From the NCBI RefSeq assembly GCF_021283545.2, contig NZ_CP128540.1, forward strand, positions 6,360,501-6,424,500: a stretch of 64,000 bases of DNA. Direction: 5' to 3'. The first letter of the stretch is position 1; every line of letters begins with the position of its first letter. The translations under genes were made by a program, and so were the position numbers. Origin of the DNA: Pseudomonas alloputida. Lineage in GTDB: Bacteria > Pseudomonadota > Gammaproteobacteria > Pseudomonadales > Pseudomonadaceae. Shown here piece after piece: positions 1 to 64,000 of the stretch. The notes beneath the pieces are model-generated. The model searched no databases. It was not told the origin of the DNA and saw nothing but the letters and a program-made list of their open reading frames with translations.

Positions 1-218
1 CCGATGTTGGAAATGCCTTCCACCAACGCAGGAATTTGCGCTGGGGCAAGCACTTCCCCCGCCCACTGGCCATACTGTGTGTGATTGGAGAACTGCACGG
101 TATTGAGGGGCCAGGCATTGACCCCGATACGCTGCATGGGAAATACCGCGGCGCTGTTGCCGGCGTGGCCGAACACCACGTGGGACTGAATGGCGAGCAG
201 GTGCGGGGTACGTTTCAT
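1..218 (-). CDS. pdxY: Pyridoxal kinase PdxY, N-terminal part (runs off the window)
   Basis: The minus strand, read from the ATG at 218-216, gives a protein starting [20 protein letters not shown] and continuing through [17 protein letters not shown]. These are the conserved N-terminal motifs of PdxY-type pyridoxal kinases, which phosphorylate pyridoxal in the PLP salvage pathway in the cytoplasm. About 72 of the usual ~290 residues are present; the rest lies before base 1. No strong ribosome binding site is visible in front of the ATG, so the start rests on family similarity. Confidence 0.9.
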
Positions 219-332
219 GCGGGAGGTTTCCAAAGCTGTTTCTAGGATTGTGCGCAGCGCAGTATGAACTTGATTGCTACCTGTACGACAGGCCAGGAAC
301 GCAGTTAAGCTGGATCTACCTGTTTGGAGCAT

Positions 333-731
333 ATGCAAATGTTGACCCTGGAGAACCTCTTCGTCCTGATGCTGGTAGCCACGGCAGGCGCCTGGTTGTG
401 GCACAACCATGGGTTGCGTGAAAAGGCCCTGGAACGGGTCAAACAGCATTGCGCCAAACTCGACCTGGAGTTGCTTGACGATGCCGTAGCGCTCAAGCGT
501 ATCGCCTTTGTCCGGGATGCCAATGGCCGCAAGCGCCTGGCACGCGTCTATGCCTTCGAATTCACCGTCACGGGTGAGCAACGTCACCCCGGCACCGCGA
601 CCCAGTTCGGCGCCCACAGCGTGCAGATCGAACTAGCGCCCTACCCGTTCGAAATCAAGACCCCACCACGCGCCGACAACGTCATAGAGATGCAGCAATG
701 GCGCCAGGAGCATAACCGCTGGCGCAACTGA
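333..731 (+). CDS. DUF3301 family small membrane-anchored protein
   Basis: The reading frame encodes about 132 residues. The N-terminus ([21 protein letters not shown]) is one hydrophobic segment, followed by a positively charged stretch and a soluble domain ending in RWRN. This matches the DUF3301 family of gammaproteobacteria, whose function is unknown. The ATG at 333 is preceded at good spacing by GGAG; an upstream TTG at 324 overlaps that ribosome site and is unlikely. The stop abuts the stop of the convergent COG0523 gene, leaving no room for a separate terminator. Confidence 0.75.
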
Positions 732-1703
732 TCAACTGACGCGACATTCATTCAACCCGGCTTGCAACGCGGGTTGCGGTTGCGGCTGATGGAAAATCAG
801 CTCGATACGGCTGTCCCTGCGCCAGTCGCTGGGCTGCCAAGCGGGCATATCCCCATTCAGCCCATTGAATGACCACCAGCCCTCCATGCTGTGGATAACT
901 CCCTTGGCCCGTCGCCATGGCAAAGCACACAAGAAAGCTTTCAGCCGCTGTGGATAAAACTGTTGTCCAGGGTGCCACCGCCAGCCAATACTCCAACCAC
1001 CCTCTCCCTGCTGGACAAGGCAAATCGGTTGACTCGGGTCAGCCCACAATGCTGCTGGAGCGATTCCAAGATTGTCGACAATCCTGTTTTTCAAGAATGG
1101 GCTGTCAACAATCTGTGGAGATACCGTCGGGAGGCCGGACAAAGGCAGCTGCCCTTGCACGGTCCACATGATCTTCTTTTCTTGAAATTTATTACTTATC
1201 AACAACTTATGTATTTCATCCACAGCCTCTGACTTATTGAAAACCACGCTTTCAGAGGCGTTGAAAGCCTGCTGTTGAGCCTCTGGAAGAGGCTCGTTTC
1301 GAGCCATGGCCCGGGCATCCACAACCATCAGGAGTGGCTGAATTGTCAGCACTCCAACCCAAGGCGCTTGTTGCAGCTGAGCCAGCAGCTGCAAGGGATG
1401 GCCCAGGCCGGAAGGTTCGATAAACAGCCGGTCAGGCCGCGATTTGCGCAGCAGTCGTCCCAGGCCCACCTGGAACGGCATGCCGTTGACGCAGCACAGG
1501 CAGCCGCCTGCGACCTCGCCGATGGCGATGCCGTCTTCGTCACGGCTGAGTAAGGCTGCATCCAGGCCGACAAGGCCGAACTCGTTGATCAATACCGCCC
1601 AGCGCTCGTTGGCTGGGCGCTGAGCCAGCAAGTGACGGATCAGCGTGGTCTTGCCAGCACCAAGGGGGCCGGCAATTACATGGGTGGGAATGTTCTGCAG
1701 CAT
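732..1703 (-). CDS. COG0523 (CobW/ZigA-type) GTPase, distal member of the zinc operon
   Basis: This 323-residue protein has Walker A GPLGAGKTT near residues 12-20, the COG0523 metal motif GGCLCC near residue 66-71, and a guanine-specificity motif NKSE in place of NKxD. COG0523 G3E GTPases are metallochaperones that insert or traffic zinc, cobalt or nickel. It is the third gene of a run also holding DUF1826 and a second COG0523 protein, downstream of a Zur-type operator, so a zinc role under zinc starvation is inferred. The C-terminal domain is diverged and rich in Trp and Gln. The exact client protein is unknown. Confidence 0.85.
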   Translation of the reverse strand: MLQNIPTHVIAGPLGAGKTTLIRHLLAQRPANERWAVLINEFGLVGLDAALLSRDEDGIAIGEVAGGCLCCVNGMPFQVGLGRLLRKSRPDRLFIEPSGLGHPLQLLAQLQQAPWVGVLTIQPLLMVVDARAMARNEPLPEAQQQAFNASESVVFNKSEAVDEIHKLLISNKFQEKKIMWTVQGQLPLSGLPTVSPQIVDSPFLKNRIVDNLGIAPAALWADPSQPICLVQQGEGGWSIGWRWHPGQQFYPQRLKAFLCALPWRRAKGVIHSMEGWWSFNGLNGDMPAWQPSDWRRDSRIELIFHQPQPQPALQAGLNECRVS

Positions 1704-1743
1704 GGGGTGGCTTCAGGCGGCGGTGATGCCTCACTATGCGCCG

Positions 1744-2370
1744 TCAAGCCAGCCAGTCAAGGCTGAGCAGCAAACGCCCCCGCTGCGCCGAAGGTGACCG
1801 ATGCACCAAGCCTGCCCCTTCGTTACCCTGCCATTGTTCGCCTTTAAGTATCGCAACCTCGGCGGCTTGCAGGTGTTGGATGTTATCCACAGGTGGCTGA
1901 GCTGTGTGTAACTCTCCACGACAGCTATCCCGCTCTTGCAACCATTCACTACCTGGGCCGACGTAAGTGGTGAGCAAGCGCAACGGTACGTTATCCACAT
2001 GGAAGCGTGGGCACATCGGAGCGTTCAACACGCGCAAGCGCAAACCGACCCGTCGTGCGCCAACCAGACAGGTATAAGCCGCCACCAACCACGTCACATC
2101 AGCTACGAAAGCTTCATACCCATGCAAATCCGCCGCTTCACGCAGCAGATCTGGCAATACCGGCTTCTGCTCCTCGTTCACATCAATCACCCGCTGATCA
2201 GCCAAGGGCTGGCCAAGGCTGATCACCAGTGCGGCAAAGTCCTCCAGTTGTGCCGGCAAGCGCCGCCGCCAGACGGCCAGGTTCACGCCATCCTGCAGCA
2301 CTTCGGCCAGCACTTGAGGCGTCTCGCCAAACACCTGAAAGATATCCACAGGTCGGTGAGCCAGGTTCAT
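1744..2370 (-). CDS. DUF1826 protein of the zinc operon
   Basis: This 208-residue protein (start [16 protein letters not shown]) belongs to the DUF1826 family by overall pattern: conserved [20 protein letters not shown] and [17 protein letters not shown] segments with Cys and His residues that could bind metal. Its start overlaps the end of the preceding COG0523 gene by four bases, which implies translational coupling. DUF1826 genes are commonly found next to COG0523 genes in Zur regulons. The biochemical role is unknown; metal transfer or sensing is inference from context. Confidence 0.75.
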
Positions 2371-3575
2371 GCTGCCGCTTCCTCATGCCATGGGCCAAAT
2401 GGGTCAGGTAAACGCAGCCAGCCCATGTGACCCAAGCCCATTTCTTGATCCGTCAACAGGCATGCATCCAGGGCTGTGGATAATTTTTCGACGTCGATAT
2501 TCTGCCCAATAAACACCAACTCCTGTCGGCAGTCACCGGTGTCGGCGGTCCAGTGTTTCAAGATCGCATTCGTGTTATCCACATCCTGTGGCCACTGCTC
2601 GCGTGGCACGAAGCGCCACCAGCGGCCAGCCAGACCATGGCGCATCATGCCGCCCGCTTGCGACCAGCTGCCAGCTTCCTGATATTTGCTGGCCAACCAG
2701 AAAAACCCTTTGGAACGCAGTAGCCTTCCGTTTTCCCAGTCCTTGTGGATAAAGTCGTAAAAGCGCTGTGGATGAAGCGGGCGTCGAGCCTGCCAGGTCA
2801 TGGCCGCGATACCGTACTCTTCGGTTTCTGGTACATGTTCACCGCGCAGCTCCTGCAACCAGCCTGGTGCCTGGGCCGCCTGATCGAAGTCGAACAGCCT
2901 GGTGTTGAGGATACGTGCCAACGGCACTTGGCCCATGACCATGGGTACGATCTGCGCTCGGGCATTGAGACTGCGCAAAATAGCGATGAGTTCTTCGCGC
3001 TCATGTTGGCTGATCAGGTCGATCTTGCTCAGCAGCAGCACATCTGCGAACTCGACCTGCTCGATCAGCAAATCACTGATCGACCGCTCGTCTTCTTCGC
3101 CCAACGTTTCGCCCCGGCTGGCCAGGCTGTCTGCTGCCTGATAGTCGCGCAGGAAGTTCAAGCCATCGACCACGGTGACCATGGTGTCCAGTCGCGCCAT
3201 ATCGGACAGACTGCGACCCTGCTCGTCGCGGAAAGTGAAGGTCTCAGCCACTGGCAGTGGCTCAGAGATACCGGTGGACTCGATCAGCAAATAATCGAAA
3301 CGCCCCTCTTCGGCCAGTCGCGCAACCTCCTCGAGCAGGTCTTCGCGCAACGTGCAGCAAATGCAGCCGTTGCTCATCTCGACCAGTTTCTCTTCAGCGC
3401 GGTTGAGGCTGACATTGCGCTGCACCTCACTGGCATCAATGTTGATTTCACTCATATCGTTGACGATTACCGCCACCCGCAGGTTGTCGCGGTTGCGCAG
3501 CACATGGTTGAGCAGCGTGCTCTTGCCGGCGCCCAAAAAGCCGGACAGCACGGTGACGGGAAGACGATTGGACAT
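2367..3575 (-). CDS. COG0523 GTPase (ZigA-like zinc metallochaperone), first gene of the Zur-box operon
   Basis: The product is 402 residues from the ATG at 3575 ([20 protein letters not shown]). Walker A is GFLGAGKST, the metal-binding motif is GCICC near residue 70, switch motif ESTGISEP follows, and the base-recognition motif is SKIDL. The C-terminal CobW_C domain contains [11 protein letters not shown]. The upstream in-frame ATG at 3614 lies only 8 bp from the Zur operator and is unlikely. As first gene of a three-gene run it probably delivers zinc to essential client enzymes during zinc limitation; ZigA is the best analogue but orthology was not tested. Confidence 0.88.
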
Positions 3576-3621
3576 GGCGAACCCCTTCAGGCAGACGCAT
3601 TCGAAACGATGCATTGCATAA

Positions 3622-3636
3622 TGTTATAAGGTAACA
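3622..3636. promoter_or_regulatory. Zur-type operator upstream of the zinc chaperone operon
   Basis: The 15-mer TGTTATAAGGTAACA is a near-perfect inverted repeat with half-sites TGTTA and TAACA, closely resembling the gammaproteobacterial Zur box TGTTATAATATAACA. It lies 46 bp upstream of the first COG0523 start and also close to the divergent gene at 3690. Zinc-loaded Zur bound here would repress the operon and release it under zinc starvation. Confidence 0.75.
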
Positions 3637-3689
3637 ATACAATTTCGCCAAGTGGTTCTCGACGGACGAGTGCTCACAGAGGATGAAAA

Positions 3690-4070
3690 ATGAATTTGCC
3701 ACGCGTCATGGCATTGCTGTTACTCACCATGCCTGCCTCGCTCTTGGCCATGCCACAAAACAAAACATTGGCCCTTTGTACGCGAAGTGCGACGCTGCTC
3801 GCTTGCCAGGACGGCAAAGGCAGTTACTACAGTGTGCGTACTGAAGGCAGCACCTTCTACCTTCGCGGCTACGACTTCAGCAGCCGTCGGCTGTGGGCAC
3901 AAACCAACAGCCGCTATGGCACATTGACTTTTTTTACCGGCCTGGCCAGCGATGGTGAGGCCTGGGTGGGCTACAGCCGCCGCGTAGGCTGGACCACCTT
4001 GAACCGCGTATCCAGTTCCAGCGGGGAGCGCTTCAAGCTGCATTGCAGCTTGATCGAGGGGTGCCGTTGA
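3690..4070 (+). CDS. Secreted small protein of unknown function
   Basis: The 126-residue product begins MNLPRVMALLLLTMPASLLA, a typical Sec signal peptide with likely cleavage after LLA. The mature part contains four cysteines (LCTRSATLLAC near the N-terminus, HCSLIEGC at the C-terminus) that could form two disulfides in the periplasm. A GAGGATG ribosome site stands just before the ATG. It is divergent from the zinc operon and shares its intergenic region, so co-regulation by Zur is possible but not shown. I recognise no domain. Confidence 0.7.
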   Translation: MNLPRVMALLLLTMPASLLAMPQNKTLALCTRSATLLACQDGKGSYYSVRTEGSTFYLRGYDFSSRRLWAQTNSRYGTLTFFTGLASDGEAWVGYSRRVGWTTLNRVSSSSGERFKLHCSLIEGCR

Positions 4071-4217
4071 CGCCTCCTTTCATTTTGAACGTTTTTTCTC
4101 TGCTGCCTATTTTGTAAGTCAGCTTCGAGCACGCGCTGAAAACACCAGCCTTGACCAACCCTTTGTCAGACCGAAAAGCTATGCCGTAACCGCGTCGAGG
4201 CAAGGATCGAAATGAAA

Positions 4218-4233
4218 TGTTCCACGTGGAACT
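4218..4233. other. parS: parS centromere-like site (ParB binding)
   Basis: TGTTCCACGTGGAACT contains the 14-bp perfect palindrome GTTCCACGTGGAAC (4219-4232), the invariant core of bacterial parS. ParB binds it and, with ParA, segregates the replication origin. In Pseudomonas, parS copies cluster near oriC, which agrees with this window lying near the atp operon. It sits in the 212-bp gap between two convergent genes, where it cannot be explained by coding constraint. Confidence 0.85.
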
Positions 4234-4282
4234 ATCCGAGCCTGCATGCCCACGACGCGGTTGCCACTCACTAATGGGAATT

Positions 4283-4810
4283 TCAGCTGCGCGGTTTGAC
4301 CGCCCCGCAGTCATTGCCTAACCACACCGCACGCGTGTTCATGCTGCCTTGCTGCTGCACACCCGAAGCGTTGAACGTGCCACTGACCTGGGTGGTGAAT
4401 TCCCGATCACTGAGGAATGTAGCCTGGCCACTACCCTGTGCTTTCGGGCAGCTGAACTGGAATTTCCACACGTTACCGGTACGGTCGGTAATCTTCTGTG
4501 TGCAGCCCGATTTCGGGTCCTGCAGGGGAATGTCATTCGTTGCCACCTGTTCAGGCGTCAGGCACGAACGCACACCCTTACCACCTACACTGACCCCTTG
4601 TTTGGCCAACACCCCTTCCATCATTGCGCGTTGCTCTGGCGGCAGGTTCTTCAACTGGCCGAGCATGAATTCCATGTCGGGTAGCGGCTTGCCATCGACC
4701 TGCATGTTGCTGGTGGTCAGCTCCCACAACCCCGGTTGCAGCATCTGGGCTTGTACCAGTGGACTGCTCATGCCTAGGGCCAACGCCAACAGTGGCAGAC
4801 GAATCTTCAT
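4283..4810 (-). CDS. DUF3617 periplasmic protein
   Basis: The product is 175 residues. It begins with a Sec signal peptide (MKIRLPLLALALGMSSPLVQA, cleavage after VQA). The mature part starts QMLQPGLWELTTSNMQVDG, has a VRSCLTPEQ motif and paired cysteines (GCTQKI, FSCPKAQG) typical of DUF3617. Members are exported proteins of unknown function. It is divergent from the cardiolipin synthase gene and convergent with the small secreted gene across the parS gap. Confidence 0.82.
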   Translation of the reverse strand: MKIRLPLLALALGMSSPLVQAQMLQPGLWELTTSNMQVDGKPLPDMEFMLGQLKNLPPEQRAMMEGVLAKQGVSVGGKGVRSCLTPEQVATNDIPLQDPKSGCTQKITDRTGNVWKFQFSCPKAQGSGQATFLSDREFTTQVSGTFNASGVQQQGSMNTRAVWLGNDCGAVKPRS

Positions 4811-4942
4811 GGACGAACGCTCCTGGAAAAAAGCCGGTCAAACGGGCCGGACTGAGCCTTAGACGCCAAATCCGCCTGCGGGTTGCAGGCGGACCGGGAA
4901 CGTGTTCTGTTACCTCAAGTGTACTCGGCAAGCAGGATGCAT

Positions 4943-6382
4943 ATGGATTACCACAGCCCCTACTTCTTTGGTTACCTACTCGGCCTGATCCATCTGCTGG
5001 GTATTGTCGCCGCACTGCATGCGCTGTTCACCGTGCGGACAGCCCAGGGCGCCATTGCTTGGGCGATGCCCTTGCTCTTCATCCCCTACCTCACCTTGAT
5101 CCCCTACCTGATCTTCGGCGCCCGCTCGTTCTATGCCTACATCAAGGCTCGGCGCCAGGCCAACCAGGAAATGCACGTGGCCATGGCCAACCTCAACTGG
5201 CGGCCCTGGGTTGAAGAAGCCCTTACCGCCCGCGAGTCGGAAAGCTACACAGCCTTGCGCGCCATGCCCAAGCTGGGTCGAATGCCATGCCTGGCAAATA
5301 ACCAGGTGAAACTGCTGATCAATGGCAAAGCCACCTTCGATGCCATCTTCGCAGCCATCGAAAAAGCACGCGATGTGGTACTGGTGCAGTTCTTCATCAT
5401 TCATGACGACACCCTCGGCAAGGCACTGCAGCAACTCTTGCTACGCAAAGCCGCCGAAGGCGTGCAGGTGTTCGTGCTGTACGACCGTGTCGGTAGCCAT
5501 GCCTTGCCGTCCAGCTACAGCCAGGTGCTGCGTGACGGCGGTGTGCAGATCCATGCATTCGCCACACGTCGCGGCTGGTTCAACCGCTTCCAGGTGAACT
5601 TCCGCAACCATCGCAAGATTGTGGTGGTGGATGGCTTGCTCGGCTTCATCGGCGGCCACAATGTGGGAGACGAGTACCTGGGTGAACATCCACAGCTTTC
5701 CCCTTGGCGTGACACCCACGTACAGATCAGCGGGCCAGTACTGGCCTGCCTGCAAGAGTCGTTCGCCGAGGACTGGTACTGGGCCACGCGCCAGCTACCG
5801 CCGCTGATCCTGCCCGATACATACCCGGATAACGGCGTCCTGTGTCAGGCCTTGGCCAGCGGCCCGGCAGACCCACAAGAAACCTGCTCGCTGTTCTTCC
5901 TTGAAGCGATTCATTCGGCCACCCGCAGGGTGTGGATCACCAGCCCGTACTTCATCCCTGACGAGGCCGTGTTCGCCGCCTTGCGGCTGGCGGTGCTACG
6001 AGGAGTCGATGTGCGGGTGCTGATCCCGTCACGGCCTGACCACCGCATCGTCTACGCCGCCTCCAGCCTGTTTGCCTTCGAAGCAGTGCGCGCGGGGGTA
6101 CGTATGTTCCGTTACCAACCCGGGTTTCTGCATCAGAAGGTGGTGCTGGTGGATGATGACGTCAGCGCAATTGGGAGTGCCAACCTGGACAACCGCTCGT
6201 TCCGCCTGAACTTCGAGATTACCCTGCTGACAGTCGATCGCGGCTTCGCCGACCAGGTCGAGCACATGCTCCAGGAAGACTTCGAACAAGCGCGGGAAAT
6301 TACTGCTGAAGACACCCAAGATACCCATCGACTGCAGCAATTGGGGATGCGGATTGCGCGGCTGATATCGCCGATTCTTTAG
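4943..6382 (+). CDS. cls: Cardiolipin synthase
   Basis: This 479-residue inner-membrane enzyme joins two phosphatidylglycerols into cardiolipin plus glycerol. Two N-terminal transmembrane segments ([20 protein letters not shown] and [20 protein letters not shown]) precede two phospholipase-D HKD motifs: [10 protein letters not shown] with following GGHN, and [11 protein letters not shown] with GSANLDNRS. Both catalytic histidines, lysines and aspartates are present. An ATG at 4943 has AGGA six bases upstream; the ATG at 4937 is an alternative that adds two residues. Length is normal for the ClsA type. Confidence 0.95.
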
Positions 6383-6401
6383 GGTGAACACGCCCGTTGA
6401 A

Positions 6402-6428
6402 AGCGGCCTTTTCGCGCTAAAGGCCGCT
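6402..6428. terminator. Hairpin between convergent cls and cfa (terminator or REP-like)
   Basis: A 10-bp perfect stem (AGCGGCCTTT / AAAGGCCGCT) with the 7-nt loop TCGCGCT lies between the two convergent stop codons. There is no long T-run after either arm, so it may be a bidirectional terminator or a repetitive extragenic palindrome of the kind common in P. putida. Confidence 0.6.
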
Positions 6429-6465
6429 CCTGCACAACCCTATCAGGGCTGCGACACTTACGATT

Positions 6466-7650
6466 TCAGCGGTACAAATCTTCCCGCGTCCAGGGCAGGT
6501 CATGATGCCCGTCGGCGTATGGCTTCACGGCCAATATCTGGTGCAGGTTGATCCAGCCCTTCTGAAAGGCGTAGGCACACCCGGCCAAGTACAAACGCCA
6601 GATCCGCAGGGTCTTCTCAGGCACCAGCGCTGCCGCCTTGTGCAACTGGTTCTCCAGGTTCTCGCTCCAGTGGTGCAAGGTTTTAGCGTAGTGCAGGCGC
6701 AGGCTCTCCACGTCCACTACCTCCAGCCCGGCTTCACAGATACTGGCGCTGATCATCGACAGGTGCGGCAGCTCGCCGTGGGGGAATACATAGCGATCGA
6801 TGAACTCACCCGCCCCACGCCCGACCGGTCGGCCATCGACGTGCTTGGCAGTGATGCCGTGGTTCATCACCAGCCCCCCTTCCCTCACCGCCCCGAACAG
6901 CTTCTGGCAGTACAGCGCCAGGTTGGCATGCCCGACATGCTCGAACATACCCACGCTGACAACCTTGTCGAAGCGGCCATCCTGGGGCAGATCGCGATAA
7001 TCGAGAATCTGCAGGTCGACCTTGTCGGCAAGCCCTTCCGCTTGCACACGCTTGCGGCCGAGCTTCAATTGCTCCTTGCTCAGGGTAATGCCGAACACCT
7101 TGGCGCCATATTCACGGGCAGCGAACCGCGCCAGCCCGCCCCAGCCACAGCCAACATCGAGCAGGTAGTCACCGGCATCCAGGCGCAGCTTGCGGCACAG
7201 GTGGTCGAACTTGTCCTGCTGCGCCTGGTCGAGCGTATTGTCCGGCTCACGGAAGTAGGCGCAGGAATAGGCCATGTCCTGGTCCAGCCAAAGCTGGTAG
7301 AACGCGTTGGACACGTCATAGTGGTAGGAGATTGCCTTGGCGTCGGTGGTCTTGTCATGAGAAACACGTGGCGGCGGCGTTTCATCCTCATCCGCCAGCA
7401 GCGCTTCGCTCAGCTCGTCGCACACGCGGATGGCCTCACCGATATCGCCTTCCAGCTCCAGCTTGCCTTCGACGAATGCGGTGCCTAGCTGGTCCATGCT
7501 TGGGTGGGTCAACTGGCTGATCAGCTGTGGTTCCTTGACCAAAATCGTGACCTGAGGACTAGGCCCAAGATCAAAATGGTTGCCGTCCCACAGCTTCAGC
7601 CTCAGCGGCAGATGCAAGCTCTGCAATGCAGGTGGAAGTTGAGCAAGCAT
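6466..7650 (-). CDS. cfa: Cyclopropane-fatty-acyl-phospholipid synthase
   Basis: The 394-residue product transfers a methylene group from S-adenosylmethionine to the double bond of membrane lipid acyl chains. The SAM-binding motif LLDVGCGWGGLA is near the middle, followed by GITLSKEQ and the conserved FDKVVSVGMFEHVG; FIDRYVFPHGELP is a family signature. The start at 7650 is chosen because AGGAGG stands about 7 bases upstream; the reading frame stays open 34 codons further but without a comparable site. Cfa is often induced in stationary phase. Pseudomonads may carry two cfa genes. Confidence 0.93.
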   Translation of the reverse strand: MLAQLPPALQSLHLPLRLKLWDGNHFDLGPSPQVTILVKEPQLISQLTHPSMDQLGTAFVEGKLELEGDIGEAIRVCDELSEALLADEDETPPPRVSHDKTTDAKAISYHYDVSNAFYQLWLDQDMAYSCAYFREPDNTLDQAQQDKFDHLCRKLRLDAGDYLLDVGCGWGGLARFAAREYGAKVFGITLSKEQLKLGRKRVQAEGLADKVDLQILDYRDLPQDGRFDKVVSVGMFEHVGHANLALYCQKLFGAVREGGLVMNHGITAKHVDGRPVGRGAGEFIDRYVFPHGELPHLSMISASICEAGLEVVDVESLRLHYAKTLHHWSENLENQLHKAAALVPEKTLRIWRLYLAGCAYAFQKGWINLHQILAVKPYADGHHDLPWTREDLYR

Positions 7651-7857
7651 GAAACACCCCTCCTGTCCGTAATTGGCCACGACGCCTAATATTTCGAACG
7701 TCACCGGATCAGAGTAGTTCATCTGTAGGATGTTTCCTCTAAGCAAGACCATGGTCTAGAACCAACTGATCTTATCCACACAGCAGATTGTATACAATCA
7801 CTGCATCTCAGCTTAACCTTGTGCCCTCTCGCGCTTCTACATCCTGGAGTTGAACCC

Positions 7858-9258
7858 ATGAAATCCTATGACGTGGTGATCATCGGCGGTGGCCCTGGCG
7901 GCTACAACGCAGCCATCCGTGCTGGCCAGTTGGGCCTGAGCGTTGCCTGCGTGGAAGGCCGCTCGACCTTGGGCGGTACCTGCCTGAACGTCGGCTGCAT
8001 GCCATCCAAGGCGCTGCTGCATGCTTCGGAGCTTTACGAAGCTGCCAGCGGTGACGAGTTCGCCCACCTCGGTATCGAAGTAAAGCCCACCCTCAACCTC
8101 GCCCAGATGATGAAACAGAAGGACGAGAGCGTGACAGGCCTGACCAAGGGCATCGAATACCTGTTTCGCAAGAACAAGGTCGAGTGGATCAAAGGCTGGG
8201 GCCGCCTGGATGGCATCGGCAAGGTCGTGGTCAAGGCCGAAGACGGTAGCGAAACCGCGTTGCAGGCCAAGGACATCGTCATTGCCACCGGCTCTGAGCC
8301 CACCCCTCTGCCAGGTGTGACCGTCGACAACCAGCGCATCATCGACTCGACCGGCGCGCTGTCGCTGCCGCAAGTGCCCAAGCACCTGGTTGTCATCGGT
8401 GCTGGCGTGATCGGTCTTGAGCTGGGTTCGGTCTGGCGCCGCCTGGGTAGCCAGGTCACTGTCATCGAATACCTGGACCGCATCTGCCCAGGCACTGACA
8501 CGGAAACGGCCAAGACCCTGCAGAAGGCGCTCGCCAAGCAAGGCATGGTGTTCAAGCTGGGCAGTAAAGTGACTCAGGCTACCGCAGGTGCCGATGGCGT
8601 CAGCCTGACGCTGGAGCCTGCCGCCGGGGGTACCGCAGAATCGCTGCAAGCCGATTACGTGTTGGTGGCTATCGGCCGTCGCCCTTATACAAAAGGGCTA
8701 AACCTGGAAAGCGTGGGCCTGGAAGCCGACAAGCGCGGCATGCTCAACAACGAGCACCACCGTACCTCAGTGCCGGGTGTCTGGGTGATTGGCGACGTCA
8801 CTTCGGGCCCAATGCTGGCGCACAAGGCCGAAGACGAAGCGGTGGCCTGTATCGAACGCATCGCCGGCAAGCCCCACGAGGTCAACTACAACCTCATCCC
8901 TGGCGTGATCTATACCCGCCCGGAGATGGCCACCGTGGGCAAGACTGAAGAGCAGCTCAAGGCCGAAGGACGTGCCTACAAGGTTGGCAAGTTCCCCTTC
9001 ACCGCCAACAGCCGTGCCAAGATCAACCACGAGACCGAAGGCTTCGCCAAGGTCATCGCCGATGCCGAAACCGATGAAGTACTGGGTGTGCACCTGGTGG
9101 GCCCAAGCGTCAGCGAGATGATTGGTGAGTTCTGCGTGGCTATGGAGTTCTCGGCCTCGGCAGAAGATATCGCCCTCACCTGCCACCCGCACCCGACGCG
9201 CTCCGAGGCCCTGCGCCAGGCGGCGATGAATGTGGATGGCATGGCCATGCAAATCTGA
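7858..9258 (+). CDS. lpd: Dihydrolipoamide dehydrogenase (E3)
   Basis: The 466-residue flavoprotein reoxidises the dihydrolipoyl groups of 2-oxo-acid dehydrogenase complexes with NAD+. It has the FAD motif GGGPGGYNAA at residues 9-18, the redox-active disulfide GGTCLNVGCMPSK (Cys pair five apart), the NAD motif GAGVIGLELG, a second FAD motif VWVIGDV and the C-terminal catalytic His-Glu pair in HPHPTRSE. It is not next to E1 or E2 genes. P. putida has several E3 paralogues; the stand-alone position suggests the lpd3 type, but this is inference. Confidence 0.93.
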   Translation: MKSYDVVIIGGGPGGYNAAIRAGQLGLSVACVEGRSTLGGTCLNVGCMPSKALLHASELYEAASGDEFAHLGIEVKPTLNLAQMMKQKDESVTGLTKGIEYLFRKNKVEWIKGWGRLDGIGKVVVKAEDGSETALQAKDIVIATGSEPTPLPGVTVDNQRIIDSTGALSLPQVPKHLVVIGAGVIGLELGSVWRRLGSQVTVIEYLDRICPGTDTETAKTLQKALAKQGMVFKLGSKVTQATAGADGVSLTLEPAAGGTAESLQADYVLVAIGRRPYTKGLNLESVGLEADKRGMLNNEHHRTSVPGVWVIGDVTSGPMLAHKAEDEAVACIERIAGKPHEVNYNLIPGVIYTRPEMATVGKTEEQLKAEGRAYKVGKFPFTANSRAKINHETEGFAKVIADAETDEVLGVHLVGPSVSEMIGEFCVAMEFSASAEDIALTCHPHPTRSEALRQAAMNVDGMAMQI

Positions 9259-9322
9259 CGAGCCCCATTCGCTGCGTCAGGCCATGCCCTTGCCTTCGGC
9301 ATTTGCTTTGCGGGCATACAGG

Positions 9323-9356
9323 GATAGAGCCGCCTTTAATTCCGGCCGGCTCTATC
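9323..9356. terminator. Probable terminator hairpin after lpd
   Basis: Perfect 10-bp arms GATAGAGCCG (9323-9332) and CGGCTCTATC (9347-9356) flank a 14-nt loop. It separates lpd from the convergent pseudogene remnant. The T-run is weak on both sides. Confidence 0.5.
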
Positions 9357-9369
9357 TTCAGGCATCACG

Positions 9370-9576
9370 TCACAGCCAAGCCTTGATCTGCGCGCTCACT
9401 GCATCGGTGGAGATACCGTAGCGGTCATGCAGCGTCGGCAGAGCGCCAGCATCGAGGAAGGCATCGGGCAAGGCGATCTGGCGGAATGTCGGCGTTACCC
9501 CGTTGCGCAGCAGCAGGCCCGCCACCGCCTCGCCCAGGCCGCCGATGATCGAATGGTTTTCGGCGGTGACACTGCC
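9370..9576 (-). pseudogene. 3' end of a transketolase-like gene (C-terminal domain remnant)
   Basis: The minus strand ends with a frame encoding VTAENHSIIGGLGEAVAG, then ALPDAFLDAGALPTLHDRYG and the stop at 9370. This is the C-terminal domain of transketolase or a split transketolase C-subunit, whose signature is TxENHsxxGGLG. Only about 68 codons remain; everything before the VTAENHS motif is missing and replaced, at about 9577-9585, by an amino-acid permease 5' fragment in another frame. It cannot be a functional enzyme. Confidence 0.8.
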
Positions 9577-9788
9577 ATCTCGCCAAGCATTCGCATTACC
9601 AGCACCATCAGAGCGCCAGCAAGCGCATAGGCAATGATTGCTGCCGGACCTGCCGCAGCGATCGCTTGTTCGGACCCTACGAACAAATCCGCGCCGATCA
9701 CACCGGCAATCGACAACATGGTCACATGTCGAGGCTTGAATCCCTGAGCCAACTGATCGCTGGCTTTCCCAGACGTCGTCATAGTCAT
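9577..9788 (-). pseudogene. 5' end of an amino-acid permease gene (GabP/APC type), truncated
   Basis: From the ATG at 9788, preceded by AGGGA, the frame reads QLAQGFKPRHVTMLSIAGVI, continuing through a second hydrophobic stretch to LVMRMLGEMAV. This is the conserved N-terminus of APC-superfamily permeases of the GabP group, where the native sequence keeps VIGAGLFVGS; here it reads IGADLFVGSEQA. After about 70 codons homology stops at the join with the transketolase fragment. The start signals look intact, so a short aberrant peptide could still be made. Confidence 0.8.
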
Positions 9789-9935
9789 TATGGTCCCTGC
9801 TTTTGCTCTTGTTATGGGTAGGGTGCAGTGCCAGGGACACTTCACCGCTTAACCATAGAGAGCGAAAACAGGGCTCAATTGACTGGTTCGGACATCAAAT
9901 GGAGTGAGGCGGACATATCCCTGGGCTCCGACGTT

Positions 9936-11093
9936 TCATGACAACCTTGCCAATGACACATCAACGCCGGATTTATTCCTTATAAAGCAAACAACCATAG
10001 CCGTTACACCAATGCCGAACAGATACAGTGCTTGTGGACCGGCATGCTCCATCATCGCCCCTGCAACCAGCGGGCCGATGGTCGCGCCGATACCAAAGGT
10101 CATCAGCAGCACTCCGGCCAGCGATACACGCAGTTCCGGCTCTAGGTTGTCATTGGCATGGGCAACGCCCAGCGGATACAAACAGAACTGCAAGAAGCCG
10201 ATGGCAGCCCCGGCCAACATGATCCACAGCTGCCCTGATGCCAGCCCGAAGGCCAGCGGCAAATAGGCTATGCACAGCAATGCAGCGGTAGCGCGGATCA
10301 AGGTGATGCGGGAAATATGATCCGACAGTTTACCCAGCGGTAGTTGTGCTAGAAGCCCGGCGGCAATGCTGACAGCCATGAACTGCCCGACCTGCGCCGG
10401 ACTAAAGCCCAGTTGCGCAGCAAAGATCGGCGTCAGCCCATACAGGCAACCGTTCAGCAATCCCGAGGCAAGAATCGTGAACAACGATTGAGGAAGTCTA
10501 CGCAGGTACAGCATGGGTTTGATCCGGGCCTGGTTGATGTTGCTCGGCTGGGTACCGTTGTGCAGAGCCACAGGGATCAAACCAATGGCAAAAGCCATGG
10601 CCACGCCCGTCAACGCCAAGGTGTGCAGCCCATCTCCCAGACTGAGCATCAATTGCCCTAGCATCATGCCGACATAGCTGGCCACCATGTACAGCGACAT
10701 GGCGCCGCCTCGCCGGCTGACCGGTGCGCAGTCATTGAGCCAGCTCTCGATGACCATCAATTGGCCCATCATTGCCGCACCAACGACAAATCGCAGGGCA
10801 AGCCACAGCAGTAAACCATCACTGAGCTGGTGCGAGAGCACCGCAGTGACAATTACCCCGGCGCTCACCACAAAGGCCCGAGCATGGCCGACCAGGCCAA
10901 TCAGCCAATAACCGGAGCGGGCTCCCACCACCATGCCCAGCGCGTTGGCGGCCATAAGCGCACCACCCCATACCTGCGCCACACCGGAAGCATTCAGGCG
11001 CAGGGCCAGGTAGGTCATCAGCAGGCTGGAACCCAGCTGCATCAACAAGGCAGCGACATAAATCGTGCCGAAACGTTTGGATAATGCGAACAA
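9936..11093 (-). CDS. Major facilitator superfamily transporter (YcaD/UMF-like)
   Basis: The 385-residue protein has about twelve hydrophobic segments and a central loop (TQPSNINQARIKPML) splitting two six-helix halves. A typical MFS loop motif is PLGKLSDHISR, and HANDNLEPELR resembles the conserved ANDxxxxxxR of the YcaD group. It is the last gene of the minus-strand catabolic operon, 30 bp after the cupin gene. The assigned start is TTG at 11093; no strong ribosome site is visible, so the first residues are uncertain. Substrate import or product export for the pathway is inferred from position only. Confidence 0.75.
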   Translation of the reverse strand: MFALSKRFGTIYVAALLMQLGSSLLMTYLALRLNASGVAQVWGGALMAANALGMVVGARSGYWLIGLVGHARAFVVSAGVIVTAVLSHQLSDGLLLWLALRFVVGAAMMGQLMVIESWLNDCAPVSRRGGAMSLYMVASYVGMMLGQLMLSLGDGLHTLALTGVAMAFAIGLIPVALHNGTQPSNINQARIKPMLYLRRLPQSLFTILASGLLNGCLYGLTPIFAAQLGFSPAQVGQFMAVSIAAGLLAQLPLGKLSDHISRITLIRATAALLCIAYLPLAFGLASGQLWIMLAGAAIGFLQFCLYPLGVAHANDNLEPELRVSLAGVLLMTFGIGATIGPLVAGAMMEHAGPQALYLFGIGVTAMVVCFIRNKSGVDVSLARLS

Positions 11094-11123
11094 TTGGATT
11101 CCCCAGACCAGGGTGGTCGGTAG

Positions 11124-11495
11124 TCAGGCAAGGCCGTGGCGCTGTTTCCAATCACCCGGGTACACCACATAACCGAACAGCGCGTGGCCTGCGTACACCA
11201 GCTCCGTGCCTTCGGGAATCCACAGCACCTGACCTGGCGACACGCGGTACACCTCGCCGTTGGCCTGGAGTTCAAAACAGCCCTCAATGACAAAAATCAC
11301 TTCGTCATAGAGCACCGTCCAGGCCACTTCAGCACCTTCCCAGCGGGCAAAGCCGATACCCAGGTTGGGCGACACCTCATTACTGACAGCACGCGCTACC
11401 GAGGCGCCGCCAGGCGGCCCGCCCCGGTGGACAAAGTCCAGGTTCCGGTGGTCGACCAGACGCACCGGGCCTTTTCCGCTGAGTGTGCGGGTCAT
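11124..11495 (-). CDS. Cupin-domain protein, EutQ-like
   Basis: The 123-residue protein is a small beta-barrel cupin. GIGFARWEGAEVAWTVLYDE and VIFVIEGCFELQANGEVYRV and SPGQVLWIPEGTELVY correspond to the two cupin motifs; the arrangement resembles EutQ-type ethanolamine-utilization cupins. It overlaps the upstream FAD oxidase gene by four bases, so the two are probably co-translated. A role as an accessory or small-molecule-processing protein of the amine pathway is inference. Metal-binding histidines typical of many cupins are largely absent, arguing against a dioxygenase. Confidence 0.7.
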   Translation of the reverse strand: MTRTLSGKGPVRLVDHRNLDFVHRGGPPGGASVARAVSNEVSPNLGIGFARWEGAEVAWTVLYDEVIFVIEGCFELQANGEVYRVSPGQVLWIPEGTELVYAGHALFGYVVYPGDWKQRHGLA

Positions 11496-12820
11496 ACTTC
11501 GCTCCTACTGTTGAACGCGGCCCAGCGGATCCGGGCCCGCACCCCCATACCCAAGAACGGCTCAGGCGGGTTACGGGAGGGCAGGCCAGTCACTGCGCGG
11601 ATGTCACTCAATTGCTGGGAGTCCGCCCCCACCGCCATGTCTGCCAGGAGCGTTCCGGAAATGGTGCCCCAGGCCGCGCCCACGCCGTTGTCGCAGGCGG
11701 TGGCGTAAACACCCTGATCGAGTTGGCCGAAATAGTTGGTAAAGTTGCGTGAGATCGCATAGACCCCACCCCAGGTATGGGTAAACGGCACTTGGGCCAG
11801 TTGCGGATAGCGCGCCTCGAAGGCCTTGCGATGGTCATCGCGAATCTTGTTGCGGGTAGCATCGGTTACGCTGCGACCGTAGCGAGGGACATGCTTGTAG
11901 GTATTGCGGATGATCAGGCGCCGGTCCTGGGTCATTCGTACGGTGGTACCGGCGTGGTCGGCAGGGGTGAGGCCCCAGTCGGCCTGGGCACCAACCGTCG
12001 CCATCTCGACGTCGCTCAGTGGGCGCGTCCAACTGGCGAAGGTCATCACCGGCAGGAGTCGGTTGCGCAAGTAGCCGAACTCCTGGGTGAAGATGCTCGT
12101 GCCCAGCAATACCTGCGGGCTCCGGATCAGCCCGTTGTCGCCCCGCACCAGCCACGTGCCGCAGGGGTCTTTCTGGAGTGTGCGGATTGGCGACTCTTCA
12201 AGCACTTCGACGTTGCCGGGAAGCGAATTACCCAGGCCACGTACCAGGGCAGCAGGCTGCATCAGGTAGCAACCGGGGGTGTAGATGGCGCGGCTGTAGT
12301 AGCGGCTACCGAGTACACCGGCTAGTTCGTCACGCCCAACCACGCGATAGGGCTCACCCAGGTCGGCCATCAGTTTTTCAAAGTGATCCAGATAACCCTG
12401 GCCACGTTCTCCCACCGCGCCCTGGTATTTTCCCGCATGGGACCACTGGCATTCGATGCCGTGACGGCCGATCAATGTTTGCAGTTGATCGATGGCTGAG
12501 CGGTTTAGGCCCAAGAGCCGTTGTTTATGCTGAGGATCGGGATGTTCGAGGGCGAATTTGTGCGGCAGGTCGATGACGAAACCCGAGTTGCGCCCGGAGG
12601 CGCCGTAGGCGATTCGCTGGGCATCTACCAAAACAATGCGCGACTGCGGCAGGTGCTCGGCCAGGCGCCGTGCGGCGGCAAGCCCAGCAAAGCCAGCACC
12701 GATCACCACATAATCGGCGTTATGTTCGCCACTTAGGCGCTTGCTCGGCGCCTGTTCAGGCAGCGCGGCATACCAGCCGCAATTGCGGTCATCATGAGGC
12801 AGATTGACGATACTGTTCAT
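11492..12820 (-). CDS. FAD-dependent amine oxidoreductase (DAO family, PuuB/OrdL-like)
   Basis: The 442-residue flavoprotein has the dinucleotide-binding motif ADYVVIGAGFAGLAAARRL near residues 36-54 and the following YGASGRNSGFVID, the mark of gamma-glutamylputrescine oxidase and related deaminating or demethylating amine oxidases. C-terminal TWGGVYAISRNFTNYFGQ and GVGAAWGTISGTLLAD complete the flavin site. It lies between the rubredoxin reductase and the cupin gene in the six-gene operon, so it probably oxidises an amine intermediate. The true substrate cannot be read from sequence. Confidence 0.8.
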   Translation of the reverse strand: MNSIVNLPHDDRNCGWYAALPEQAPSKRLSGEHNADYVVIGAGFAGLAAARRLAEHLPQSRIVLVDAQRIAYGASGRNSGFVIDLPHKFALEHPDPQHKQRLLGLNRSAIDQLQTLIGRHGIECQWSHAGKYQGAVGERGQGYLDHFEKLMADLGEPYRVVGRDELAGVLGSRYYSRAIYTPGCYLMQPAALVRGLGNSLPGNVEVLEESPIRTLQKDPCGTWLVRGDNGLIRSPQVLLGTSIFTQEFGYLRNRLLPVMTFASWTRPLSDVEMATVGAQADWGLTPADHAGTTVRMTQDRRLIIRNTYKHVPRYGRSVTDATRNKIRDDHRKAFEARYPQLAQVPFTHTWGGVYAISRNFTNYFGQLDQGVYATACDNGVGAAWGTISGTLLADMAVGADSQQLSDIRAVTGLPSRNPPEPFLGMGVRARIRWAAFNSRSEV

Positions 12821-12829
12821 GGTTCAGCC

Positions 12830-14215
12830 TCAGGCCACATTTTGTTGGGTGTCCTGGCAGTTTTGCAGCCAGGTATTTCGTTGCATTTGTGCCTGACGGC
12901 CGAGCAGCACGAACCCGCGCAGGGCACCTGCGTGGTCATGAAACGCAGCGCTCAATCCATCGCTGGTCGCATCGCAGCGCCATTGGCCCTCGCAACCACC
13001 GGGAGGTGTCAGCAGGCACAGAGGGACGACCGGGGTTTTCACCGTCACGGGCGCCAATGGGTAGTGGGCGGCGGTCGGTTGGCCCAGCAAGGTCTTGGCG
13101 AGGGCACGAATGCCTTCGTTGATCGGCGCGAGGTAAGGCAGCAACTGGCCGTTGATCTCGACGCAATCGCCCAAGGCATAGATGCCCGGTTGTGAGGTCT
13201 GTAGTTGTGCGTCGACCTTGATCCCGCGGCCACAGTCCAGGCCGGCTTCCAGCGCCAGCTCAAGGTTGGGGCGCAAGCCCACTGCACTGAGCACCAGGTC
13301 TGCACCGACGACCTGACCGTCGGCAAGGGTCAGTCGGTAGCCTTCGCCGTCCGGCTCGATGCACTGCAAGGTCGTGCGCAGGCTCCATTGCACCCACAAC
13401 CCCGATAGCGCTTGCTGCAAGTGCTGGCCTGCCGCCTCGGGCAGCAGGCGTTCCATGGGCCAGGCACCCAGGCCGATTACCCGAACCTGATAGCCATTGC
13501 TCGCAAGGTCGTTGGCAAACTCGCAGCCGATCAAACCGTCGCCCAGAATGGCCACTCTGCGCACGCCATCAAGGCGTTGGCGGAACGCCTGGTAATCCTG
13601 CAGGTTGTTGACACTGAGCAGTGCCTCGGCGCGGCCCTCGATAGGCAACCGCACGGGAGAAGCACCACTGGCTAACACCAGTTGGCCGTAGTCCATTTCG
13701 CCGAGGCTGGTGTACAAGCGCTGCGCCTGGGCATCGATGCGTTCGACTTTGCAGCCGGTATAGATACGAATGCCAAGCCTCTGTTCGATCGCCAGCGGCG
13801 TTTCGGTGGCCAGGGCTGCGGCGGTGCGCCCCTGAGCCAGGGCGATGGATAGCGCGGGCTTGGAATAAAGATGGCCCGACTCCTGGGTCAGTACGCGAAT
13901 CTCCAACTGCGGGGCGGCCTTGCGCAGGGCCTGTGCCAGGCCGTAGCCGGCATGGCCGCTACCGATGATGACCACCGGTTGGGCGGGACGAGCGGCAACC
14001 AGTGGTTGCGCCTGGATAACCGGCGCGGTAGCCACTGCTGCGATCGGGGTGCTGAGTTCGATCATTTCAAAGTCGGCTTTGCCGACCTTGCACTCAGGGC
14101 ATAGCCAGTCTTCGGGCACGTCCTCCCAGCGGGTACCGGGGGCAATGCCGTCGTCGGGCCAACCTTTGGCTTCGTCGTAGATCAGACCACAGATGATGCA
14201 GAGCCAGGTTTTCAT
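12830..14215 (-). CDS. Rubredoxin-NAD(P)H reductase fusion protein
   Basis: This 461-residue protein joins two electron carriers. Residues 1-54 are a complete rubredoxin with iron ligands in CIICG and CPECKVG. After a Pro/Ala/Val linker, residues ~77-455 form a FAD/NAD(P)H reductase with [30 protein letters not shown] and [10 protein letters not shown] motifs. Such a chimera can move electrons from NAD(P)H through FAD to the iron centre and on to a partner. The obvious partner is the Rieske oxygenase two genes upstream, since no separate CntB-type reductase is present. Domains are certain; the partnership is inference. Confidence 0.88.
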
Positions 14216-14227
14216 TATGCTGCCTCC

Positions 14228-15673
14228 TCACTCGCCCTTGATACGCACGGCCAGGTTCTTGGTCCTGACGTAGCTGTAGAGCGCCTCCTGGCCTTTTTCC
14301 CGTCCGAAGCCCGAGAGCCCGACGCCGCCGAACGGCGTTTCGATGCCACCGGCATACCATTCGTTGACGAACACCTGGCCGGTGCACAGTCGCCGGGCAC
14401 AGCGCAGGGCGCGATTGAGGTCCTGGGTGAATACGCCGGCCACCAGACCGAACACGGTGCCGTTGGCAATGGCGAGGGCCTCCTCTTCGCTGTCGAAGGG
14501 AATTACTGCCAGCACAGGGCCGAAGACTTCAGTCTGGGCTATCTCCATCTGCGCAGTCACATCGCGCAATACGGTTGGCGCCATGTAATGCCCGCTCAGG
14601 CCGCTGATGGCCTCGCCGCCGGTTGCGACCACCGCGCCTTGCTGCTGGGCACGTCGGCACAAGGCCTCGATGCCTTCGAGCTGAGCAGCAGAAATCACGG
14701 GTGTGTGGTCAGGGTTGTCCTGGCCCAGGCCCACGGTCAGCCCCTCGGCCATCGCTACCACGTCAGCTACAACCTCGTCGTAGATAGAGCGATGTACCAG
14801 CAAGCGCGACATGGCAGAGCACACCTGGCCGGCATTGAAGAAGATGCCGCTTTTAACGCTGCTGATCAGTTGCTCACGATCGGCATCCGGGAACACTAGG
14901 GCCGCCGACTTCCCGCCCAGCTCCATGACGCTGGGAATCGCGTGTTCGGCGGCACTGCGCAGAATGCTCTGGCCGGTGCCGACGGAACCTGTGAAGACGA
15001 TCTGGTCGACATCGCGATGGCCGGCCAGGTAGGCACCCACTTCACGACCACGGCCGCAGATCAGATTGACGGCCCCCTGTGGCAGGCCGGCACGCTCGAT
15101 GGCCTGCATCAGCACGCACAGGCCAAGTGGCGACAGTTCCGGCGACTTGATCACTACCGCGTTGCCGGCCGCCAAGGCAGGGGCCAGGGAGCGGGCGCAG
15201 ATGGATACCGGGAAATTCCACGGCACGATCTGCAGCGACACGCCCAAGGGGTCGTAGACGGTGAAATCTATGTAGCCGTCGCCCAGCGGAATCGACTTCC
15301 CTTCGATCTTGTCGGCCATGCCGGCGTAGTATTCGAAGTAGCGCGCGGCCTCGATGAATTCGTCACGGGCATCACGCAGGCTCTTGCCGTTTTCCTGGCA
15401 AAGCACCCACGCCCCTTCGTCGGTGATCGCACGAATCTGCGCGGCAACCTCAAGCAACCAGGTCACCCGCTGCGCAGGACGCACACGGTTCAGAGCGTTG
15501 CTGTCAGCACAGCGCCGAGCCGCCTGCAGGGCGCATTCGGCGTCGGCCACACTGGCTTGGGCGATGGTCGCCACAAGGTCCGTGGTGCCAGGGTTGTGGA
15601 TACTCAGGTGCTGCTCACTGTCGGTCCACTGGCCGTCGATGAAGTTTAGCCAGTGCGGAGCTATCGGATGCAT
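14228..15673 (-). CDS. NAD(P)+-dependent aldehyde dehydrogenase
   Basis: The 481-residue enzyme has the cofactor-binding VPWNFP and FTGSVGTGQSI, the catalytic glutamate motif MELGGKSAAL and the catalytic cysteine in FNAGQVCSAMSR. C-terminal GGIETPFGGVGLSGFGREKG is the standard family ending. Start at 15673 is supported by GAGGTGAT just upstream; the reading frame is open 33 codons further but runs into the oxygenase gene. It follows the Rieske oxygenase by 10 bp and probably oxidises the aldehyde released by oxygenase or oxidase action, in the manner of betaine aldehyde or malic semialdehyde dehydrogenases. Confidence 0.9.
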   Translation of the reverse strand: MHPIAPHWLNFIDGQWTDSEQHLSIHNPGTTDLVATIAQASVADAECALQAARRCADSNALNRVRPAQRVTWLLEVAAQIRAITDEGAWVLCQENGKSLRDARDEFIEAARYFEYYAGMADKIEGKSIPLGDGYIDFTVYDPLGVSLQIVPWNFPVSICARSLAPALAAGNAVVIKSPELSPLGLCVLMQAIERAGLPQGAVNLICGRGREVGAYLAGHRDVDQIVFTGSVGTGQSILRSAAEHAIPSVMELGGKSAALVFPDADREQLISSVKSGIFFNAGQVCSAMSRLLVHRSIYDEVVADVVAMAEGLTVGLGQDNPDHTPVISAAQLEGIEALCRRAQQQGAVVATGGEAISGLSGHYMAPTVLRDVTAQMEIAQTEVFGPVLAVIPFDSEEEALAIANGTVFGLVAGVFTQDLNRALRCARRLCTGQVFVNEWYAGGIETPFGGVGLSGFGREKGQEALYSYVRTKNLAVRIKGE

Positions 15674-15683
15674 GATGATCACC

Positions 15684-16874
15684 TCAGGCGCGTTGAGCAC
15701 AGTCAAGCAATTGGCGGGCAGCCCACTTGTGGAAGTAGTGAGTCGGCAGATCCATTTCCGGCGAGAACGCACCGCCGCTGTAACCAGGCGAGGAGCGACC
15801 CTTCTGCATGCCTTCGACCGAGGCGATGTCTTCGGCGAACACTACGCGCCAGGATTCCATTACCGCTTTGCGCGAGGCGTCGTAGCGGCTGTCGAGCGCT
15901 TCGTCACCCACGTAGAACAGGCGCAGGTGCTCGATGGTTTTACCCGGCGCCACAGGCTCGAGCATCATGGCGAACGCATGGTCGGCCTGGATGCCCAGCA
16001 GCACATTGGGGAAGAACGCCACGTACTCAGCAGTGCGCAGGCGGTCCTGTGGCCAGGATGGGAAGATCGGCAAATGGGTACCGGCAACGGCCGAGAGGTT
16101 GTAGGCGTGGCTGCCTTGGCCAGCGAATTCCTCGAACATGATGTTGTAGTGGTCTTCCAGGCGCGAGTAGCTGTTCAGGCTCGGGTGCACCCACGGCAGG
16201 TGATAGGCCTCACAGTAGTTCTCGACTGCTAGCTTCCAGTTGCAGTTGACCTCGATGCTCATAGCACCACCGTTCGCTTCACGACGCAGCAGACTCATGC
16301 CGTCATTGCCCAGGAACTGAGTCCAGCGTTCGGTCAACGGCTGCAGTTGCTCTTCAAGCGCCGGTGCCTCGCCAGACAGGTTGATGAACACCATGTCCAT
16401 CCAGATCGTGGTGCGCAGCGCCTTCAGGCCGTGTTTCTCGCATGCGAAACGTTCGTCTTTGTGCTGGTTGATCCCGCCAATGTGCGGAGTGCCTTTGAGA
16501 CCTCCGTTCAGGTCGTAAGTCCAGGAGTGGTAGGGGCAGCGGATCACACCCTGCACTTCACCCGCCTGTTGAACCAGTTTCACGCCGCGGTGGCTGCAGA
16601 CGTTGTGAAACACCTGCACCAGGCCTTCACGGTTGCGCATCATCAGCAGCGGCAGGCCCATGAAATCGACCGGCTTGACGTAGCTGTTGGTCGGCAAGTC
16701 GCTGGCAAAACCTATACACGCCCAGTTACGCCCCAGCACTTCGTCGCGCTCGAGTTCGAAATAGCGCTGGTCGGTGTAGAACTCGTTGGTCAGGCCATGA
16801 GCTTCATGGATAGGCGCCAGAACGGTTTCCAAGACGTGGACGGGAATAAGGCGGGAGTCAGTCGATACGGTCAT
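15684..16874 (-). CDS. Rieske non-heme iron oxygenase, alpha subunit (CntA/GbcA-like)
   Basis: The 396-residue protein has a Rieske [2Fe-2S] domain with ligands CSHRG and CPYHSW (about 18 residues apart) and a catalytic domain with NWKLAVENYCEAYHLPWVH carrying the iron-binding histidines. The residue bridging the two metal centres is Glu (CEAYH) rather than the Asp of aromatic-ring dioxygenases, a trait of carnitine, betaine and stachydrine oxygenases. It is the first gene of the operon and is divergent from a betaine-type transporter, so a quaternary ammonium substrate is likely. The exact compound is unknown. Confidence 0.85.
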   Translation of the reverse strand: MTVSTDSRLIPVHVLETVLAPIHEAHGLTNEFYTDQRYFELERDEVLGRNWACIGFASDLPTNSYVKPVDFMGLPLLMMRNREGLVQVFHNVCSHRGVKLVQQAGEVQGVIRCPYHSWTYDLNGGLKGTPHIGGINQHKDERFACEKHGLKALRTTIWMDMVFINLSGEAPALEEQLQPLTERWTQFLGNDGMSLLRREANGGAMSIEVNCNWKLAVENYCEAYHLPWVHPSLNSYSRLEDHYNIMFEEFAGQGSHAYNLSAVAGTHLPIFPSWPQDRLRTAEYVAFFPNVLLGIQADHAFAMMLEPVAPGKTIEHLRLFYVGDEALDSRYDASRKAVMESWRVVFAEDIASVEGMQKGRSSPGYSGGAFSPEMDLPTHYFHKWAARQLLDCAQRA

Positions 16875-17271
16875 TTTTGTTTTCTCTTGTTAGATGCACG
16901 GCAGGCAATGCCTTGATGCCTGGTGCCAGTTTCAGCAAGAGAAGAAGGGCGCGACAAACGATTTATTTCAACGCTATTTATCAGTTTTTATCATTAATGA
17001 TTTATTCGTCGATGACGGTAGTGGTAGATAATCGTTGATGAACTGCCAGGCTCTGGAATTTTCAGATTAATGACTTTTGGTAATCAATTAATGACTAGAA
17101 ATGGTTTGTCGAAGAGCGGGTAATTCTCCCATTTTGATAGGGCCCGAGAGAGCGTACCTCGCCTTGGGCCTGCGGGAAGACCGCCGCCAGGGATCCGGCA
17201 CCTGCCTGTGGCAGCGGCTCTACCCAAACCGTGACATCAAACCCTTGAACAAAAACAATAGGGGATAACCA
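16875..17271. promoter_or_regulatory. Divergent promoter region between the oxygenase operon and the BCCT gene
   Basis: This 397-bp gap is AT-rich at 16960-17110 compared with its neighbours. That stretch repeats short TTATCA/TTAATGA-like elements (around 16976-17000 and 17067-17095) which could be regulator half-sites. Promoters for both divergent units must lie here. I cannot identify a specific operator; the LysR protein encoded at 19042-19965 is the natural candidate to bind. No gene is seen. Confidence 0.55.
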
Positions 17272-18975
17272 ATGCGTGCCGAATCTGGCCTGCTCAAAGG
17301 CCTCAATCCCACCGTGACGATCTGGTCGTTACTGGCCGTAGTAGCCTTTGTGCTGTTTTGCGCCCTGTTTGCCGAACATGCAGCAGCGGTTTTTCAACGT
17401 GCATCTGACTTCATCCTGCAGAATTTCAAATGGTTCTACCTGATTTCCGTCACGGGTGTGCTGGGGCTACTGATCTATCTGATGTGCAGCAAGTTTGGGT
17501 CTATGAAGCTTGGGCGAGACGACGACAAACCCGAGTTCAGCTTCGGCTCCTGGATCGCCATGTTGTTCAGTGGCGGCATGGGCATCGGACTGATCTTCTG
17601 GTCGGTTGCCGAACCCATGTGGCATTACGCGGGCAACCCGTTCGCCACCGGCCTCACCGACGAAGCCGCCACCACAGCTATGCGAATTACCCTATTCCAC
17701 TGGGGCCTGCATCCCTGGGCTATTTTTACCATCGTTGGCCTGGGCCTTGCCTACTTTGCCTATCGCAAGGGCTTGCCGCTGAGCATGCGCTCGATCCTTT
17801 ACCCGCTGATTGGTGAGCGCATCTATGGGCCCATCGGACATGTGGTGGACATCCTTGCCGTGGTGATTACCGCGTTCGGTGTATCCCAGTCGCTGGGCCT
17901 GGGCGTGGTGCAAATGAACACCGGGCTGAGCCAGGTGTTTGACCTGCCCATCAGCCTGGGGGTGCAGATCACCTTGATCGTGCTCATTACCCTCGTTACT
18001 ACCGTATCGGTGATGGCCGGCGTGTCGCGTGGCATGAAGCGCCTTTCGGAATGGAATATGCTGTTGTCGGTGGTGCTGGTGGTGTTGATCCTGCTGCTGG
18101 GGCCAACCCGCTACATCATCAACCTGATGTTGGAGAGCACCGGCGACTACGCCAGCCATGTAGTGGGTCTGAGCTTTTGGAGCGATACCCAGAAGGACAG
18201 CGGCTGGCAGAACTGGTGGACGGCGTTCTACTGGCCGTGGTGGATGACCTGGGGCCCGTTTGTCGGTCTGTTCATTGCGCGAATTTCCAAAGGCCGCAGC
18301 ATCCGTGAACTGATCGCCGGCGCGCTGTTGGTACCCACCCTGGTGACGATCATCTGGATGTCGGTGTTCGGTGGTACCGCGCTCAAGGCTGAGCAGCTCG
18401 ATCGTCAGCAGCACGCAGAACTGGTTGCCAGTGGTGAGCTGCAGGGCGACAAGGCCAAGTACGAAGGTGGCACGGTATTGCTGGCGACCAAGCAGGAAAC
18501 CACCGCTGCCATGTTCACCCTGCTGCACAAGATCGACGCCGGTACGTTGGGCAAGGTGCTGAGCGTGCTGGTCTGTATCCTGCTGGCGACGTACTTCATC
18601 ACCTCGGCCGACTCCGGCACCCAGGTGCTGTGTACGTTGAACTCCATGGGCAGCGCCAACCCGCCGCAGAGTATCCGCCTGCTCTGGTGCATCCTGGAAG
18701 GTGCTATAGCCATGGCTCTGCTGATGGCGGGGGGGCTCAAGGCGATCCAGATGGCGAGCATTGCGGCGGGATTGCCGATTGCGGGGTTCATCCTGCTGAT
18801 TAGTTACACCCTGATGCGCAGCTTGCGCCAGGAGATGGCTGACGGCCTGCTTGATACGCCGCCGGGTGGGCGCCTTCCTATACCTGGGATTCACCCGCAA
18901 GGCATCACGCCGGTGGCTGGGCCCTTGGCCTGCGAGGGGCTTGATATGGGGCTGACAGCGAAGAAAGCCAGCTAA
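17272..18975 (+). CDS. betT: BCCT-family betaine/carnitine/choline transporter
   Basis: The 567-residue inner-membrane protein shows twelve hydrophobic segments and the BCCT hallmark WWTAFYWPWWMTWGPFVGLF followed by ISKGRSIREL. GGMGIGLIFWSVAEPMWHY is the conserved substrate and sodium region of the family. BCCT carriers import trimethylammonium compounds with Na+ or H+. Its ribosome site is GGGGATA before the ATG at 17272. The short C-terminal tail lacks the long regulatory extension of osmosensing BetT proteins, which suits a nutritional uptake role beside the catabolic operon. The symbol is by family only. Confidence 0.88.
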   Translation: MRAESGLLKGLNPTVTIWSLLAVVAFVLFCALFAEHAAAVFQRASDFILQNFKWFYLISVTGVLGLLIYLMCSKFGSMKLGRDDDKPEFSFGSWIAMLFSGGMGIGLIFWSVAEPMWHYAGNPFATGLTDEAATTAMRITLFHWGLHPWAIFTIVGLGLAYFAYRKGLPLSMRSILYPLIGERIYGPIGHVVDILAVVITAFGVSQSLGLGVVQMNTGLSQVFDLPISLGVQITLIVLITLVTTVSVMAGVSRGMKRLSEWNMLLSVVLVVLILLLGPTRYIINLMLESTGDYASHVVGLSFWSDTQKDSGWQNWWTAFYWPWWMTWGPFVGLFIARISKGRSIRELIAGALLVPTLVTIIWMSVFGGTALKAEQLDRQQHAELVASGELQGDKAKYEGGTVLLATKQETTAAMFTLLHKIDAGTLGKVLSVLVCILLATYFITSADSGTQVLCTLNSMGSANPPQSIRLLWCILEGAIAMALLMAGGLKAIQMASIAAGLPIAGFILLISYTLMRSLRQEMADGLLDTPPGGRLPIPGIHPQGITPVAGPLACEGLDMGLTAKKAS

Positions 18976-18994
18976 CCTAAAGCCACCCTGGAAG

Positions 18995-19034
18995 ACACAA
19001 GACCGACAGCCATCAGCTGTCGGTCTTGTGTTTT
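18995..19034 (+). terminator. Strong rho-independent terminator after the BCCT gene
   Basis: A perfect 16-bp stem (18995-19010 pairing with 19016-19031) with the 5-nt loop CATCA ends in TTTT on the plus strand. It lies 19 bp past the transporter stop and just before the stop of the convergent LysR gene, so it may also help end transcription from the other side. Confidence 0.9.
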
Positions 19035-19041
19035 GGGCAGG

Positions 19042-19965
19042 CTATTTCTGCACCGAAGGCAGGGCCATCAACCAGTCCCGGAACAGCCGCACGCTTTCAC
19101 GAGGACCACGCTCGGTGGACGACTCCAGCAGGCAGAACTTGGCGTCGGTCTGGAGTACCACATCGTTGGGCTTGACCAGCGCACCGGTGCTCAACGCATC
19201 GTCCACCAGGTTGCCCCAGGCCAGGGCCACGCCCTGGCCACTGATCGCCGACTGGATCAGCATACCGTAGCTGTTGATATTGACGCGATGCTTGGGGGTC
19301 ATGGGCTCGTATCCCAGGCGCTTGAACCATTCGGGCCAACCTACCCAGTCGCGCTGGGAGTCTTCAAGCCAGAGCCAGGTACACGACGACAACCCTTCGA
19401 TGCTGCTCAGTTGCGGATGCCTGGCCAGATAGGCCGGGCTGCACACCAGGAAGATTTCTTCCGAGAACAGCGGCGTGACAGCCATGTCCTTGGGCGGTGG
19501 GTTGCAGTAGTAAAGCGCCAGGTCGCTGTCGAGCCTGGCGTAATCCTTCACATGATCGTGGGCGATGATCCGCAGGTCGATGTTTTCATGGGCACTCTGG
19601 AATTCCGACACCTTGGGCAGTAACCACAGCGACGCCATGGCGGTACTGGTGGCAACGGTGACTTGTTGGTTGCCTTGCCACTGGCGTATATCGCCGGTGG
19701 CGCGGGCCAGGTGAAGCATGCATTCACGCACCGTTTCGTAATACTGCGCGCCGGTGGGGGTCAGGGACATGCTACGGGTGGTACGGGTGAATAGTGCCTT
19801 GCCCAGGTAGTCCTCAAGAAGGCGAACCTGACGGCTAATTGCACCCTGGGTAACATTCAATTCCTTGGCGGCAAGGGTAAAGCTCAAGTGGCGTGCCGCA
19901 GACTCAAACGCATGAAGACTGTTGAGCGGCGGAAGAGGCTGGATTTTCACAGGCAGGGGTTCCAC
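19042..19965 (-). CDS. LysR-family transcriptional regulator (GcvA-like)
   Basis: The 307-residue protein has the N-terminal winged helix-turn-helix (LSFTLAAKELNVTQGAISRQ, residues ~28-47), then the LTTR linker and a periplasmic-binding-like effector domain. The NxLHAFExAARHLSFTxAAxEL pattern is that of the GcvA/DsdC/AmpR branch. The called start is GTG at 19965; there is no strong ribosome site. Being beside the BCCT gene it probably controls the transporter and the divergent oxygenase operon in response to the pathway substrate; this is inference from position. Confidence 0.85.
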   Translation of the reverse strand: MEPLPVKIQPLPPLNSLHAFESAARHLSFTLAAKELNVTQGAISRQVRLLEDYLGKALFTRTTRSMSLTPTGAQYYETVRECMLHLARATGDIRQWQGNQQVTVATSTAMASLWLLPKVSEFQSAHENIDLRIIAHDHVKDYARLDSDLALYYCNPPPKDMAVTPLFSEEIFLVCSPAYLARHPQLSSIEGLSSCTWLWLEDSQRDWVGWPEWFKRLGYEPMTPKHRVNINSYGMLIQSAISGQGVALAWGNLVDDALSTGALVKPNDVVLQTDAKFCLLESSTERGPRESVRLFRDWLMALPSVQK

Positions 19966-20477
19966 TCATTTTTATTATCATCCGCTCACTGGAGTGGCGG
20001 TTTCCTCCCTAACGCATTCAGGGCAGAACGAAGCAACCGGTTCACTATACTGCACATTTGCAGAAAGATATTCGTTCCCTGAATAGGCAATATCCCAATC
20101 ACTTTTAATGACATTGAACGCGGCGTGCATTGTGTGACAGTGAACAAGCCGATTGAAGCCATAGCACCGTGGTCACCCGAGTTCAGCAGCGAGCATGTGG
20201 AACTCGGAGCTCTTGATCACATGGCTTGGGGCCAGGATTTCGAAGGTTGCTGCCTTGGGATCAGCCCAGGAGAGCAGCAAATTCCTTCTCATGTAATGAC
20301 AGAAAAGGTTCATCAGTCTGAATTGGAAGGGGCATAGGCGAACGCCAGACCAAGGGGGAGACGGGACGCGAGGGAGACGGTTGAAACCGTCCGATGAAGG
20401 GAAACGAGCGCTTCCCCTCTACCGGCGACAGTTTTAATTGTTCGACGACTGTTTTAATTCAACGAAACCAAGTTGGA
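19966..20477. other. Chromosomal flank of the Tn7-like element, no supported gene
   Basis: No convincing gene is present. A short open frame at 20125-20337 lacks a ribosome site and any recognisable motif. A 7-bp-armed hairpin (GACGGTTGAAACCGTC) is at 20376-20391. At 20425-20439 and 20446-20459 stand two copies of the GCGACAGTTTTAATT-type repeat in the orientation otherwise found only at the right end of the transposon. This is what one would expect from a leftover right end of a different Tn7-like element. Confidence 0.55.
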
Positions 20478-20611
20478 TTTAGAGAATTAAAACTGTCGCT
20501 AGAGGGTCCCGTCTTTCGCGGCCTGCAGCCATTTGGAGAGGAAACGCAAAACTGTCGCAATCACCCAAAACGCCGGTTCAGACTGATTCGCTAGAGAATT
20601 AAAACTGTCGC
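20478..20611. repeat. Left end of the Tn7-like element: inverted repeat and TnsB-type sites
   Basis: Three repeats share the core AAAACTGTCGC in the same orientation: 20481-20499 (AGAGAATTAAAACTGTCGC), a diverged one at 20546-20558, and an exact second copy at 20593-20611. Together they span about 130 bp, similar to the spread of TnsB sites in the left end of Tn7. The outermost copy forms part of the perfect 27-bp terminal inverted repeat shared with the right end. Confidence 0.8.
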
Positions 20612-20750
20612 AGCCTGAAACGACGCGGCTTTCACGTGTATTCAGAGCCATCATTATCGATAGCCTGCTTACAAACATGTAATTCCTGGATCACGTGGAT
20701 GACAGCTCCCAGTCGGTAAGCTTCACTCATGTCTTCATGGAGTAACAGAA

Positions 20751-21083
20751 ATGAACACCGCTAAAAGCATTGCCGCCCTCATGCTCGTAATCGCCTCCTC
20801 ATCCGCTTTAGCTGAAGGAGGATCTGATCGCTTACACGGAAAGATGATTCAGGCAAATGAGCAAGCAATGCGTGCCTACGCCGCTGCCAATGGAAAAAAA
20901 CCACCTGAAGTGATCCATTATCGCTACGGAATGAAACTGGATGTGGCGAGAGTTATCAGTATGACTTCGCTCAAAGGTAGCTGCGACGTGATGCCGACAC
21001 AGATGAATTACGAGGACTCAACAGGTGAGTTGAAAATCCTCGAATATCGCTCTGCTGGAATTAACTGTAGAGGTCAAAACTGA
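20751..21083 (+). CDS. DUF2790 periplasmic protein
   Basis: The 110-residue product has a Sec signal peptide (cleavage after LAEG or SALA) and the DUF2790 pattern: EGGSDRL, then ANEQAMRAYAAANGK and VIHYRYGMKLDVARVIS, ending with a Cys pair. DUF2790 proteins are small exported Pseudomonas proteins of unknown role, often several per genome and often near metal genes. GGAGTAACAG precedes the ATG. It is the first cargo gene at the left end and convergent with the CopA operon. A related shorter EGGADR protein lies at 25951-26157. Confidence 0.75.
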   Translation: MNTAKSIAALMLVIASSSALAEGGSDRLHGKMIQANEQAMRAYAAANGKKPPEVIHYRYGMKLDVARVISMTSLKGSCDVMPTQMNYEDSTGELKILEYRSAGINCRGQN

Positions 21084-21120
21084 CCGAAGGGACAGGGTAA
21101 GTCTTGGAGTAAGCTGACCA

Positions 21121-21142
21121 CGACCAGCGCTGCAGCTGGTCG
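21121..21142. terminator. Hairpin between convergent DUF2790 and DUF411 genes
   Basis: Arms CGACCAGC (21121-21128) and GCTGGTCG (21135-21142) with the loop GCTGCA form a stable stem in the 97-bp gap between two convergent stops. There is no T-run, so a terminator function is only plausible. Confidence 0.4.
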
Positions 21143-21180
21143 GCTGGCCGGCAGAAGCCCTTCCCCCGGGGCATCTTGCA

Positions 21181-21636
21181 TTACGTGTCAGGATAACTGG
21201 CAACTACTTGATCGTCCCCACTCTTGGTGAGGCCGATGACTTGATAGGCGTGTTTCATGCCATCAACCTCCATACCTGGTGAGCCAGCGGGCATGCCAGG
21301 TACCGCGACGCCTGCCAGGTCGTTGCGCTTTATGAGCTCCTGCACCTGGGCTGCGGGGACGTGACCTTCCACAAACTTGCCATCGATAACCGCGGTGTGA
21401 CACGAAGCCAGCCTCGGAGCTACTCCTAGCTCTTGCTTCACCGCCCTCATGTCCGTTTCAACGTGGTCGACGACCTTGAAGCCGTTTGCCTCCAAGTGCG
21501 CTATCCATTTCTTACAGCAACCGCAATTAGCGTCCCGGTGCACATCGATAGTCAGGGGCTCCGCAGCAAAGGCGGCTGAGGCGATTAGAAGTGACGCTGC
21601 GGTACTTAAACCGAGGAAGCGGCGCTTACTTGTCAT
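21181..21636 (-). CDS. DUF411 periplasmic metal-binding protein
   Basis: The 151-residue product has a signal peptide (LGLSTAASLLIASAAFA) and the DUF411 core: VHRDANCGCCKKWIAHLEANG with a CGCC metal site, HVETD, and a later SCHTAVIDGKFVEGHVPA. DUF411 proteins accompany copper-resistance operons and are thought to bind copper in the periplasm. The start ATG at 21636 has GGAG upstream and overlaps the end of the cytochrome gene by 11 bp. It is the last gene of the copA-copB operon. Confidence 0.85.
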   Translation of the reverse strand: MTSKRRFLGLSTAASLLIASAAFAAEPLTIDVHRDANCGCCKKWIAHLEANGFKVVDHVETDMRAVKQELGVAPRLASCHTAVIDGKFVEGHVPAAQVQELIKRNDLAGVAVPGMPAGSPGMEVDGMKHAYQVIGLTKSGDDQVVASYPDT

Positions 21637-22405
21637 GAGTGTGCTCCTTCCCGTCTTTGTGCACATGGGTTTTGGGAGTAGAACCTGTGTGGTGGTCCGA
21701 GTGCGCCTCGCCGGACTCGTGTTCACCGTGGTGCTCCGCTACTGATGAAGACTCCGAATGCGAACTGCCATGATCATGACTTTCCTCAGCCACGCCGTTT
21801 GCTGCGGAATCATCATGATTTCCATGACCTGATTTCGCACCACCGTGTTGGCCTTCATGGTTATGCATATCGCTTTCGCCACCGCCATGTTGGTGACCAC
21901 CACTGGAAGCGACCATCATCTGGTACTGCTCAGCATTGAGTTGCGGTAGCTGGTCCAGGAACGCGACGATTCCCCAGATGTACTGGTCGTCCATGCTCTT
22001 ACCCCAGGCTGGCATGCCTGTCGCTTTGATACCGTGCTTGATGGTCCAAAACGCAGCAGCAGGGTCACCGCTTACACCTATCTCGGTGAGGTTTGGTGGG
22101 GATGGGTATAGGGCTTGGCTGAGTTCAGTTTTCTCCACCCCTGGCGCGAGGTGGCAACCGATACACATGGCGTTGTAGTTGCCTGCCCCTGCTTGGATGA
22201 GAGCAGGATCTTTAAGGTTTGGCACCTCAATGTCGCTTGCTCGGACTTCAATCGAGCGATCCCGCGCCATGGCCAAAAACGCATGCACAGCGGGGAAGTG
22301 TGGGTCGTCCGCACCAACGTTCACGAGACCGAAGTAAGCAGCACCTAGCACTGCTGCGCTAGTAACAGCACCTGCCGCCACCAGCGTTGTAATTGTTTTT
22401 TTCAT
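21626..22405 (-). CDS. Class I c-type cytochrome with His-rich tail
   Basis: The 259-residue exported protein has an N-terminal anchor or signal (TTLVAAGAVTSAAVLGAAYFG), one heme-binding motif CIGCH near residue 80 and the distal methionine region ATGMPAWGKS. From about residue 165 the chain becomes a long His/Glu/Ser-rich tail (GHQHGGGESDMHNHEGQHGG, then many HGxHxxE groups) ending HTHDK, which should bind copper or other soft metals. Nine bases separate it from copB. Cytochromes in cop operons may pass electrons to or from the multicopper oxidase; that is inference. Confidence 0.82.
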   Translation of the reverse strand: MKKTITTLVAAGAVTSAAVLGAAYFGLVNVGADDPHFPAVHAFLAMARDRSIEVRASDIEVPNLKDPALIQAGAGNYNAMCIGCHLAPGVEKTELSQALYPSPPNLTEIGVSGDPAAAFWTIKHGIKATGMPAWGKSMDDQYIWGIVAFLDQLPQLNAEQYQMMVASSGGHQHGGGESDMHNHEGQHGGAKSGHGNHDDSAANGVAEESHDHGSSHSESSSVAEHHGEHESGEAHSDHHTGSTPKTHVHKDGKEHTHDK

Positions 22406-22414
22406 GTTGAGTTC

Positions 22415-23530
22415 TCAAAACCACATCCGAATACCGGCCACAAAACGAGCTTCGTCCACGTCCCCGCCTTCATCCCGAATGAAATCGGCGGTTTTGCCGT
22501 AGGAACGGCTCCAGGTGACACCTATGTATGGCGCGAACTGGCGAACAATCTCGTACCGTAACCGCAGCCCGACTTCGGTGTTTGCCAGGCCAGAGCCGAC
22601 GCCGCGTTCCGGGTCGTTCTTGCCATAAAAGTTGGCCTCAGCGGTTGGCTGAAGAATTAAACGATTGGTTAGCAAGATGTCGTACTCGCCCTCCAGACGG
22701 GCAGCGGTTTGACCGTTCTCGCCGATAAAGGCGGTGGCTTCAGCTTCGAAGTCATACAGGGCCAGGCCCTGAATACCGAACGCAGCCCAGGTCTGCGGAT
22801 CCTCCGGTTTGAAATCCTGCCGGACGCCGGCGACAACATCCCACCACGGGCTTACCGAGCGGCCATAGAGGAGCTGCAGCTCAGCATCTTCAGTCACACC
22901 ATTGGTTCGTTCACCTTCCGAGCGAATCCAGAGCCTATTGATATCGCCGCCCACCCAGCCGGATGCATCCCAAGCAAGCGTGCTACCTTCATCGGCATCT
23001 TGGTATTCCAGTTGGTCCAGCAAGAAAAAGCTGTTGAACCCGCTGTCATCCATTTTGTGCCCGTCAAGCGGGGGGAAGGCAGCCTGCCGGTCGGCATCAG
23101 TCAGCACCGGGATTGGCGTACGGCTGGTCGGGGTCGGCGAATCAGCGTTCCCGTTTCCCATCGTGGAATGACCCATCGCGCCATGATCCATGCCTTCCAT
23201 GGACCCGTGATCCATGCCTTTCATGCTTCCATGGTCCATCTTGCTGTGGTCCATCGAGGCGGGTTTCGCTTTGGGCTGGCCATGGCCCATTTTGCTGTGA
23301 TCAACGGGTGCAGGTTGCGTGGGTTGCTTGCTCGCGCCCATCTGGCTGTGGTCCATGCCCGGCATCGCAGCCTGTGATGAGGCGTCGTCCATCTGCATGG
23401 CACCGTGGCCCATTGCCGAGTGGTCCATTCCGGAATGATCCATTTCAGCGGCGAAGCTGGGCGAAACGCCCAGCACACCTAGAGAAACGGCGAATGCCAG
23501 CAGCGATGGTCGTGCAACGCTATTGGCCAT
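22415..23530 (-). CDS. copB: Copper resistance outer-membrane protein CopB
   Basis: The product is 371 residues from the ATG at 23530, which has AGGGA upstream. A signal peptide ([20 protein letters not shown]) leads into a Met/His-rich domain with repeated MDHSxM units (to about residue 130), then a beta-barrel domain characteristic of Cop[24 protein letters not shown]-like [11 protein letters not shown], and the C-terminal GIRMWF ending in Phe. CopB sequesters copper at the outer membrane. An alternative ATG at 23560 would add ten residues. It overlaps the small Met/His-rich gene by 11 bp. Confidence 0.9.
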
Positions 23531-23843
23531 TTTTCCCTGCCTTAGCTTTGTCGCTGCCATGCGATTCCATCATTTTGCTGTGATCCATTCCTTCCATGGA
23601 ACCATGATCCATGCCCTCCATAGAGCCATGATCCATGCCTTTCATGGAGCCGTGATCCATGCCTTCATGGTTCATGCCCTGGGCTTGCTTGCTCTTCGAG
23701 CCGTTCGATTGCGCCGCGTTGGACGACTTTTGAGAGTGCTGATCATGGTTGTCACTGGACCAGGAAGACGGGGCGTACACCGCGAGCAGGCCAACCATCG
23801 CGGCAGAGAGGAAAAAGGCGCTTCGTTTCATTGGTTTGCTCAT
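23520..23843 (-). CDS. Small exported Met/His-rich copper-binding protein
   Basis: The 107-residue protein has a signal peptide ([20 protein letters not shown]) followed by a low-complexity mature part with four MDHGSM or MDHSKM units and a lysine-rich end. The same units occur in CopA and CopB on either side, so this looks like a free-standing copper-chelating peptide made in the same operon. The ATG at 23843 has GGAGA upstream and lies 14 bp after the copA stop. No fold or enzymatic domain is visible. Confidence 0.8.
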
Positions 23844-23857
23844 CTCGTATCTCCAGT

Positions 23858-25768
23858 TCATTCGTCCACGCGGACTTCTCGGAACATGCCCATCTCCATG
23901 TGGTACATGAGGTGACAGTGATAGGCCCAGCGCCCGAGTGCATCTGCGGTTACGCGATAGCTTCGTTTCGAGCCAGGCGGCATATCGATCGTGTGTTTTC
24001 GCACCATGAAATTGCCGTCCTCATCCTCCAGGTCACTCCACATGCCGTGCAGATGGATGGGGTGAGTCATCATGGTGTCGTTGACCAAGGTAATACGCAG
24101 GCGCTCGCCGTACTTGAGCCGCAGCGGCTCTGCGTCAGAAAACTTGATCCCATCGAAGGACCAAGCGAACTTTTCCATATGCCCGGTAAGGTGCAGTTCG
24201 ATGGTCCGGCCAGGTTCCCGGCCGTCCGGGTCGATGAAGGTGCTACGCAAATCCGAATACGTGAGAACCCGACGCCCGTTATCGCGAAACCCGATCCCCG
24301 GATCGTTCAGCTTTGGCGTAGGGGTCATGGTCTGCATATCGACCAGAGGGTTGTTTGTTTCGGAGGCGGGATGAGTTTGCATGCCACCGCTGGAGGCCAT
24401 ATTGCTGTGATCCATACCGGCCATGTTGCCGTGGTCCATGCCAGCCATCTTGCTGTGGTCCATACCGGCCATGCTGCCGTGGTCCATGCCAGCCATCTTG
24501 CTGTGGTCCATACCGGCCATGCTGCCGTGGTCCATGCCAGCCATCTTGCTGTGGTCCATACCGGCCATGCTGCCGTGGTCCATGCCGGCCATCTTGCTGT
24601 GGTCCATACCGGCCATACCGCCGTGATCCATGCCACCCATGCTGCCGTGGTCCATCCCCATATCACTCATGGAGATGAGAGGCCTTGGATCTACAGCCGG
24701 CACCGGTGCCTGCAGGCCCTCACGGACAGCCAAGGTACCCCTTGAATAGCCGGTGCGATCCATGGATTGAGCAAAGATGGTGTAAGCCTGCTCGTTTTCA
24801 GGCTCGACAATGACATCGTAGGTTTCAGCAACGGCAATCCGGAATTCATCGATCGACACTGGCTTAACGTACTGACCGTCGGCTGCGACAACCGTCATTT
24901 TCAAGCCGGGGATCCGCACGTCGAAATAGGTCATCGCCGAGCCATTGATAAAGCGAAGCCGGATTTTCTCCCCTGGCTTGAAGATTCCCGTCCAGTTCCC
25001 ATTTGGCGCCTGGCCGTTCATGAGGTAGGTGTAGGTGTGCCCGCTCACGTCAGCGAGATCGGTTGGGCTCATCTTCATCTCGGCCCACATCTTTCGATCG
25101 GCCACAGCAGCAGACCAACCTTTCTCGCTCACGTCGTCGACGAAGTCGCCAACGGTGCGCTTGTGGAAGTTGTAATAGTCCGACTGTTTTTTGAGCTTGG
25201 ACATAACTCGCGCCGGATCTTCGTCGGTCCAATCACTCAGCATGACGACATAGTCACGATCGTAGGTGAAAGGCTCTGGATCCTTGGCATCAATCACCAG
25301 CGCACCGTAAACACCGACCTGCTCCTGGAAGCCCGAATGGCTGTGGTACCAGTAGGTGCCGTTCTGGTGGACCTTGAACTTGTACTCGTACATGCCGTCG
25401 GGAGCGATGCCATGGAAGCTTAGACCCGGCACGCCGTCCATATTCGCCGGCAGGATGATGCCGTGCCAGTGGATGGACGTGTCCTGCTTCAAGCGGTTGC
25501 GAACCCGTAGCGTGACCGTGTCGCCTTCGCGCCAACGGAGTATTGGTCCTGGCAGCGAACCGTTGATGGCCATCGCCGTTCGAGCTGCCCCGGTAATGTT
25601 CACCGGGAGCTCCCCGATGTACAGGTCAAAATCGGTGCCGGTCAGTACGTTAGGCTGGCCAGGGCTGGTTACGGCCCAGACCGGCGCGCGCCACATGCCC
25701 AGCCCACCCAGTAGTCCGGTAGCAGCCAGGCCTTTGACGAATGAACGTCTCGTGGTTTTGCTTTGCAT
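23858..25768 (-). CDS. copA: Copper-resistance multicopper oxidase CopA/PcoA
   Basis: The 636-residue periplasmic oxidase carries a twin-arginine signal ([17 protein letters not shown]). Copper ligands are in [24 protein letters not shown] and [12 protein letters not shown], so all four copper sites of the family are present. Between the middle and last cupredoxin domains, residues ~370-460 hold eleven MDH units with an eight-residue period, a copper-binding insert. It oxidises Cu(I) and binds copper in the periplasm. Start at 25768 begins [11 protein letters not shown]; a longer frame exists but would bury the Tat motif. First gene of the five-gene cop operon. Confidence 0.95.
24398..24657. 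repeat. In-frame 24/48-bp tandem repeats inside copA
   Basis: The DNA repeats a 24-bp unit alternating between two versions, giving a 48-bp higher-order period. On the minus strand it encodes GMDHGSMA and GMDHSKMA alternately. The central copies are almost identical at DNA level, so unit number could change by slippage or recombination and alter the copper-binding capacity of CopA. Confidence 0.9.
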
Positions 25769-25929
25769 GCCGTTGCGTCCAATCAGGTAGATCGCTGATA
25801 TCCAGACTGCGGGGTCCGCAGCCATCTGGTTTCAATTGAGCTCCCCCAAGCCTCGTAGACTTTCGCCAAAGCACAAGGATTGCGGGAGGCAATACCCCGA
25901 AAGCTGACATAGTTCAGATTCCGGGGTGA

Positions 25930-25943
25930 TTACATTTCTGTAA
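25930..25943. promoter_or_regulatory. CopR-type cop box upstream of copA
   Basis: TTACATTTCTGTAA is a perfect 5-bp inverted repeat (TTACA N4 TGTAA), the pattern bound by CopR, CusR and PcoR response regulators. It lies about 160 bp upstream of the copA start and just behind the stop of the small gene at 25951-26157. Copper-activated CopR, encoded 400 bp away, would switch on the cop operon from here. Confidence 0.75.
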
Positions 25944-25950
25944 GCTAAGC

Positions 25951-26157
25951 TCAGCAGCTCTCGTGGCCGGGGTGCTTTTGGCTTTGGGCGGTAACGGGAG
26001 CCTCTGCTTTTTTCTCCTGAGCAACCTGGTAAGCCTGCATGGAAGATGCACGTGCAGCTTCCATCCTGGCGAAGGTGCGATCCGCGCCGCCTTCAGCCAG
26101 GGCGAGGCTCGCCATGCCGAAGGTGACTACCATCACAATCGCTTTGATCATGTTCAT
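25951..26157 (-). CDS. Small exported protein of the cop locus
   Basis: The 68-residue product has a signal peptide (MNMIKAIVMVVTFGMASLALA) and a 47-residue mature part starting EGGADRTFARMEAARASSMQ and ending HPGHESC, with His and Cys that could bind metal. Its EGGADR start resembles the DUF2790 protein at 20751, but the C-terminal domain is missing. It is divergent from copR and in the same direction as copA. Function unknown; a periplasmic copper sensor or buffer is a guess from location. Confidence 0.7.
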   Translation of the reverse strand: MNMIKAIVMVVTFGMASLALAEGGADRTFARMEAARASSMQAYQVAQEKKAEAPVTAQSQKHPGHESC

Positions 26158-26323
26158 TTGCGTTTCCTCTAAGGGTCAGTTTCGCCTGATTGGCGCCGTT
26201 CACAGTGCTCAAGCTAGCTACCCGGCACTGTCAGCAAGCTGAGCCCGACATTACTTTTCCGTCAGCTTCTGGTTGGGTGCCTTTTTTGCTGCACACTGAA
26301 GGGCATCCAAGGGGGCGCAGCAG

Positions 26324-27001
26324 ATGAAATTACTCGTAGCCGAAGATGAGCCAAAAATCGGGGCCTACCTGCAGCAAGGGCTGACGGAGGCAGGCTTTAC
26401 CGTCGATCGTGTGGTTACAGGGACCGACGCGCTGCAATACGCTTTGAGCGAGGCGTATGACCTGCTGATTCTTGATGTAATGATGCCGGGGCTAGACGGC
26501 TGGGAGGTGCTGCGGATGGTACGTGCGGCAGGGAAAGAGGTCCCAGTCTTGTTTTTGACGGCCCGTGATGGCGTGGACGATCGCGTGAAAGGGTTAGAAC
26601 TCGGGGCTGACGATTACCTGGTCAAACCCTTTGCATTCTCGGAACTGCTAGCGCGTGTGCGCACTTTGCTGCGAAGAGGCAGCAGTGGCTCTGCTCAGAC
26701 CACTATGAAGATGGCTGACCTGGAGGTAGACCTGCTTAAGCGCCGGGCCACCCGAAATGGCAAGCGGATCGACCTCACAGCCAAGGAGTTCTCCTTACTG
26801 GAACTACTCATGCGCCGACGCGGCGAGGTGCTGCCGAAGTCCCTGATCGCATCGCAGGTGTGGGATATGAACTTCGACAGCGACACTAACGTGATCGAGG
26901 TTGCTGTTCGTAGGTTGCGGGCCAAGATTGATGACGATTTCGCCCCCAAGCTCATACATACAGTTCGTGGCATGGGCTATCTGATGGATGTTCCCGAGTA
27001 A
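26324..27001 (+). CDS. copR: Copper-responsive response regulator CopR (OmpR family)
   Basis: The 225-residue protein has a receiver domain (acidic pocket Glu7/Asp8, phospho-acceptor Asp51 in [15 protein letters not shown], Lys in DDYLVKPF) and a C-terminal OmpR-type winged helix ending [18 protein letters not shown] and [12 protein letters not shown]. It pairs with CopS, whose start overlaps its stop by one base (TAATG). By family, phosphorylated CopR activates cop and cus promoters through TTACAN4TGTAA boxes such as the one at 25930-25943. Confidence 0.93.
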
Positions 27002-28407
27002 TGCGCGCCCAATCGTCGCTCGTTAAACGCCTTACCCTCATGTTCATGTTCGCGGTCATCGCCGTATTGGTCGTTGCCGGCGTGAGCTTCTACATGCTCA
27101 GTCAGCACCATTTCCAGATGCTGGATGAGCAAGCCCTGGCCGAGAAACTCGAATCCACCCGGCACATCCTTTCACTTTCAGCAGCACGTGATGAACTTGA
27201 GGATCAGGAGCCTCAACTGCGTGCTTTGTTGGGGGCTCATCAGGACCTTTCTGCGGAGATTCTTGATGCTGACGGTACTGTCCTGTTCTCGGACTCCAAG
27301 GCATCCCGCATCCCTGAGCGCTTTAAGCAGGCCTCTTCTGGCGCCGTTTGGGACTGGAAAATCGACTCGCGGAACTTCCGGGGGATTACCTCTCAACTGG
27401 CTATAGCGCAGTCGCAGGCGCCGGTAACAGTCATGTTGATGCTGGATGTCACCAGCCATGCCCACTTTTTCAAGACGCTGCAATGGTGGTTCGGCATTGG
27501 CTTGGTCATCAGCGCTCTGGTTAGTGCAGGATTAGGGTGGATCGTGGCCAAGAGCGGTCTTCGGCCGGTTGGGCAGATCACCAAGGTGGCGACATCCATG
27601 TCTGCCCGGTCCCTTCGCGAGCGAATTCCATTGGAGCCCGTGCCGCTTGAATTGCAGGAGCTGATCCTCTCCTTCAACGGAATGCTTGCACGCCTGGAAG
27701 ACGCGTTCGTCCGGCTATCAAACTTCTCAGCCGACATCGCACATGAGCTGCGGACTCCGGTAAGTAATCTTCTGACGCATACCGAAGTCGTTCTGACCAA
27801 AAAACGCGACCTCGATGCCTACGAAGACAACCTCTACTCCAATCTTGAAGACCTCAAGCGCATGTCGCGCATGATCGATGACATGCTGTTCCTGGCAAAA
27901 GCTGATAACGGCTTGATCATCCCCGAGCAGGTTGATATCGATCTGGTCGGGCTAGTGTCCAGACTGATTGAGTACTACCAGCTTGCAGCCGAAGACCGAA
28001 GCATTCGGCTTGCCCTTCAAGGCGAAGGTACGATCCGTGGTGACCGGCTAATGATTGACCGGGCGGTTTCCAACATTCTATCCAACGCTTTGCGCTATAC
28101 CCCCGAAGGCCACGATATCGCCGTCCGGATTGTCGAGGCGGCTGATCAAGTGAACCTGTCCGTCCAGAACAATGGGGCCACGATTGATCCGGAACATATC
28201 AACAAAATCTTCGACCGGTTCTATCGCGCTGACCCTGCAAGGCGGGAAGGAAGCCCAAGCAACGCCGGCTTGGGTCTGGCCATAACGCGTTCGATCATCG
28301 AGGCTCATGGTGGGCGGATTTGGTGTACCTCCGCTGACGGCGTGACGAGTTTTCACATCGCTCTGCCGCACGCCAAACAATCCACTTCCAAGCCTCAAAC
28401 GGCTTAA
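27001..28407 (+). CDS. copS: Copper sensor histidine kinase CopS
   Basis: The 468-residue inner-membrane kinase has a first transmembrane segment at residues ~12-32, a periplasmic sensor loop of about 130 residues with histidines near the membrane (SQHHFQM), a second segment (~164-182), a HAMP domain, the H-box with His248 in IAHELRTPVSN, and N, G1, F and G2 boxes (SNILSNALRYTPEG, NNGATIDPEH, GLGLAIT). It matches the CusS/CopS heavy-metal sensor family and would phosphorylate CopR when periplasmic copper rises. Confidence 0.93.
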   Translation: MRAQSSLVKRLTLMFMFAVIAVLVVAGVSFYMLSQHHFQMLDEQALAEKLESTRHILSLSAARDELEDQEPQLRALLGAHQDLSAEILDADGTVLFSDSKASRIPERFKQASSGAVWDWKIDSRNFRGITSQLAIAQSQAPVTVMLMLDVTSHAHFFKTLQWWFGIGLVISALVSAGLGWIVAKSGLRPVGQITKVATSMSARSLRERIPLEPVPLELQELILSFNGMLARLEDAFVRLSNFSADIAHELRTPVSNLLTHTEVVLTKKRDLDAYEDNLYSNLEDLKRMSRMIDDMLFLAKADNGLIIPEQVDIDLVGLVSRLIEYYQLAAEDRSIRLALQGEGTIRGDRLMIDRAVSNILSNALRYTPEGHDIAVRIVEAADQVNLSVQNNGATIDPEHINKIFDRFYRADPARREGSPSNAGLGLAITRSIIEAHGGRIWCTSADGVTSFHIALPHAKQSTSKPQTA

Positions 28408-28443
28408 TGCTCATTTCATGCGTGTAACCTATACTCGGCCATC

Positions 28444-28791
28444 ATGAACCGGCTCCTACGACTGTTCACCATCCTGCTTCTAATCGCATCGCTTCCTCTC
28501 AACGGAATGGCGGGAGTCGACTCGGCCATTGAACCATGCCCCATGCAAACCATGGGGATGGAGATGATGGCGGGGATGGATCCCGATTGTTGCCAGGATA
28601 CTGATCCAGGATCAGCTGCCGACCACTCCAAAGCCTGCAAAGTGGGCCAGGAGTGTAGAACCGCGAGCACAGTTCAGGTCGAAATAATTAACCCCACGCT
28701 CACCTATTCTGCGCCTAGGCCAGTGGATACCTATGCGGTGAGCCTCGTAAACAGGGCGCCTCCTGACCCTTGGCGGCCACCCCGCGCCTGA
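28444..28791 (+). CDS. Small exported Cys/Met-rich protein upstream of the cus genes
   Basis: The 115-residue product has a signal peptide (LLRLFTILLLIASLPLNGMA) and a mature part with PCPMQTMGMEMMAGMDPDCC, then a CKVGQEC motif, all plausible copper ligands. The C-terminus is Pro-rich. Similar short proteins often precede RND metal-efflux genes in Pseudomonas. It starts 37 bp after copS and 87 bp before cusC, so it may be the first gene of the cus transcript. No enzymatic domain is visible. Confidence 0.7.
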   Translation: MNRLLRLFTILLLIASLPLNGMAGVDSAIEPCPMQTMGMEMMAGMDPDCCQDTDPGSAADHSKACKVGQECRTASTVQVEIINPTLTYSAPRPVDTYAVSLVNRAPPDPWRPPRA

Positions 28792-28877
28792 TTACCTCTT
28801 AAATTCACCCCATCGTCCTGTTTTGCAGCCGGATGATGGCATGCGCTTGCGCGCTGATTTTTTGAGGAATCATTTCC

Positions 28878-30131
28878 ATGACTCCCCCACGTTACCGATT
28901 AGGGATGGCATGTCTGGCCGCTCTGATCAGCCTGTTGTCGACGTTACCGGCTCAGGCTACACCGTTGTCTCTGGAGGAAGCGCTTCAACTTGCCGAACGC
29001 AATGCCCCCATCCTCCAGGCCAGGCAAGAGCAAATGACGGCCGCTCGACACGCGGTGATCCCAGCAGGCGAGCTGCCTGATCCACGTCTCAACCTAGGAG
29101 TGCAGAACCTTCCTGTTGACGGCAGTGATCGTTGGAGCATGAACCGCGATTTCATGACGATGCAGGTTGTCGGCCTCTCCCAGGAAGTACCAAACCGGGA
29201 CAAGCGGGAGGCACGAGTTGAGACGGCACGAGCGAGCGTTGAGCGAGCCGATGCAGAGGCGGTGTTCGAGCGCTTAAAAGTGCGTGCTGCCACAGCCCAA
29301 GCTTGGGTCGCGGCGTACACCGTTCAACGGAAACTGCAGCAGTTTGAGGACTTCTACAAAGAAAACCGTCTGTTGGCCGCAGCAATCCGCGCACGCCTGG
29401 CCGGCGGTACCGGCGCGACGGCCGACGCACTTGCTCCTGACCAGGAAGCTGCGCAACTCGATGAGCAAAAAGATGTTCTGCTCACACAGGCCGCTCAGGC
29501 ACGGGCTGCGCTCAAGCGCTGGATTGGGGAGGATGCTGATACGCAAGCCCAAGCATTTCCGCAGTGGGCAGTGAGCGCGCCGGACTATCTACACGCCATA
29601 CATGCACACCCCGAGTTGGCGACCTACAACGCCCTTACGCGGGAAGCACAAGCTCAGGTTCACCAAGCCTTGGCAGAAAAGAAGTCGGACTGGGGGTGGC
29701 AGGTGGACTACCAGCGGCGCGGGCCTGACTTCAGCAATATGGTGAGCCTGCAGGTAAGTTTCCAACTACCCCTGTTCGCTGGCTCACGGCAGGACCCGAT
29801 GATCGCGGCACGTCGCGCACAGGTCCGGCAACTGGAAGACGAGCAGGAAGCGGCATTGCGTGAGCATAAGGCGCAGTTGGAGACAGATCTTGCGGATTAC
29901 CAGCGATTGCAGCGAGCAGTGCAGCGCAGCCGTGAAACACTGCTGCCGCTGGCCGAGGATCGGGTCCGCCTCGCCCTTGCCGACTATCGCGCCGGTAAAT
30001 CGCCCTTAAGTGAGGTTCTCACCGCTCGACGTCAGCGCGTTGAGGTACGACTGCAAGACATCGATCTTCAAGGACAATTGGCCGCGACAGCTGCACGGCT
30101 GCACTTCGCGTATGGAGAGGTGCGCGCATGA
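28878..30131 (+). CDS. cusC: Outer-membrane efflux factor (CusC/CzcC-like)
   Basis: The 417-residue TolC-family protein has a signal peptide (LAALISLLSTLPAQA) and two long helical outer-membrane-factor repeats, seen as LSLEEALQLAERNAPILQAR near the start of the first and the ADYRAGKSPLSEVLTARRQR motif near the C-terminus. It should form the outer channel of the copper/silver RND pump encoded by the next genes. GAGGAAT precedes the ATG, and its stop overlaps the start of cusB by four bases. Confidence 0.88.
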   Translation: MTPPRYRLGMACLAALISLLSTLPAQATPLSLEEALQLAERNAPILQARQEQMTAARHAVIPAGELPDPRLNLGVQNLPVDGSDRWSMNRDFMTMQVVGLSQEVPNRDKREARVETARASVERADAEAVFERLKVRAATAQAWVAAYTVQRKLQQFEDFYKENRLLAAAIRARLAGGTGATADALAPDQEAAQLDEQKDVLLTQAAQARAALKRWIGEDADTQAQAFPQWAVSAPDYLHAIHAHPELATYNALTREAQAQVHQALAEKKSDWGWQVDYQRRGPDFSNMVSLQVSFQLPLFAGSRQDPMIAARRAQVRQLEDEQEAALREHKAQLETDLADYQRLQRAVQRSRETLLPLAEDRVRLALADYRAGKSPLSEVLTARRQRVEVRLQDIDLQGQLAATAARLHFAYGEVRA

Positions 30132-31594
30132 GAAATTCAACTATCAGCCTTGTGGTATTGGCCGCGTTGGCTATCGGCGGTGGCGTTGGCTATCAGCTAG
30201 CAAAGCGTGGGCAGGTGTCCACTGCCTCCCCTGAAACGCAACAGAAGGTGCTGTATTGGTATGACCCGATGTACCCCCAGCAGCACTTTCCAGCACCGGG
30301 CAAGTCGCCCTTTATGGACATGCCACTGGTGCCGAAGTACCAGGAAAGCACTGCTGCTGAGGTAAGCCCCGCAGTTCAAGTTTCACAGGGGCTCCAACAA
30401 AATCTGGGGGTCCGTCTGGCTACCGTAGCGAAAGGGCAGCTTGCTCGAACCCTCCAGGTGAGCGGCGTGCTTACCTTCGATGAGCGGGATTTTAGCGTTC
30501 TGCAGGCTCGTACCGGTGGCTACGTCGAACGCACCTATGGCCGCGCTACAGGCGACATGGTTGCCAAGGGCGCCCCATTGGCAGATGTGTTGACGCCTGA
30601 ATGGGCGGGCTTGCAGGAAGAGTACCTGGCGCTTCAGCGATCTGGGGACACTGAATTGCGCGCTGCAGCTCGGCAACGACTACTGCTGGCGGGTATGCCT
30701 GCCGATCTTATCAACCGGATTGACCGTACGGGAAGGGTCCAGAATTCGGTAACGCTCTTGGCCCCAACAGCAGGCGTCCTTCAGGCTCTGGAATTGCGGC
30801 CAGGCATGACAATGACACCGGGTGCAACGTTGGCGAAGATCAATGGTATCGCGAACGTCTGGCTTGAGGCCGCAGTACCTGAAGCGCAAGCCCAAGGCCT
30901 ACAGGAAGGACAGGCAGTGCAGGCGAATCTGGCAGCGTTCCCAGGCGAACCTGTTCCCGGCAAGCTGACCGCATTGCTGGCTGATGCTGATCTGCAAAGC
31001 CGCACCTTGCGGCTTCGTATAGAACTGCCCAACCCCGGCGGCCGGTTACGCCCAGGCATGACCGCGCAGGTTTCCCTCCATCCGTCCGGGCAACAGGATG
31101 ACAGCCTACTGGTGCCAGCCGAGGCGATCATTCGGACGGGGAAACGCGATCTCGTAATGGTGTCAGAAGACGGAGGTCGATTCTGGCCGGTGGAAGTAGT
31201 GCTCGGCCAGGAAAGTGCTGGCCAGGTGGTCGTGCTGCGAGGCCTTCAGGCGGGCCAGCGCGTTGTGGCGTCCGGGCAGTTTCTGCTGGACTCTGAAGCG
31301 AGCTTGAAAGGTATCGAGGCCGTTACTGCTGGCGATGCTCCACTTGCGCAACCTGTTCAGCCAGCTCTACATCAGACCAATGGGCGCATCGTTCAAATAG
31401 AAGGTAATCAGCTGACCATCGCTCATGGACCGTTCGTGACGCTGGGCATGCCTGGAATGACGATGACTTTCCCTGTGGCAGATCCCCGCTTGATTGCCGG
31501 ACTCAAGGTTGGCGAACGCATCCGGTTTGGAGTGCGCGAGCGCGATGAAGGCATGGTCATCGAGCAAATAACCCAGCAGGAGAACCAGCCATGA
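30128..31594 (+). CDS. cusB: RND periplasmic adaptor CusB with fused CusF-like domain
   Basis: The 488-residue protein has an N-terminal anchor, a heavy-metal-binding segment ([20 protein letters not shown] with MDMPLVPKY, residues ~40-75), barrel-sandwich and beta-barrel adaptor domains, and residues ~410-485 resembling a CusF fold: [19 protein letters not shown] with [11 protein letters not shown]. The metal ligands of CusF (His and Met pairs) are kept in this tail. So one chain carries its own metallochaperone, although a separate cusF gene follows cusA. It couples the pump to the outer channel. Confidence 0.92.
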
Positions 31595-34500
31595 TCGCGA
31601 ACCTGATTCGTTGGTCGGTTGGCAACCGCGTCCTGGTCTTGCTGGCAACACTGTTTGCCGTAGCTTGGGGCGTTTTCTCTCTGCGCAGTTTGCCGATCGA
31701 CGCGTTGCCTGACCTGTCAGATGTGCAGGTGATTATCCGCACCTCCTACCCAGGGCAGGCACCGCAGATCGTGGAAAATCAGGTGACATATCCCCTGACC
31801 ACCACAATGCTTTCCGTACCCGGAGCCAAGACAGTGCGGGGCTTTTCAGCATTTGGAGACAGCTTCGTATATGTGTTGTTTGAGGACGGCACAGATCTCT
31901 ATTGGGCGCGGTCCAGGGTGCTCGAATACCTAAGCCAGGTTCAGTCTCGATTACCGGCGTCCGCTAAGCCAGTGCTCGGACCCGATGCCACTGGTGTAGG
32001 CTGGATCTACCAGTATGCGCTGGTGGACCGCAGTGGTACCCATGACCTGGCACAGCTGCGCAGCCTTCAGGACTGGTTCCTGCGCTTCGAGTTGAAAACT
32101 CTTCCGGACGTTGCCGAAGTGGCGACGATAGGCGGGATGGTCAAGCAGTACCAGGTAGTGCTCGATCCGCTGCGCATGGCCAGCTTGGGAATCACTCAAG
32201 TTGAGGTTTCGGACGCCATCGCCAAGGCCAATCAGGAAACCGGTGGCGGCGTGCTCGAACAAGGCGAAGCTGAGTTCATGGTAAGGGCTTCCGGCTATCT
32301 GAAGTCACTCGATGATTTCCGAGCTATTCCCCTGCGCCTGGCTGCGAAGGGTATACCCGTAACACTGGGCGATGTAGCCACTGTACAGCTGGGCCCTGAG
32401 GCACGTCGCGGCATCGGCGAACTTGATGGACAGGGCGAAGCGGTGGGCGGCGTAGTAATCCTGCGCAATGGCAAGAATGCGAAAGATGCCATCGCTCACG
32501 TCAAATCCAAGCTTGAATCGCTGGAAAAAAGCCTGCCTGCCGGGGTCGAGCTGGTCACTACCTACGACCGTAGCCAGTTGATCGATCGTGCTGTGGAAAA
32601 TCTCAGCCAGAAGCTGATTGAAGAGTTCATCGTGGTCGCACTGGTGTGCGCTGCATTTCTTTGGCATCTGCGCTCATCGTTGGTCGCCATCGTCTCGCTT
32701 CCGGTTGGTGTCCTCATTGCCCTGATCGTCATGCGCCACCAGGGCATCAACGCCAACATCATGTCGCTTGGGGGCATAGCCATTGCAATCGGTGCGATGG
32801 TGGACGCCGCTGTGGTGATGATTGAGAACGCGCACAAACGGGTTGAGGCTTGGCATACGTGGCACCCTGGAAAGTCGTTGCGTGGCGAAGATCATTGGAA
32901 AGTGATGACTGAGGCAGCAGTCGAGGTCGGGCCTGCGCTGTTCTTCAGCCTCATGATCATTACGCTGTCCTTCATACCGGTATTCACCTTGCAGGCTCAG
33001 GAGGGAAGGCTGTTTGCGCCCCTCGCATTCACCAAGACTTACGCCATGGCAGCAGCAGCGGGCCTGTCGGTCACCCTGGTGCCCGTGCTGATGGGGTACT
33101 GGATTCGGGGTCGTTTACCGGCAGAAGAGCGCAACCCACTCAATCGAACTCTGATACGGCTCTATCGCCCAGCATTGGAGATCGTTCTACGCCGGCCAAA
33201 GCTCACGTTGGCGGGTGCACTGTTAATTTTGCTCAGCAGTGTCTGGCCCCTGAGCCGGCTCGGCGGCGAATTCTTGCCGCCACTGGATGAAGGCGATTTG
33301 CTGTACATGCCGTCTGCCCTGCCAGGTCTTTCGGCGCAGAAAGCCTCTGAGCTTTTGCAACATACGGACCGGCTGATCCGAACGGTGCCGGAGGTCGCCA
33401 GTGTCTTCGGTAAAGCGGGCCGGGCTGAATCAGCGACCGACCCGGCCCCGCTGGAGATGTTCGAGACGACTGTCCGACTTAAACCGAAGGATCAGTGGCG
33501 AGCAGGGATGACCACTGAGAAGCTGATCGAAGAGCTGGACCGTACCGTGCAGGTACCTGGGCTAACCAATATCTGGATCCCACCGATTCGAAACCGTATC
33601 GACATGCTCGCCACCGGTATCAAAAGCCCGATCGGCGTAAAGGTCGCCGGCAGCAATTTGAATGAGATCGACCGGGTGACTCAGGCTATCGAGAAGGTGG
33701 CCAAAACGGTTCCAGGGGTGACTTCCGCCCTCGCCGAGCGATTAACCGGTGGACGCTACATCGATCTGGATATCGACCGCCAATCCGCAGCGCGTTACGG
33801 CCTGAACATTGCTGATGTCCAAGCGATTGTTGCCGGCGCCGTTGGGGGCGAAAACATCGGCGAAACCGTAGAAGGCCTGGCGCGATATCCCATCAGTGTT
33901 CGGTACCCACGGGAGTGGCGTGACTCTGTTGATGCCCTGCGGCAGCTACCGATTTACACCAGCCAAGGGGGGCGAATCACACTGGGAACCGTGGCACGGG
34001 TGCGTATTGCGGACGGTCCACCCATGCTCAAGAGTGAAAACGCGCGCCCCTCGGGCTGGGTGTATATCGACGTGCGGAGACGGGACCTGTCCTCCGTCGT
34101 TGCCGACCTGCGCCGGCTAGTCGATCAGCAGGTGAAGCTCGATCCTGGCATAAGCTTGAGCTATTCCGGGCAGTTCGAATACCTGGAGCGCGCCAATGCG
34201 CGCTTAGCATGGGTAGTACCGGCGACGCTGGCCATTATTTTCGTCCTTCTCTACCTCACGTTTGGCCGCCTCGGTGAAGCGCTGCTGATCATGGCTACCT
34301 TGCCATTTGCGCTAACCGGCGGCGTATGGCTGCTGTACATGATGGGCTACAACCTGTCGGTGGCCACGGGTGTCGGCTTTATCGCCTTGGCTGGGGTCGC
34401 AGCAGAGTTTGGAGTCATCATGCTGATCTACCTCAACAATGCCTGGACTGAACGAAACGGCAACGGTACGCAGGGGCAACCTGCGCTTCTGGATGCTATC

Positions 34501-34749
34501 CGCGAAGGGGCCGTGCAGCGCATCCGCCCCAAAGCCATGACCGTAGCAGTGATCGTCGCAGGCTTGATGCCAATCCTCTGGAGTAGCGGTACCGGCAGCG
34601 AAGTCATGAGCCGGATCGCTGTACCCATGGTCGGCGGCATGCTCACCGCGCCTTTGCTCTCACTATTTGTAATCCCTGCGGCTTACTGGCTCGTCAGGCG
34701 CCGCGGACTCGCTGTACACGATAACCCCCAAACAGGAGTAACCCGATGA
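31591..34749 (+). CDS. cusA: Copper/silver RND efflux pump CusA
   Basis: This 1052-residue inner-membrane pump has the heavy-metal RND pattern: N-terminal helix ([20 protein letters not shown]), two periplasmic loops and two six-helix bundles. TM4 contains [20 protein letters not shown], whose charged residues carry protons, and [19 protein letters not shown] is typical of CusA/SilA. It expels Cu(I) or Ag(I) from the periplasm and cytoplasm. Overlaps of four bases with cusB and with cusF indicate a single translated unit. Length is normal for the family. Confidence 0.95.
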
Positions 34750-35093
34750 AGAAGCTACTGATCAGCGCTGGCCTGGTGTTCGCCGTTGCGGCGGCGGTGC
34801 AGGCCCAAGACATGTATGGCACGGATATGAAGAATATGCCCATGGAAGGCAACGAGACCCAAGGCAGCCAGGCGGCTCCGACTGCATCGGCTGAGGGCAC
34901 CATCAAAGCTTTGGAACCAGGTAAAGTTACCTTGGCGCATGGACCAGTATCAGCCCTGAAATGGCCGGCAATGACCATGGGCTTCAGCGCTACCGAGCAG
35001 CAACTCAAGGGACTCAAGGTAGGCGACAAGGTCAGCTTCGATTTCCGAATGAATGGGGGCACAGCGACGATCGTAGGTATTCGCAAGCAGTGA
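34746..35093 (+). CDS. cusF: Periplasmic Cu(I)/Ag(I) chaperone CusF
   Basis: The 115-residue product has a signal peptide ([17 protein letters not shown]), a short Met-rich segment ([14 protein letters not shown]) and a CusF OB-fold: [30 protein letters not shown] with the Trp and Met pair that holds the metal, and [17 protein letters not shown]. CusF hands copper or silver to CusB. Its start overlaps cusA by four bases, closing the cusCBAF operon. Confidence 0.92.
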
Positions 35094-35107
35094 CGGATTG
35101 ACTTCTA

Positions 35108-35137
35108 ACCCTGCCTATTAGAGCTGATAGGCAGGGT
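35108..35137 (+). terminator. Terminator hairpin after cusF
   Basis: Perfect 11-bp arms ACCCTGCCTAT (35108-35118) and ATAGGCAGGGT (35127-35137) enclose an 8-nt loop, 15 bp past the cusF stop. The following bases (CATTTAG) give only a weak T-stretch. Confidence 0.65.
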
Positions 35138-35507
35138 CATTTAGCCAAACTTTGGAAAAAGTGCTGCCGCAATTCCTGACCGCGCCGCCTTCAGCTCTGT
35201 GCCTCGGGACGCTAGTTGGTCTTTGCGCTCTGTAGCCGGGATGCATTCAGATCAGAGTAGTAGCTGACGTTTGAGCAGAGATCTTCGTGCATCACGATCT
35301 ATATGGGTCGAAAGCGGACAGGGCATCGCAAAGTCATCCAACTGCCTGAGTTATCCGAACGCCAAAAAGGATTCCACCGAGCTTGTCGACAAGAAAACCC
35401 GCGACAACTCAGAGTGTTATCCGAGCAAACAGACTTTGGATACCCTATTCCCGCTAGAAACACTGCCGCTGAAACCCTCCTGGCATGTAGCTCCTTCGTC
35501 CTACGCT
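35138..35507. other. Intergenic stretch between cusF and a convergent methyltransferase-like gene
   Basis: No supported gene. Two overlapping short open frames run here (from about 35271 and 35303), but both lack ribosome sites and recognisable motifs and run into the convergent gene. It may be decayed sequence joining two cargo blocks. Confidence 0.4.
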
Positions 35508-36167
35508 TCAGCCTCTATGACCCCCACCCAACCTTTCGCGCAGGTGCGGAACGAACCTAGGCGTAACGCGGGTATAAGCTTCGTAGGCAGCGCCAAACTG
35601 CTTGTGCATTTCCCGCTCTTCGGAAACCGCCAAACGCCCGTACATCACCAGCAACACCGGGAACATTGCCAGCGTCAGCAGCGTCGGCCACTGAAGGAGA
35701 AAGCCCAGAAGAATCAGCACAAATGCCACGTACTGCGGATGTCTGATCCAGCCATATGGCCCGACCGTTGCAAGTGAATGGCGGCGTTGCGCGTGATATA
35801 GCACGTTCCAGGCGGCAGAAAGCAAATAGAAGCCGAAACCCAGGAATAGGTAACTGGCAATGTGCAAAACACTGAAGTGTGGGTTGCCCTGGTCACCGAG
35901 CAACGTCGACCACAGATGGCCGGATTCGTGGGAAAGCAGATCAAGGTTGGGGAACCTGGCCTGCAACCAGCCTGACAACAGATAGATCGTCAGGGGGAAG
36001 CCATACATTTCCACAAACAGGGCAACGATGAAGGCCGAGAATGCACCGAAGCTCCTCCAGTCTCTCGCCGTTGCCGGCTTGAAGAAACTGAAGGCAAACA
36101 TGATGAAGATCGCGGAGTTGATGAAAACCAGCGACCAGAGGCCATACGCGCTTTCACCATGATTCAT
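35508..36167 (-). CDS. Isoprenylcysteine-methyltransferase-family membrane protein
   Basis: The 219-residue protein has five or six transmembrane segments. The C-terminal half carries the ICMT/PEMT-like motif VGPYGWIRHPQYVAFVLILLG and EEREMHKQFGAAYEAYTRVT, the SAM-binding region of the family. Homologues without a known substrate are frequent in copper and heavy-metal islands. Its start overlaps the DUF2933 gene by four bases, suggesting one operon with the Met-rich protein upstream. The substrate is unknown. Confidence 0.78.
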   Translation of the reverse strand: MNHGESAYGLWSLVFINSAIFIMFAFSFFKPATARDWRSFGAFSAFIVALFVEMYGFPLTIYLLSGWLQARFPNLDLLSHESGHLWSTLLGDQGNPHFSVLHIASYLFLGFGFYLLSAAWNVLYHAQRRHSLATVGPYGWIRHPQYVAFVLILLGFLLQWPTLLTLAMFPVLLVMYGRLAVSEEREMHKQFGAAYEAYTRVTPRFVPHLRERLGGGHRG

Positions 36168-36439
36168 GATGGATCTCCCGGCTTATGGATATCAGCCTTA
36201 TCGGAGGGGGCCGGTTTGCTCTGGCCCTGGTGATGGTGTCCCCCATGCCCTCGATGCATGAAGACATGCATCAGCGGACAGGCGAGCAACAACAGATAAG
36301 GCAGGGCTCCAACGACATGGACAAGGTGCTCGGTGAGCAGGAAGTAGACGGCGACCCCGCCGATTACCACCAGGCCGATTGCGTAGCGTGAACGCCAGAA
36401 ACTGGGTGGTGAGCCGTTTTCATCGAAGTGAGGGTTCAT
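36164..36439 (-). CDS. DUF2933 small membrane protein
   Basis: The 91-residue protein has two hydrophobic segments (YAIGLVVIGGVAVYFLLTEH and LPYLLLLACPLMHVFM) followed by a His/Gly-rich tail (MHRGHGGHHHQGQSKPAPSD). LLLACPLMHVFMHRGHGGH is the mark of DUF2933, a short family found in metal-resistance islands. The tail could bind copper on the membrane surface. It is co-directional and overlapping with the methyltransferase-like gene. Function unknown. Confidence 0.78.
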   Translation of the reverse strand: MNPHFDENGSPPSFWRSRYAIGLVVIGGVAVYFLLTEHLVHVVGALPYLLLLACPLMHVFMHRGHGGHHHQGQSKPAPSDKADIHKPGDPS

Positions 36440-36464
36440 AGCGACTCCTGGGAAAGGAGATGGG

Positions 36465-36920
36465 TTACTTCGATGCAGGAGATGGCATGCGGTCCATCAT
36501 CATCTGCATCATCGACTCCATCATGTCCATGCGCTTTTCCATCATCTGGTGGCGGGCGGCCATATCCCCGCCCATGCCGCCATGCATGCCCCCCATTTCA
36601 GGCATGCCACCCTCCATGGACTTCATCATGGCTATGCCATTTTTCATCAGCGCCATATGCTCGGCCATCAACGCCTGACGGGCTTCCGGCGTTTTGGCTG
36701 CAGCCATCTTTTCGTGCATGGCTTGCATGGCCTTCATTTGCTGGTCCATCGCCGCCATTTGCCCTTTGTCCATTGGCTGAGAAGGCGTCTTCTCGGTAGC
36801 CGCCGCGCTTGGTGCATCGGCCGGTTGATGTGTCGAGTGTTCATCGGTGTTTTGCGCCATGGCGCCCACGGACGCTGCGGCCAAACAAAGTCCGATCAGT
36901 AAATTTCGAACGTTGTTCAT
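36465..36920 (-). CDS. Exported Met-rich protein, probable copper-binding
   Basis: The product is 151 residues from the third of three consecutive ATGs; that ATG (36920) has AAGGAG at the best spacing. After a signal peptide (LLIGLCLAAASVGAMA) the mature chain is helical and full of methionine: AMDQQMKAMQAMHEKMAAAK, then a glycine-rich GGMPEMGGMHGGMGGDM, and a MMEKRMDMMESMMQMMMDRM end. About one residue in five is Met, ideal for Cu(I) binding in the periplasm. It heads the three-gene group with DUF2933 and the methyltransferase-like gene. Confidence 0.78.
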   Translation of the reverse strand: MNNVRNLLIGLCLAAASVGAMAQNTDEHSTHQPADAPSAAATEKTPSQPMDKGQMAAMDQQMKAMQAMHEKMAAAKTPEARQALMAEHMALMKNGIAMMKSMEGGMPEMGGMHGGMGGDMAARHQMMEKRMDMMESMMQMMMDRMPSPASK

Positions 36921-37055
36921 CATCATCTCCTTAGCACTGTTTTAAAGCCGGATGCCTTGGTCTGGGCGCCAGGCCTCACCTGGCACGACAAGCAAATTAC
37001 TGCGCCGGCGTGAATGCTCATTTTTCGCCTCGTGCTCGGGTTGTACACCGACGGG

Positions 37056-38078
37056 CTATTGGGCACTCGGCGGCTCGAAGCTGATCCCGTTTGGCCCGGC
37101 GCCAACCTTATGGGTAGCAACGACCTTACGGCTGCTCGTATCGATGACAGATACGGTGCCCGCTTCAATATTGCTGACAAACACATAAGCGCCGTCGCTG
37201 CTGATGGCCACACCATGGGCACCCTTGCCGGTGGTCACGGTGCCCAGGCTGCTACGCGTCTGGAGATCTACGATGGAGACTCGGTCGTCCGGATTCTGGC
37301 CGCTGCCCTGATTCGCGACATAGACCTGGCGACCGTCAACGGTGGCCATCATCTGGATTGGCGTGCGGCCAACATCAACCTTGCTGATCACCTTGCGTCT
37401 GGCTGTGTCGATGATGCCAAGCTGATTTGTCGCACTGAGCGAGACGAATGCCAGGCGACCGTCAGGGGCAAAGCCGACCTGGACAGGGCCTTTGCCCACG
37501 GGAATCTGCGCGGTTTCTTTGAGTGTGACGACATCGATAAGCGATACGCTGTCGCTCTTCATGTTCGCGATATAGAGTGTCCGGCCATCAGGGCTCAAGC
37601 GCAGCCCATGGGGATAACGCCCAGTTGGAATACCGGGCAACTCGATTCGCTGCTCAAGGTCAAATACTCGCACCTGGTTGGCAGCGGAATCGGTCACAAA
37701 AGCTCGCAGCCCGGTGACGTCGGTGACCACATGAGCCGGGTGATCGCCTGCCGGGAAGCTGAACGGTGGCCTGTCCAGCGCGCTGGTACTGAACACCAGC
37801 AACTGCCCACCGGGCTTTTCACCGCTCGAATGCCCCGCATGTCCAGCCACTCCAACAACCAGAAGCAAGCTGCCGTCGGGCGAAACCTGTAGGTTGTGGG
37901 GTGCGATCGGCAATGCGACCGTGCTCACATCACCTGTCGCAAGATTTACCTGGCTAATGGAAGCGGACCGTTCATTGGCCGTGTAGACGTTACCCGTAGG
38001 GTTTGCCATGACCAGCCCCAGAGGGATGAGCAGGGATATCCCCAAGGCCATAGAACTAAACCGCTTGGCAGTCATCAT
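37056..38078 (-). CDS. Periplasmic YVTN-type beta-propeller protein
   Basis: The product is 340 residues from ATG 38078 with GGAG upstream. A signal peptide (SSMALGISLLIPLGLVMA) precedes about seven repeats of the YVTN beta-propeller, for example GNVYTANERSASISQVNLAT, RTLYIANMKSDSVSLIDV and AYVFVSNIEAGTVSVIDTSS. These proteins form doughnut-shaped platforms; some bind metals or nitrous-oxide-type copper enzymes. An insert GHAGHSSGEK could bind copper. Its presence in the copper island suggests a metal-related role; the function is not known. Confidence 0.8.
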   Translation of the reverse strand: MMTAKRFSSMALGISLLIPLGLVMANPTGNVYTANERSASISQVNLATGDVSTVALPIAPHNLQVSPDGSLLLVVGVAGHAGHSSGEKPGGQLLVFSTSALDRPPFSFPAGDHPAHVVTDVTGLRAFVTDSAANQVRVFDLEQRIELPGIPTGRYPHGLRLSPDGRTLYIANMKSDSVSLIDVVTLKETAQIPVGKGPVQVGFAPDGRLAFVSLSATNQLGIIDTARRKVISKVDVGRTPIQMMATVDGRQVYVANQGSGQNPDDRVSIVDLQTRSSLGTVTTGKGAHGVAISSDGAYVFVSNIEAGTVSVIDTSSRKVVATHKVGAGPNGISFEPPSAQ

Positions 38079-38343
38079 TGTGAATGAGCTCCAACGAGGG
38101 GCCGGGGTATGTGAGCCAGGCTGGCCTATACATTTACTCAAGATAAACACCAATCGCGAAGCATTTTCTTGATCAGCGTCAACGTCCACGGCTTGACTTG
38201 GCGCTGGGTGATCGAAGGCCGTCCATTTCTTGGGGAGTATTGCTGGCTATCCCGACCCGGAGTCAGTCGACATCAGGCTGTATATGAAGAAACCGCGCCA
38301 TGAAACATGGCACGGCGGCTTGCCATCTGAGCGGTAACGAGAC

Positions 38344-38544
38344 TTAGCGACTGACTTTGGTTGGGTAACCAAGCGCCTGGACCAGTGCACCGACGCGTTC
38401 CGCCTCGATGTTGCTTTGGACACTCACTGTACCGGCAGCACGATCAACGATCACCTTCGCGTCGCCATCGGCAGCCTGGATGGCCTTGGTGATCTTGTTG
38501 ACACAACTGCCACATCCCATACCGGAAACTTCCAAAACGAACAT
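38344..38544 (-). CDS. copZ: CopZ-type copper chaperone (HMA domain)
   Basis: The 66-residue protein is one heavy-metal-associated domain with the copper-binding loop GMGCGSCVNKI. The fold pattern continues through VIVDRAAGTVSVQSN and ALVQALGYP. It should carry Cu(I) in the cytoplasm to the P-type ATPase encoded 340 bp downstream in the same direction. A CueR-type operator lies just upstream, so it is probably induced by cytoplasmic copper independently of CopRS. Confidence 0.9.
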   Translation of the reverse strand: MFVLEVSGMGCGSCVNKITKAIQAADGDAKVIVDRAAGTVSVQSNIEAERVGALVQALGYPTKVSR

Positions 38545-38594
38545 AGCGGGCCTCTCATGTTGGTACGGCTTTTCTCGCCGCTTTTACAGCTTCA

Positions 38595-38615
38595 ACCTTG
38601 ACACGATGACAAGGT
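38595..38615 (-). promoter_or_regulatory. CueR/MerR-type operator upstream of copZ
   Basis: A 21-bp dyad with perfect arms ACCTTG and CAAGGT separated by nine bases reads on the minus strand toward copZ. Arms and spacing match CueR operators (ACCTTGxxxxxxxxxCAAGGT), with TTGACC overlapping as a -35 element. CueR twists such overlong promoters when loaded with Cu(I) or Ag(I). No cueR gene lies in the window, so a regulator encoded elsewhere must act here. Confidence 0.78.
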
Positions 38616-38881
38616 CAAGGCCCGGTCAAGGGATTTATCTTCGCCCTGAAATCTTGTCCAACTCCTCTGGCGGCGGACCCTGCTGCATCACAATTGTCCC
38701 TTACGATCTTGGCAGAAGATGGCGGACGTCGCAGTTGCCCGATGTCCTCCATCAGGACCAGATTGGCGCCGAACTCGCGGACATACCCGCTAAGGCCAAA
38801 GCCCTAGACAGTCAGTCATATGGATCAGGCGTTGAAACGCTGATGGCGGAACTTCCTCTCATAGGTTGCGGTGTGCCCATT

Positions 38882-41251
38882 TCAGTCTGTGACTACGCGC
38901 TTCAGTCGCAGTGCGTTGAACACCACGGAAGCCGAACTTACGCTCATGGCCAATGCCGCAATCATCGGTGACAATAGATGGCCGGTAAGCGGGTAGAACA
39001 AACCTGCCGCCAGCGGTATGCCCATAGCGTTGTAGAAAAATGCGAAGCCCAAGTTTTGACGCATGTTCTTCACCGTGGCCACGGATAGTGTTCTGGCCCG
39101 CAGGATGCCCATCAGGTCGCCCTTGACCAGCGTCAACTGGGAGCTGTTCATGGCAACATCGGTGCCAGTTCCCATGGCGATCCCAACATCAGCCCGGGCC
39201 AGCGCGGGGGCATCGTTGATCCCATCTCCTGCCATGGCAACCCGGCGCTTATCGCCCTGCAGGAGCGCCACCAGTTGCTCCTTGTCCTCGGGCTTCACTT
39301 CTCCGTGGACTTCCTCGATGCCGAGTTGTTTCGCGACCGCACGTGCCGTAGTCAGACCGTCGCCGGTGGCCATGATGACCTTCACATTTTCTGCCTGTAA
39401 CCGGGTTACCGCCTCCTTGGAGGTGGGTTTGACCGGATCGGACACCGCTAGCAGGCCAGCGAGCACGCCATCGACGGCCAGGTACATGATGCTCATGCCT
39501 TCCAGACGTAGCTGCTCGGCGCGGTCTCGCAACGGACTGGTGTCGAGGCCAGCCTCTTCCATCAAGGTCGTGTTGCCAAGCTGCAGCCGTTTGCCGTCCA
39601 CCTGGCCACGTACACCGATCCCAGAGCCCGACTCAAACGTCTCTGGCTTGGACAAGCTGTGTCCATGCGCTCGCGCATGATCGACAATCGCATGTGCCAG
39701 CGGGTGCTCGCTGCCTTGGTCCAGGCTGGCGGCAAGGCGCAAGACTTCGGGTGGCATGAACTGCCCGGTACCGACCACACTATGAAATACTGGCCGGCCC
39801 TCGGTGAGGGTCCCGGTCTTGTCGACGATCAGCGTGTCGATCTTGCAGAGGTTCTCGATAGCACTGGCGTCTCGGAAGAGCACGCCACTGCTGGCAGCCT
39901 TCCCGGTAGCGACCATGATCGACATGGGAGTGGCCAGGCCGAGCGCGCAGGGGCAGGCAATGATCAGGACCGCGACCGCATTGATCAGGCCGAAGACCCA
40001 GCCAGGCTCCGGTCCGAAAAGCCCCCAGCCGAAGAGGGTGACCAGCGCGACCAGAATCACCCCCATGACGAAATAGCCGGCCACGGTGTCCGCCATCCGC
40101 TGCATCGGGGCTTTCGAGCGCTGAGCCCGCGCGACCATCTGCACGATTTGCGAGAGCACTGTCTCGGCGCCGACCTTCTGCGCCGCCATCACAAGGCTGC
40201 CGTGGGTATTCAGCGTGGCACCGATGAGTGCATCCCCAGCTTTCTTCATCACTGGCACGGGCTCGCCTGTCAGCATGGATTCATCGATAGCACTTTCGCC
40301 CTCCAGGACCACCCCGTCGACCGGCACCTTCTCGCCAGGGCGAACGCGCAGGTGGTCGCCCGTATGCACGTGGGTGAGCGGAATATCTTCCTCCTGACCA
40401 TCGGCCCCGATGCGACGGGCGGTCTTGGGGGCAAGGCCCAGGAGCGACTTGATGGCGGCAGAGGTTTGTGAGCGCGCCTTGAGCTCGAGCATTTGGCCGA
40501 GCAACGTTAATGAGATGATGACCGCGGCCGCTTCGAAGTAGACGCCAATGCGGCCATCCTGCATGAAAGTCGTCGGGAAAACCTGCGGGAACACTGTGGC
40601 CGCAACGCTGTATAGGTACGCCGCAGCCGTTCCCAAACCTATCAAGGTCCACATATTCGGGCTGCGATTACGAATCGATGCGACCCCACGCACGAAAAAC
40701 GGCCAGCCAGCCCATAGTGTCACGGGAGTGGCCAGAATCAACTCCACCCAATTCTGTGTGGCACCATGCAGCAATTGGAGCTGGTGGGCAGTCATGGCCA
40801 ACACGGTCACGATGACCGTCAGGGGCAAGGTCCACCAGAAGCGGCGGGAGAAGTCCTTGAGTTCCGGGTTCTCGTCTTCCTCAAGCTCCGGTATTACCGG
40901 CTCTAGGGCCATGCCACAGATTGGGCAACTGCCCGGCCCACGCTGGCGGATTTGGGGATGCATCGGGCAAGTGTATTCGGCGTCCGCCGCGTTGCTTGGC
41001 TGCGGGGCAGCCGAGTGGAGATGGCCCGCGTGTTCTTGGTCCTGGGGAGGGCTAAGATAATGCACAGGCGCTGCGCGGAATTTCGTCAGGCACTTTTCAC
41101 TGCAGAAGCGGTATGTCCTTCCCTCGTATAGCTCGAAGTAGCGACTATCCGGTGGCACCGTCATACCGCATACCAAATCGCGCTGACTACCATCCGGTTG
41201 CTCATGCGGGTGCGAGTGGTCATGGTCATGCTGGCACGATTCGGTGTGCAT
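38882..41251 (-). CDS. P1B-1-type Cu(I)/Ag(I) exporting ATPase
   Basis: This 789-residue pump has a His-rich N-terminus ([20 protein letters not shown]), a YHS domain ([12 protein letters not shown] to [12 protein letters not shown]), a heavy-metal-binding domain with YTCPMHP and CPICGM, then the ATPase core: TGEP, CPCALG metal site in TM6, DKTGT phosphorylation site, GDGIND hinge. The last helices have FFYNAMGIP and MSVSSASVV, marks of copper/silver specificity. The classic N-terminal GMxCxxC domain is absent. Start at 41251 is favoured by AGGGAAC upstream; an in-frame extension to 41390 or 41422 is discussed in the findings. Confidence 0.93.
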
Positions 41252-41649
41252 GAAGTAGTTCCCTTTGTTGTCCGGTTTGGACGAGTTTTCACCCTTTTGG
41301 TGAGAATACCCGCCATGGTTGTGCCCGAAGAGGTGCGTCAGCAGACAGAGCAACAAAATTAAATCAGTGTAGTACCTGTGACAGGTGGCCATAGTGCTCA
41401 CGAGCCACATATAACAGGCCAAATATGACCTGTATGATCAGTGCGATACCGCCTTTAGTCCGCCAAAAAGGTATTGCCAGATCAGCACCATGGCGATGGG
41501 CTCCGTCATGATCAACTCCCAAGCTGGGTGGGAAATATCGGCCGCTGCCGTATTGCTCAGCCTAGACAACATCTCCTTGTACAACTGTGACGCCAATCAA
41601 TGCTCCTGTAAGGGTGTCGATTATTGTTGTGGTGTAGCGTCATGGCATA
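41252..41649. promoter_or_regulatory. Upstream region of the copper ATPase; end of the metal cargo
   Basis: This region holds the probable ATPase promoter. A 20-bp inverted repeat, ACAGGCC...GACCTGT with one arm mismatch, lies at 41414-41433, and a smaller dyad ACCTGTGACAGGT near 41381-41393; either could bind a metal-responsive regulator. The first part is open in the ATPase frame and encodes a hydrophobic, His-rich peptide. No separate gene is supported. Confidence 0.4.
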
Positions 41650-41664
41650 GATCATTTCTGGAGG

Positions 41665-41985
41665 TTGCTGATCCTGCTGCTGCACCAGTGGTTGCCCTTC
41701 GACACTGCGCTGGCTGCCTTGTACCCCGGCGAGGGAGTGCCCAAGCCGCTGGAGGAGTACGACGCCGGCTCCCGGAGGGGAACGCCGTCCATGCTTTCCT
41801 GCCTGGACGGCCTATACTTGCTCGACCCCTTCTACCGGGCCTGTCAGGAAGGCCTGCCCAGTGGGCTGTAACGCCTGGAGGAGATCGCTTCTGACCAGTT
41901 CCGTCAAAGCGAGTACTTCCTCAGTTACTTCCACGCCAACGCATTGGAAGACGAGGTGCAGTTCGTTCTCCAGTTGCCGGCCTAG
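41665..41985 (+). pseudogene. Fragment of a LuxR-family regulator gene with an in-frame stop
   Basis: The frame reads HQWLPFDTALAALYPGEGVP, LDGLYLLDPFYRACQEGLPS, then TAA at 41869 exactly where family members have a tyrosine codon, then RLEEIASDQFRQSEYFLSYF and a stop at 41983 after LQLPA. This is the N-terminal ligand-domain pattern of LuxR-type solo regulators. The C-terminal helix-turn-helix is absent, and the true start is probably also missing. The gene is dead by both truncation and nonsense mutation. Confidence 0.7.
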
Positions 41986-42402
41986 GTAGCCTTATGCGAT
42001 CTAACAGCTCAAGCCCCAGACCTGATACATGCGGTGCGATACAGCGCTGATCGGGTCACTCTTCGCTGTTCCCCTTCCAGCTTTGCCTTTGCCCACAGCA
42101 GACGTCGGAGATGAAACTGCTCGGCGGACTCACAAACCTGCTCCAGTGCTCTCGCACAAGGCTTTGATCTGGCCATCTTTGCTTGAATGGCTGACCCGTG
42201 GCAGGGCGTTGGCCGTGTTTTCTTCGTGCGTGTTGAGCCCAATGCGAGCGCGATCCACCATCCACAGGCCGCTACTGCCGCGCGCCAATTCTATGCCGGC
42301 ACTACTCGTCAAAAATTAGGTGAGTGCCTACCCGGCAGGCAATGGGCTACTATCGAGCCCTATCTCTATCCGAAAGGGTTAGCTCCGTTGCCAGGGAATT
42401 GC
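41986..42402. other. Gap between the LuxR remnant and the ATPase-STAS gene
   Basis: Several short open frames overlap on both strands but none has a ribosome site together with a recognisable domain. The ATPase-STAS frame stays open upstream to 42187, without a convincing start. The stretch is probably decayed sequence plus the promoter of the next gene. Confidence 0.4.
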
Positions 42403-43422
42403 ATGCAGGCCATCGATATTGAAAACGCGATCGTTCTTCCTTGGGGGCTTGGCTCAAGATCGCCCCATGACCTGTTTTCTGTGTGCTCAGAAATCATTAA
42501 CTGCCCTGGCGACATCGTTTTAGACGCTAGCAACCTCTCGTATATCGATCCGTTAGGGATGGCCACGCTGCGGGCGTTGTTTGAGAACCAGTTGGCCCAG
42601 AAGCGAGTTTCGATGCAGTTTCTGAGCAGAGACCTGACCTCCTACCTAGCCAGGATGGATTTTTTCAAGGACATTGATGTAGAGGGTGTTGATCTATCGG
42701 GAGTAGGACGTCGAAACGACCGAAGCACCTCGTTGGTGGAAATCACCAAAATCAGCGAACACCATCAAGCAGAGGCTGCAGCGTCTCGCCTCGCTAGGGC
42801 TATCACGGGAAGGTTGACTCAGTCGGACCCGGACGCTCCAGTCGACGAGTACACGGGACGGAATGAGTTTGACTCCTACCGGGGCCCTTTGGAGTATTCG
42901 CTCAAGGAGCTATTGGAAAACTCGCTTACTCACGCCCGCAGAGAGGGACGTGGTGACGCCGCCGTTTGGCTGACCTGTCAGTTTTATCCAAAATTGAACC
43001 TTGTACGCATGGCGATCGTCGATAATGGGTGTGGGTTTCTCGCGACACTGAGGAATCACCCTGAGCTTCATGACCGCACGCATTTGCACGCGATCGAGGC
43101 GGCACTCAAACCGCGAGTGAGCTGCAACCGGGGTGCGATGGCCGAGATCCTGGGTAGCGAGAACCAAGGTATCGGGTTAACAACTACCGCAAAAATTGCA
43201 GACGCGGCGGGCGGTGGTTTGATCATCGTGAGCGGCAATGGCATACATGACACAAAGCGTCGGCAGTCTCAGGAGCTGCATGATGCGCTGTGGAATGGTG
43301 TATCGATCGCGTTTAGCTGTACCCGTGAGCTGCTGCCCACCATTTCGATCAGTGACTTGCTGCCGAAGGACGATGCGGGACAGGTTGACGACGATCTCGA
43401 CCTAGATCTGAATTTCCGCTAG
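42403..43422 (+). CDS. STAS-GHKL ATPase fusion protein (partner-switch-like)
   Basis: The product is 339 residues from ATG 42403 with AGGGA at good spacing. Residues ~1-100 look like a STAS domain (DIVLDASNLSYIDPLGMATLRALF). Residues ~150-320 are a GHKL ATP-binding domain with an N-box LKELLENSLTHA, G1 box DNGCGF and G2 box GIGLTTT. There is no histidine H-box or dimerisation helix pair, so it is not an ordinary sensor kinase. An acidic tail (DDAGQVDDDLDLDLNF) ends the chain. It precedes a small STAS-like gene by 123 bp. A phospho-switch between the two is inference. Confidence 0.75.
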   Translation: MQAIDIENAIVLPWGLGSRSPHDLFSVCSEIINCPGDIVLDASNLSYIDPLGMATLRALFENQLAQKRVSMQFLSRDLTSYLARMDFFKDIDVEGVDLSGVGRRNDRSTSLVEITKISEHHQAEAAASRLARAITGRLTQSDPDAPVDEYTGRNEFDSYRGPLEYSLKELLENSLTHARREGRGDAAVWLTCQFYPKLNLVRMAIVDNGCGFLATLRNHPELHDRTHLHAIEAALKPRVSCNRGAMAEILGSENQGIGLTTTAKIADAAGGGLIIVSGNGIHDTKRRQSQELHDALWNGVSIAFSCTRELLPTISISDLLPKDDAGQVDDDLDLDLNFR

Positions 43423-43545
43423 CTCTGGCTTTTTGATAGCTCGAGGGCTAGAGTCGATCATGCAAGGAGCGGTAAATGGGAGATTCAGCGTCAACTGAAA
43501 CTCTCGGGCTGCAAAAAAGGATTATGCAATACAAGGGGTTACGAC

Positions 43546-43851
43546 ATGCAAACTCAAATTCGATTAAGTAGGGATAGTTCTATCCGAACGTACGGAATGC
43601 GAGCTTCAGCGATCCCCTACCGTACCGAAATCGAACGCTCGCTCAGTAGTGGTGAGAGCGTTGTCATAGATTTCGCTGGGAACGATGTCACTCAGTCCTT
43701 CGTCGACGAGTTGATCGGGGCGCTGATTCTGAAGGAGGGTCGCCAGGTGGTATCGCGCCTTGCCTTTGAAAACTGCACCAACGATGTCAAAGGAATCATT
43801 AAATTTGTGGTCCATGATCGAGTTCGACAGCTGCAAAAAATGCCCGCGTGA
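43546..43851 (+). CDS. STAS-like DUF4325 protein
   Basis: The 101-residue protein matches STAS-like DUF4325 by the pattern SGESVVIDFAGNDVTQSFVDELIGALILKEG, where the strand-helix unit VIDF...SFVDELIG is typical. These proteins occur beside GHKL ATPases and are thought to act as partners in signalling modules. AAGGGG precedes the ATG. It lies directly after the STAS-ATPase gene and before a strong terminator, so both probably form one transcript. Function not known. Confidence 0.75.
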   Translation: MQTQIRLSRDSSIRTYGMRASAIPYRTEIERSLSSGESVVIDFAGNDVTQSFVDELIGALILKEGRQVVSRLAFENCTNDVKGIIKFVVHDRVRQLQKMPA

Positions 43852-43869
43852 CGGATCCGCATTGAATTT

Positions 43870-43896
43870 AAGGCCCTCAATATTGAGGGCCTTTTC
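43870..43896 (+). terminator. Rho-independent terminator after the STAS-like gene
   Basis: A perfect 24-bp palindrome (AAGGCCCTCAAT / ATTGAGGGCCTT, 43870-43893) is followed by TTC and ends the plus-strand ATPase/STAS unit, 19 bp past the stop codon. The following 270 bp hold no supported gene. Confidence 0.85.
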
Positions 43897-44168
43897 ATTG
43901 GTGCCAGGCAAAAGATAGCCGTCTTGAGTGGCCCCCATAGCTCGCCCTGAAAAGCGAATGTCAGGGGACACACCGCAGAAAAGCGTTCTGTAGCGGAGGA
44001 ATACGTGGAAAACGGAGCTTAGGTTTCCTCATTGAGATGTGTAGAAATCCATCGCGACTCACCTATGCAAAGGCTGCGAAAAGCCTGAATCTACTGGGGT
44101 ATCGTGGCGTGAGATATGTGCAAAAAAATGTGCACAGCATCTGCGGATTGGAGAGCTGGCTTGGCTCC
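43897..44168. other. Gap between the STAS-like gene and convergent Sir2 gene
   Basis: No supported gene. One 64-codon frame from 44037 begins with ATG but overlaps the end of the Sir2 gene and shows no motif; it is left out. No clear hairpin serves the Sir2 side. Confidence 0.4.
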
Positions 44169-44957
44169 TTAAGTAAAACCATCAAGCTGCAACGGACCTG
44201 CAACTCCTGCGGCTTGAAGCAAAGCGGGTAATACCACCCCTGCAGGCCCAACGAGCATTATCTCTTCCGCCCCGTCCATCCCCACGTCGTCAAGGTTCAC
44301 ATGGATCACGGTTGCCCCGGCCGCCAGAGCCATATCTGGAATACCGGCTGCCGGCATGACTACGCCAGATGTACCCACCGAAATCAGCAAGTCACAGGCT
44401 TCCACAAGCCTTACTGCTGAACGCCACGCATCCTCTGGAAGATTCTCTCTGAACCAGACCACCCCAGGGCGCAACCTTCCGTTGCATCGAGTGCATCGCG
44501 GGGGCTCGATCATCTGTCCCGCCGGGGGAACCGCCAGTTGGTCTGGTGATAACTCTGCTGGCCGGTGACATCCAAAGCATTTCACGTCCATCAAGCTGCC
44601 ATGGAGGTGTATCACCGGACTGGAGCCGGCTCGTTCATGCAGATCATCGATGTTCTGGGTAACGACAGATACGTTCCAGCCAGCATCAGCTATCCGTGGA
44701 ATAGATAGATGAGCCAAGTTAGGTTTGGCCTGGCCAACCTGCTGTCGACGCCAGAGATACCAGCTCCAGACGAGAGCTGGATTCTCGCGAAAGGCGTTCG
44801 CTGTTTCGAGACGCTGAGGGTCATGCTTCGCCCAGAGCCCTGTCAGTTTGTCGCGGAAGGTCGGAATTCCGCTGTCAGCAGAGATACCTGCACCCGTGAA
44901 AAAAACGACCCTCTTGGACCTGCGCAAAGCCTCAGCAGCTCTTCGCAAATTGCTCAT
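44169..44957 (-). CDS. Sir2-family NAD+-dependent protein deacylase
   Basis: The 262-residue protein has the sirtuin core: FFTGAGISADSGIPTFRD (NAD site, residues ~20-36), TQNIDDLHERAG, the catalytic His119 in HLHG, and a zinc module with CFGC and CTRC pairs. C-terminal GTSGVVMPAAGIPDMAL and VIHVNLDD complete the NAD pocket. All catalytic and zinc residues are present, so it is a CobB-type deacylase rather than a defence NADase. The ATG at 44957 has GAGGTG upstream. It is the only minus-strand gene among plus-strand neighbours in this cargo block. Targets are unknown. Confidence 0.88.
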   Translation of the reverse strand: MSNLRRAAEALRRSKRVVFFTGAGISADSGIPTFRDKLTGLWAKHDPQRLETANAFRENPALVWSWYLWRRQQVGQAKPNLAHLSIPRIADAGWNVSVVTQNIDDLHERAGSSPVIHLHGSLMDVKCFGCHRPAELSPDQLAVPPAGQMIEPPRCTRCNGRLRPGVVWFRENLPEDAWRSAVRLVEACDLLISVGTSGVVMPAAGIPDMALAAGATVIHVNLDDVGMDGAEEIMLVGPAGVVLPALLQAAGVAGPLQLDGFT

Positions 44958-45164
44958 TGGACACACCTCAGCCCCGCAGCAGGGACACCCTTGCAGTAAA
45001 CACGGGAAAAGCCGCACATCCTAGCTAAAGCACTCGCGTTTGATCGGAAAACCAAGCGTTGAGTGCAGGGTGCCGCATACTGATCTCACCGATTTTAGGA
45101 AAGCTCCAATGGATTTCAGCTTCCCGATCTACAGCTAGCCGTAGCCCCATCGCGGGAGGTGCTT

Positions 45165-45821
45165 GTGACCACTCCCTTTGCTCACATCCAGACCCGACAT
45201 GAGCCTTCAACCGAGCCGAATAAAAGCAAGGTCGCTTTGGTTGCTACCCTGTCGATTGAAGCCAATACAGACCAGACGATCGATGCTTACCTCGGTGGGC
45301 TGCAGATGTACAACGATCTATTCGAGTGGCGGCTGGATGAGTACCCCCAGAAAGCGCTAGATCTCATCATCGACTGCTTTCTCCCCGCAGAGTCGGTGCC
45401 TCAATCCATCCTGAAGAACGGCGTTTCAGTCGGGCTCATCCGCTCCAGGGTCTTCCAAAGCGGAGACTGGATATCAGGCAAGCAATGGCTTCAGCTGGCA
45501 TCTACCTCCACCCCAGGCGGTGAAGTTGATCCCAACCAGTCACTGGCTGATGGTCAGATCTTCTCGCTTCGACCTGGGAAGGTCGACTTCTTCCCCGTTT
45601 ATGCTTTGGACGGTAGCAACGGCTATCGACCGATCAGCAGACTTAGCGACGTACTGTCCGTTCTCTCGACTCGCATGGACGAGTGGTCTATGGCGGCTTG
45701 GTTCCAATCAGAAAATTCGTCTCTGGGCGGTATCGCTCCCAAGGCCTTGCTGTTATCCGCCCCAGAACAGGTGCTAGCTGCCGCAAAGAAAAAGCCAAGA
45801 GGAAGACGTGTGAGCAGATGA
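45165..45821 (+). CDS. Unknown cargo protein with ParS/MbcA-like C-terminus
   Basis: The product is about 218 residues. GTG at 45165 has GGGAGG five bases upstream; another GTG at 45159 overlaps it. N-terminal sequence QTRHEPSTEPNKSKVALVAT is unlike known domains. Near the C-terminus, SSLGGIAPKALLLSAPEQVL resembles the toxin-binding segment of Xre/MbcA/ParS antitoxins (NxxLGGxxPxxLL). The end is basic (KKKPRGRRV). No toxin gene of the RES type follows. The resemblance is short, so function is open. Confidence 0.55.
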   Translation: MTTPFAHIQTRHEPSTEPNKSKVALVATLSIEANTDQTIDAYLGGLQMYNDLFEWRLDEYPQKALDLIIDCFLPAESVPQSILKNGVSVGLIRSRVFQSGDWISGKQWLQLASTSTPGGEVDPNQSLADGQIFSLRPGKVDFFPVYALDGSNGYRPISRLSDVLSVLSTRMDEWSMAAWFQSENSSLGGIAPKALLLSAPEQVLAAAKKKPRGRRVSR

Positions 45822-45879
45822 ACGGCTTCAGACTGCATACCGTGCCGCGTCCGATGGATGGCGTCTCAGGGGATCAAAG

Positions 45880-46176
45880 ATGAACAGTCAAGCAGCTCTC
45901 GGCAGCGATCGTAACTGGCGACCCGTCTTCCATGATTGCTATTCGACGGTGATCAAGGCGGTTGATGCTCGGTATGACGTTCGCGGTTATCTGTTATCAG
46001 AGTTGGTGAAGCTTTGCCTGAAAAATCGGGCCAAAGTTCCGCTAGCTCGGCGCGCCTACTACGAGGGATGCGTTCAGAAGGAAGCCATAGCTTTTCTGGA
46101 GCGTTACACCTCCCACCTGCTATTCGGCCCTGGCGGCCGACTCTCGCCGCAGGAATACCGATACGACACATATTGA
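45880..46176 (+). CDS. Small cargo protein of unknown function
   Basis: The 98-residue frame starts MNSQAALGSDRNWRPVFHDC and has a basic middle (KLCLKNRAKVPLARRAYYEG). The start has AAAG/GGGG-like purines a few bases upstream (GGGGATCAAAGATG). It lies 58 bp after the preceding gene and 54 bp before the next, suggesting an operon of three small genes. No domain is recognised. It has neither signal peptide nor membrane segment, so a cytoplasmic protein is expected. Confidence 0.55.
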   Translation: MNSQAALGSDRNWRPVFHDCYSTVIKAVDARYDVRGYLLSELVKLCLKNRAKVPLARRAYYEGCVQKEAIAFLERYTSHLLFGPGGRLSPQEYRYDTY

Positions 46177-46230
46177 TGCTGTCAAAGGCGCGACTCTGGC
46201 TTAACCAATTGTCCCAACGTTGGCAGAGGC

Positions 46231-46542
46231 TTGATGATGAAAATCACTGGTCGTGTAGAAACGGAAGCGGTGGTCGACGTGAGCTGCGACGTATGCGGCT
46301 CCTCCACACGTTTGGAAACCGGCAGTCTTCAGTATGGGGTGCTCCACGCGCACTGGGGCTTCGGTGCACTGCATGACGGAGAGCGCTATGAGGTGCACCT
46401 ATGTGAACCTTGCTTCTTCCAGACCATCGCTTACCTCAAGCAAGAGCGGCGCACAGCCAACATGTTTGAAGGTGATCCACAGCAGCCCGAGGATGACTTC
46501 GGCCTCGCTTCCAGGGATGACTTTTTCCGTGATGGTCACTGA
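46231..46542 (+). CDS. Small zinc-ribbon-like cargo protein
   Basis: The 103-residue protein has CDVCG near residue 19-23 and CEPC near residue 59-62, giving a four-cysteine zinc ribbon around a central LQYGVLHAHWGFGALHDGER segment. The C-terminus is acidic (DPQQPEDDFGLASRDDFF). Similar short proteins are found widely in Pseudomonas islands without known function. A hairpin just after the stop would end the transcript against the convergent tnsC gene. The first ATG is doubled; either could be used. Confidence 0.6.
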   Translation: MMMKITGRVETEAVVDVSCDVCGSSTRLETGSLQYGVLHAHWGFGALHDGERYEVHLCEPCFFQTIAYLKQERRTANMFEGDPQQPEDDFGLASRDDFFRDGH

Positions 46543-46546
46543 TTTG

Positions 46547-46580
46547 AAAGCCGAGCTGGACATGCTACTTCGGCTTTTTA
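46547..46580 (+). terminator. Terminator between the small cargo genes and tnsC
   Basis: Arms AAAGCCGA (46547-46554) and TCGGCTTT (46570-46577) are followed by TTA on the plus strand. It stands four bases past the stop of the zinc-ribbon gene and overlaps the 3' end of the convergent tnsC. Confidence 0.7.
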
Positions 46581-47911
46581 GGGGGTGAGGACGGGGACTG
46601 TGAGTCCGCATATCGATGGAAGGCTAGTGCTAGGTCTTCGTCGGTCGCCTTTGGAAGCGGTTTACGACGGGGCGCTTTGGCCGGAGCTTTCTCATCCGGT
46701 TGGGTAATCTGCCTAAGTAGGGAGCGCTCAGTCTCGGTAGCCGACGAATCGAAGACCTTTGTCTGTACACGCTGATCACGGTCTGTCCTGTTAAAGCTCA
46801 CCACGTTCGACTTGTATTCAACAGGTAAGTCAAATGGACAGCGCAGGTCCAAATGCCCCCCTTGATTGCCTTTGCTAATGGCCAGCAATTGCAACTCTTC
46901 GACCTCTTTCGAGCTGGTGGTATACGCGCTCGATCTGTAGGCCTTGTGGAGGTCGTCGACTTCAATCCGGTTTCTGCCGGCGACTCGGCATTCGATGTAG
47001 GCAAGCTTCAGCAGTTGTACGACAAGCCGCTTGATACCAAAAGTGGAACGGTAAAGCTCAGCCGCAAATTCATCCTTTCCTGAACTGATACGGCCGTCAC
47101 TGAGCCTCATGCACTCGCCTACGTACTCTGCCCAATCCTGGCTCCTTGGATCCTCGGGCAGCATTACCCTGGGTTGAGAAAGCAGCCTCTGCTTGTCCTC
47201 ACTGTTGCGACGAAACAGCTTGTGCCCGAGGCTATAGTTGGACACAAAAATCGTCGGCACTCCGATGGCTACCATCGTCAATAGTATGTCGGTCACTTTG
47301 GACGCGCCCATGCCGGTGTTGATGTGCTGCGTCTCATCCAGGACAACTGTTAAAACCCCGTCCCGGTTGGCGCGACGGCGACACTCCACAAGCAGTTTTG
47401 CCAGGTTACCACCCCGCCCCTCATGACCACTTCCATGAATGAAGTCTAGTAGGAGCTGTTTACCACTCGCTTTACCGCGGGCGCTCGCATACCACATCGA
47501 GGCAAGCTCTATGCTGCCCTCGAACAGGTCACAAGTCAGTTCTACCGGCGGGGGCATCGCTCTTCGAAGAGCAGCAATCGTCTGGCTTTTACCGACCCCA
47601 GCTAGGCCGGTAAGGCAAATCGGTGAAGCTTCCACGTCGGGCGGATTAAAGATCCTTCCGGCGTACTCTGCTTCACTCCTGAAATTTTTGAGGTTGTGCA
47701 AATATGCCAAACCGATCATTTCTTGAATAAAGGCAAGCGAGAACTGGTTGGGGAGGTACATCTCTTTGAGCCGCTCAGCGAGTAGCTCAGCACCGAGCAA
47801 GGGAGGAAGCGCCTCCAAATCCTTTATCGGATCTGGTCGAACAGTCACTCGACTACGGATGGATTCGATGTCCATATAACCATCGAAGCGAGCTTCAATG
47901 ATTCTGTTCAT
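46565..47911 (-). CDS. tnsC: Tn7-type transposition regulator TnsC (AAA+ ATPase)
   Basis: The 448-residue protein has Walker A GLAGVGKSQ at residues 102-110 and Walker B VVLDETQHIN at ~189-198, the pattern of TnsC and related TniB ATPases. TnsC links the target-selection protein (TnsD/TniQ) bound at the insertion site to the TnsAB transposase and gives target immunity. Its start overlaps the 3' end of tnsB by four bases, completing a tnsA-tnsB-tnsC operon. The basic Lys/Pro-rich end (RKPLPKATDE ... PPKKPK) may contact TnsAB. It appears intact. Confidence 0.88.
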   Translation of the reverse strand: MNRIIEARFDGYMDIESIRSRVTVRPDPIKDLEALPPLLGAELLAERLKEMYLPNQFSLAFIQEMIGLAYLHNLKNFRSEAEYAGRIFNPPDVEASPICLTGLAGVGKSQTIAALRRAMPPPVELTCDLFEGSIELASMWYASARGKASGKQLLLDFIHGSGHEGRGGNLAKLLVECRRRANRDGVLTVVLDETQHINTGMGASKVTDILLTMVAIGVPTIFVSNYSLGHKLFRRNSEDKQRLLSQPRVMLPEDPRSQDWAEYVGECMRLSDGRISSGKDEFAAELYRSTFGIKRLVVQLLKLAYIECRVAGRNRIEVDDLHKAYRSSAYTTSSKEVEELQLLAISKGNQGGHLDLRCPFDLPVEYKSNVVSFNRTDRDQRVQTKVFDSSATETERSLLRQITQPDEKAPAKAPRRKPLPKATDEDLALAFHRYADSQSPSSPPKKPK

Positions 47912-49338
47912 TTTTTAGCGCCCCTGAATCGATTGAAATCGTCCGTGTCGCGCTGGGCAGCACCTCCTTTCGAGGGCCGCCCAAATTTTCTCTCGCCAGC
48001 ATCCCATTCTTCGCCTGTATTCTGTTTGAATCTGTCTTCGAAATGCTGCTCATGCGCAGGGCGCTCGTCTCTGAGATCAGCAGCAGCTCCTCGACGTACC
48101 TGATCAATGTCTTGAAGATCACGCAAGGAAATATCGACGGAGCTTTGCGGACTACGCGATGGCCGCATGAAGTCTAACTGGTATAAAACCCCTTTAACTT
48201 CTATCCATATATGACGAACACACATGACCAAAACATATACGGAGGTGTTGATGACACCTTGCCGGGCCACCAAATCAAAAATTCCTGTTTCTTCCAATTC
48301 ACGGGATCGGTATTTTCGCCCGTAAAAATAGACACCGTCCTTTCTTATCGCAGCTGGTCGTACATCCAGAAACTGCCTCACAGCCGTTTCGAAGGGGACC
48401 CCAATCGAGGAATCTCGTCCACGCATACTCCAATAGCAGTAAATGTCATGTGGGGTAGGCTTAATGCCGGCCAGAATCATCTCCTCGTCCATACGCAGGC
48501 CAGCGTCAGAGGTATGGTTATCCTTCAGGACCCGCACAATCTCCCGCTTGGCCATCTGTACGAAATCGAGCTTGCTGTGAAAATAGGTCGGCTGCCCGAG
48601 GGTTTTCTTGTCTCTCGGGTGTGAGGATTCGACAGTAGCCTTGGACTGACCTGAGTAGATTGGCGTCAGATCTACCGACTTTAACCAGTGAATCTCTGGA
48701 TCTACTTCGTACCCTGCAGCAGGTCCTCTATCAAGCACCATAGAGCCCGACAAACCAGCACTCGGCCATTCTTCGGCACTGATTTCAATACCGTACTGCT
48801 CGCAGAATTTAACTTTGTCACATGCCATGCAGTAGATTGCCATGCGATAAGCGGCCATATTTTCTTTGCCTTCCGAAAAGCCAATGCCAAGCACCATCCC
48901 TGACAACGCACAAACAGCACGGACGACACAAAAGCTGTCAACTGCACTGCCTTCAGTCAACCCAGATAGTTTCTCGGAAATATTATATCCGTCAAACTCA
49001 ATTCGCTGACTCACATTAATTAGGTTGTCGGCAAAACTTCCCTCTGAACCAGATTGAGCACGAGCCCGGTGCGCTCCTTTCAAAGCGATACGGAGCTGTT
49101 TTGCGCTGATTAGTTTAGATATCCAATACCTAAACTGTGGGAATGAAGGGAATGGCATGCCTTTAGGATGTCTGTATTCAACAGCCTCTCCCGCCAGCTT
49201 GTATGCATTGCAGCCAAACTCTCCTATAAGGATGTCGCTGTAGATCTTATTTTGTAAGGGATCCATCATCCCCACATTCCAACCGTCCACCTGATTCCCG
49301 ATGCTGTGCTCCCGATTTCTTTCTGGAGCCAGCCCGCC

Positions 49339-49698
49339 ATGATGCGCCCCGACAGCAAAGTCGAAAAAGTCTACCTCTACCCCAAGCCCGTGGACTTTCG
49401 AAAGTCCATCGACGGCCTCACTGCCCTGGTCGAACTGGACATCAAGGTCGCCGTGTTCGACCCGGTACTTTTCGTCTTCCTCAATAAAGCCCGTAACCGC
49501 ATCAAGGTGTTGTATTGGGAGCGCAACGGCTTCTGCCTTTGGCTCAAGCGCCTCGAAGCCGAGCGTTTCAAAACTTCACCCGACGCGACCGACGAAGCTA
49601 TCGTACTGACCGTCCAGGAACTGAATTGGCTACTCGACGGTTTCGATCTCTGGCGCAACCGTCCGCATCAGGTTTTGACTCCTCGTTTCGTCGCCTGA
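49339..49698 (+). CDS. tnpB: IS66 family accessory protein TnpB
   Basis: The product is about 119 residues. KVYLYPKPVDFRKSIDGLTA followed by VFLNKARNRIKVLYWERNGF and LWLKRLEAERF is the standard IS66 TnpB (Orf2) signature. TnpB is needed for IS66 transposition by an unknown mechanism. Two adjacent ATGs (49339, 49342) are possible; GGAG lies about ten bases upstream. It is followed by tnpC after 18 bp. Confidence 0.92.
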   Translation: MMRPDSKVEKVYLYPKPVDFRKSIDGLTALVELDIKVAVFDPVLFVFLNKARNRIKVLYWERNGFCLWLKRLEAERFKTSPDATDEAIVLTVQELNWLLDGFDLWRNRPHQVLTPRFVA

Positions 49699-49716
49699 CC
49701 GGGTATAATCCGGGCC

Positions 49717-51249
49717 ATGATTTCAGTGCCCGATAACCTTCCTGACGACCCTGCCGCGCTCAAACTACTGCTTGCGCAGTTGTTGGCCGAGCGCACGGTC
49801 GACAAAGGTCAGATCGTCGACCTTAAAGAACAGGTCAAGCTGCTGCGTGACCGATTATTCAATCGCAAGTCCGAGCAAACCGTCGAGTCCAACACGCCCC
49901 AACTGGCGTTGTTCAATGAACCCGAAAGTCAGTGGGTACCTACCGCTGATGATGCCGACGAAGAAGTTGTTGCGCCAAGCAAGCAGCGCGGCAAACGCAA
50001 GCCACTGTCGGCTGACCTGCCACGCATTGAAGTCATTCATGACTTGCCCGAGCACGAACTGACTTGCGCCTGTGGTTGCCGCAAACACGTGGTTGGCGAG
50101 CAAACCAGCGAACAACTCGACATCGTGCCGATGCAGATCCGTGTGCTTAAACACGTACGCAAAATCTATGGCTGCCGTGGCTGCGAAACCGCGCCGGTCA
50201 CCGCTGACAAGCCGGCCCAATTGATTGAAAAGAGCATGGCCAGTCCCAGCGTGCTGGCGATGTTGCTAACCACCAAGTACGTCGATGGCCTGCCGCTGCA
50301 CCGCTTCGAAACGGTGCTGAACCGACATGGTATCGAGATCCCCCGGCAAACCCTGGCCCGCTGGGTCATCCAGTGCAGCGAACACTTTCAGCCACTGCTG
50401 AACCTGATGCGTGACCGCCTGCTGGAAAGCCCGGTGATCCATTGCGATGAAACTCGCGTGCAGGTGCTCAAAGAGCCGGATCGTGATCCGACCAGTCAAT
50501 CCTGGATGTGGGTGCAGGCCAGTGGCCCGCCTGATCGACAAGTCGTGCTGTTCGATTACACCACCAGCCGCGCGCAGGAGGTGCCGCTGCGCCTGCTGGA
50601 GGGCTATCGCGGTTACGTGATGACCGATGATTACGCCGGTTACAACGCGTTGGCGCTACAGCCGGGCGTTGAACGACTGGCGTGCATGGCGCATGTCCGG
50701 CGTAAATTCGTCGAAGCGCAGAAGGTGCAGCCTAAGGGCAAGAGCGGTCGCGCCGATGTTGCGCTGACGATGATCAACAAACTGTATGGCATCGAACGCG
50801 ACCTCAAGGATGCCAGCGATGAACAGCGATTCATCGGTCGTCAGGAACGAAGCCTGCCGATCCTTGAGCAGTTGAAAAGTTGGCTCGACAAGACGCACTC
50901 ACAGGTGACACCGCAAAGCGTACTGGGCAAGGCGGTGCTTTACCTGGCAAACAACTGGAACCGCCTGGAGCGGTATGTCGAGGCGGGCCACCTGCCGATC
51001 GACAACAACCTGGCAGAGCGGGCCATAAAGCCGTTTGTGATCGGGCGCAAAGCTTGGCTGTTCAGTGACACGCCCAAGGGAGCCACGGCTAGCGCGCAGA
51101 TCTACAGCTTGGTCGAAACCGCCAAGGTCAACGGCCAAGAGCCCTATACGTGGCTGCGCCACGTCCTGGAGCGACTGCCGCACGCCTCATCGGTAGCAGA
51201 CTACGAAGCGCTGCTGCCATGGAACTGTTCGCCAGAGATGCCACGGTAA
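49717..51249 (+). CDS. tnpC: IS66 family transposase TnpC
   Basis: The 510-residue transposase has an N-terminal leucine-zipper-like helix ([20 protein letters not shown]), a zinc-finger-like segment ([10 protein letters not shown] ... CRGCE), and the DDE catalytic core: [10 protein letters not shown] (first Asp), [12 protein letters not shown] (second Asp) and [20 protein letters not shown] (Glu). This is full length for the family with all three acidic residues, so the IS looks capable of movement apart from the absent tnpA. Its reading direction is opposite to the interrupted tnsB. Confidence 0.95.
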
Positions 51250-51965
51250 CTTTGGCTTCCACCTTGTGGTAGGTGGGGTTCATGGATCGGTTACCTTATT
51301 TTGAGTCTTGTGGGGGGATTTATTGGCGAGGAACCCCTTTAGCAACCTCTGCTGCATTTCTGCATCGCAACGATAACCATGCCTTTTTCCCTTGCGAGAG
51401 GGCCGACCAAGCTTCGTCATACGCCCTGGCCCTTCTCGATTCCATGCCCCAATACGGTGGAGAGGTGGCAGCAAGGACCACTTAGTCCGACCAAACACCA
51501 TGTATGAGTAGAACCAGAGCCTTGTCCTGGCTGCGTTCTGATGGGGTCGTTGTGCTTTGGCGTAGGCGTTAATTAGGGCGTCAGGATCATCGCTCGCGAG
51601 GATTTCATTTTGGCGAGCAACCAAGCCAGATATCGCAGCAAAACGCTTGTCCACCTTCTGCTCGTAGCTTTCTTTCTTTGAAGCTCGCCGATACTCCAGA
51701 TGCTCGATGGCAACGCCCTCGATGGGTGTAAGCCATGGAGGACTTGAATCGGCCGATCCATCCTCAACCAGCCACCCATTCTCGACTGCCTCCTCAAAAT
51801 CAAACTGGCTCAGTTGGATCAGGTGGGTGCTGATGTGTTTGCCATCGTCTTTGAATTCGACCAAGCGAACACGGTTTTGCCGGCCATCGCTGACCAATAG
51901 GTGATATACATCGCCTTGTGGAAGGTTACGAAACCCCTCGGGGGCTATGATTCGCGAGCCTGCCC

Positions 51966-52928
51966 TCATGGCGCGGCCTCTTCAAAAAGCGAGCCGAACT
52001 CCTGGAGCAGATCGCATCCACCGGTAATCAACGGGCGATCGATCAAGATAGGTTCGCTGAAGTCGACTTGAAGCTTTCGGTCCCAAATCAGTTGGTAGAT
52101 CTTGGCTATGAACTGGTCACGGAAGCCCCACCGAGCACCGTATTCAATCGCCACGTAGGCCACGGGCTTCCCGACCTGAACAGCCTCAGCAATCGCACCG
52201 ACAAAGTCTTGAAGCAGATTCGGTTCAAGTGAAAAATCAAGACCGTGCATACCAAACAACAGGTCTAGATTCGCCTGAATAGTGGGCGATATCAGATCTC
52301 GGGAAACCTCTACGGTCCGGATGCCGGCGCTGGCGTAGTATCGGCGCTCGAGCTCTCCCCGAAGCTCGGCATGGTCGCGGTCCTTCTTTTGTTGAACAGG
52401 GGTCTTCGCAGACGTGCTTCGACGTTCTCGAAATTCCTGGGCCTGGTCCTTGACCGTCCAGTTGATGGCAAACGGTTCTCCTCGACAGTTGAAGAGGAAG
52501 AGCAGGAGGTCGCCTTGGTACGGGTACGGGACCCAGCCCCTGTTTCCGCTCGCGTCTTCGACTACGATTTCATGATGTTTGAAACCGATCTCTCTTGCGA
52601 TATCCATGGTGCCGCGGAGAGGGGGCGGGAATGTGCCCTTCGTCAATGGGTGCCCTTTCAGTGGGTGCCCTGTGTTCACTGGCCAAAGCATCTTCTGCTC
52701 GTGCAGCTCAAAAAGCTCGGGGTGGAAGAGAGCTAATTGAGCAAACACCTTCTCTGGGTGGGAAAGGAGATGAATCGTGCGCCCCAGCTTTCGGCTATGC
52801 AGTCTGCTAATGCGAGAGCCTTTAGGTGCCTCTCGTGGAACCGCCAGCGTGGACGGTACATATTCCTGGCCCCATTCGAACCGGGCCTGGCGTTTCATGA
52901 TCAGGTCAAATCGTTCCTGCGGTTTCAT
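51966..52928 (-). CDS. tnsA: Tn7-type endonuclease TnsA
   Basis: The product is 320 residues from the ATG at 52928 (MKPQERFDLIMKRQARFEWG); the frame is open 79 codons further but that stretch overlaps the promoter region. The endonuclease core is visible as a Glu-rich helix (LFELHEQKMLW), YQGDLLLFLF (Asp) and INWTVK (Lys), in line with the E-D-K active site of TnsA. The C-terminal part (YYASAGIRTVEVSRDLIS) is the TnsC-contacting domain. TnsA cuts the 5' ends, allowing cut-and-paste movement. The stop overlaps tnsB by four bases. Confidence 0.85.
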   Translation of the reverse strand: MKPQERFDLIMKRQARFEWGQEYVPSTLAVPREAPKGSRISRLHSRKLGRTIHLLSHPEKVFAQLALFHPELFELHEQKMLWPVNTGHPLKGHPLTKGTFPPPLRGTMDIAREIGFKHHEIVVEDASGNRGWVPYPYQGDLLLFLFNCRGEPFAINWTVKDQAQEFRERRSTSAKTPVQQKKDRDHAELRGELERRYYASAGIRTVEVSRDLISPTIQANLDLLFGMHGLDFSLEPNLLQDFVGAIAEAVQVGKPVAYVAIEYGARWGFRDQFIAKIYQLIWDRKLQVDFSEPILIDRPLITGGCDLLQEFGSLFEEAAP

Positions 52929-53609
52929 CCAAGCTTTCCAATCTAACCAGGATTTGTTGCTGAAGGCGCACGTTGGGGATAACAACGCGCACACCGGCAA
53001 AACCCTTATCCTGCGGGCAGGTAACCGCGTTTCCGGTTGTGGATAACGCGGAGATTCTTGTGGATGAGCGAATCCGTGCGAAACTTGACGTTTCACATGC
53101 AAGGGATAGACAATGGAGGAGTCAGGTGCCTTTTCTGACTTATCCACAAGGGCCCAAGGTCGCACTTGGGCCTTTGTCTATCTCATTTTCAGCGCTCTCG
53201 TTTAGCTAGCTGTCGTCTGAATTTCTATCGTTAGGTCTACCTTAGGCGTCTCCGCCGATTGTGATCTTGCCCATGCTCACGAACCCTTCTTTCAGGGTTC
53301 GCTGACGCAGCGCTTTTGGGCTACGAGCTTGGTTAACTCAATATGTTAACGCTGGAAATTCCTAGCTGACAACAAGTTTGCGCGCAAACCACACATAACT
53401 TTCAAATACTCCCACCTAGCAAATTTCCGCCTATACGAAGCGCTCACAGGATTCCGGTCCATGCCAGGACCATGCTGCCTTGGTCCGCCCCTGAGAACCG
53501 CCGAAGACGCTTCAAAACTGAAAATTCTAACCAGCTCTAGACCGATAATTTATTGGACTTTAAGAGTCCAAGACAATGTATTAGATTAATATTCTTTGAG
53601 GCATATCTC
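52929..53609. promoter_or_regulatory. Divergent promoter region between tnsA and tnsD
   Basis: No separate gene is supported here. A hairpin with arms GGCCCAAG (53151-53158) and CTTGGGCC (53165-53172) followed by a T-rich run reads on the plus strand, and a smaller 7-bp-armed hairpin GAACCCT/AGGGTTC lies at 53281-53300. Promoters for tnsABC and for tnsD must be in this stretch; base composition drops sharply toward AT from about 53500, marking the tnsD gene as compositionally foreign. Confidence 0.5.
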
Positions 53610-55208
53610 ATGAACCTCAAAGGCAAGCATTTACCCTTTTTACACTGGCTCCCAGATGAATGTCTTTACAGCGTATGCAGCCGCCAGCATATTCTTTGGG
53701 GCAACCCGTCACCTACAGATACACTGAGTTTTCTTTTTGGAAGCGGGTATAAAAAATTTGCACACGACTTTCCAAGTAACCTGAGTCTATTAATCGAGTC
53801 TGCAAAGTCTACTTGGGGAACCCCAGAGGAATTGATATCTGAACACACCATTGCACCCATTTTCTTTCCTTTCCAATCTTCTGATCACATTCAGGAACTG
53901 AAACAAGCATTGATGGGGCCCAAAATTGGATCTATGAAGTATAGGCTTGGACTTGTGACTGGCCGCTTCGGTGGTGCGCACCCTCTTAAGGCGTGTGTTA
54001 AATGCATGGCAACTGACCGATCAGTTCTGGGCGCCACATATTGGCACTTATCTCACCAGCTTCCTGGTGTTACGACTTGTCCAGTGCATGGAGTCTTGCT
54101 CTCGGAGTCAATCGAGAACAGGCAGTGGTCCAGGGGTTTTCAGTGGCTTCTTCCTGATGAATTAGCCCTCAGCGTAACTGATCAATCGGCCATAGATCCT
54201 GCAACCTTCGAAGCACTACAAAACATGTCTGAGTTAGCGGTGGACCTGTGGAAATCAGGCTCCTCCTGCCAGTTTGATAGCACTACAGTCGCTAACGTTT
54301 ACAAGGAAGCCTTCAGTAATTTTGGCCGCTCCCAGAAGTCTCGCGATGCTGCTGCCGACCGCTTTGCTGAGCTCTGTGCAATGCTCAAACAGCACCCGCC
54401 TTTCACCGCTTTGCCAACCACGCGCAAGTGTGCAATAGGGTTCATTTCTCAAATGACCCGTAAGCCCCGTGGTTACTGCCATCCGTTGAAGCATCTGACC
54501 CTGATTTGGTGGCTATTCGGGAGCTTAGAATCATTCGTTAAGGCCTATCAACATGCCGCGAACCAGCAGAAACTTCCAGGGACTAGCCCCTCAGTGAAGC
54601 TTAACTTAAATAACTCTTTCGTTAATCCTATTTCAGCTCAAATAAGGAGAACTGGAGCCCCGAAACCCAAAAAGCTATTTAATGACTTGAAGGAGAAAAT
54701 CCTCCGGGAACTGATGACTGGCTCTAGCAAAAAAGAGGTCTGTGTTAACTTTGAGATATCTATGAGCACGGTAAATCGGCTACTACGGCTTAACCCGAGT
54801 GTCGACGAGAAGATAAAAATATACTTTAAACTCAAGAAACTTGAGGAACAGCGTACCTTGTGGCGCTGCGCCGTGGACAAATCGCCCTTCGCCAGCGCGA
54901 ATGTAATTAAGCGGTCAGTACCCAACGTCTATGCATGGCTCTACAGAAACGATCAGTCTTGGTTACTTTCGCAAACAGGCTCACTACCAAGTGGCAGGGC
55001 CGGCAACCATGTCGCAATTGACTGGGATGCCCGGGATGAGAATTTGTGTACCTTGATTAAGAAGGTACTGGTAACGTCGACCACCGAACCCAGAAAAATC
55101 CGAAAACGTGACTTGTACCAAATGGTACCTAGTCTTTTTTCTTCGCTTGAGCAGAAGTCGCACTATCCAAAGACGAGGCAGCTCGTCTCCGAAATATCTC
55201 AGCAGTAG
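53610..55208 (+). CDS. tnsD: Target-selector TnsD (TniQ family)
   Basis: The 532-residue protein begins MNLKGKHLPFLHWLPDECLY, typical of TniQ/TnsD N-termini. A CCCH zinc finger is seen as Cys129, Cys132, Cys157 and His160 (ACVKCMATD ... TTCPVHG). The C-terminal half has helix-turn-helix segments (LMTGSSKKEVCVNFEISMST) suited to DNA binding. TnsD of Tn7 binds the end of glmS, and this protein's length and place suit that job. It is divergent from tnsABC. AT content is higher than in the neighbouring chromosome. Start chosen for GAGG upstream; 19 further codons are open. Confidence 0.85.
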   Translation: MNLKGKHLPFLHWLPDECLYSVCSRQHILWGNPSPTDTLSFLFGSGYKKFAHDFPSNLSLLIESAKSTWGTPEELISEHTIAPIFFPFQSSDHIQELKQALMGPKIGSMKYRLGLVTGRFGGAHPLKACVKCMATDRSVLGATYWHLSHQLPGVTTCPVHGVLLSESIENRQWSRGFQWLLPDELALSVTDQSAIDPATFEALQNMSELAVDLWKSGSSCQFDSTTVANVYKEAFSNFGRSQKSRDAAADRFAELCAMLKQHPPFTALPTTRKCAIGFISQMTRKPRGYCHPLKHLTLIWWLFGSLESFVKAYQHAANQQKLPGTSPSVKLNLNNSFVNPISAQIRRTGAPKPKKLFNDLKEKILRELMTGSSKKEVCVNFEISMSTVNRLLRLNPSVDEKIKIYFKLKKLEEQRTLWRCAVDKSPFASANVIKRSVPNVYAWLYRNDQSWLLSQTGSLPSGRAGNHVAIDWDARDENLCTLIKKVLVTSTTEPRKIRKRDLYQMVPSLFSSLEQKSHYPKTRQLVSEISQQ

Positions 55209-55484
55209 ATTTTTAATGATTGACTGTTACTTGTACGAGCTCACGGAAATACGGGTACATATGACTGTAGCTCGTGAAAAGTCCCTCAATCTATGGTACT
55301 TTTTTGATTTATGCGTGAGTAACTCCTTAGCGTTTAAGAGTTAGGCCACATGAGACTTACATTGAAGCAACAGCCGCCTCTGTTCCGGGGTAGCAACGGC
55401 CTCACTCGTGCCGATTAGTGTGCCAAACCGCCTGGTAGTGAATGTCCATGAGGTGCCGCTCCACCAGCCGCAGGGCAATCCACC
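55209..55484. other. Gap between tnsD and the antitoxin-like remnant
   Basis: No supported gene. The sequence is AT-rich just after tnsD and contains one short open frame (55216-55344) without a recognisable motif. A RES-type toxin gene would be expected near 55390-55480 on the minus strand if the antitoxin were part of a complete module, but none is seen. Confidence 0.4.
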
Positions 55485-55751
55485 TCAGCAGTAAACGCCG
55501 TACTCGATCCTCATGAGGTAGTCGCAGACTTGCCGATAGCCTTGGGCATCAGCTAGAAGGCTACAGGGGATCCGTCGATCTAGGCCGATTGCTGGCCGCT
55601 TTAGCCATTCAGCCGCCAGGCGATTGTTGCCAAGAACGTAGGCCGCCTGGCCTTGAACCTGTTCTCGACGCGCAACGAAACAACGGTGCTGGCTGCTCCA
55701 GCAATGGGAAGGAGCGAAAGGACAGGGACCGAGCAGGTCAGTTGTAAGCAT
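55485..55751 (-). CDS. MbcA/ParS/Xre antitoxin-like protein, probably truncated
   Basis: The frame encodes 88 residues. From AAEWLKRPAIGLDRRIPCSL through LADAQGYRQVCDYLMRIEYG and VYC it matches the toxin-binding domain of MbcA/ParS antitoxins (DUF2384), which ends in the same RIExGVYx pattern. Full antitoxins are 120-160 residues with an N-terminal helical domain; only a short divergent leader is here. No RES toxin gene is adjacent. It is therefore either a solo antitoxin or a relic. Confidence 0.65.
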   Translation of the reverse strand: MLTTDLLGPCPFAPSHCWSSQHRCFVARREQVQGQAAYVLGNNRLAAEWLKRPAIGLDRRIPCSLLADAQGYRQVCDYLMRIEYGVYC

Positions 55752-55792
55752 AGCGCCTCCGCTACCACGCGACCGCGAGGGTAAGGCTTACC

Positions 55793-56974
55793 TTACTGCA
55801 ACTGACGCTCACAGGTGTCATCGATAGATGACCGGTTCCCCAGCAGGGATCTGCTCGTGGTCACTGGCGCCCAACCGGTGGCTCCAAGTCGAGGAACCGC
55901 TGGGAGTGATGCTTTTACCAGTCTGGGACTGAAACGCAAGTCGCGTCTTGAATCAGCTACGTTGCAGCAACGATAGAGTCTTGGTCGGCGGTCTCGGAGT
56001 GAGTGTGCCTTGTAGTGGTCAAAATCGCGGAGTGACCATAAGGCAACTCCATGGCGGTAATCTTCTTCGATGTAGTGATCAAAGTAATCACTGCGAATTT
56101 GATAAGTGCTCCAACAAGAGTCAATCAGTGCTGAACCCGATTCTAGGCTTAAGTAATGGCCTAGGAAGTCATCAAACCCCTCGTAGATAAGCGCTATTAA
56201 ATCAAGCAGGCCATACTGCCGATCTTCGTGGAGGATAAACCCATAACCACGTTCCTTACGCAATTCAGTGTCAGCTATAAATTCATCAATAGCTTCCCTA
56301 AAGCTTTGATCAACAATTCGATTGTCTATGTTTTTGAGTTTGCTTTCGAGCACCCGTAGAACCGTTTCAAGTGCAAGGTGGTGCTCAAGGAGGCAGATCC
56401 TTTCGTAGAATTGTGCCAGCCGCAATGCCAATGGGTCCCTGTTGGCCGCAGGCCTTGCGCTGCCTAGGCTGCGCCCGCAACATCCGCTCCACATTACCTG
56501 GACAGAGTGGCCATCGCGAGAAAATGGCTGCTCACAGAACTGGCAGTACGAGAGCAAATCGACGTTGTGCTTCGCGCACACAGTTACATGTGGGTGAAGA
56601 CGTCGCCAATAAGAGTAACCTAGCGACTGAATATCTTCATTCACGCACAATGGACAGTAGGTTCGAGTATCTGCGAGGGAGTCAAAACAGTATTGCCCAT
56701 ATACATACTCTGCGCCAGAGTAAGCTAAAAACTTTGCTGGCTTAAACACACTTCGAAAGGGGTAATCGCTATGCAAATGCACCAACTTGTTAAAGCCGTA
56801 ACAGCCATGCCAGCCCATGATACTGCCTACGAGCTTTACCTGCCTGTTGCTCCAGCTGAAGTAACGGAGCTCCGCCGACTTCAGAATATCTAAGTCAGAG
56901 TTACGGAATTGTAGGTAAAGGTTTCGTTCAACATAAGAACGGAGCGATTCATCAGGTTGGATTCGCAACAGCAT
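55793..56974 (-). CDS. Second TniQ-family protein
   Basis: The 393-residue protein starts MLLRIQPDESLRSYVERNLY, the TniQ N-terminal pattern. Two zinc-binding groups follow: Cys107-Cys110 with Cys133-His136 (YCPLC ... VCAKH) and Cys144-Cys147 (YCQFC). After residue ~170 it diverges into an acidic, aromatic-rich domain and a basic end. It is shorter than TnsD and lies next to the right end of the element, reading toward tnsD. As a second TniQ it may direct the element to a target other than glmS, replacing the role of TnsE; this is inference. Confidence 0.78.
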   Translation of the reverse strand: MLLRIQPDESLRSYVERNLYLQFRNSDLDILKSAELRYFSWSNRQVKLVGSIMGWHGCYGFNKLVHLHSDYPFRSVFKPAKFLAYSGAEYVYGQYCFDSLADTRTYCPLCVNEDIQSLGYSYWRRLHPHVTVCAKHNVDLLSYCQFCEQPFSRDGHSVQVMWSGCCGRSLGSARPAANRDPLALRLAQFYERICLLEHHLALETVLRVLESKLKNIDNRIVDQSFREAIDEFIADTELRKERGYGFILHEDRQYGLLDLIALIYEGFDDFLGHYLSLESGSALIDSCWSTYQIRSDYFDHYIEEDYRHGVALWSLRDFDHYKAHSLRDRRPRLYRCCNVADSRRDLRFSPRLVKASLPAVPRLGATGWAPVTTSRSLLGNRSSIDDTCERQLQ

Positions 56975-57040
56975 GGATTGCTGGTCCCTAGGGAGCAGGA
57001 AAGGTGAGCGAGTGGAGGGTCAGGCGAAGGGCTGGGACCA

Positions 57041-57118
57041 TCGCAGGAGCCGATGAGACAGACCTCACCGGCTCCTGCGACAGCTTTAATTCTCTAGCGA
57101 CAGTTTTAATTCTCTAAA
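57041..57118. repeat. Right end of the Tn7-like element
   Basis: Two tandem 19-bp TnsB-type repeats occur at 57077-57095 (one mismatch) and 57097-57115 (exact), and the outer 27 bp (57092-57118) form the perfect inverted repeat with the left end. Just inside is a hairpin with 12-bp perfect arms TCGCAGGAGCCG (57041-57052) and CGGCTCCTGCGA (57069-57080), which could act as a terminator against readthrough from glmS. Confidence 0.8.
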
Positions 57119-57180
57119 ATCAAAGTTGATCAACACCTGACTACCCGTTACTCGACAGTCACCGACTTGGCCAGATTACG
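57119..57180 (-). other. attTn7: attTn7 target region at the 3' end of glmS
   Basis: The last glmS codons (NLAKSVTVE, stop at 57148-57150) plus about 30 bp beyond form the classical TnsD recognition and insertion region. TnsD binds within the coding end, and insertion occurs about 25 bp past the stop. The transposon's right inverted repeat begins 30 bp past the stop, which fits. glmS itself remains intact. Confidence 0.85.
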
Positions 57181-58983
57181 AGGCTGGTCAACGTCGGTCC
57201 CCTTTAGCACGGCCACGTAATAAGACAGCAACTGCAGCGGAATGGTGTACAGGATTGGCGCCAGGGCATCGGCAATGTGCGGCACCTTGATCACGTGGGT
57301 GCCTTCGCCATTGGTCATGCCAGCGTGCTCGTCGGCGAACACGACCAGCTCGCCACCACGGGCACGCACTTCCTGCAGGTTGGACTTCAGCTTCTCCAGC
57401 AGTTCGTTGTTCGGTGCAACGGTAACCACCGGCATGTCGTTGTCCACCAGAGCCAGCGGGCCGTGCTTCAGCTCGCCTGCTGGGTATGCTTCGGCGTGGA
57501 TGTAGGAGATTTCTTTAAGCTTGAGAGCACCTTCCATCGCCACCGGGTACTGCGCGCCGCGGCCGAGGAACAGGGTATGGTGCTTGTCGGCGAACAGCTC
57601 GGCAATTTTCTCGACGGTGGCATCCATGGCCAGGGCTTCGCCCAGGCGGGTAGGCAGTCGACGCAGCTCTTCAACCAGCTCAGCTTCGACACCGGCTTCC
57701 AGCGTACCGCGCACCTGACCAAGGGCCAGGGTCAGCAGCATCAGCGAAACCAGCTGAGTGGTGAACGCTTTGGTCGAAGCCACGCCGATTTCAGGGCCGG
57801 CCAAGGTCAGCAGGGTCAAGTCCGACTCGCGTACCAGCGAGCTGATACCCACGTTGCAGATCGCCAGGCTGCCAAGGAAACCCAACTCCTTGGCGTTGCG
57901 CAGTGCGGCCAAGGTATCGGCGGTTTCGCCGGACTGCGAGATGGAGACGAACAGAGTGTCCGGCTGCACCACCACCTTGCGGTAACGGAACTCGCTGGCC
58001 ACTTCTACCTGGCAAGGGATGCCGGCCAGGCTTTCCAGCCAGTAGCGCGCAACCATACCGGCGTGGTAGCTGGTGCCACAGGCAACGATCTGCACGTTGC
58101 GCACCTTGGCAAACAGGTCGGCAGCTTGCGGGCCAAAGGCCTGGACCAGCACGTTGTCCTTGCCCAGGCGGCCTTCAAGCGTGCGCTGAACAACGCTTGG
58201 CTGCTCGTGAATTTCCTTGAGCATGAAGTGACGGTAAGCGCCCTTGTCGGCAGCCTCGGCACCTTCGTGGTACTGCACGGTTTCGCGCTGGACCTTGTTG
58301 CCCTGCTGGTCCCAGATAGAGACCTGATCACGGCGGATTTCAGCGATGTCGCCTTCTTCCAGGTACATGAAGCGGTCAGTAACCTGACGCAGCGCCAGCT
58401 GGTCGGACGCCAGGAAGTTCTCGCCAAGGCCCAGGCCGATAACCAGCGGGCTACCACTGCGTGCTGCCACCAGGCGGTCCGGCTGCTTGGCACTGATCAG
58501 CGCCAGGCCGTAAGCGCCGTGCAGGCGCTTCACCGCCGCCTTAAGGGCGTCGGTCAGGTCTGGAATGCTCTTCAGGGTGTGGTGGATCAGGTGGACGATG
58601 ACTTCGGTATCGGTCTGCGAAGTGAAGACATAGCCCAGGCCCTTCAGCTCTTCGCGCAGCTCCTCATGGTTCTCGATGATGCCGTTGTGCACCACGGCCA
58701 CATCATTGCCCGAGAAGTGCGGGTGGGCGTTGCCTTCAGTCGGCGCGCCGTGAGTAGCCCAGCGGGTGTGGGCAATACCCAGCTGGCCTGCCAATGGGTC
58801 ATCAGCAACAGCAACCTCCAGCTCGCTGACCTTGCCGATGCGGCGGCGGCGCTGCAGTTCACCGTTCTGGGTGAGTACAGCCAAACCGGCGCTGTCGTAA
58901 CCGCGGTATTCAAGACGCTTAAGGCCTTCGATCAGGATGGCTGTGATATTACGCTCGGCGACAGCACCAACGATTCCACACAT
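57148..58983 (-). CDS. glmS: Glutamine-fructose-6-phosphate aminotransferase
   Basis: The 611-residue enzyme makes glucosamine-6-phosphate from fructose-6-phosphate and glutamine, the first step to UDP-GlcNAc. The N-terminal glutaminase has catalytic Cys2 ([12 protein letters not shown]), RWATHG and GNAHPH-type motifs; two SIS sugar-isomerase domains follow ([36 protein letters not shown]) and the conserved end [13 protein letters not shown]. It starts three bases after glmR stops, so both are co-transcribed. Its 3' end serves as attTn7. Confidence 0.97.
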
Positions 58984-58986
58984 GTT

Positions 58987-59763
58987 TTATTGCTCCTGGC
59001 TGATCGCGGCGCAGATCAGGTTGATGCCGCGGGCTTGAATTTGTTCGCGCGCTGCTGCTGGCAGGCGTTCATCTGTAATAAGGGTGTGCACACTGCCCCA
59101 GGGCAGCTCGAGGTTAGGGATCTTGCGCCCCACCTTGTCCGACTCGACCATCACGATCACTTCACGGGCAACTTCCGCCATGACCCGGCTCAGCCCAAGC
59201 AACTCGTTGAAGGTAGTGGTACCCCGGCCCAGGTCGATGCCGTCGGCGCCGATGAATAATTGGTCGAAATCGTAGGAGCGCAGTACCTGCTCCGCGACCT
59301 GGCCCTGGAACGATTCGGAATGCGGGTCCCAGGTGCCACCGGTCATCAGCAGCACCGGCTCGTGTTCGAGGTCGCAGATTGCACGGGCCACATTGAGCGA
59401 ATTGGTCATCACCACCAGGCCTGGCTGGCGCCCCAGTTCGGGGATCATTGCCGCCGTGGTGCTGCCGCTGTCGATGATAATGCGCGCATGTTCGCGGATA
59501 CGCCCCACGGCGGCACGCGCAATGGCCTTTTTATAGGAAGAGACGGGTTGTGCCGGTTCACCGAGCAACTCTTGCGGTACCGGCACAGCACCACCGTAGC
59601 GGCGTAACAACAAGCCGTTGGTTTCCAAGGCGGCGAGGTCTTTGCGAATGGTCACTTCCGAGGTGGCGAAACGCTTGGCCAACGCGTCCACACTTACCTC
59701 ACCCTGCTCGCTGAGCAGAGCCAGAATATTGTGTCGCCGTTGTGGTGTGTTTCGTTTCGACAT
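58987..59763 (-). CDS. glmR: DeoR-family regulator GlmR
   Basis: The 258-residue protein has an N-terminal DeoR helix-turn-helix (HNILALLSEQGEVSVDALAK, then FATSEVTIRKDLAALETNGL) and a sugar-phosphate-binding domain with DSGSTTAAMIPEL and GADGIDLGRGTT. Located directly upstream of glmS, it probably senses an amino-sugar phosphate and controls glmS supply. A palindrome resembling its own operator lies in front of the start. In E. coli glmS is instead joined to glmU and controlled by small RNAs; this regulator is a Pseudomonas feature. Confidence 0.88.
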   Translation of the reverse strand: MSKRNTPQRRHNILALLSEQGEVSVDALAKRFATSEVTIRKDLAALETNGLLLRRYGGAVPVPQELLGEPAQPVSSYKKAIARAAVGRIREHARIIIDSGSTTAAMIPELGRQPGLVVMTNSLNVARAICDLEHEPVLLMTGGTWDPHSESFQGQVAEQVLRSYDFDQLFIGADGIDLGRGTTTFNELLGLSRVMAEVAREVIVMVESDKVGRKIPNLELPWGSVHTLITDERLPAAAREQIQARGINLICAAISQEQ

Positions 59764-59771
59764 GTGCGTTT

Positions 59772-59790
59772 AAGTTTCGATTCGAAAGTT
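59772..59790. promoter_or_regulatory. Palindromic operator in front of glmR
   Basis: TTTCGATTCGAAA (59775-59787) is a perfect dyad with arms TTTCGA/TCGAAA around one base, extending with one mismatch to AAGTTTCGATTCGAAAGTT. DeoR-family repressors commonly bind TTCG-rich dyads. It lies 9 bp upstream of the glmR start codon, which suggests autoregulation of glmR and, through the operon, of glmS. Confidence 0.6.
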
Positions 59791-59891
59791 AATGGTTGCA
59801 ATCAAAACCTAAGACGCGCGATTCGTCAAGCTGTCGCTGACCTGTGGATTGTTTGCTTCTGCTTTGAGGCGGTCCTATAGGCGCAGCCGCG

Positions 59892-59929
59892 CCAATAAAA
59901 AAGCCGACTTATTCACATAAGTCGGCTTT
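59892..59929 (-). terminator. Rho-independent terminator after glmU
   Basis: On the minus strand a 12-bp perfect stem (59918-59929 pairing with 59900-59911) with a 6-nt loop is followed by TTTTATTGG. It lies just past the glmU stop and separates glmU from the glmR-glmS unit. Confidence 0.9.
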
Positions 59930-59952
59930 CGATGGAAAGGGCTGTGAATAAC

Positions 59953-61320
59953 TCAGCTCTTCTTGATCTTCTCCGGGCGCTTCCAGCCCGAAATGTTGCG
60001 CTGGCGCGCACGGGCTACAGCCAGGTCACCCGCTTCTACAGCCTGGGTGATGGTCGAGCCGGCTGCGGTGGTCGCGCCGGCCTTGATTTCCACAGGCGCC
60101 ACCAGCGAGTTGTTCGAACCGATGAACACGTCTTCACCCATCACGGTCTTGAACTTGTTGGCGCCATCGTAGTTGCAGGTGATGGTGCCGGCGCCGATAT
60201 TGGTGCGCGCACCGATTTCGGCATCCCCCAGGTAGGTCAGGTGACCAGCCTTGGCCCCTTCACCCAGGTGGGCGTTTTTCAGTTCAACGAAGTTACCCAC
60301 ATGGGCCTTGGCGTCCAGTACGCTGCCCGGGCGCAGGCGAGCAAACGGGCCAGCATCGCTGCCTTCGCCCATCACGGCGCCTTCGAGGTGGCTGTTGGCC
60401 TTGACCACCGCGCCTTTGCGCAGGGTCGTGTTCTTGATCACGCAGTTAGGGCCGATCTGCACATCGTCTTCGATGACCACCTTGCCTTCGAGAATCACGT
60501 TGATGTCGATCAGCACGTCACGACCAACGCTTACTTCACCACGAACATCGAAGCGTGCCGGATCACGCAGGGTAACCCCCTGAGCCATCAGACGGCGGCC
60601 TTCACGCAACTGGTAGTGACGCTCCAGCTCGGAGAGTTGGCGGCGGTCGTTGGCGCCCTGCACTTCCATAGCGTCGTGTGGCTGTTCAGTGGCCACCACC
60701 AAGCCATCGGCCACTGCCATGGCGATTACGTCAGTCAGGTAGTACTCGCCCTGGGCGTTGTTGTTCGACAGGCGGCCCATCCAGTCGGCGAGGCGCGCGG
60801 CCGGCAAGGCCAGAATGCCGGTGTTGCCTTCCTTGATCGCTTTTTGCGCGTCGTTGGCGTCCTTGTGCTCAACGATGGCAGTTACCTTGCCCTGCTCGTC
60901 ACGCACGATCCGGCCATAGCCGGTCGGATCGTCGAGGGTGACTGTCAGAAGCCCCAGCTGCTGATCGTTGGCTTTGGCCAACAGACGCTGCAGGGTCTCC
61001 ACTTCGATCAAAGGCACGTCGCCGTACAACACCAGCACGGTGTCAGCGGTCAGCGCTGGCAGTGCCTGGGCAACAGCATGACCGGTACCCAGCTGTTTAT
61101 CCTGCATGACGAAATTCAGGTCGTCAGCAGCCAGCCGCTCGCGAACCAGCTCGGCACCATGGCCAATGACCACGTGAATACCTTGCGGCTGAAGTTGACG
61201 CGCGCTGTGGATAACATGGCCGAGCATGGAATTGCCAGCTACCGGGTGCAACACTTTGGGCAGCGCCGAGCGCATGCGGGTGCCTTGACCGGCGGCGAGA
61301 ATAACGATATCGAGTGACAT
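59953..61320 (-). CDS. glmU: Bifunctional UDP-N-acetylglucosamine pyrophosphorylase / glucosamine-1-phosphate acetyltransferase
   Basis: The 455-residue enzyme carries out the last two steps to UDP-GlcNAc. The N-terminal uridyltransferase domain has [20 protein letters not shown] and LYGDVPLI; the C-terminal left-handed beta-helix acetyltransferase has hexapeptide repeats, the [20 protein letters not shown] and [19 protein letters not shown] active-site motifs. The length is standard. It follows atpC after 118 bp with a terminator between, and precedes glmR, an order kept across pseudomonads. Confidence 0.97.
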
Positions 61321-61377
61321 TACTGGCTACCAATCCTGTGCGGTCAGTGAAAGACCGGGGGAGAAAACAGAAAAAGA

Positions 61378-61403
61378 AAAAGGGTAGCCGAGGCTACCCT
61401 TTT
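61378..61403 (-). terminator. Terminator of the atp operon
   Basis: A 12-bp perfect stem (AAAAGGGTAGCC / GGCTACCCTTTT) with a 2-nt loop lies 36 bp past the atpC stop. On the minus strand it is followed by a TTCTTTTTCTG run, a typical rho-independent terminator. Confidence 0.92.
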
Positions 61404-61438
61404 ACTCAATCGCAACAGAAGTTATCAGCCGGGGCCGA

Positions 61439-61858
61439 TTACTTGCCTTTGCGCATTTGCTGGACGGTACGCAGCTGGGCTGCGGCCTCGGCCAGACGTG
61501 CGGCGGCGGCGCCGTAGTCGAAGTCCGCGCCTTTCAGATTCAGGGCGTTCTCGGCAGCCTTGAGGGCCTCCTGAGCCTGAGCTTCATCCAGGTCTGCAGC
61601 ACGTTGCACGGTATCGGCAAGCACCTTGACCATGTTCGGCTGAACCTCGAGGAAACCACCAGAGATGTAGAACACCTCGTGTGCGCCACCCTGCTTGGTC
61701 AGCGTGATCGGACCAGGCTTGAGATTGGTGATCAGCGGCGCATGGCCTGGAGCGATACCAAGATCACCCAGGTTACCGTGCGCAACCACCATCTCGACCA
61801 GGCCGGAGAAGATCTCTCCTTCCGCGCTGACGATATCGCAATGGACTGTCATAGCCAT
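61439..61858 (-). CDS. atpC: ATP synthase F1 epsilon subunit
   Basis: The 139-residue protein has the epsilon beta-sandwich ([40 protein letters not shown]) and the C-terminal helix pair rich in Ala and Glu ([20 protein letters not shown]). It couples the gamma stalk to the c-ring and inhibits ATP hydrolysis. It is the last gene of the atp operon, 43 bp after atpD. Confidence 0.96.
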
Positions 61859-61901
61859 CTGCTTGCCTCAACCTGATAGCGCCCCTTGCGGGGCGCAGGA
61901 A

Positions 61902-63305
<1,404 letters not shown>

Positions 63306-64000
63306 TTAAACCGCGGCAGCGCCGCCGACGATTTCCGAGATCTCCTGGGTGATCGCAGCCTGACGCGCCTTGTTGTAGATCAACTGAAGCTCTTTGATCA
63401 AATCACCGGCGTTGTCTGTGGCGTTCTTCATGGCGATCATCCGGGCCGCTTGTTCAGCAGCGTTGTTCTCGACCACCGCCTGGTAAACCTGCGACTCCAC
63501 GTAGCGCACCATCAAGCCGTCCAGCAGCTCTTTTGCGTCGGGTTCGTACAGGTAGTCCCAGTGATGCTTGAGATCCTGATCCGGGGTTGCCACCAACGGT
63601 ACCAATTGCTCGACCGTCGGCTTCTGGGTCATGGTATTGATGAACTTGTTCGAAACCACCGAGAGGCGATCGATACGGCCGTCCAGGTAGGCGTCCAGCA
63701 TCACTTTGACGGAGCCGATCAGATCGTTGATCGATGGCTCTTCGCCCAAGTGGCTGATCGCTGCTACGACGTTGCCGCCAAAGATGCGGAAGAAAGTCGC
63801 ACCCTTGCTGCCGATCACGCACAGGTCGATTTCCACGCCCTGTTCGCGGTTTGCGCTCATGTCCTTGACCAGGGCCTTGAACAGGTTGGTGTTCAAGCCA
63901 CCGCACAGACCACGGTCACTGCTCACCACGATATAACCAGCGCGCTTTACAGGGCGCTCGATCATGAACGGGTGGCGGTATTCCGGGTTGGCGTTGGCCA
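63306..64000 (-). CDS. atpG: ATP synthase F1 gamma subunit, C-terminal part (runs off the window)
   Basis: The minus strand from the window edge encodes about 230 residues ([20 protein letters not shown] onward), including [20 protein letters not shown] and the C-terminal [20 protein letters not shown] helix with [19 protein letters not shown]. These are the conserved regions of the gamma subunit, the rotating central stalk. About 55 N-terminal residues lie past base 64000. Confidence 0.97.

What the first reader, a model, noticed from the sequence alone, without database searches (positions are those of the whole stretch)
47908..51969. TnsB is split by an IS66 element, so the transposon is probably locked in place
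The IS66-family insertion (49254-51294) with the exact 8-bp duplication CTTATTTT interrupts tnsB; both halves remain in frame with no other damage, giving a ~670-residue native protein. tnsA, tnsC and two TniQ genes are intact. The element is therefore a recently immobilised copper island that would need TnsB in trans or precise IS loss to move.
Basis: seen in the sequence. Interest (0 to 1): 0.7.

Follow-up and report, generated by a model that had tools for sequence, protein, structure and literature searches.

The report
Copper transposon with its transposase split
A 36.6-kb Tn7-like transposon carrying copper-resistance genes sits beside glmS in a Pseudomonas chromosome, and a young IS66 insertion has split its transposase gene tnsB, so it can probably no longer move by itself; this is clear but ordinary decay of a mobile element.

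Summary
A 2,041-bp IS66-type element (49254-51294), flanked by the 8-bp duplication CTTATTTT, splits tnsB of a Tn7-like element inserted 25 bp downstream of glmS (attTn7). I mapped the element: 20475-57122, 5-bp duplication AAGTT, TnsB-type end repeats. The break falls upstream of the DDE catalytic part. No second TnsB of this type was found in the genome, and the end repeat was found only on this element. The IS has seven full copies, six identical and one with a single mismatch, so the hit is young. tnsA (conserved start 52928, 320 aa, not 399), tnsC, tnsD and the small tniQ are open. "Locked in place" is well supported, though untested at the bench. Uninterrupted ~670-aa TnsB is the rule in relatives: 25 of 26 named loci; 37 of 40 assessable copies in two genome searches. 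Other tnsB breaks: IS21-type in P. cerasi, IS30-like in G613, IS5-type on plasmid CIP-10. The CIP-10 copper element is 99.96-100% identical, over the stretches compared, to one with an open core (G057) and one with a broken tnsD (P. capeferrum 20A1). New member of a known kind, modest interest.

The parts
20475..57122 (.). whole Tn7-like copper element (36,648 bp with the IS)
   Evidence: L end GGATTTAGAG and R end TGATTTTAGAG with TnsB-type repeats, flanked by AAGTT; the same end scheme with duplications CTCTT and GTTCT in G328 and G007
20470..20474 (+). 5-bp target duplication AAGTT, left copy
57123..57127 (+). 5-bp target duplication AAGTT, right copy, attTn7 position beside glmS
20480..20611 (+). 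left-end repeats TAGAGAATTAAAACTGTCGC (20480, 20592) and a weaker one at 20539
57077..57116 (-). right-end tandem 20-bp repeats
21626..41422 (.). copper cargo: cytochrome c, CopB, CopA-type multicopper oxidase, response regulator and CusS-type sensor, outer-membrane efflux protein followed by 488-aa and 1052-aa ORFs (efflux adaptor and pump by homology to the annotated CIP-10 cluster and G057), P-type ATPase
46565..47911 (-). tnsC, 448 aa, AAA ATPase, open; overlaps the tnsB stop by 4 bases
47908..49253 (-). tnsB 3' part (445 residues after the duplication; DDE catalytic part)
49246..49253 (+). 8-bp IS duplication CTTATTTT, left copy
49254..51294 (+). IS66-type insertion sequence (tnpB, tnpC)
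51295..51302 (+). 8-bp IS duplication CTTATTTT, right copy
51295..51969 (-). tnsB 5' part (225 codons, N-terminal region)
51966..52928 (-). tnsA, 320 aa, TnsA endonuclease relative (1f1z, E 6.7e-4)
53610..55208 (+). tnsD-type TniQ protein, 532 aa
   Evidence: PF15978 and PF06527; frame conserved in relatives
55793..56974 (-). second, smaller TniQ, 393 aa, beside glmS
57148..58983 (-). glmS (host), the target gene
20425..20469 (+). relic of an older related element's right end, abutting the left AAGTT
   Evidence: two 20-bp-spaced repeats in right-end arrangement

Best explanation
A Tn7-like element of a Pseudomonas family with tnsABC, TnsD and a second TniQ inserted at attTn7 beside glmS, bringing copper-resistance cargo. 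Later an IS66-type element that was multiplying in this genome jumped into tnsB at codon 225. TnsB is the DDE enzyme that binds the transposon ends and does the 3' cutting and joining. The split separates the N-terminal region from the catalytic part, so no complete transposase can be made and the element cannot excise or insert by itself. TnsA, TnsC and the TniQ proteins alone do not transpose in Tn7 (established knowledge). The cargo is unaffected and is passed on vertically. Shown: anatomy, boundaries, duplications, no second TnsB of this type found, youth of the IS. Inferred: loss of mobility, vertical inheritance, and any polarity of the insertion on tnsC.
For: IS boundaries and 8-bp duplication. 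tnsB pieces 89-90% identical to an intact natural 670-aa TnsB. TnsB resembles Tn7 TnsB; D310, D397 and E431 (P0002 numbering) are invariant in 33 sequences and lie after the break at residue 225. Element ends with a perfect 5-bp duplication at attTn7. No second TnsB of this type and no other copies of the end repeat within 3 mismatches. Seven IS copies, six identical and one with a single mismatch. dN/dS 0.063-0.091 for the tnsB parts against two relatives. tnsB is one open frame in 25 of 26 named loci and in 37 of 40 assessable copies of the genome searches.
Against: No functional test. Two other Tn7/Tn5053-type loci and three more rve-type frames are in the genome; use of foreign ends is unlikely but not excluded. 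A fragment beginning at the codon of the junction is recorded as a cluster of 19 member sequences on 2 contigs (P0001); the listing marks it as a protein the window itself encodes, so it may stem partly or wholly from this strain. How common the split state is in the species is unknown. No structure model could be made, so the domain border is taken from sequence alignment only.
Confidence: 0.9

Rival explanations
1. The two tnsB pieces are both expressed and assemble into a working two-part transposase; the C-terminal piece is translated from a start in the IS end (460-aa ORF starting at 49290).
For: Both pieces are open and highly conserved, and the break lies outside the catalytic part.
Against: The IS copies are nearly identical, so the pieces can look conserved simply because the break is young. 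The promoter scan found 2 promoter-like sites in 49000-53600 against 2.6 expected, neither at the IS (a weak, consensus-only scan). 25 of 26 named relatives keep one polypeptide.
Confidence: 0.03
2. The element is still mobilised in trans by another transposase in the cell.
For: The genome holds a second complete tnsABC-tniQ set (L072) and a TnsB/TniQ-type pair near 1,372-1,375 kb.
Against: Those transposases are not detectable relatives of this TnsB, and the stretches held around them carry no such end repeats (genome-wide). A relative with matching ends could still arrive on a plasmid: of 72,556 plasmid records two hold a TnsB of this family over most of the query, one 79% identical (P. koreensis) and one 57% (CIP-10).
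Confidence: 0.05
3. The insertion is an assembly artefact.
For: Multi-copy IS elements can cause false joins.
Against: Single-contig genome, exact 8-bp duplication, tns gene order as in relatives. P0001, on 2 contigs, starts at the codon of the same junction.
Confidence: 0.02

Closest known systems
Tn7 (E. coli) and Tn6171/Tn6552 (Acinetobacter; abstract and passages of PMC8190619 seen)
   Same: tnsABC plus TnsD; Tn6171 lies 25 bp after glmS with a 5-bp duplication and has several TnsB-type repeats at each end. Tn6552 also has a tns gene (tnsD) interrupted by an IS, with a 9-bp duplication
   Different: TnsA and TnsB here are too far from Tn7 to match Pfam models; a second TniQ; tnsD divergently placed; TnsE was not looked for; here tnsB is the broken gene
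Pseudomonas Tn7-like copper elements: P. putida W619 tnsABCD with copSRABMG (passages of PMC3056050 seen); Tn7-like copper transposon of P. syringae pv. syringae (Aprile et al. 2021, seen only as a reference entry; paper not held)
   Same: Tn7-like genes joined to copper resistance genes in Pseudomonas
   Different: The passages seen report no IS in tnsB; I did not compare those sequences directly
Copper element of Pseudomonas sp. CIP-10 plasmid, P. capeferrum 20A1 and genome G057
   Same: Same gene plan, homologous cop/cus cargo (CopA 93.5% identical), broken tnsB in CIP-10
   Different: TnsB C-terminal part only 57% identical; IS5-type insert at about codon 215 instead of IS66 at 225; the G057 copy has all core genes open
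IS66 family (ISPpu13-type and other relatives on Pseudomonas plasmids)
   Same: TnpB and TnpC, 8-bp duplication
   Different: No tnpA recognised; the plasmid matches are all below 90% identical (best listed 84-86%)

Membership tests
Tn7-like transposon (attTn7 type) | TnsB-type DDE transposase | tested here: met
   profile of 33 relatives hits Tn7 TnsB 7pik, E 1e-9 (and, weakly, a 55-residue terminase chain, E 0.0079); invariant D310/D397/E431 in P0002 numbering; the copy itself is split
Tn7-like transposon (attTn7 type) | TnsA endonuclease | tested here: met
   only hits are 1f1z and 1t0f, Tn7 TnsA, E 6.7e-4 and 6.8e-4, weak but specific; no Pfam match
Tn7-like transposon (attTn7 type) | TnsC AAA ATPase | tested here: met
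   AAA_22 1.1e-6; G105-V-G-K108 invariant in the 10 aligned sequences, window included; no PDB sequence match at E up to 1
Tn7-like transposon (attTn7 type) | TnsD/TniQ target selector | tested here: met
   PF15978 6.3e-30 and PF06527 in the 551-aa frame; PF06527 in the 393-aa frame
Tn7-like transposon (attTn7 type) | insertion downstream of glmS with 5-bp duplication and repeated end sites | tested here: met
Tn7-like transposon (attTn7 type) | TnsE | not tested
   no search for TnsE was made
Tn7-like transposon (attTn7 type) | active cut-and-paste transposition | not testable with these tools
   needs an experiment; predicted lost in this copy
IS66 family | DDE_Tnp_IS66 transposase and TnpB | tested here: met
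IS66 family | 8-bp target duplication | tested here: met
   6 of 7 copies exact, the seventh 7 of 8
IS66 family | tnpA (first ORF) | tested here: not met
   only tnpB and tnpC found; that IS66 elements lacking tnpA are known is recalled

The most novel reading that the evidence does not exclude
Copper-bearing members of this Tn7-like family are repeatedly and quickly fixed in place by insertions into core genes, because selection keeps the cargo while the transposase is dispensable or costly. Of five copper-bearing copies seen, three have a core gene broken by an insert (window tnsB, CIP-10 tnsB, 20A1 tnsD) and two are open (G057, G149). Among the assessable copies of the genome searches not seen with copA nearby, 3 of 37 have an insertion-type break (G192, G613, G675). 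The four tnsB breaks fall at about codons 133, 190, 215 and 225, all upstream of the catalytic part. Weakness: CIP-10, 20A1 and G057 are one element, the copper set was partly found by chance, the plasmid copy L096 (tnsC and tniQ in several frames) is in neither count, and cargo on other contigs of drafts would be missed.
Probability: 0.1. Interest if true: 0.5.

Novelty: new member of a known kind. Interest (0 to 1): 0.28.

Why it matters
It is a clean example of how a mobile resistance island can become a fixed chromosomal trait: one young IS insertion in the transposase, everything else in place. The comparison also gives a natural series: one copper element, at least 99.96% identical over the compared stretches in three strains, once with an open core, once with tnsB broken and once with tnsD broken.

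Tried and rejected
Tried: that a second TnsB rescues the element (rejected for the same type); that the 399-aa TnsA is real (rejected); that the 11-kb segment 9259-20424 is the body of the older element whose right end remains (no left-end motif found near 9.3 kb and no match in the other fetched loci; undecided); that copper cargo goes with broken core genes (two open copper copies, G057 and G149; small and non-independent sample; kept only as the novel case). The G613 element has no recognisable tnsA or tnsB N-terminal part within the 20 kb held, next to an IS30-like transposase (Pfam HTH_38 and rve; the name IS30 is recalled). G076 is cut by its contig and was not counted. The divergent copies G387 and the second of G544, and G214 and G280 (short tnsD match), are hard to judge for tnsC or tnsD; their tnsB is open. 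The precomputed Pfam label PF27135 on many TnsB relatives did not appear in my own Pfam scan of three of them. No structure model could be made.

All 16 structure requests met a full queue. One alignment request had wrong coordinates and was repeated with correct ones. Literature searches that could have shown an IS-split tnsB in this family; the listings shown were partly capped (20 of 48, 12 of 19, 12 of 35), and none of the listings or passages seen described it.
Full report
Observation. The window lies at 6,360,501-6,424,500 of a one-contig 6,438,596-bp genome. It is placed in the same genus as genomes that correspond to named Pseudomonas records found here; the species itself is not named. 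The IS66-type element occupies 49254-51294 with CTTATTTT on both sides, carries tnpB and tnpC, and is oriented against tnsB. The two parts of tnsB match residues 1-226 and 223-670 of a natural 670-aa TnsB, P0002, at 89% and 90%, each in one open frame.

Is it TnsB? Neither part matches Pfam or NCBIfam at E 0.001, so I tested it otherwise. P0002 alone hits Tn7 TnsB (7pik, 2.9e-9) and one chance match (adenylate kinase, 0.71). A profile of 33 relatives hits 7pik at 1e-9, covering an N-terminal stretch (profile 156-271) and the end of the catalytic part (360-433), and, far weaker, a 55-residue terminase chain (0.0079). D310, D397 and E431 are invariant in the 33 sequences; the D-E spacing of 34 is that of ShTnsB (D287, E321; passages of PMC9527255 seen). 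That paper assigns end recognition to the N-terminal domains NTD1/2 of ShTnsB. Codon 225 lies before the first catalytic residue and, by the alignment, inside the matched N-terminal region. The split thus separates most of the N-terminal region from the catalytic part; the exact domain border could not be modelled, because the structure server was full at every one of 16 requests.

The element. A 20-bp repeat, TAGAGAATTAAAACTGTCGC, stands at 20480 and 20592 facing in from the left, and twice in tandem (one copy with one mismatch) at 57077-57116 facing in from the right. The ends GGATTTAGAG (20475) and TGATTTTAGAG (57122) are flanked by AAGTT on both sides. Two relatives, G328 and G007, show the same end scheme with perfect 5-bp duplications of their own, CTCTT and GTTCT. 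The right end lies 25 bp after the glmS stop codon, the position reported for Tn6171. The element is 36,648 bp, of which 2,049 bp are the IS and one copy of its duplication. Cargo includes copB, copA, a two-component pair, an efflux operon and a P-type ATPase.

State of the other core genes. tnsC is open and conserved. tnsD is open from 53610. The small TniQ is open; its C-terminal end varies in relatives.

Can anything replace TnsB? A search of the whole genome with the C-terminal part finds only itself and two chance-level matches (E 0.61 and 0.91) at E up to 10. The end repeat with up to three mismatches occurs four times in the genome, all in this element. Other transposition loci exist: a complete tnsA-tnsB-tnsC-tniQ set at about 6,172-6,177 kb (L072) and a TnsB/TniQ-type pair at about 1,372-1,375 kb. 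The stretches held around both lack these end repeats. Three more rve-type frames of 350, 686 and 605 aa were not examined.

Age. The IS is present in seven full copies, the window's included, six identical and one with a single mismatch; 6 of 7 have exact 8-bp duplications, the seventh 7 of 8. dN/dS against L013 and L015 is 0.063-0.091 for the two tnsB parts, in the range of tnsA (0.073-0.081) and below tnsC and tnsD (0.111-0.156). The gene therefore shows no sign of long decay. In the protein collection, a fragment beginning with the codon at the junction (P0001) is recorded with 19 member sequences on 2 contigs; the listing marks it as a protein the window itself encodes. It may be the same strain in other assemblies and is no proof of a wider spread.

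Relatives. Of 26 named loci, 25 have tnsB as one frame; the exception is P. cerasi (L035), with an IS21-type insert at about codon 133. Among the same 26, tnsD is broken in one (L021), is not held in two and is open in 23; tnsA is open in 24 and cut by the locus end in two; tnsC is open in 25 and not held in one. G544 has two copies, giving 41 copies. One (G076) is cut by its contig and was not assessed. tnsA is split by about 2.4 kb in one more, G675 (the insert was not examined). The named and unnamed sets overlap, so these counts must not be added.

Same element, three fates. On the plasmid of Pseudomonas sp. CIP-10, typed as conjugative, the copper element has tnsB cut at about codon 215 by an IS annotated as IS5 family with TTAG on both sides. 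P. capeferrum 20A1 (L021) carries the same element at 99.97-100% identity, with tnsB uninterrupted at that very point but tnsD broken by a 1.2-kb insert with a 325-aa ORF that I did not search. G057 carries it at 99.96-100% identity to both, with all core genes open, beside a glmS 97.9% identical in protein to the window's; G057 has about 6.4 kb more in the cargo. These identities cover the stretches held (up to 31 kb of the CIP-10 locus and 21 kb of the 20A1 locus), not the whole element. So members of this family have moved between plasmid and chromosome, and breaks in core genes arise on a very short time scale. The window's element is a different lineage (TnsB C-terminal part 57% identical) with homologous copper cargo (CopA 93.5%).

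Against a wider claim. G057 and G149 carry copA within 25 kb of an open core, so copper cargo does not go only with a broken core. The excess of broken copies among copper-bearing ones (3 of 5 against 3 of 37) rests on few, partly identical and partly unsystematically found elements. Cargo of the other set could be missed in draft genomes, since copA was accepted only on the same contig.

Known or new. IS-interrupted tns genes are in print: Tn6552 has tnsD interrupted by ISAba12 (PMC8190619, abstract and passages). Tn7-like elements with copper genes in Pseudomonas are in print (PMC3056050, passages; Aprile et al. 2021 seen only as a citation). Tandem tniQ/tnsD pairs are common: 1,048 loci against 2,905 with one gene (PMC10293859, passages). 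The finding is a new, well-delimited member of a known kind.

Noticed in passing
window 20425-20469: Two 20-bp-spaced repeats in right-end arrangement directly abut the left AAGTT: a relic of an older related element's right end, so attTn7 was occupied before. The rest of that element was not recognised.
   Followed up: partly
L072 (G000 6,168,000-6,184,000): A second, complete Tn7-like set (TnsA with PF08722, TnsB 645 aa, TniB-type TnsC, TniQ) lies next to an ORF that looks like comM (recalled motif), like Tn6022-type elements.
   Followed up: partly
L083 (G000 1,364,000-1,382,000): A 671-aa rve-type frame and a 666-aa TniQ-type frame lie within about 2.5 kb: a third Tn7/Tn5053-type locus.
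   Followed up: no
L097, L021, L130+L161: One copper element at 99.96-100% identity (stretches held) in a plasmid typed as conjugative, P. capeferrum 20A1 and G057, with different core genes broken or none.
   Followed up: yes
L027, L031, L034, L035: The tnsABC block reads toward glmS while the small tniQ stays beside glmS, the reverse of the window's arrangement: the core seems inverted between fixed ends.
   Followed up: no
window 44169-45017; L014, L016, L026, L029, L032, L038: A Sir2-family gene is also found near the tns core in 6 of 26 named relatives, in different positions and strands.
   Followed up: no
G000 5,579,922-5,585,824: Two direct IS66 copies lie 1.8 kb apart; the first (L007) has a 7-of-8 duplication, which may point to recombination.
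   Followed up: no
window 9259-20424: In G057 the element's left flank continues directly with the homologue of window 9258 and below; the 11 kb in between has no counterpart there.
   Followed up: partly
L096 (P. koreensis P19E3 plasmid p1): A 78% identical TnsB, open, but tnsC and the small tniQ lie in several frames.
   Followed up: no
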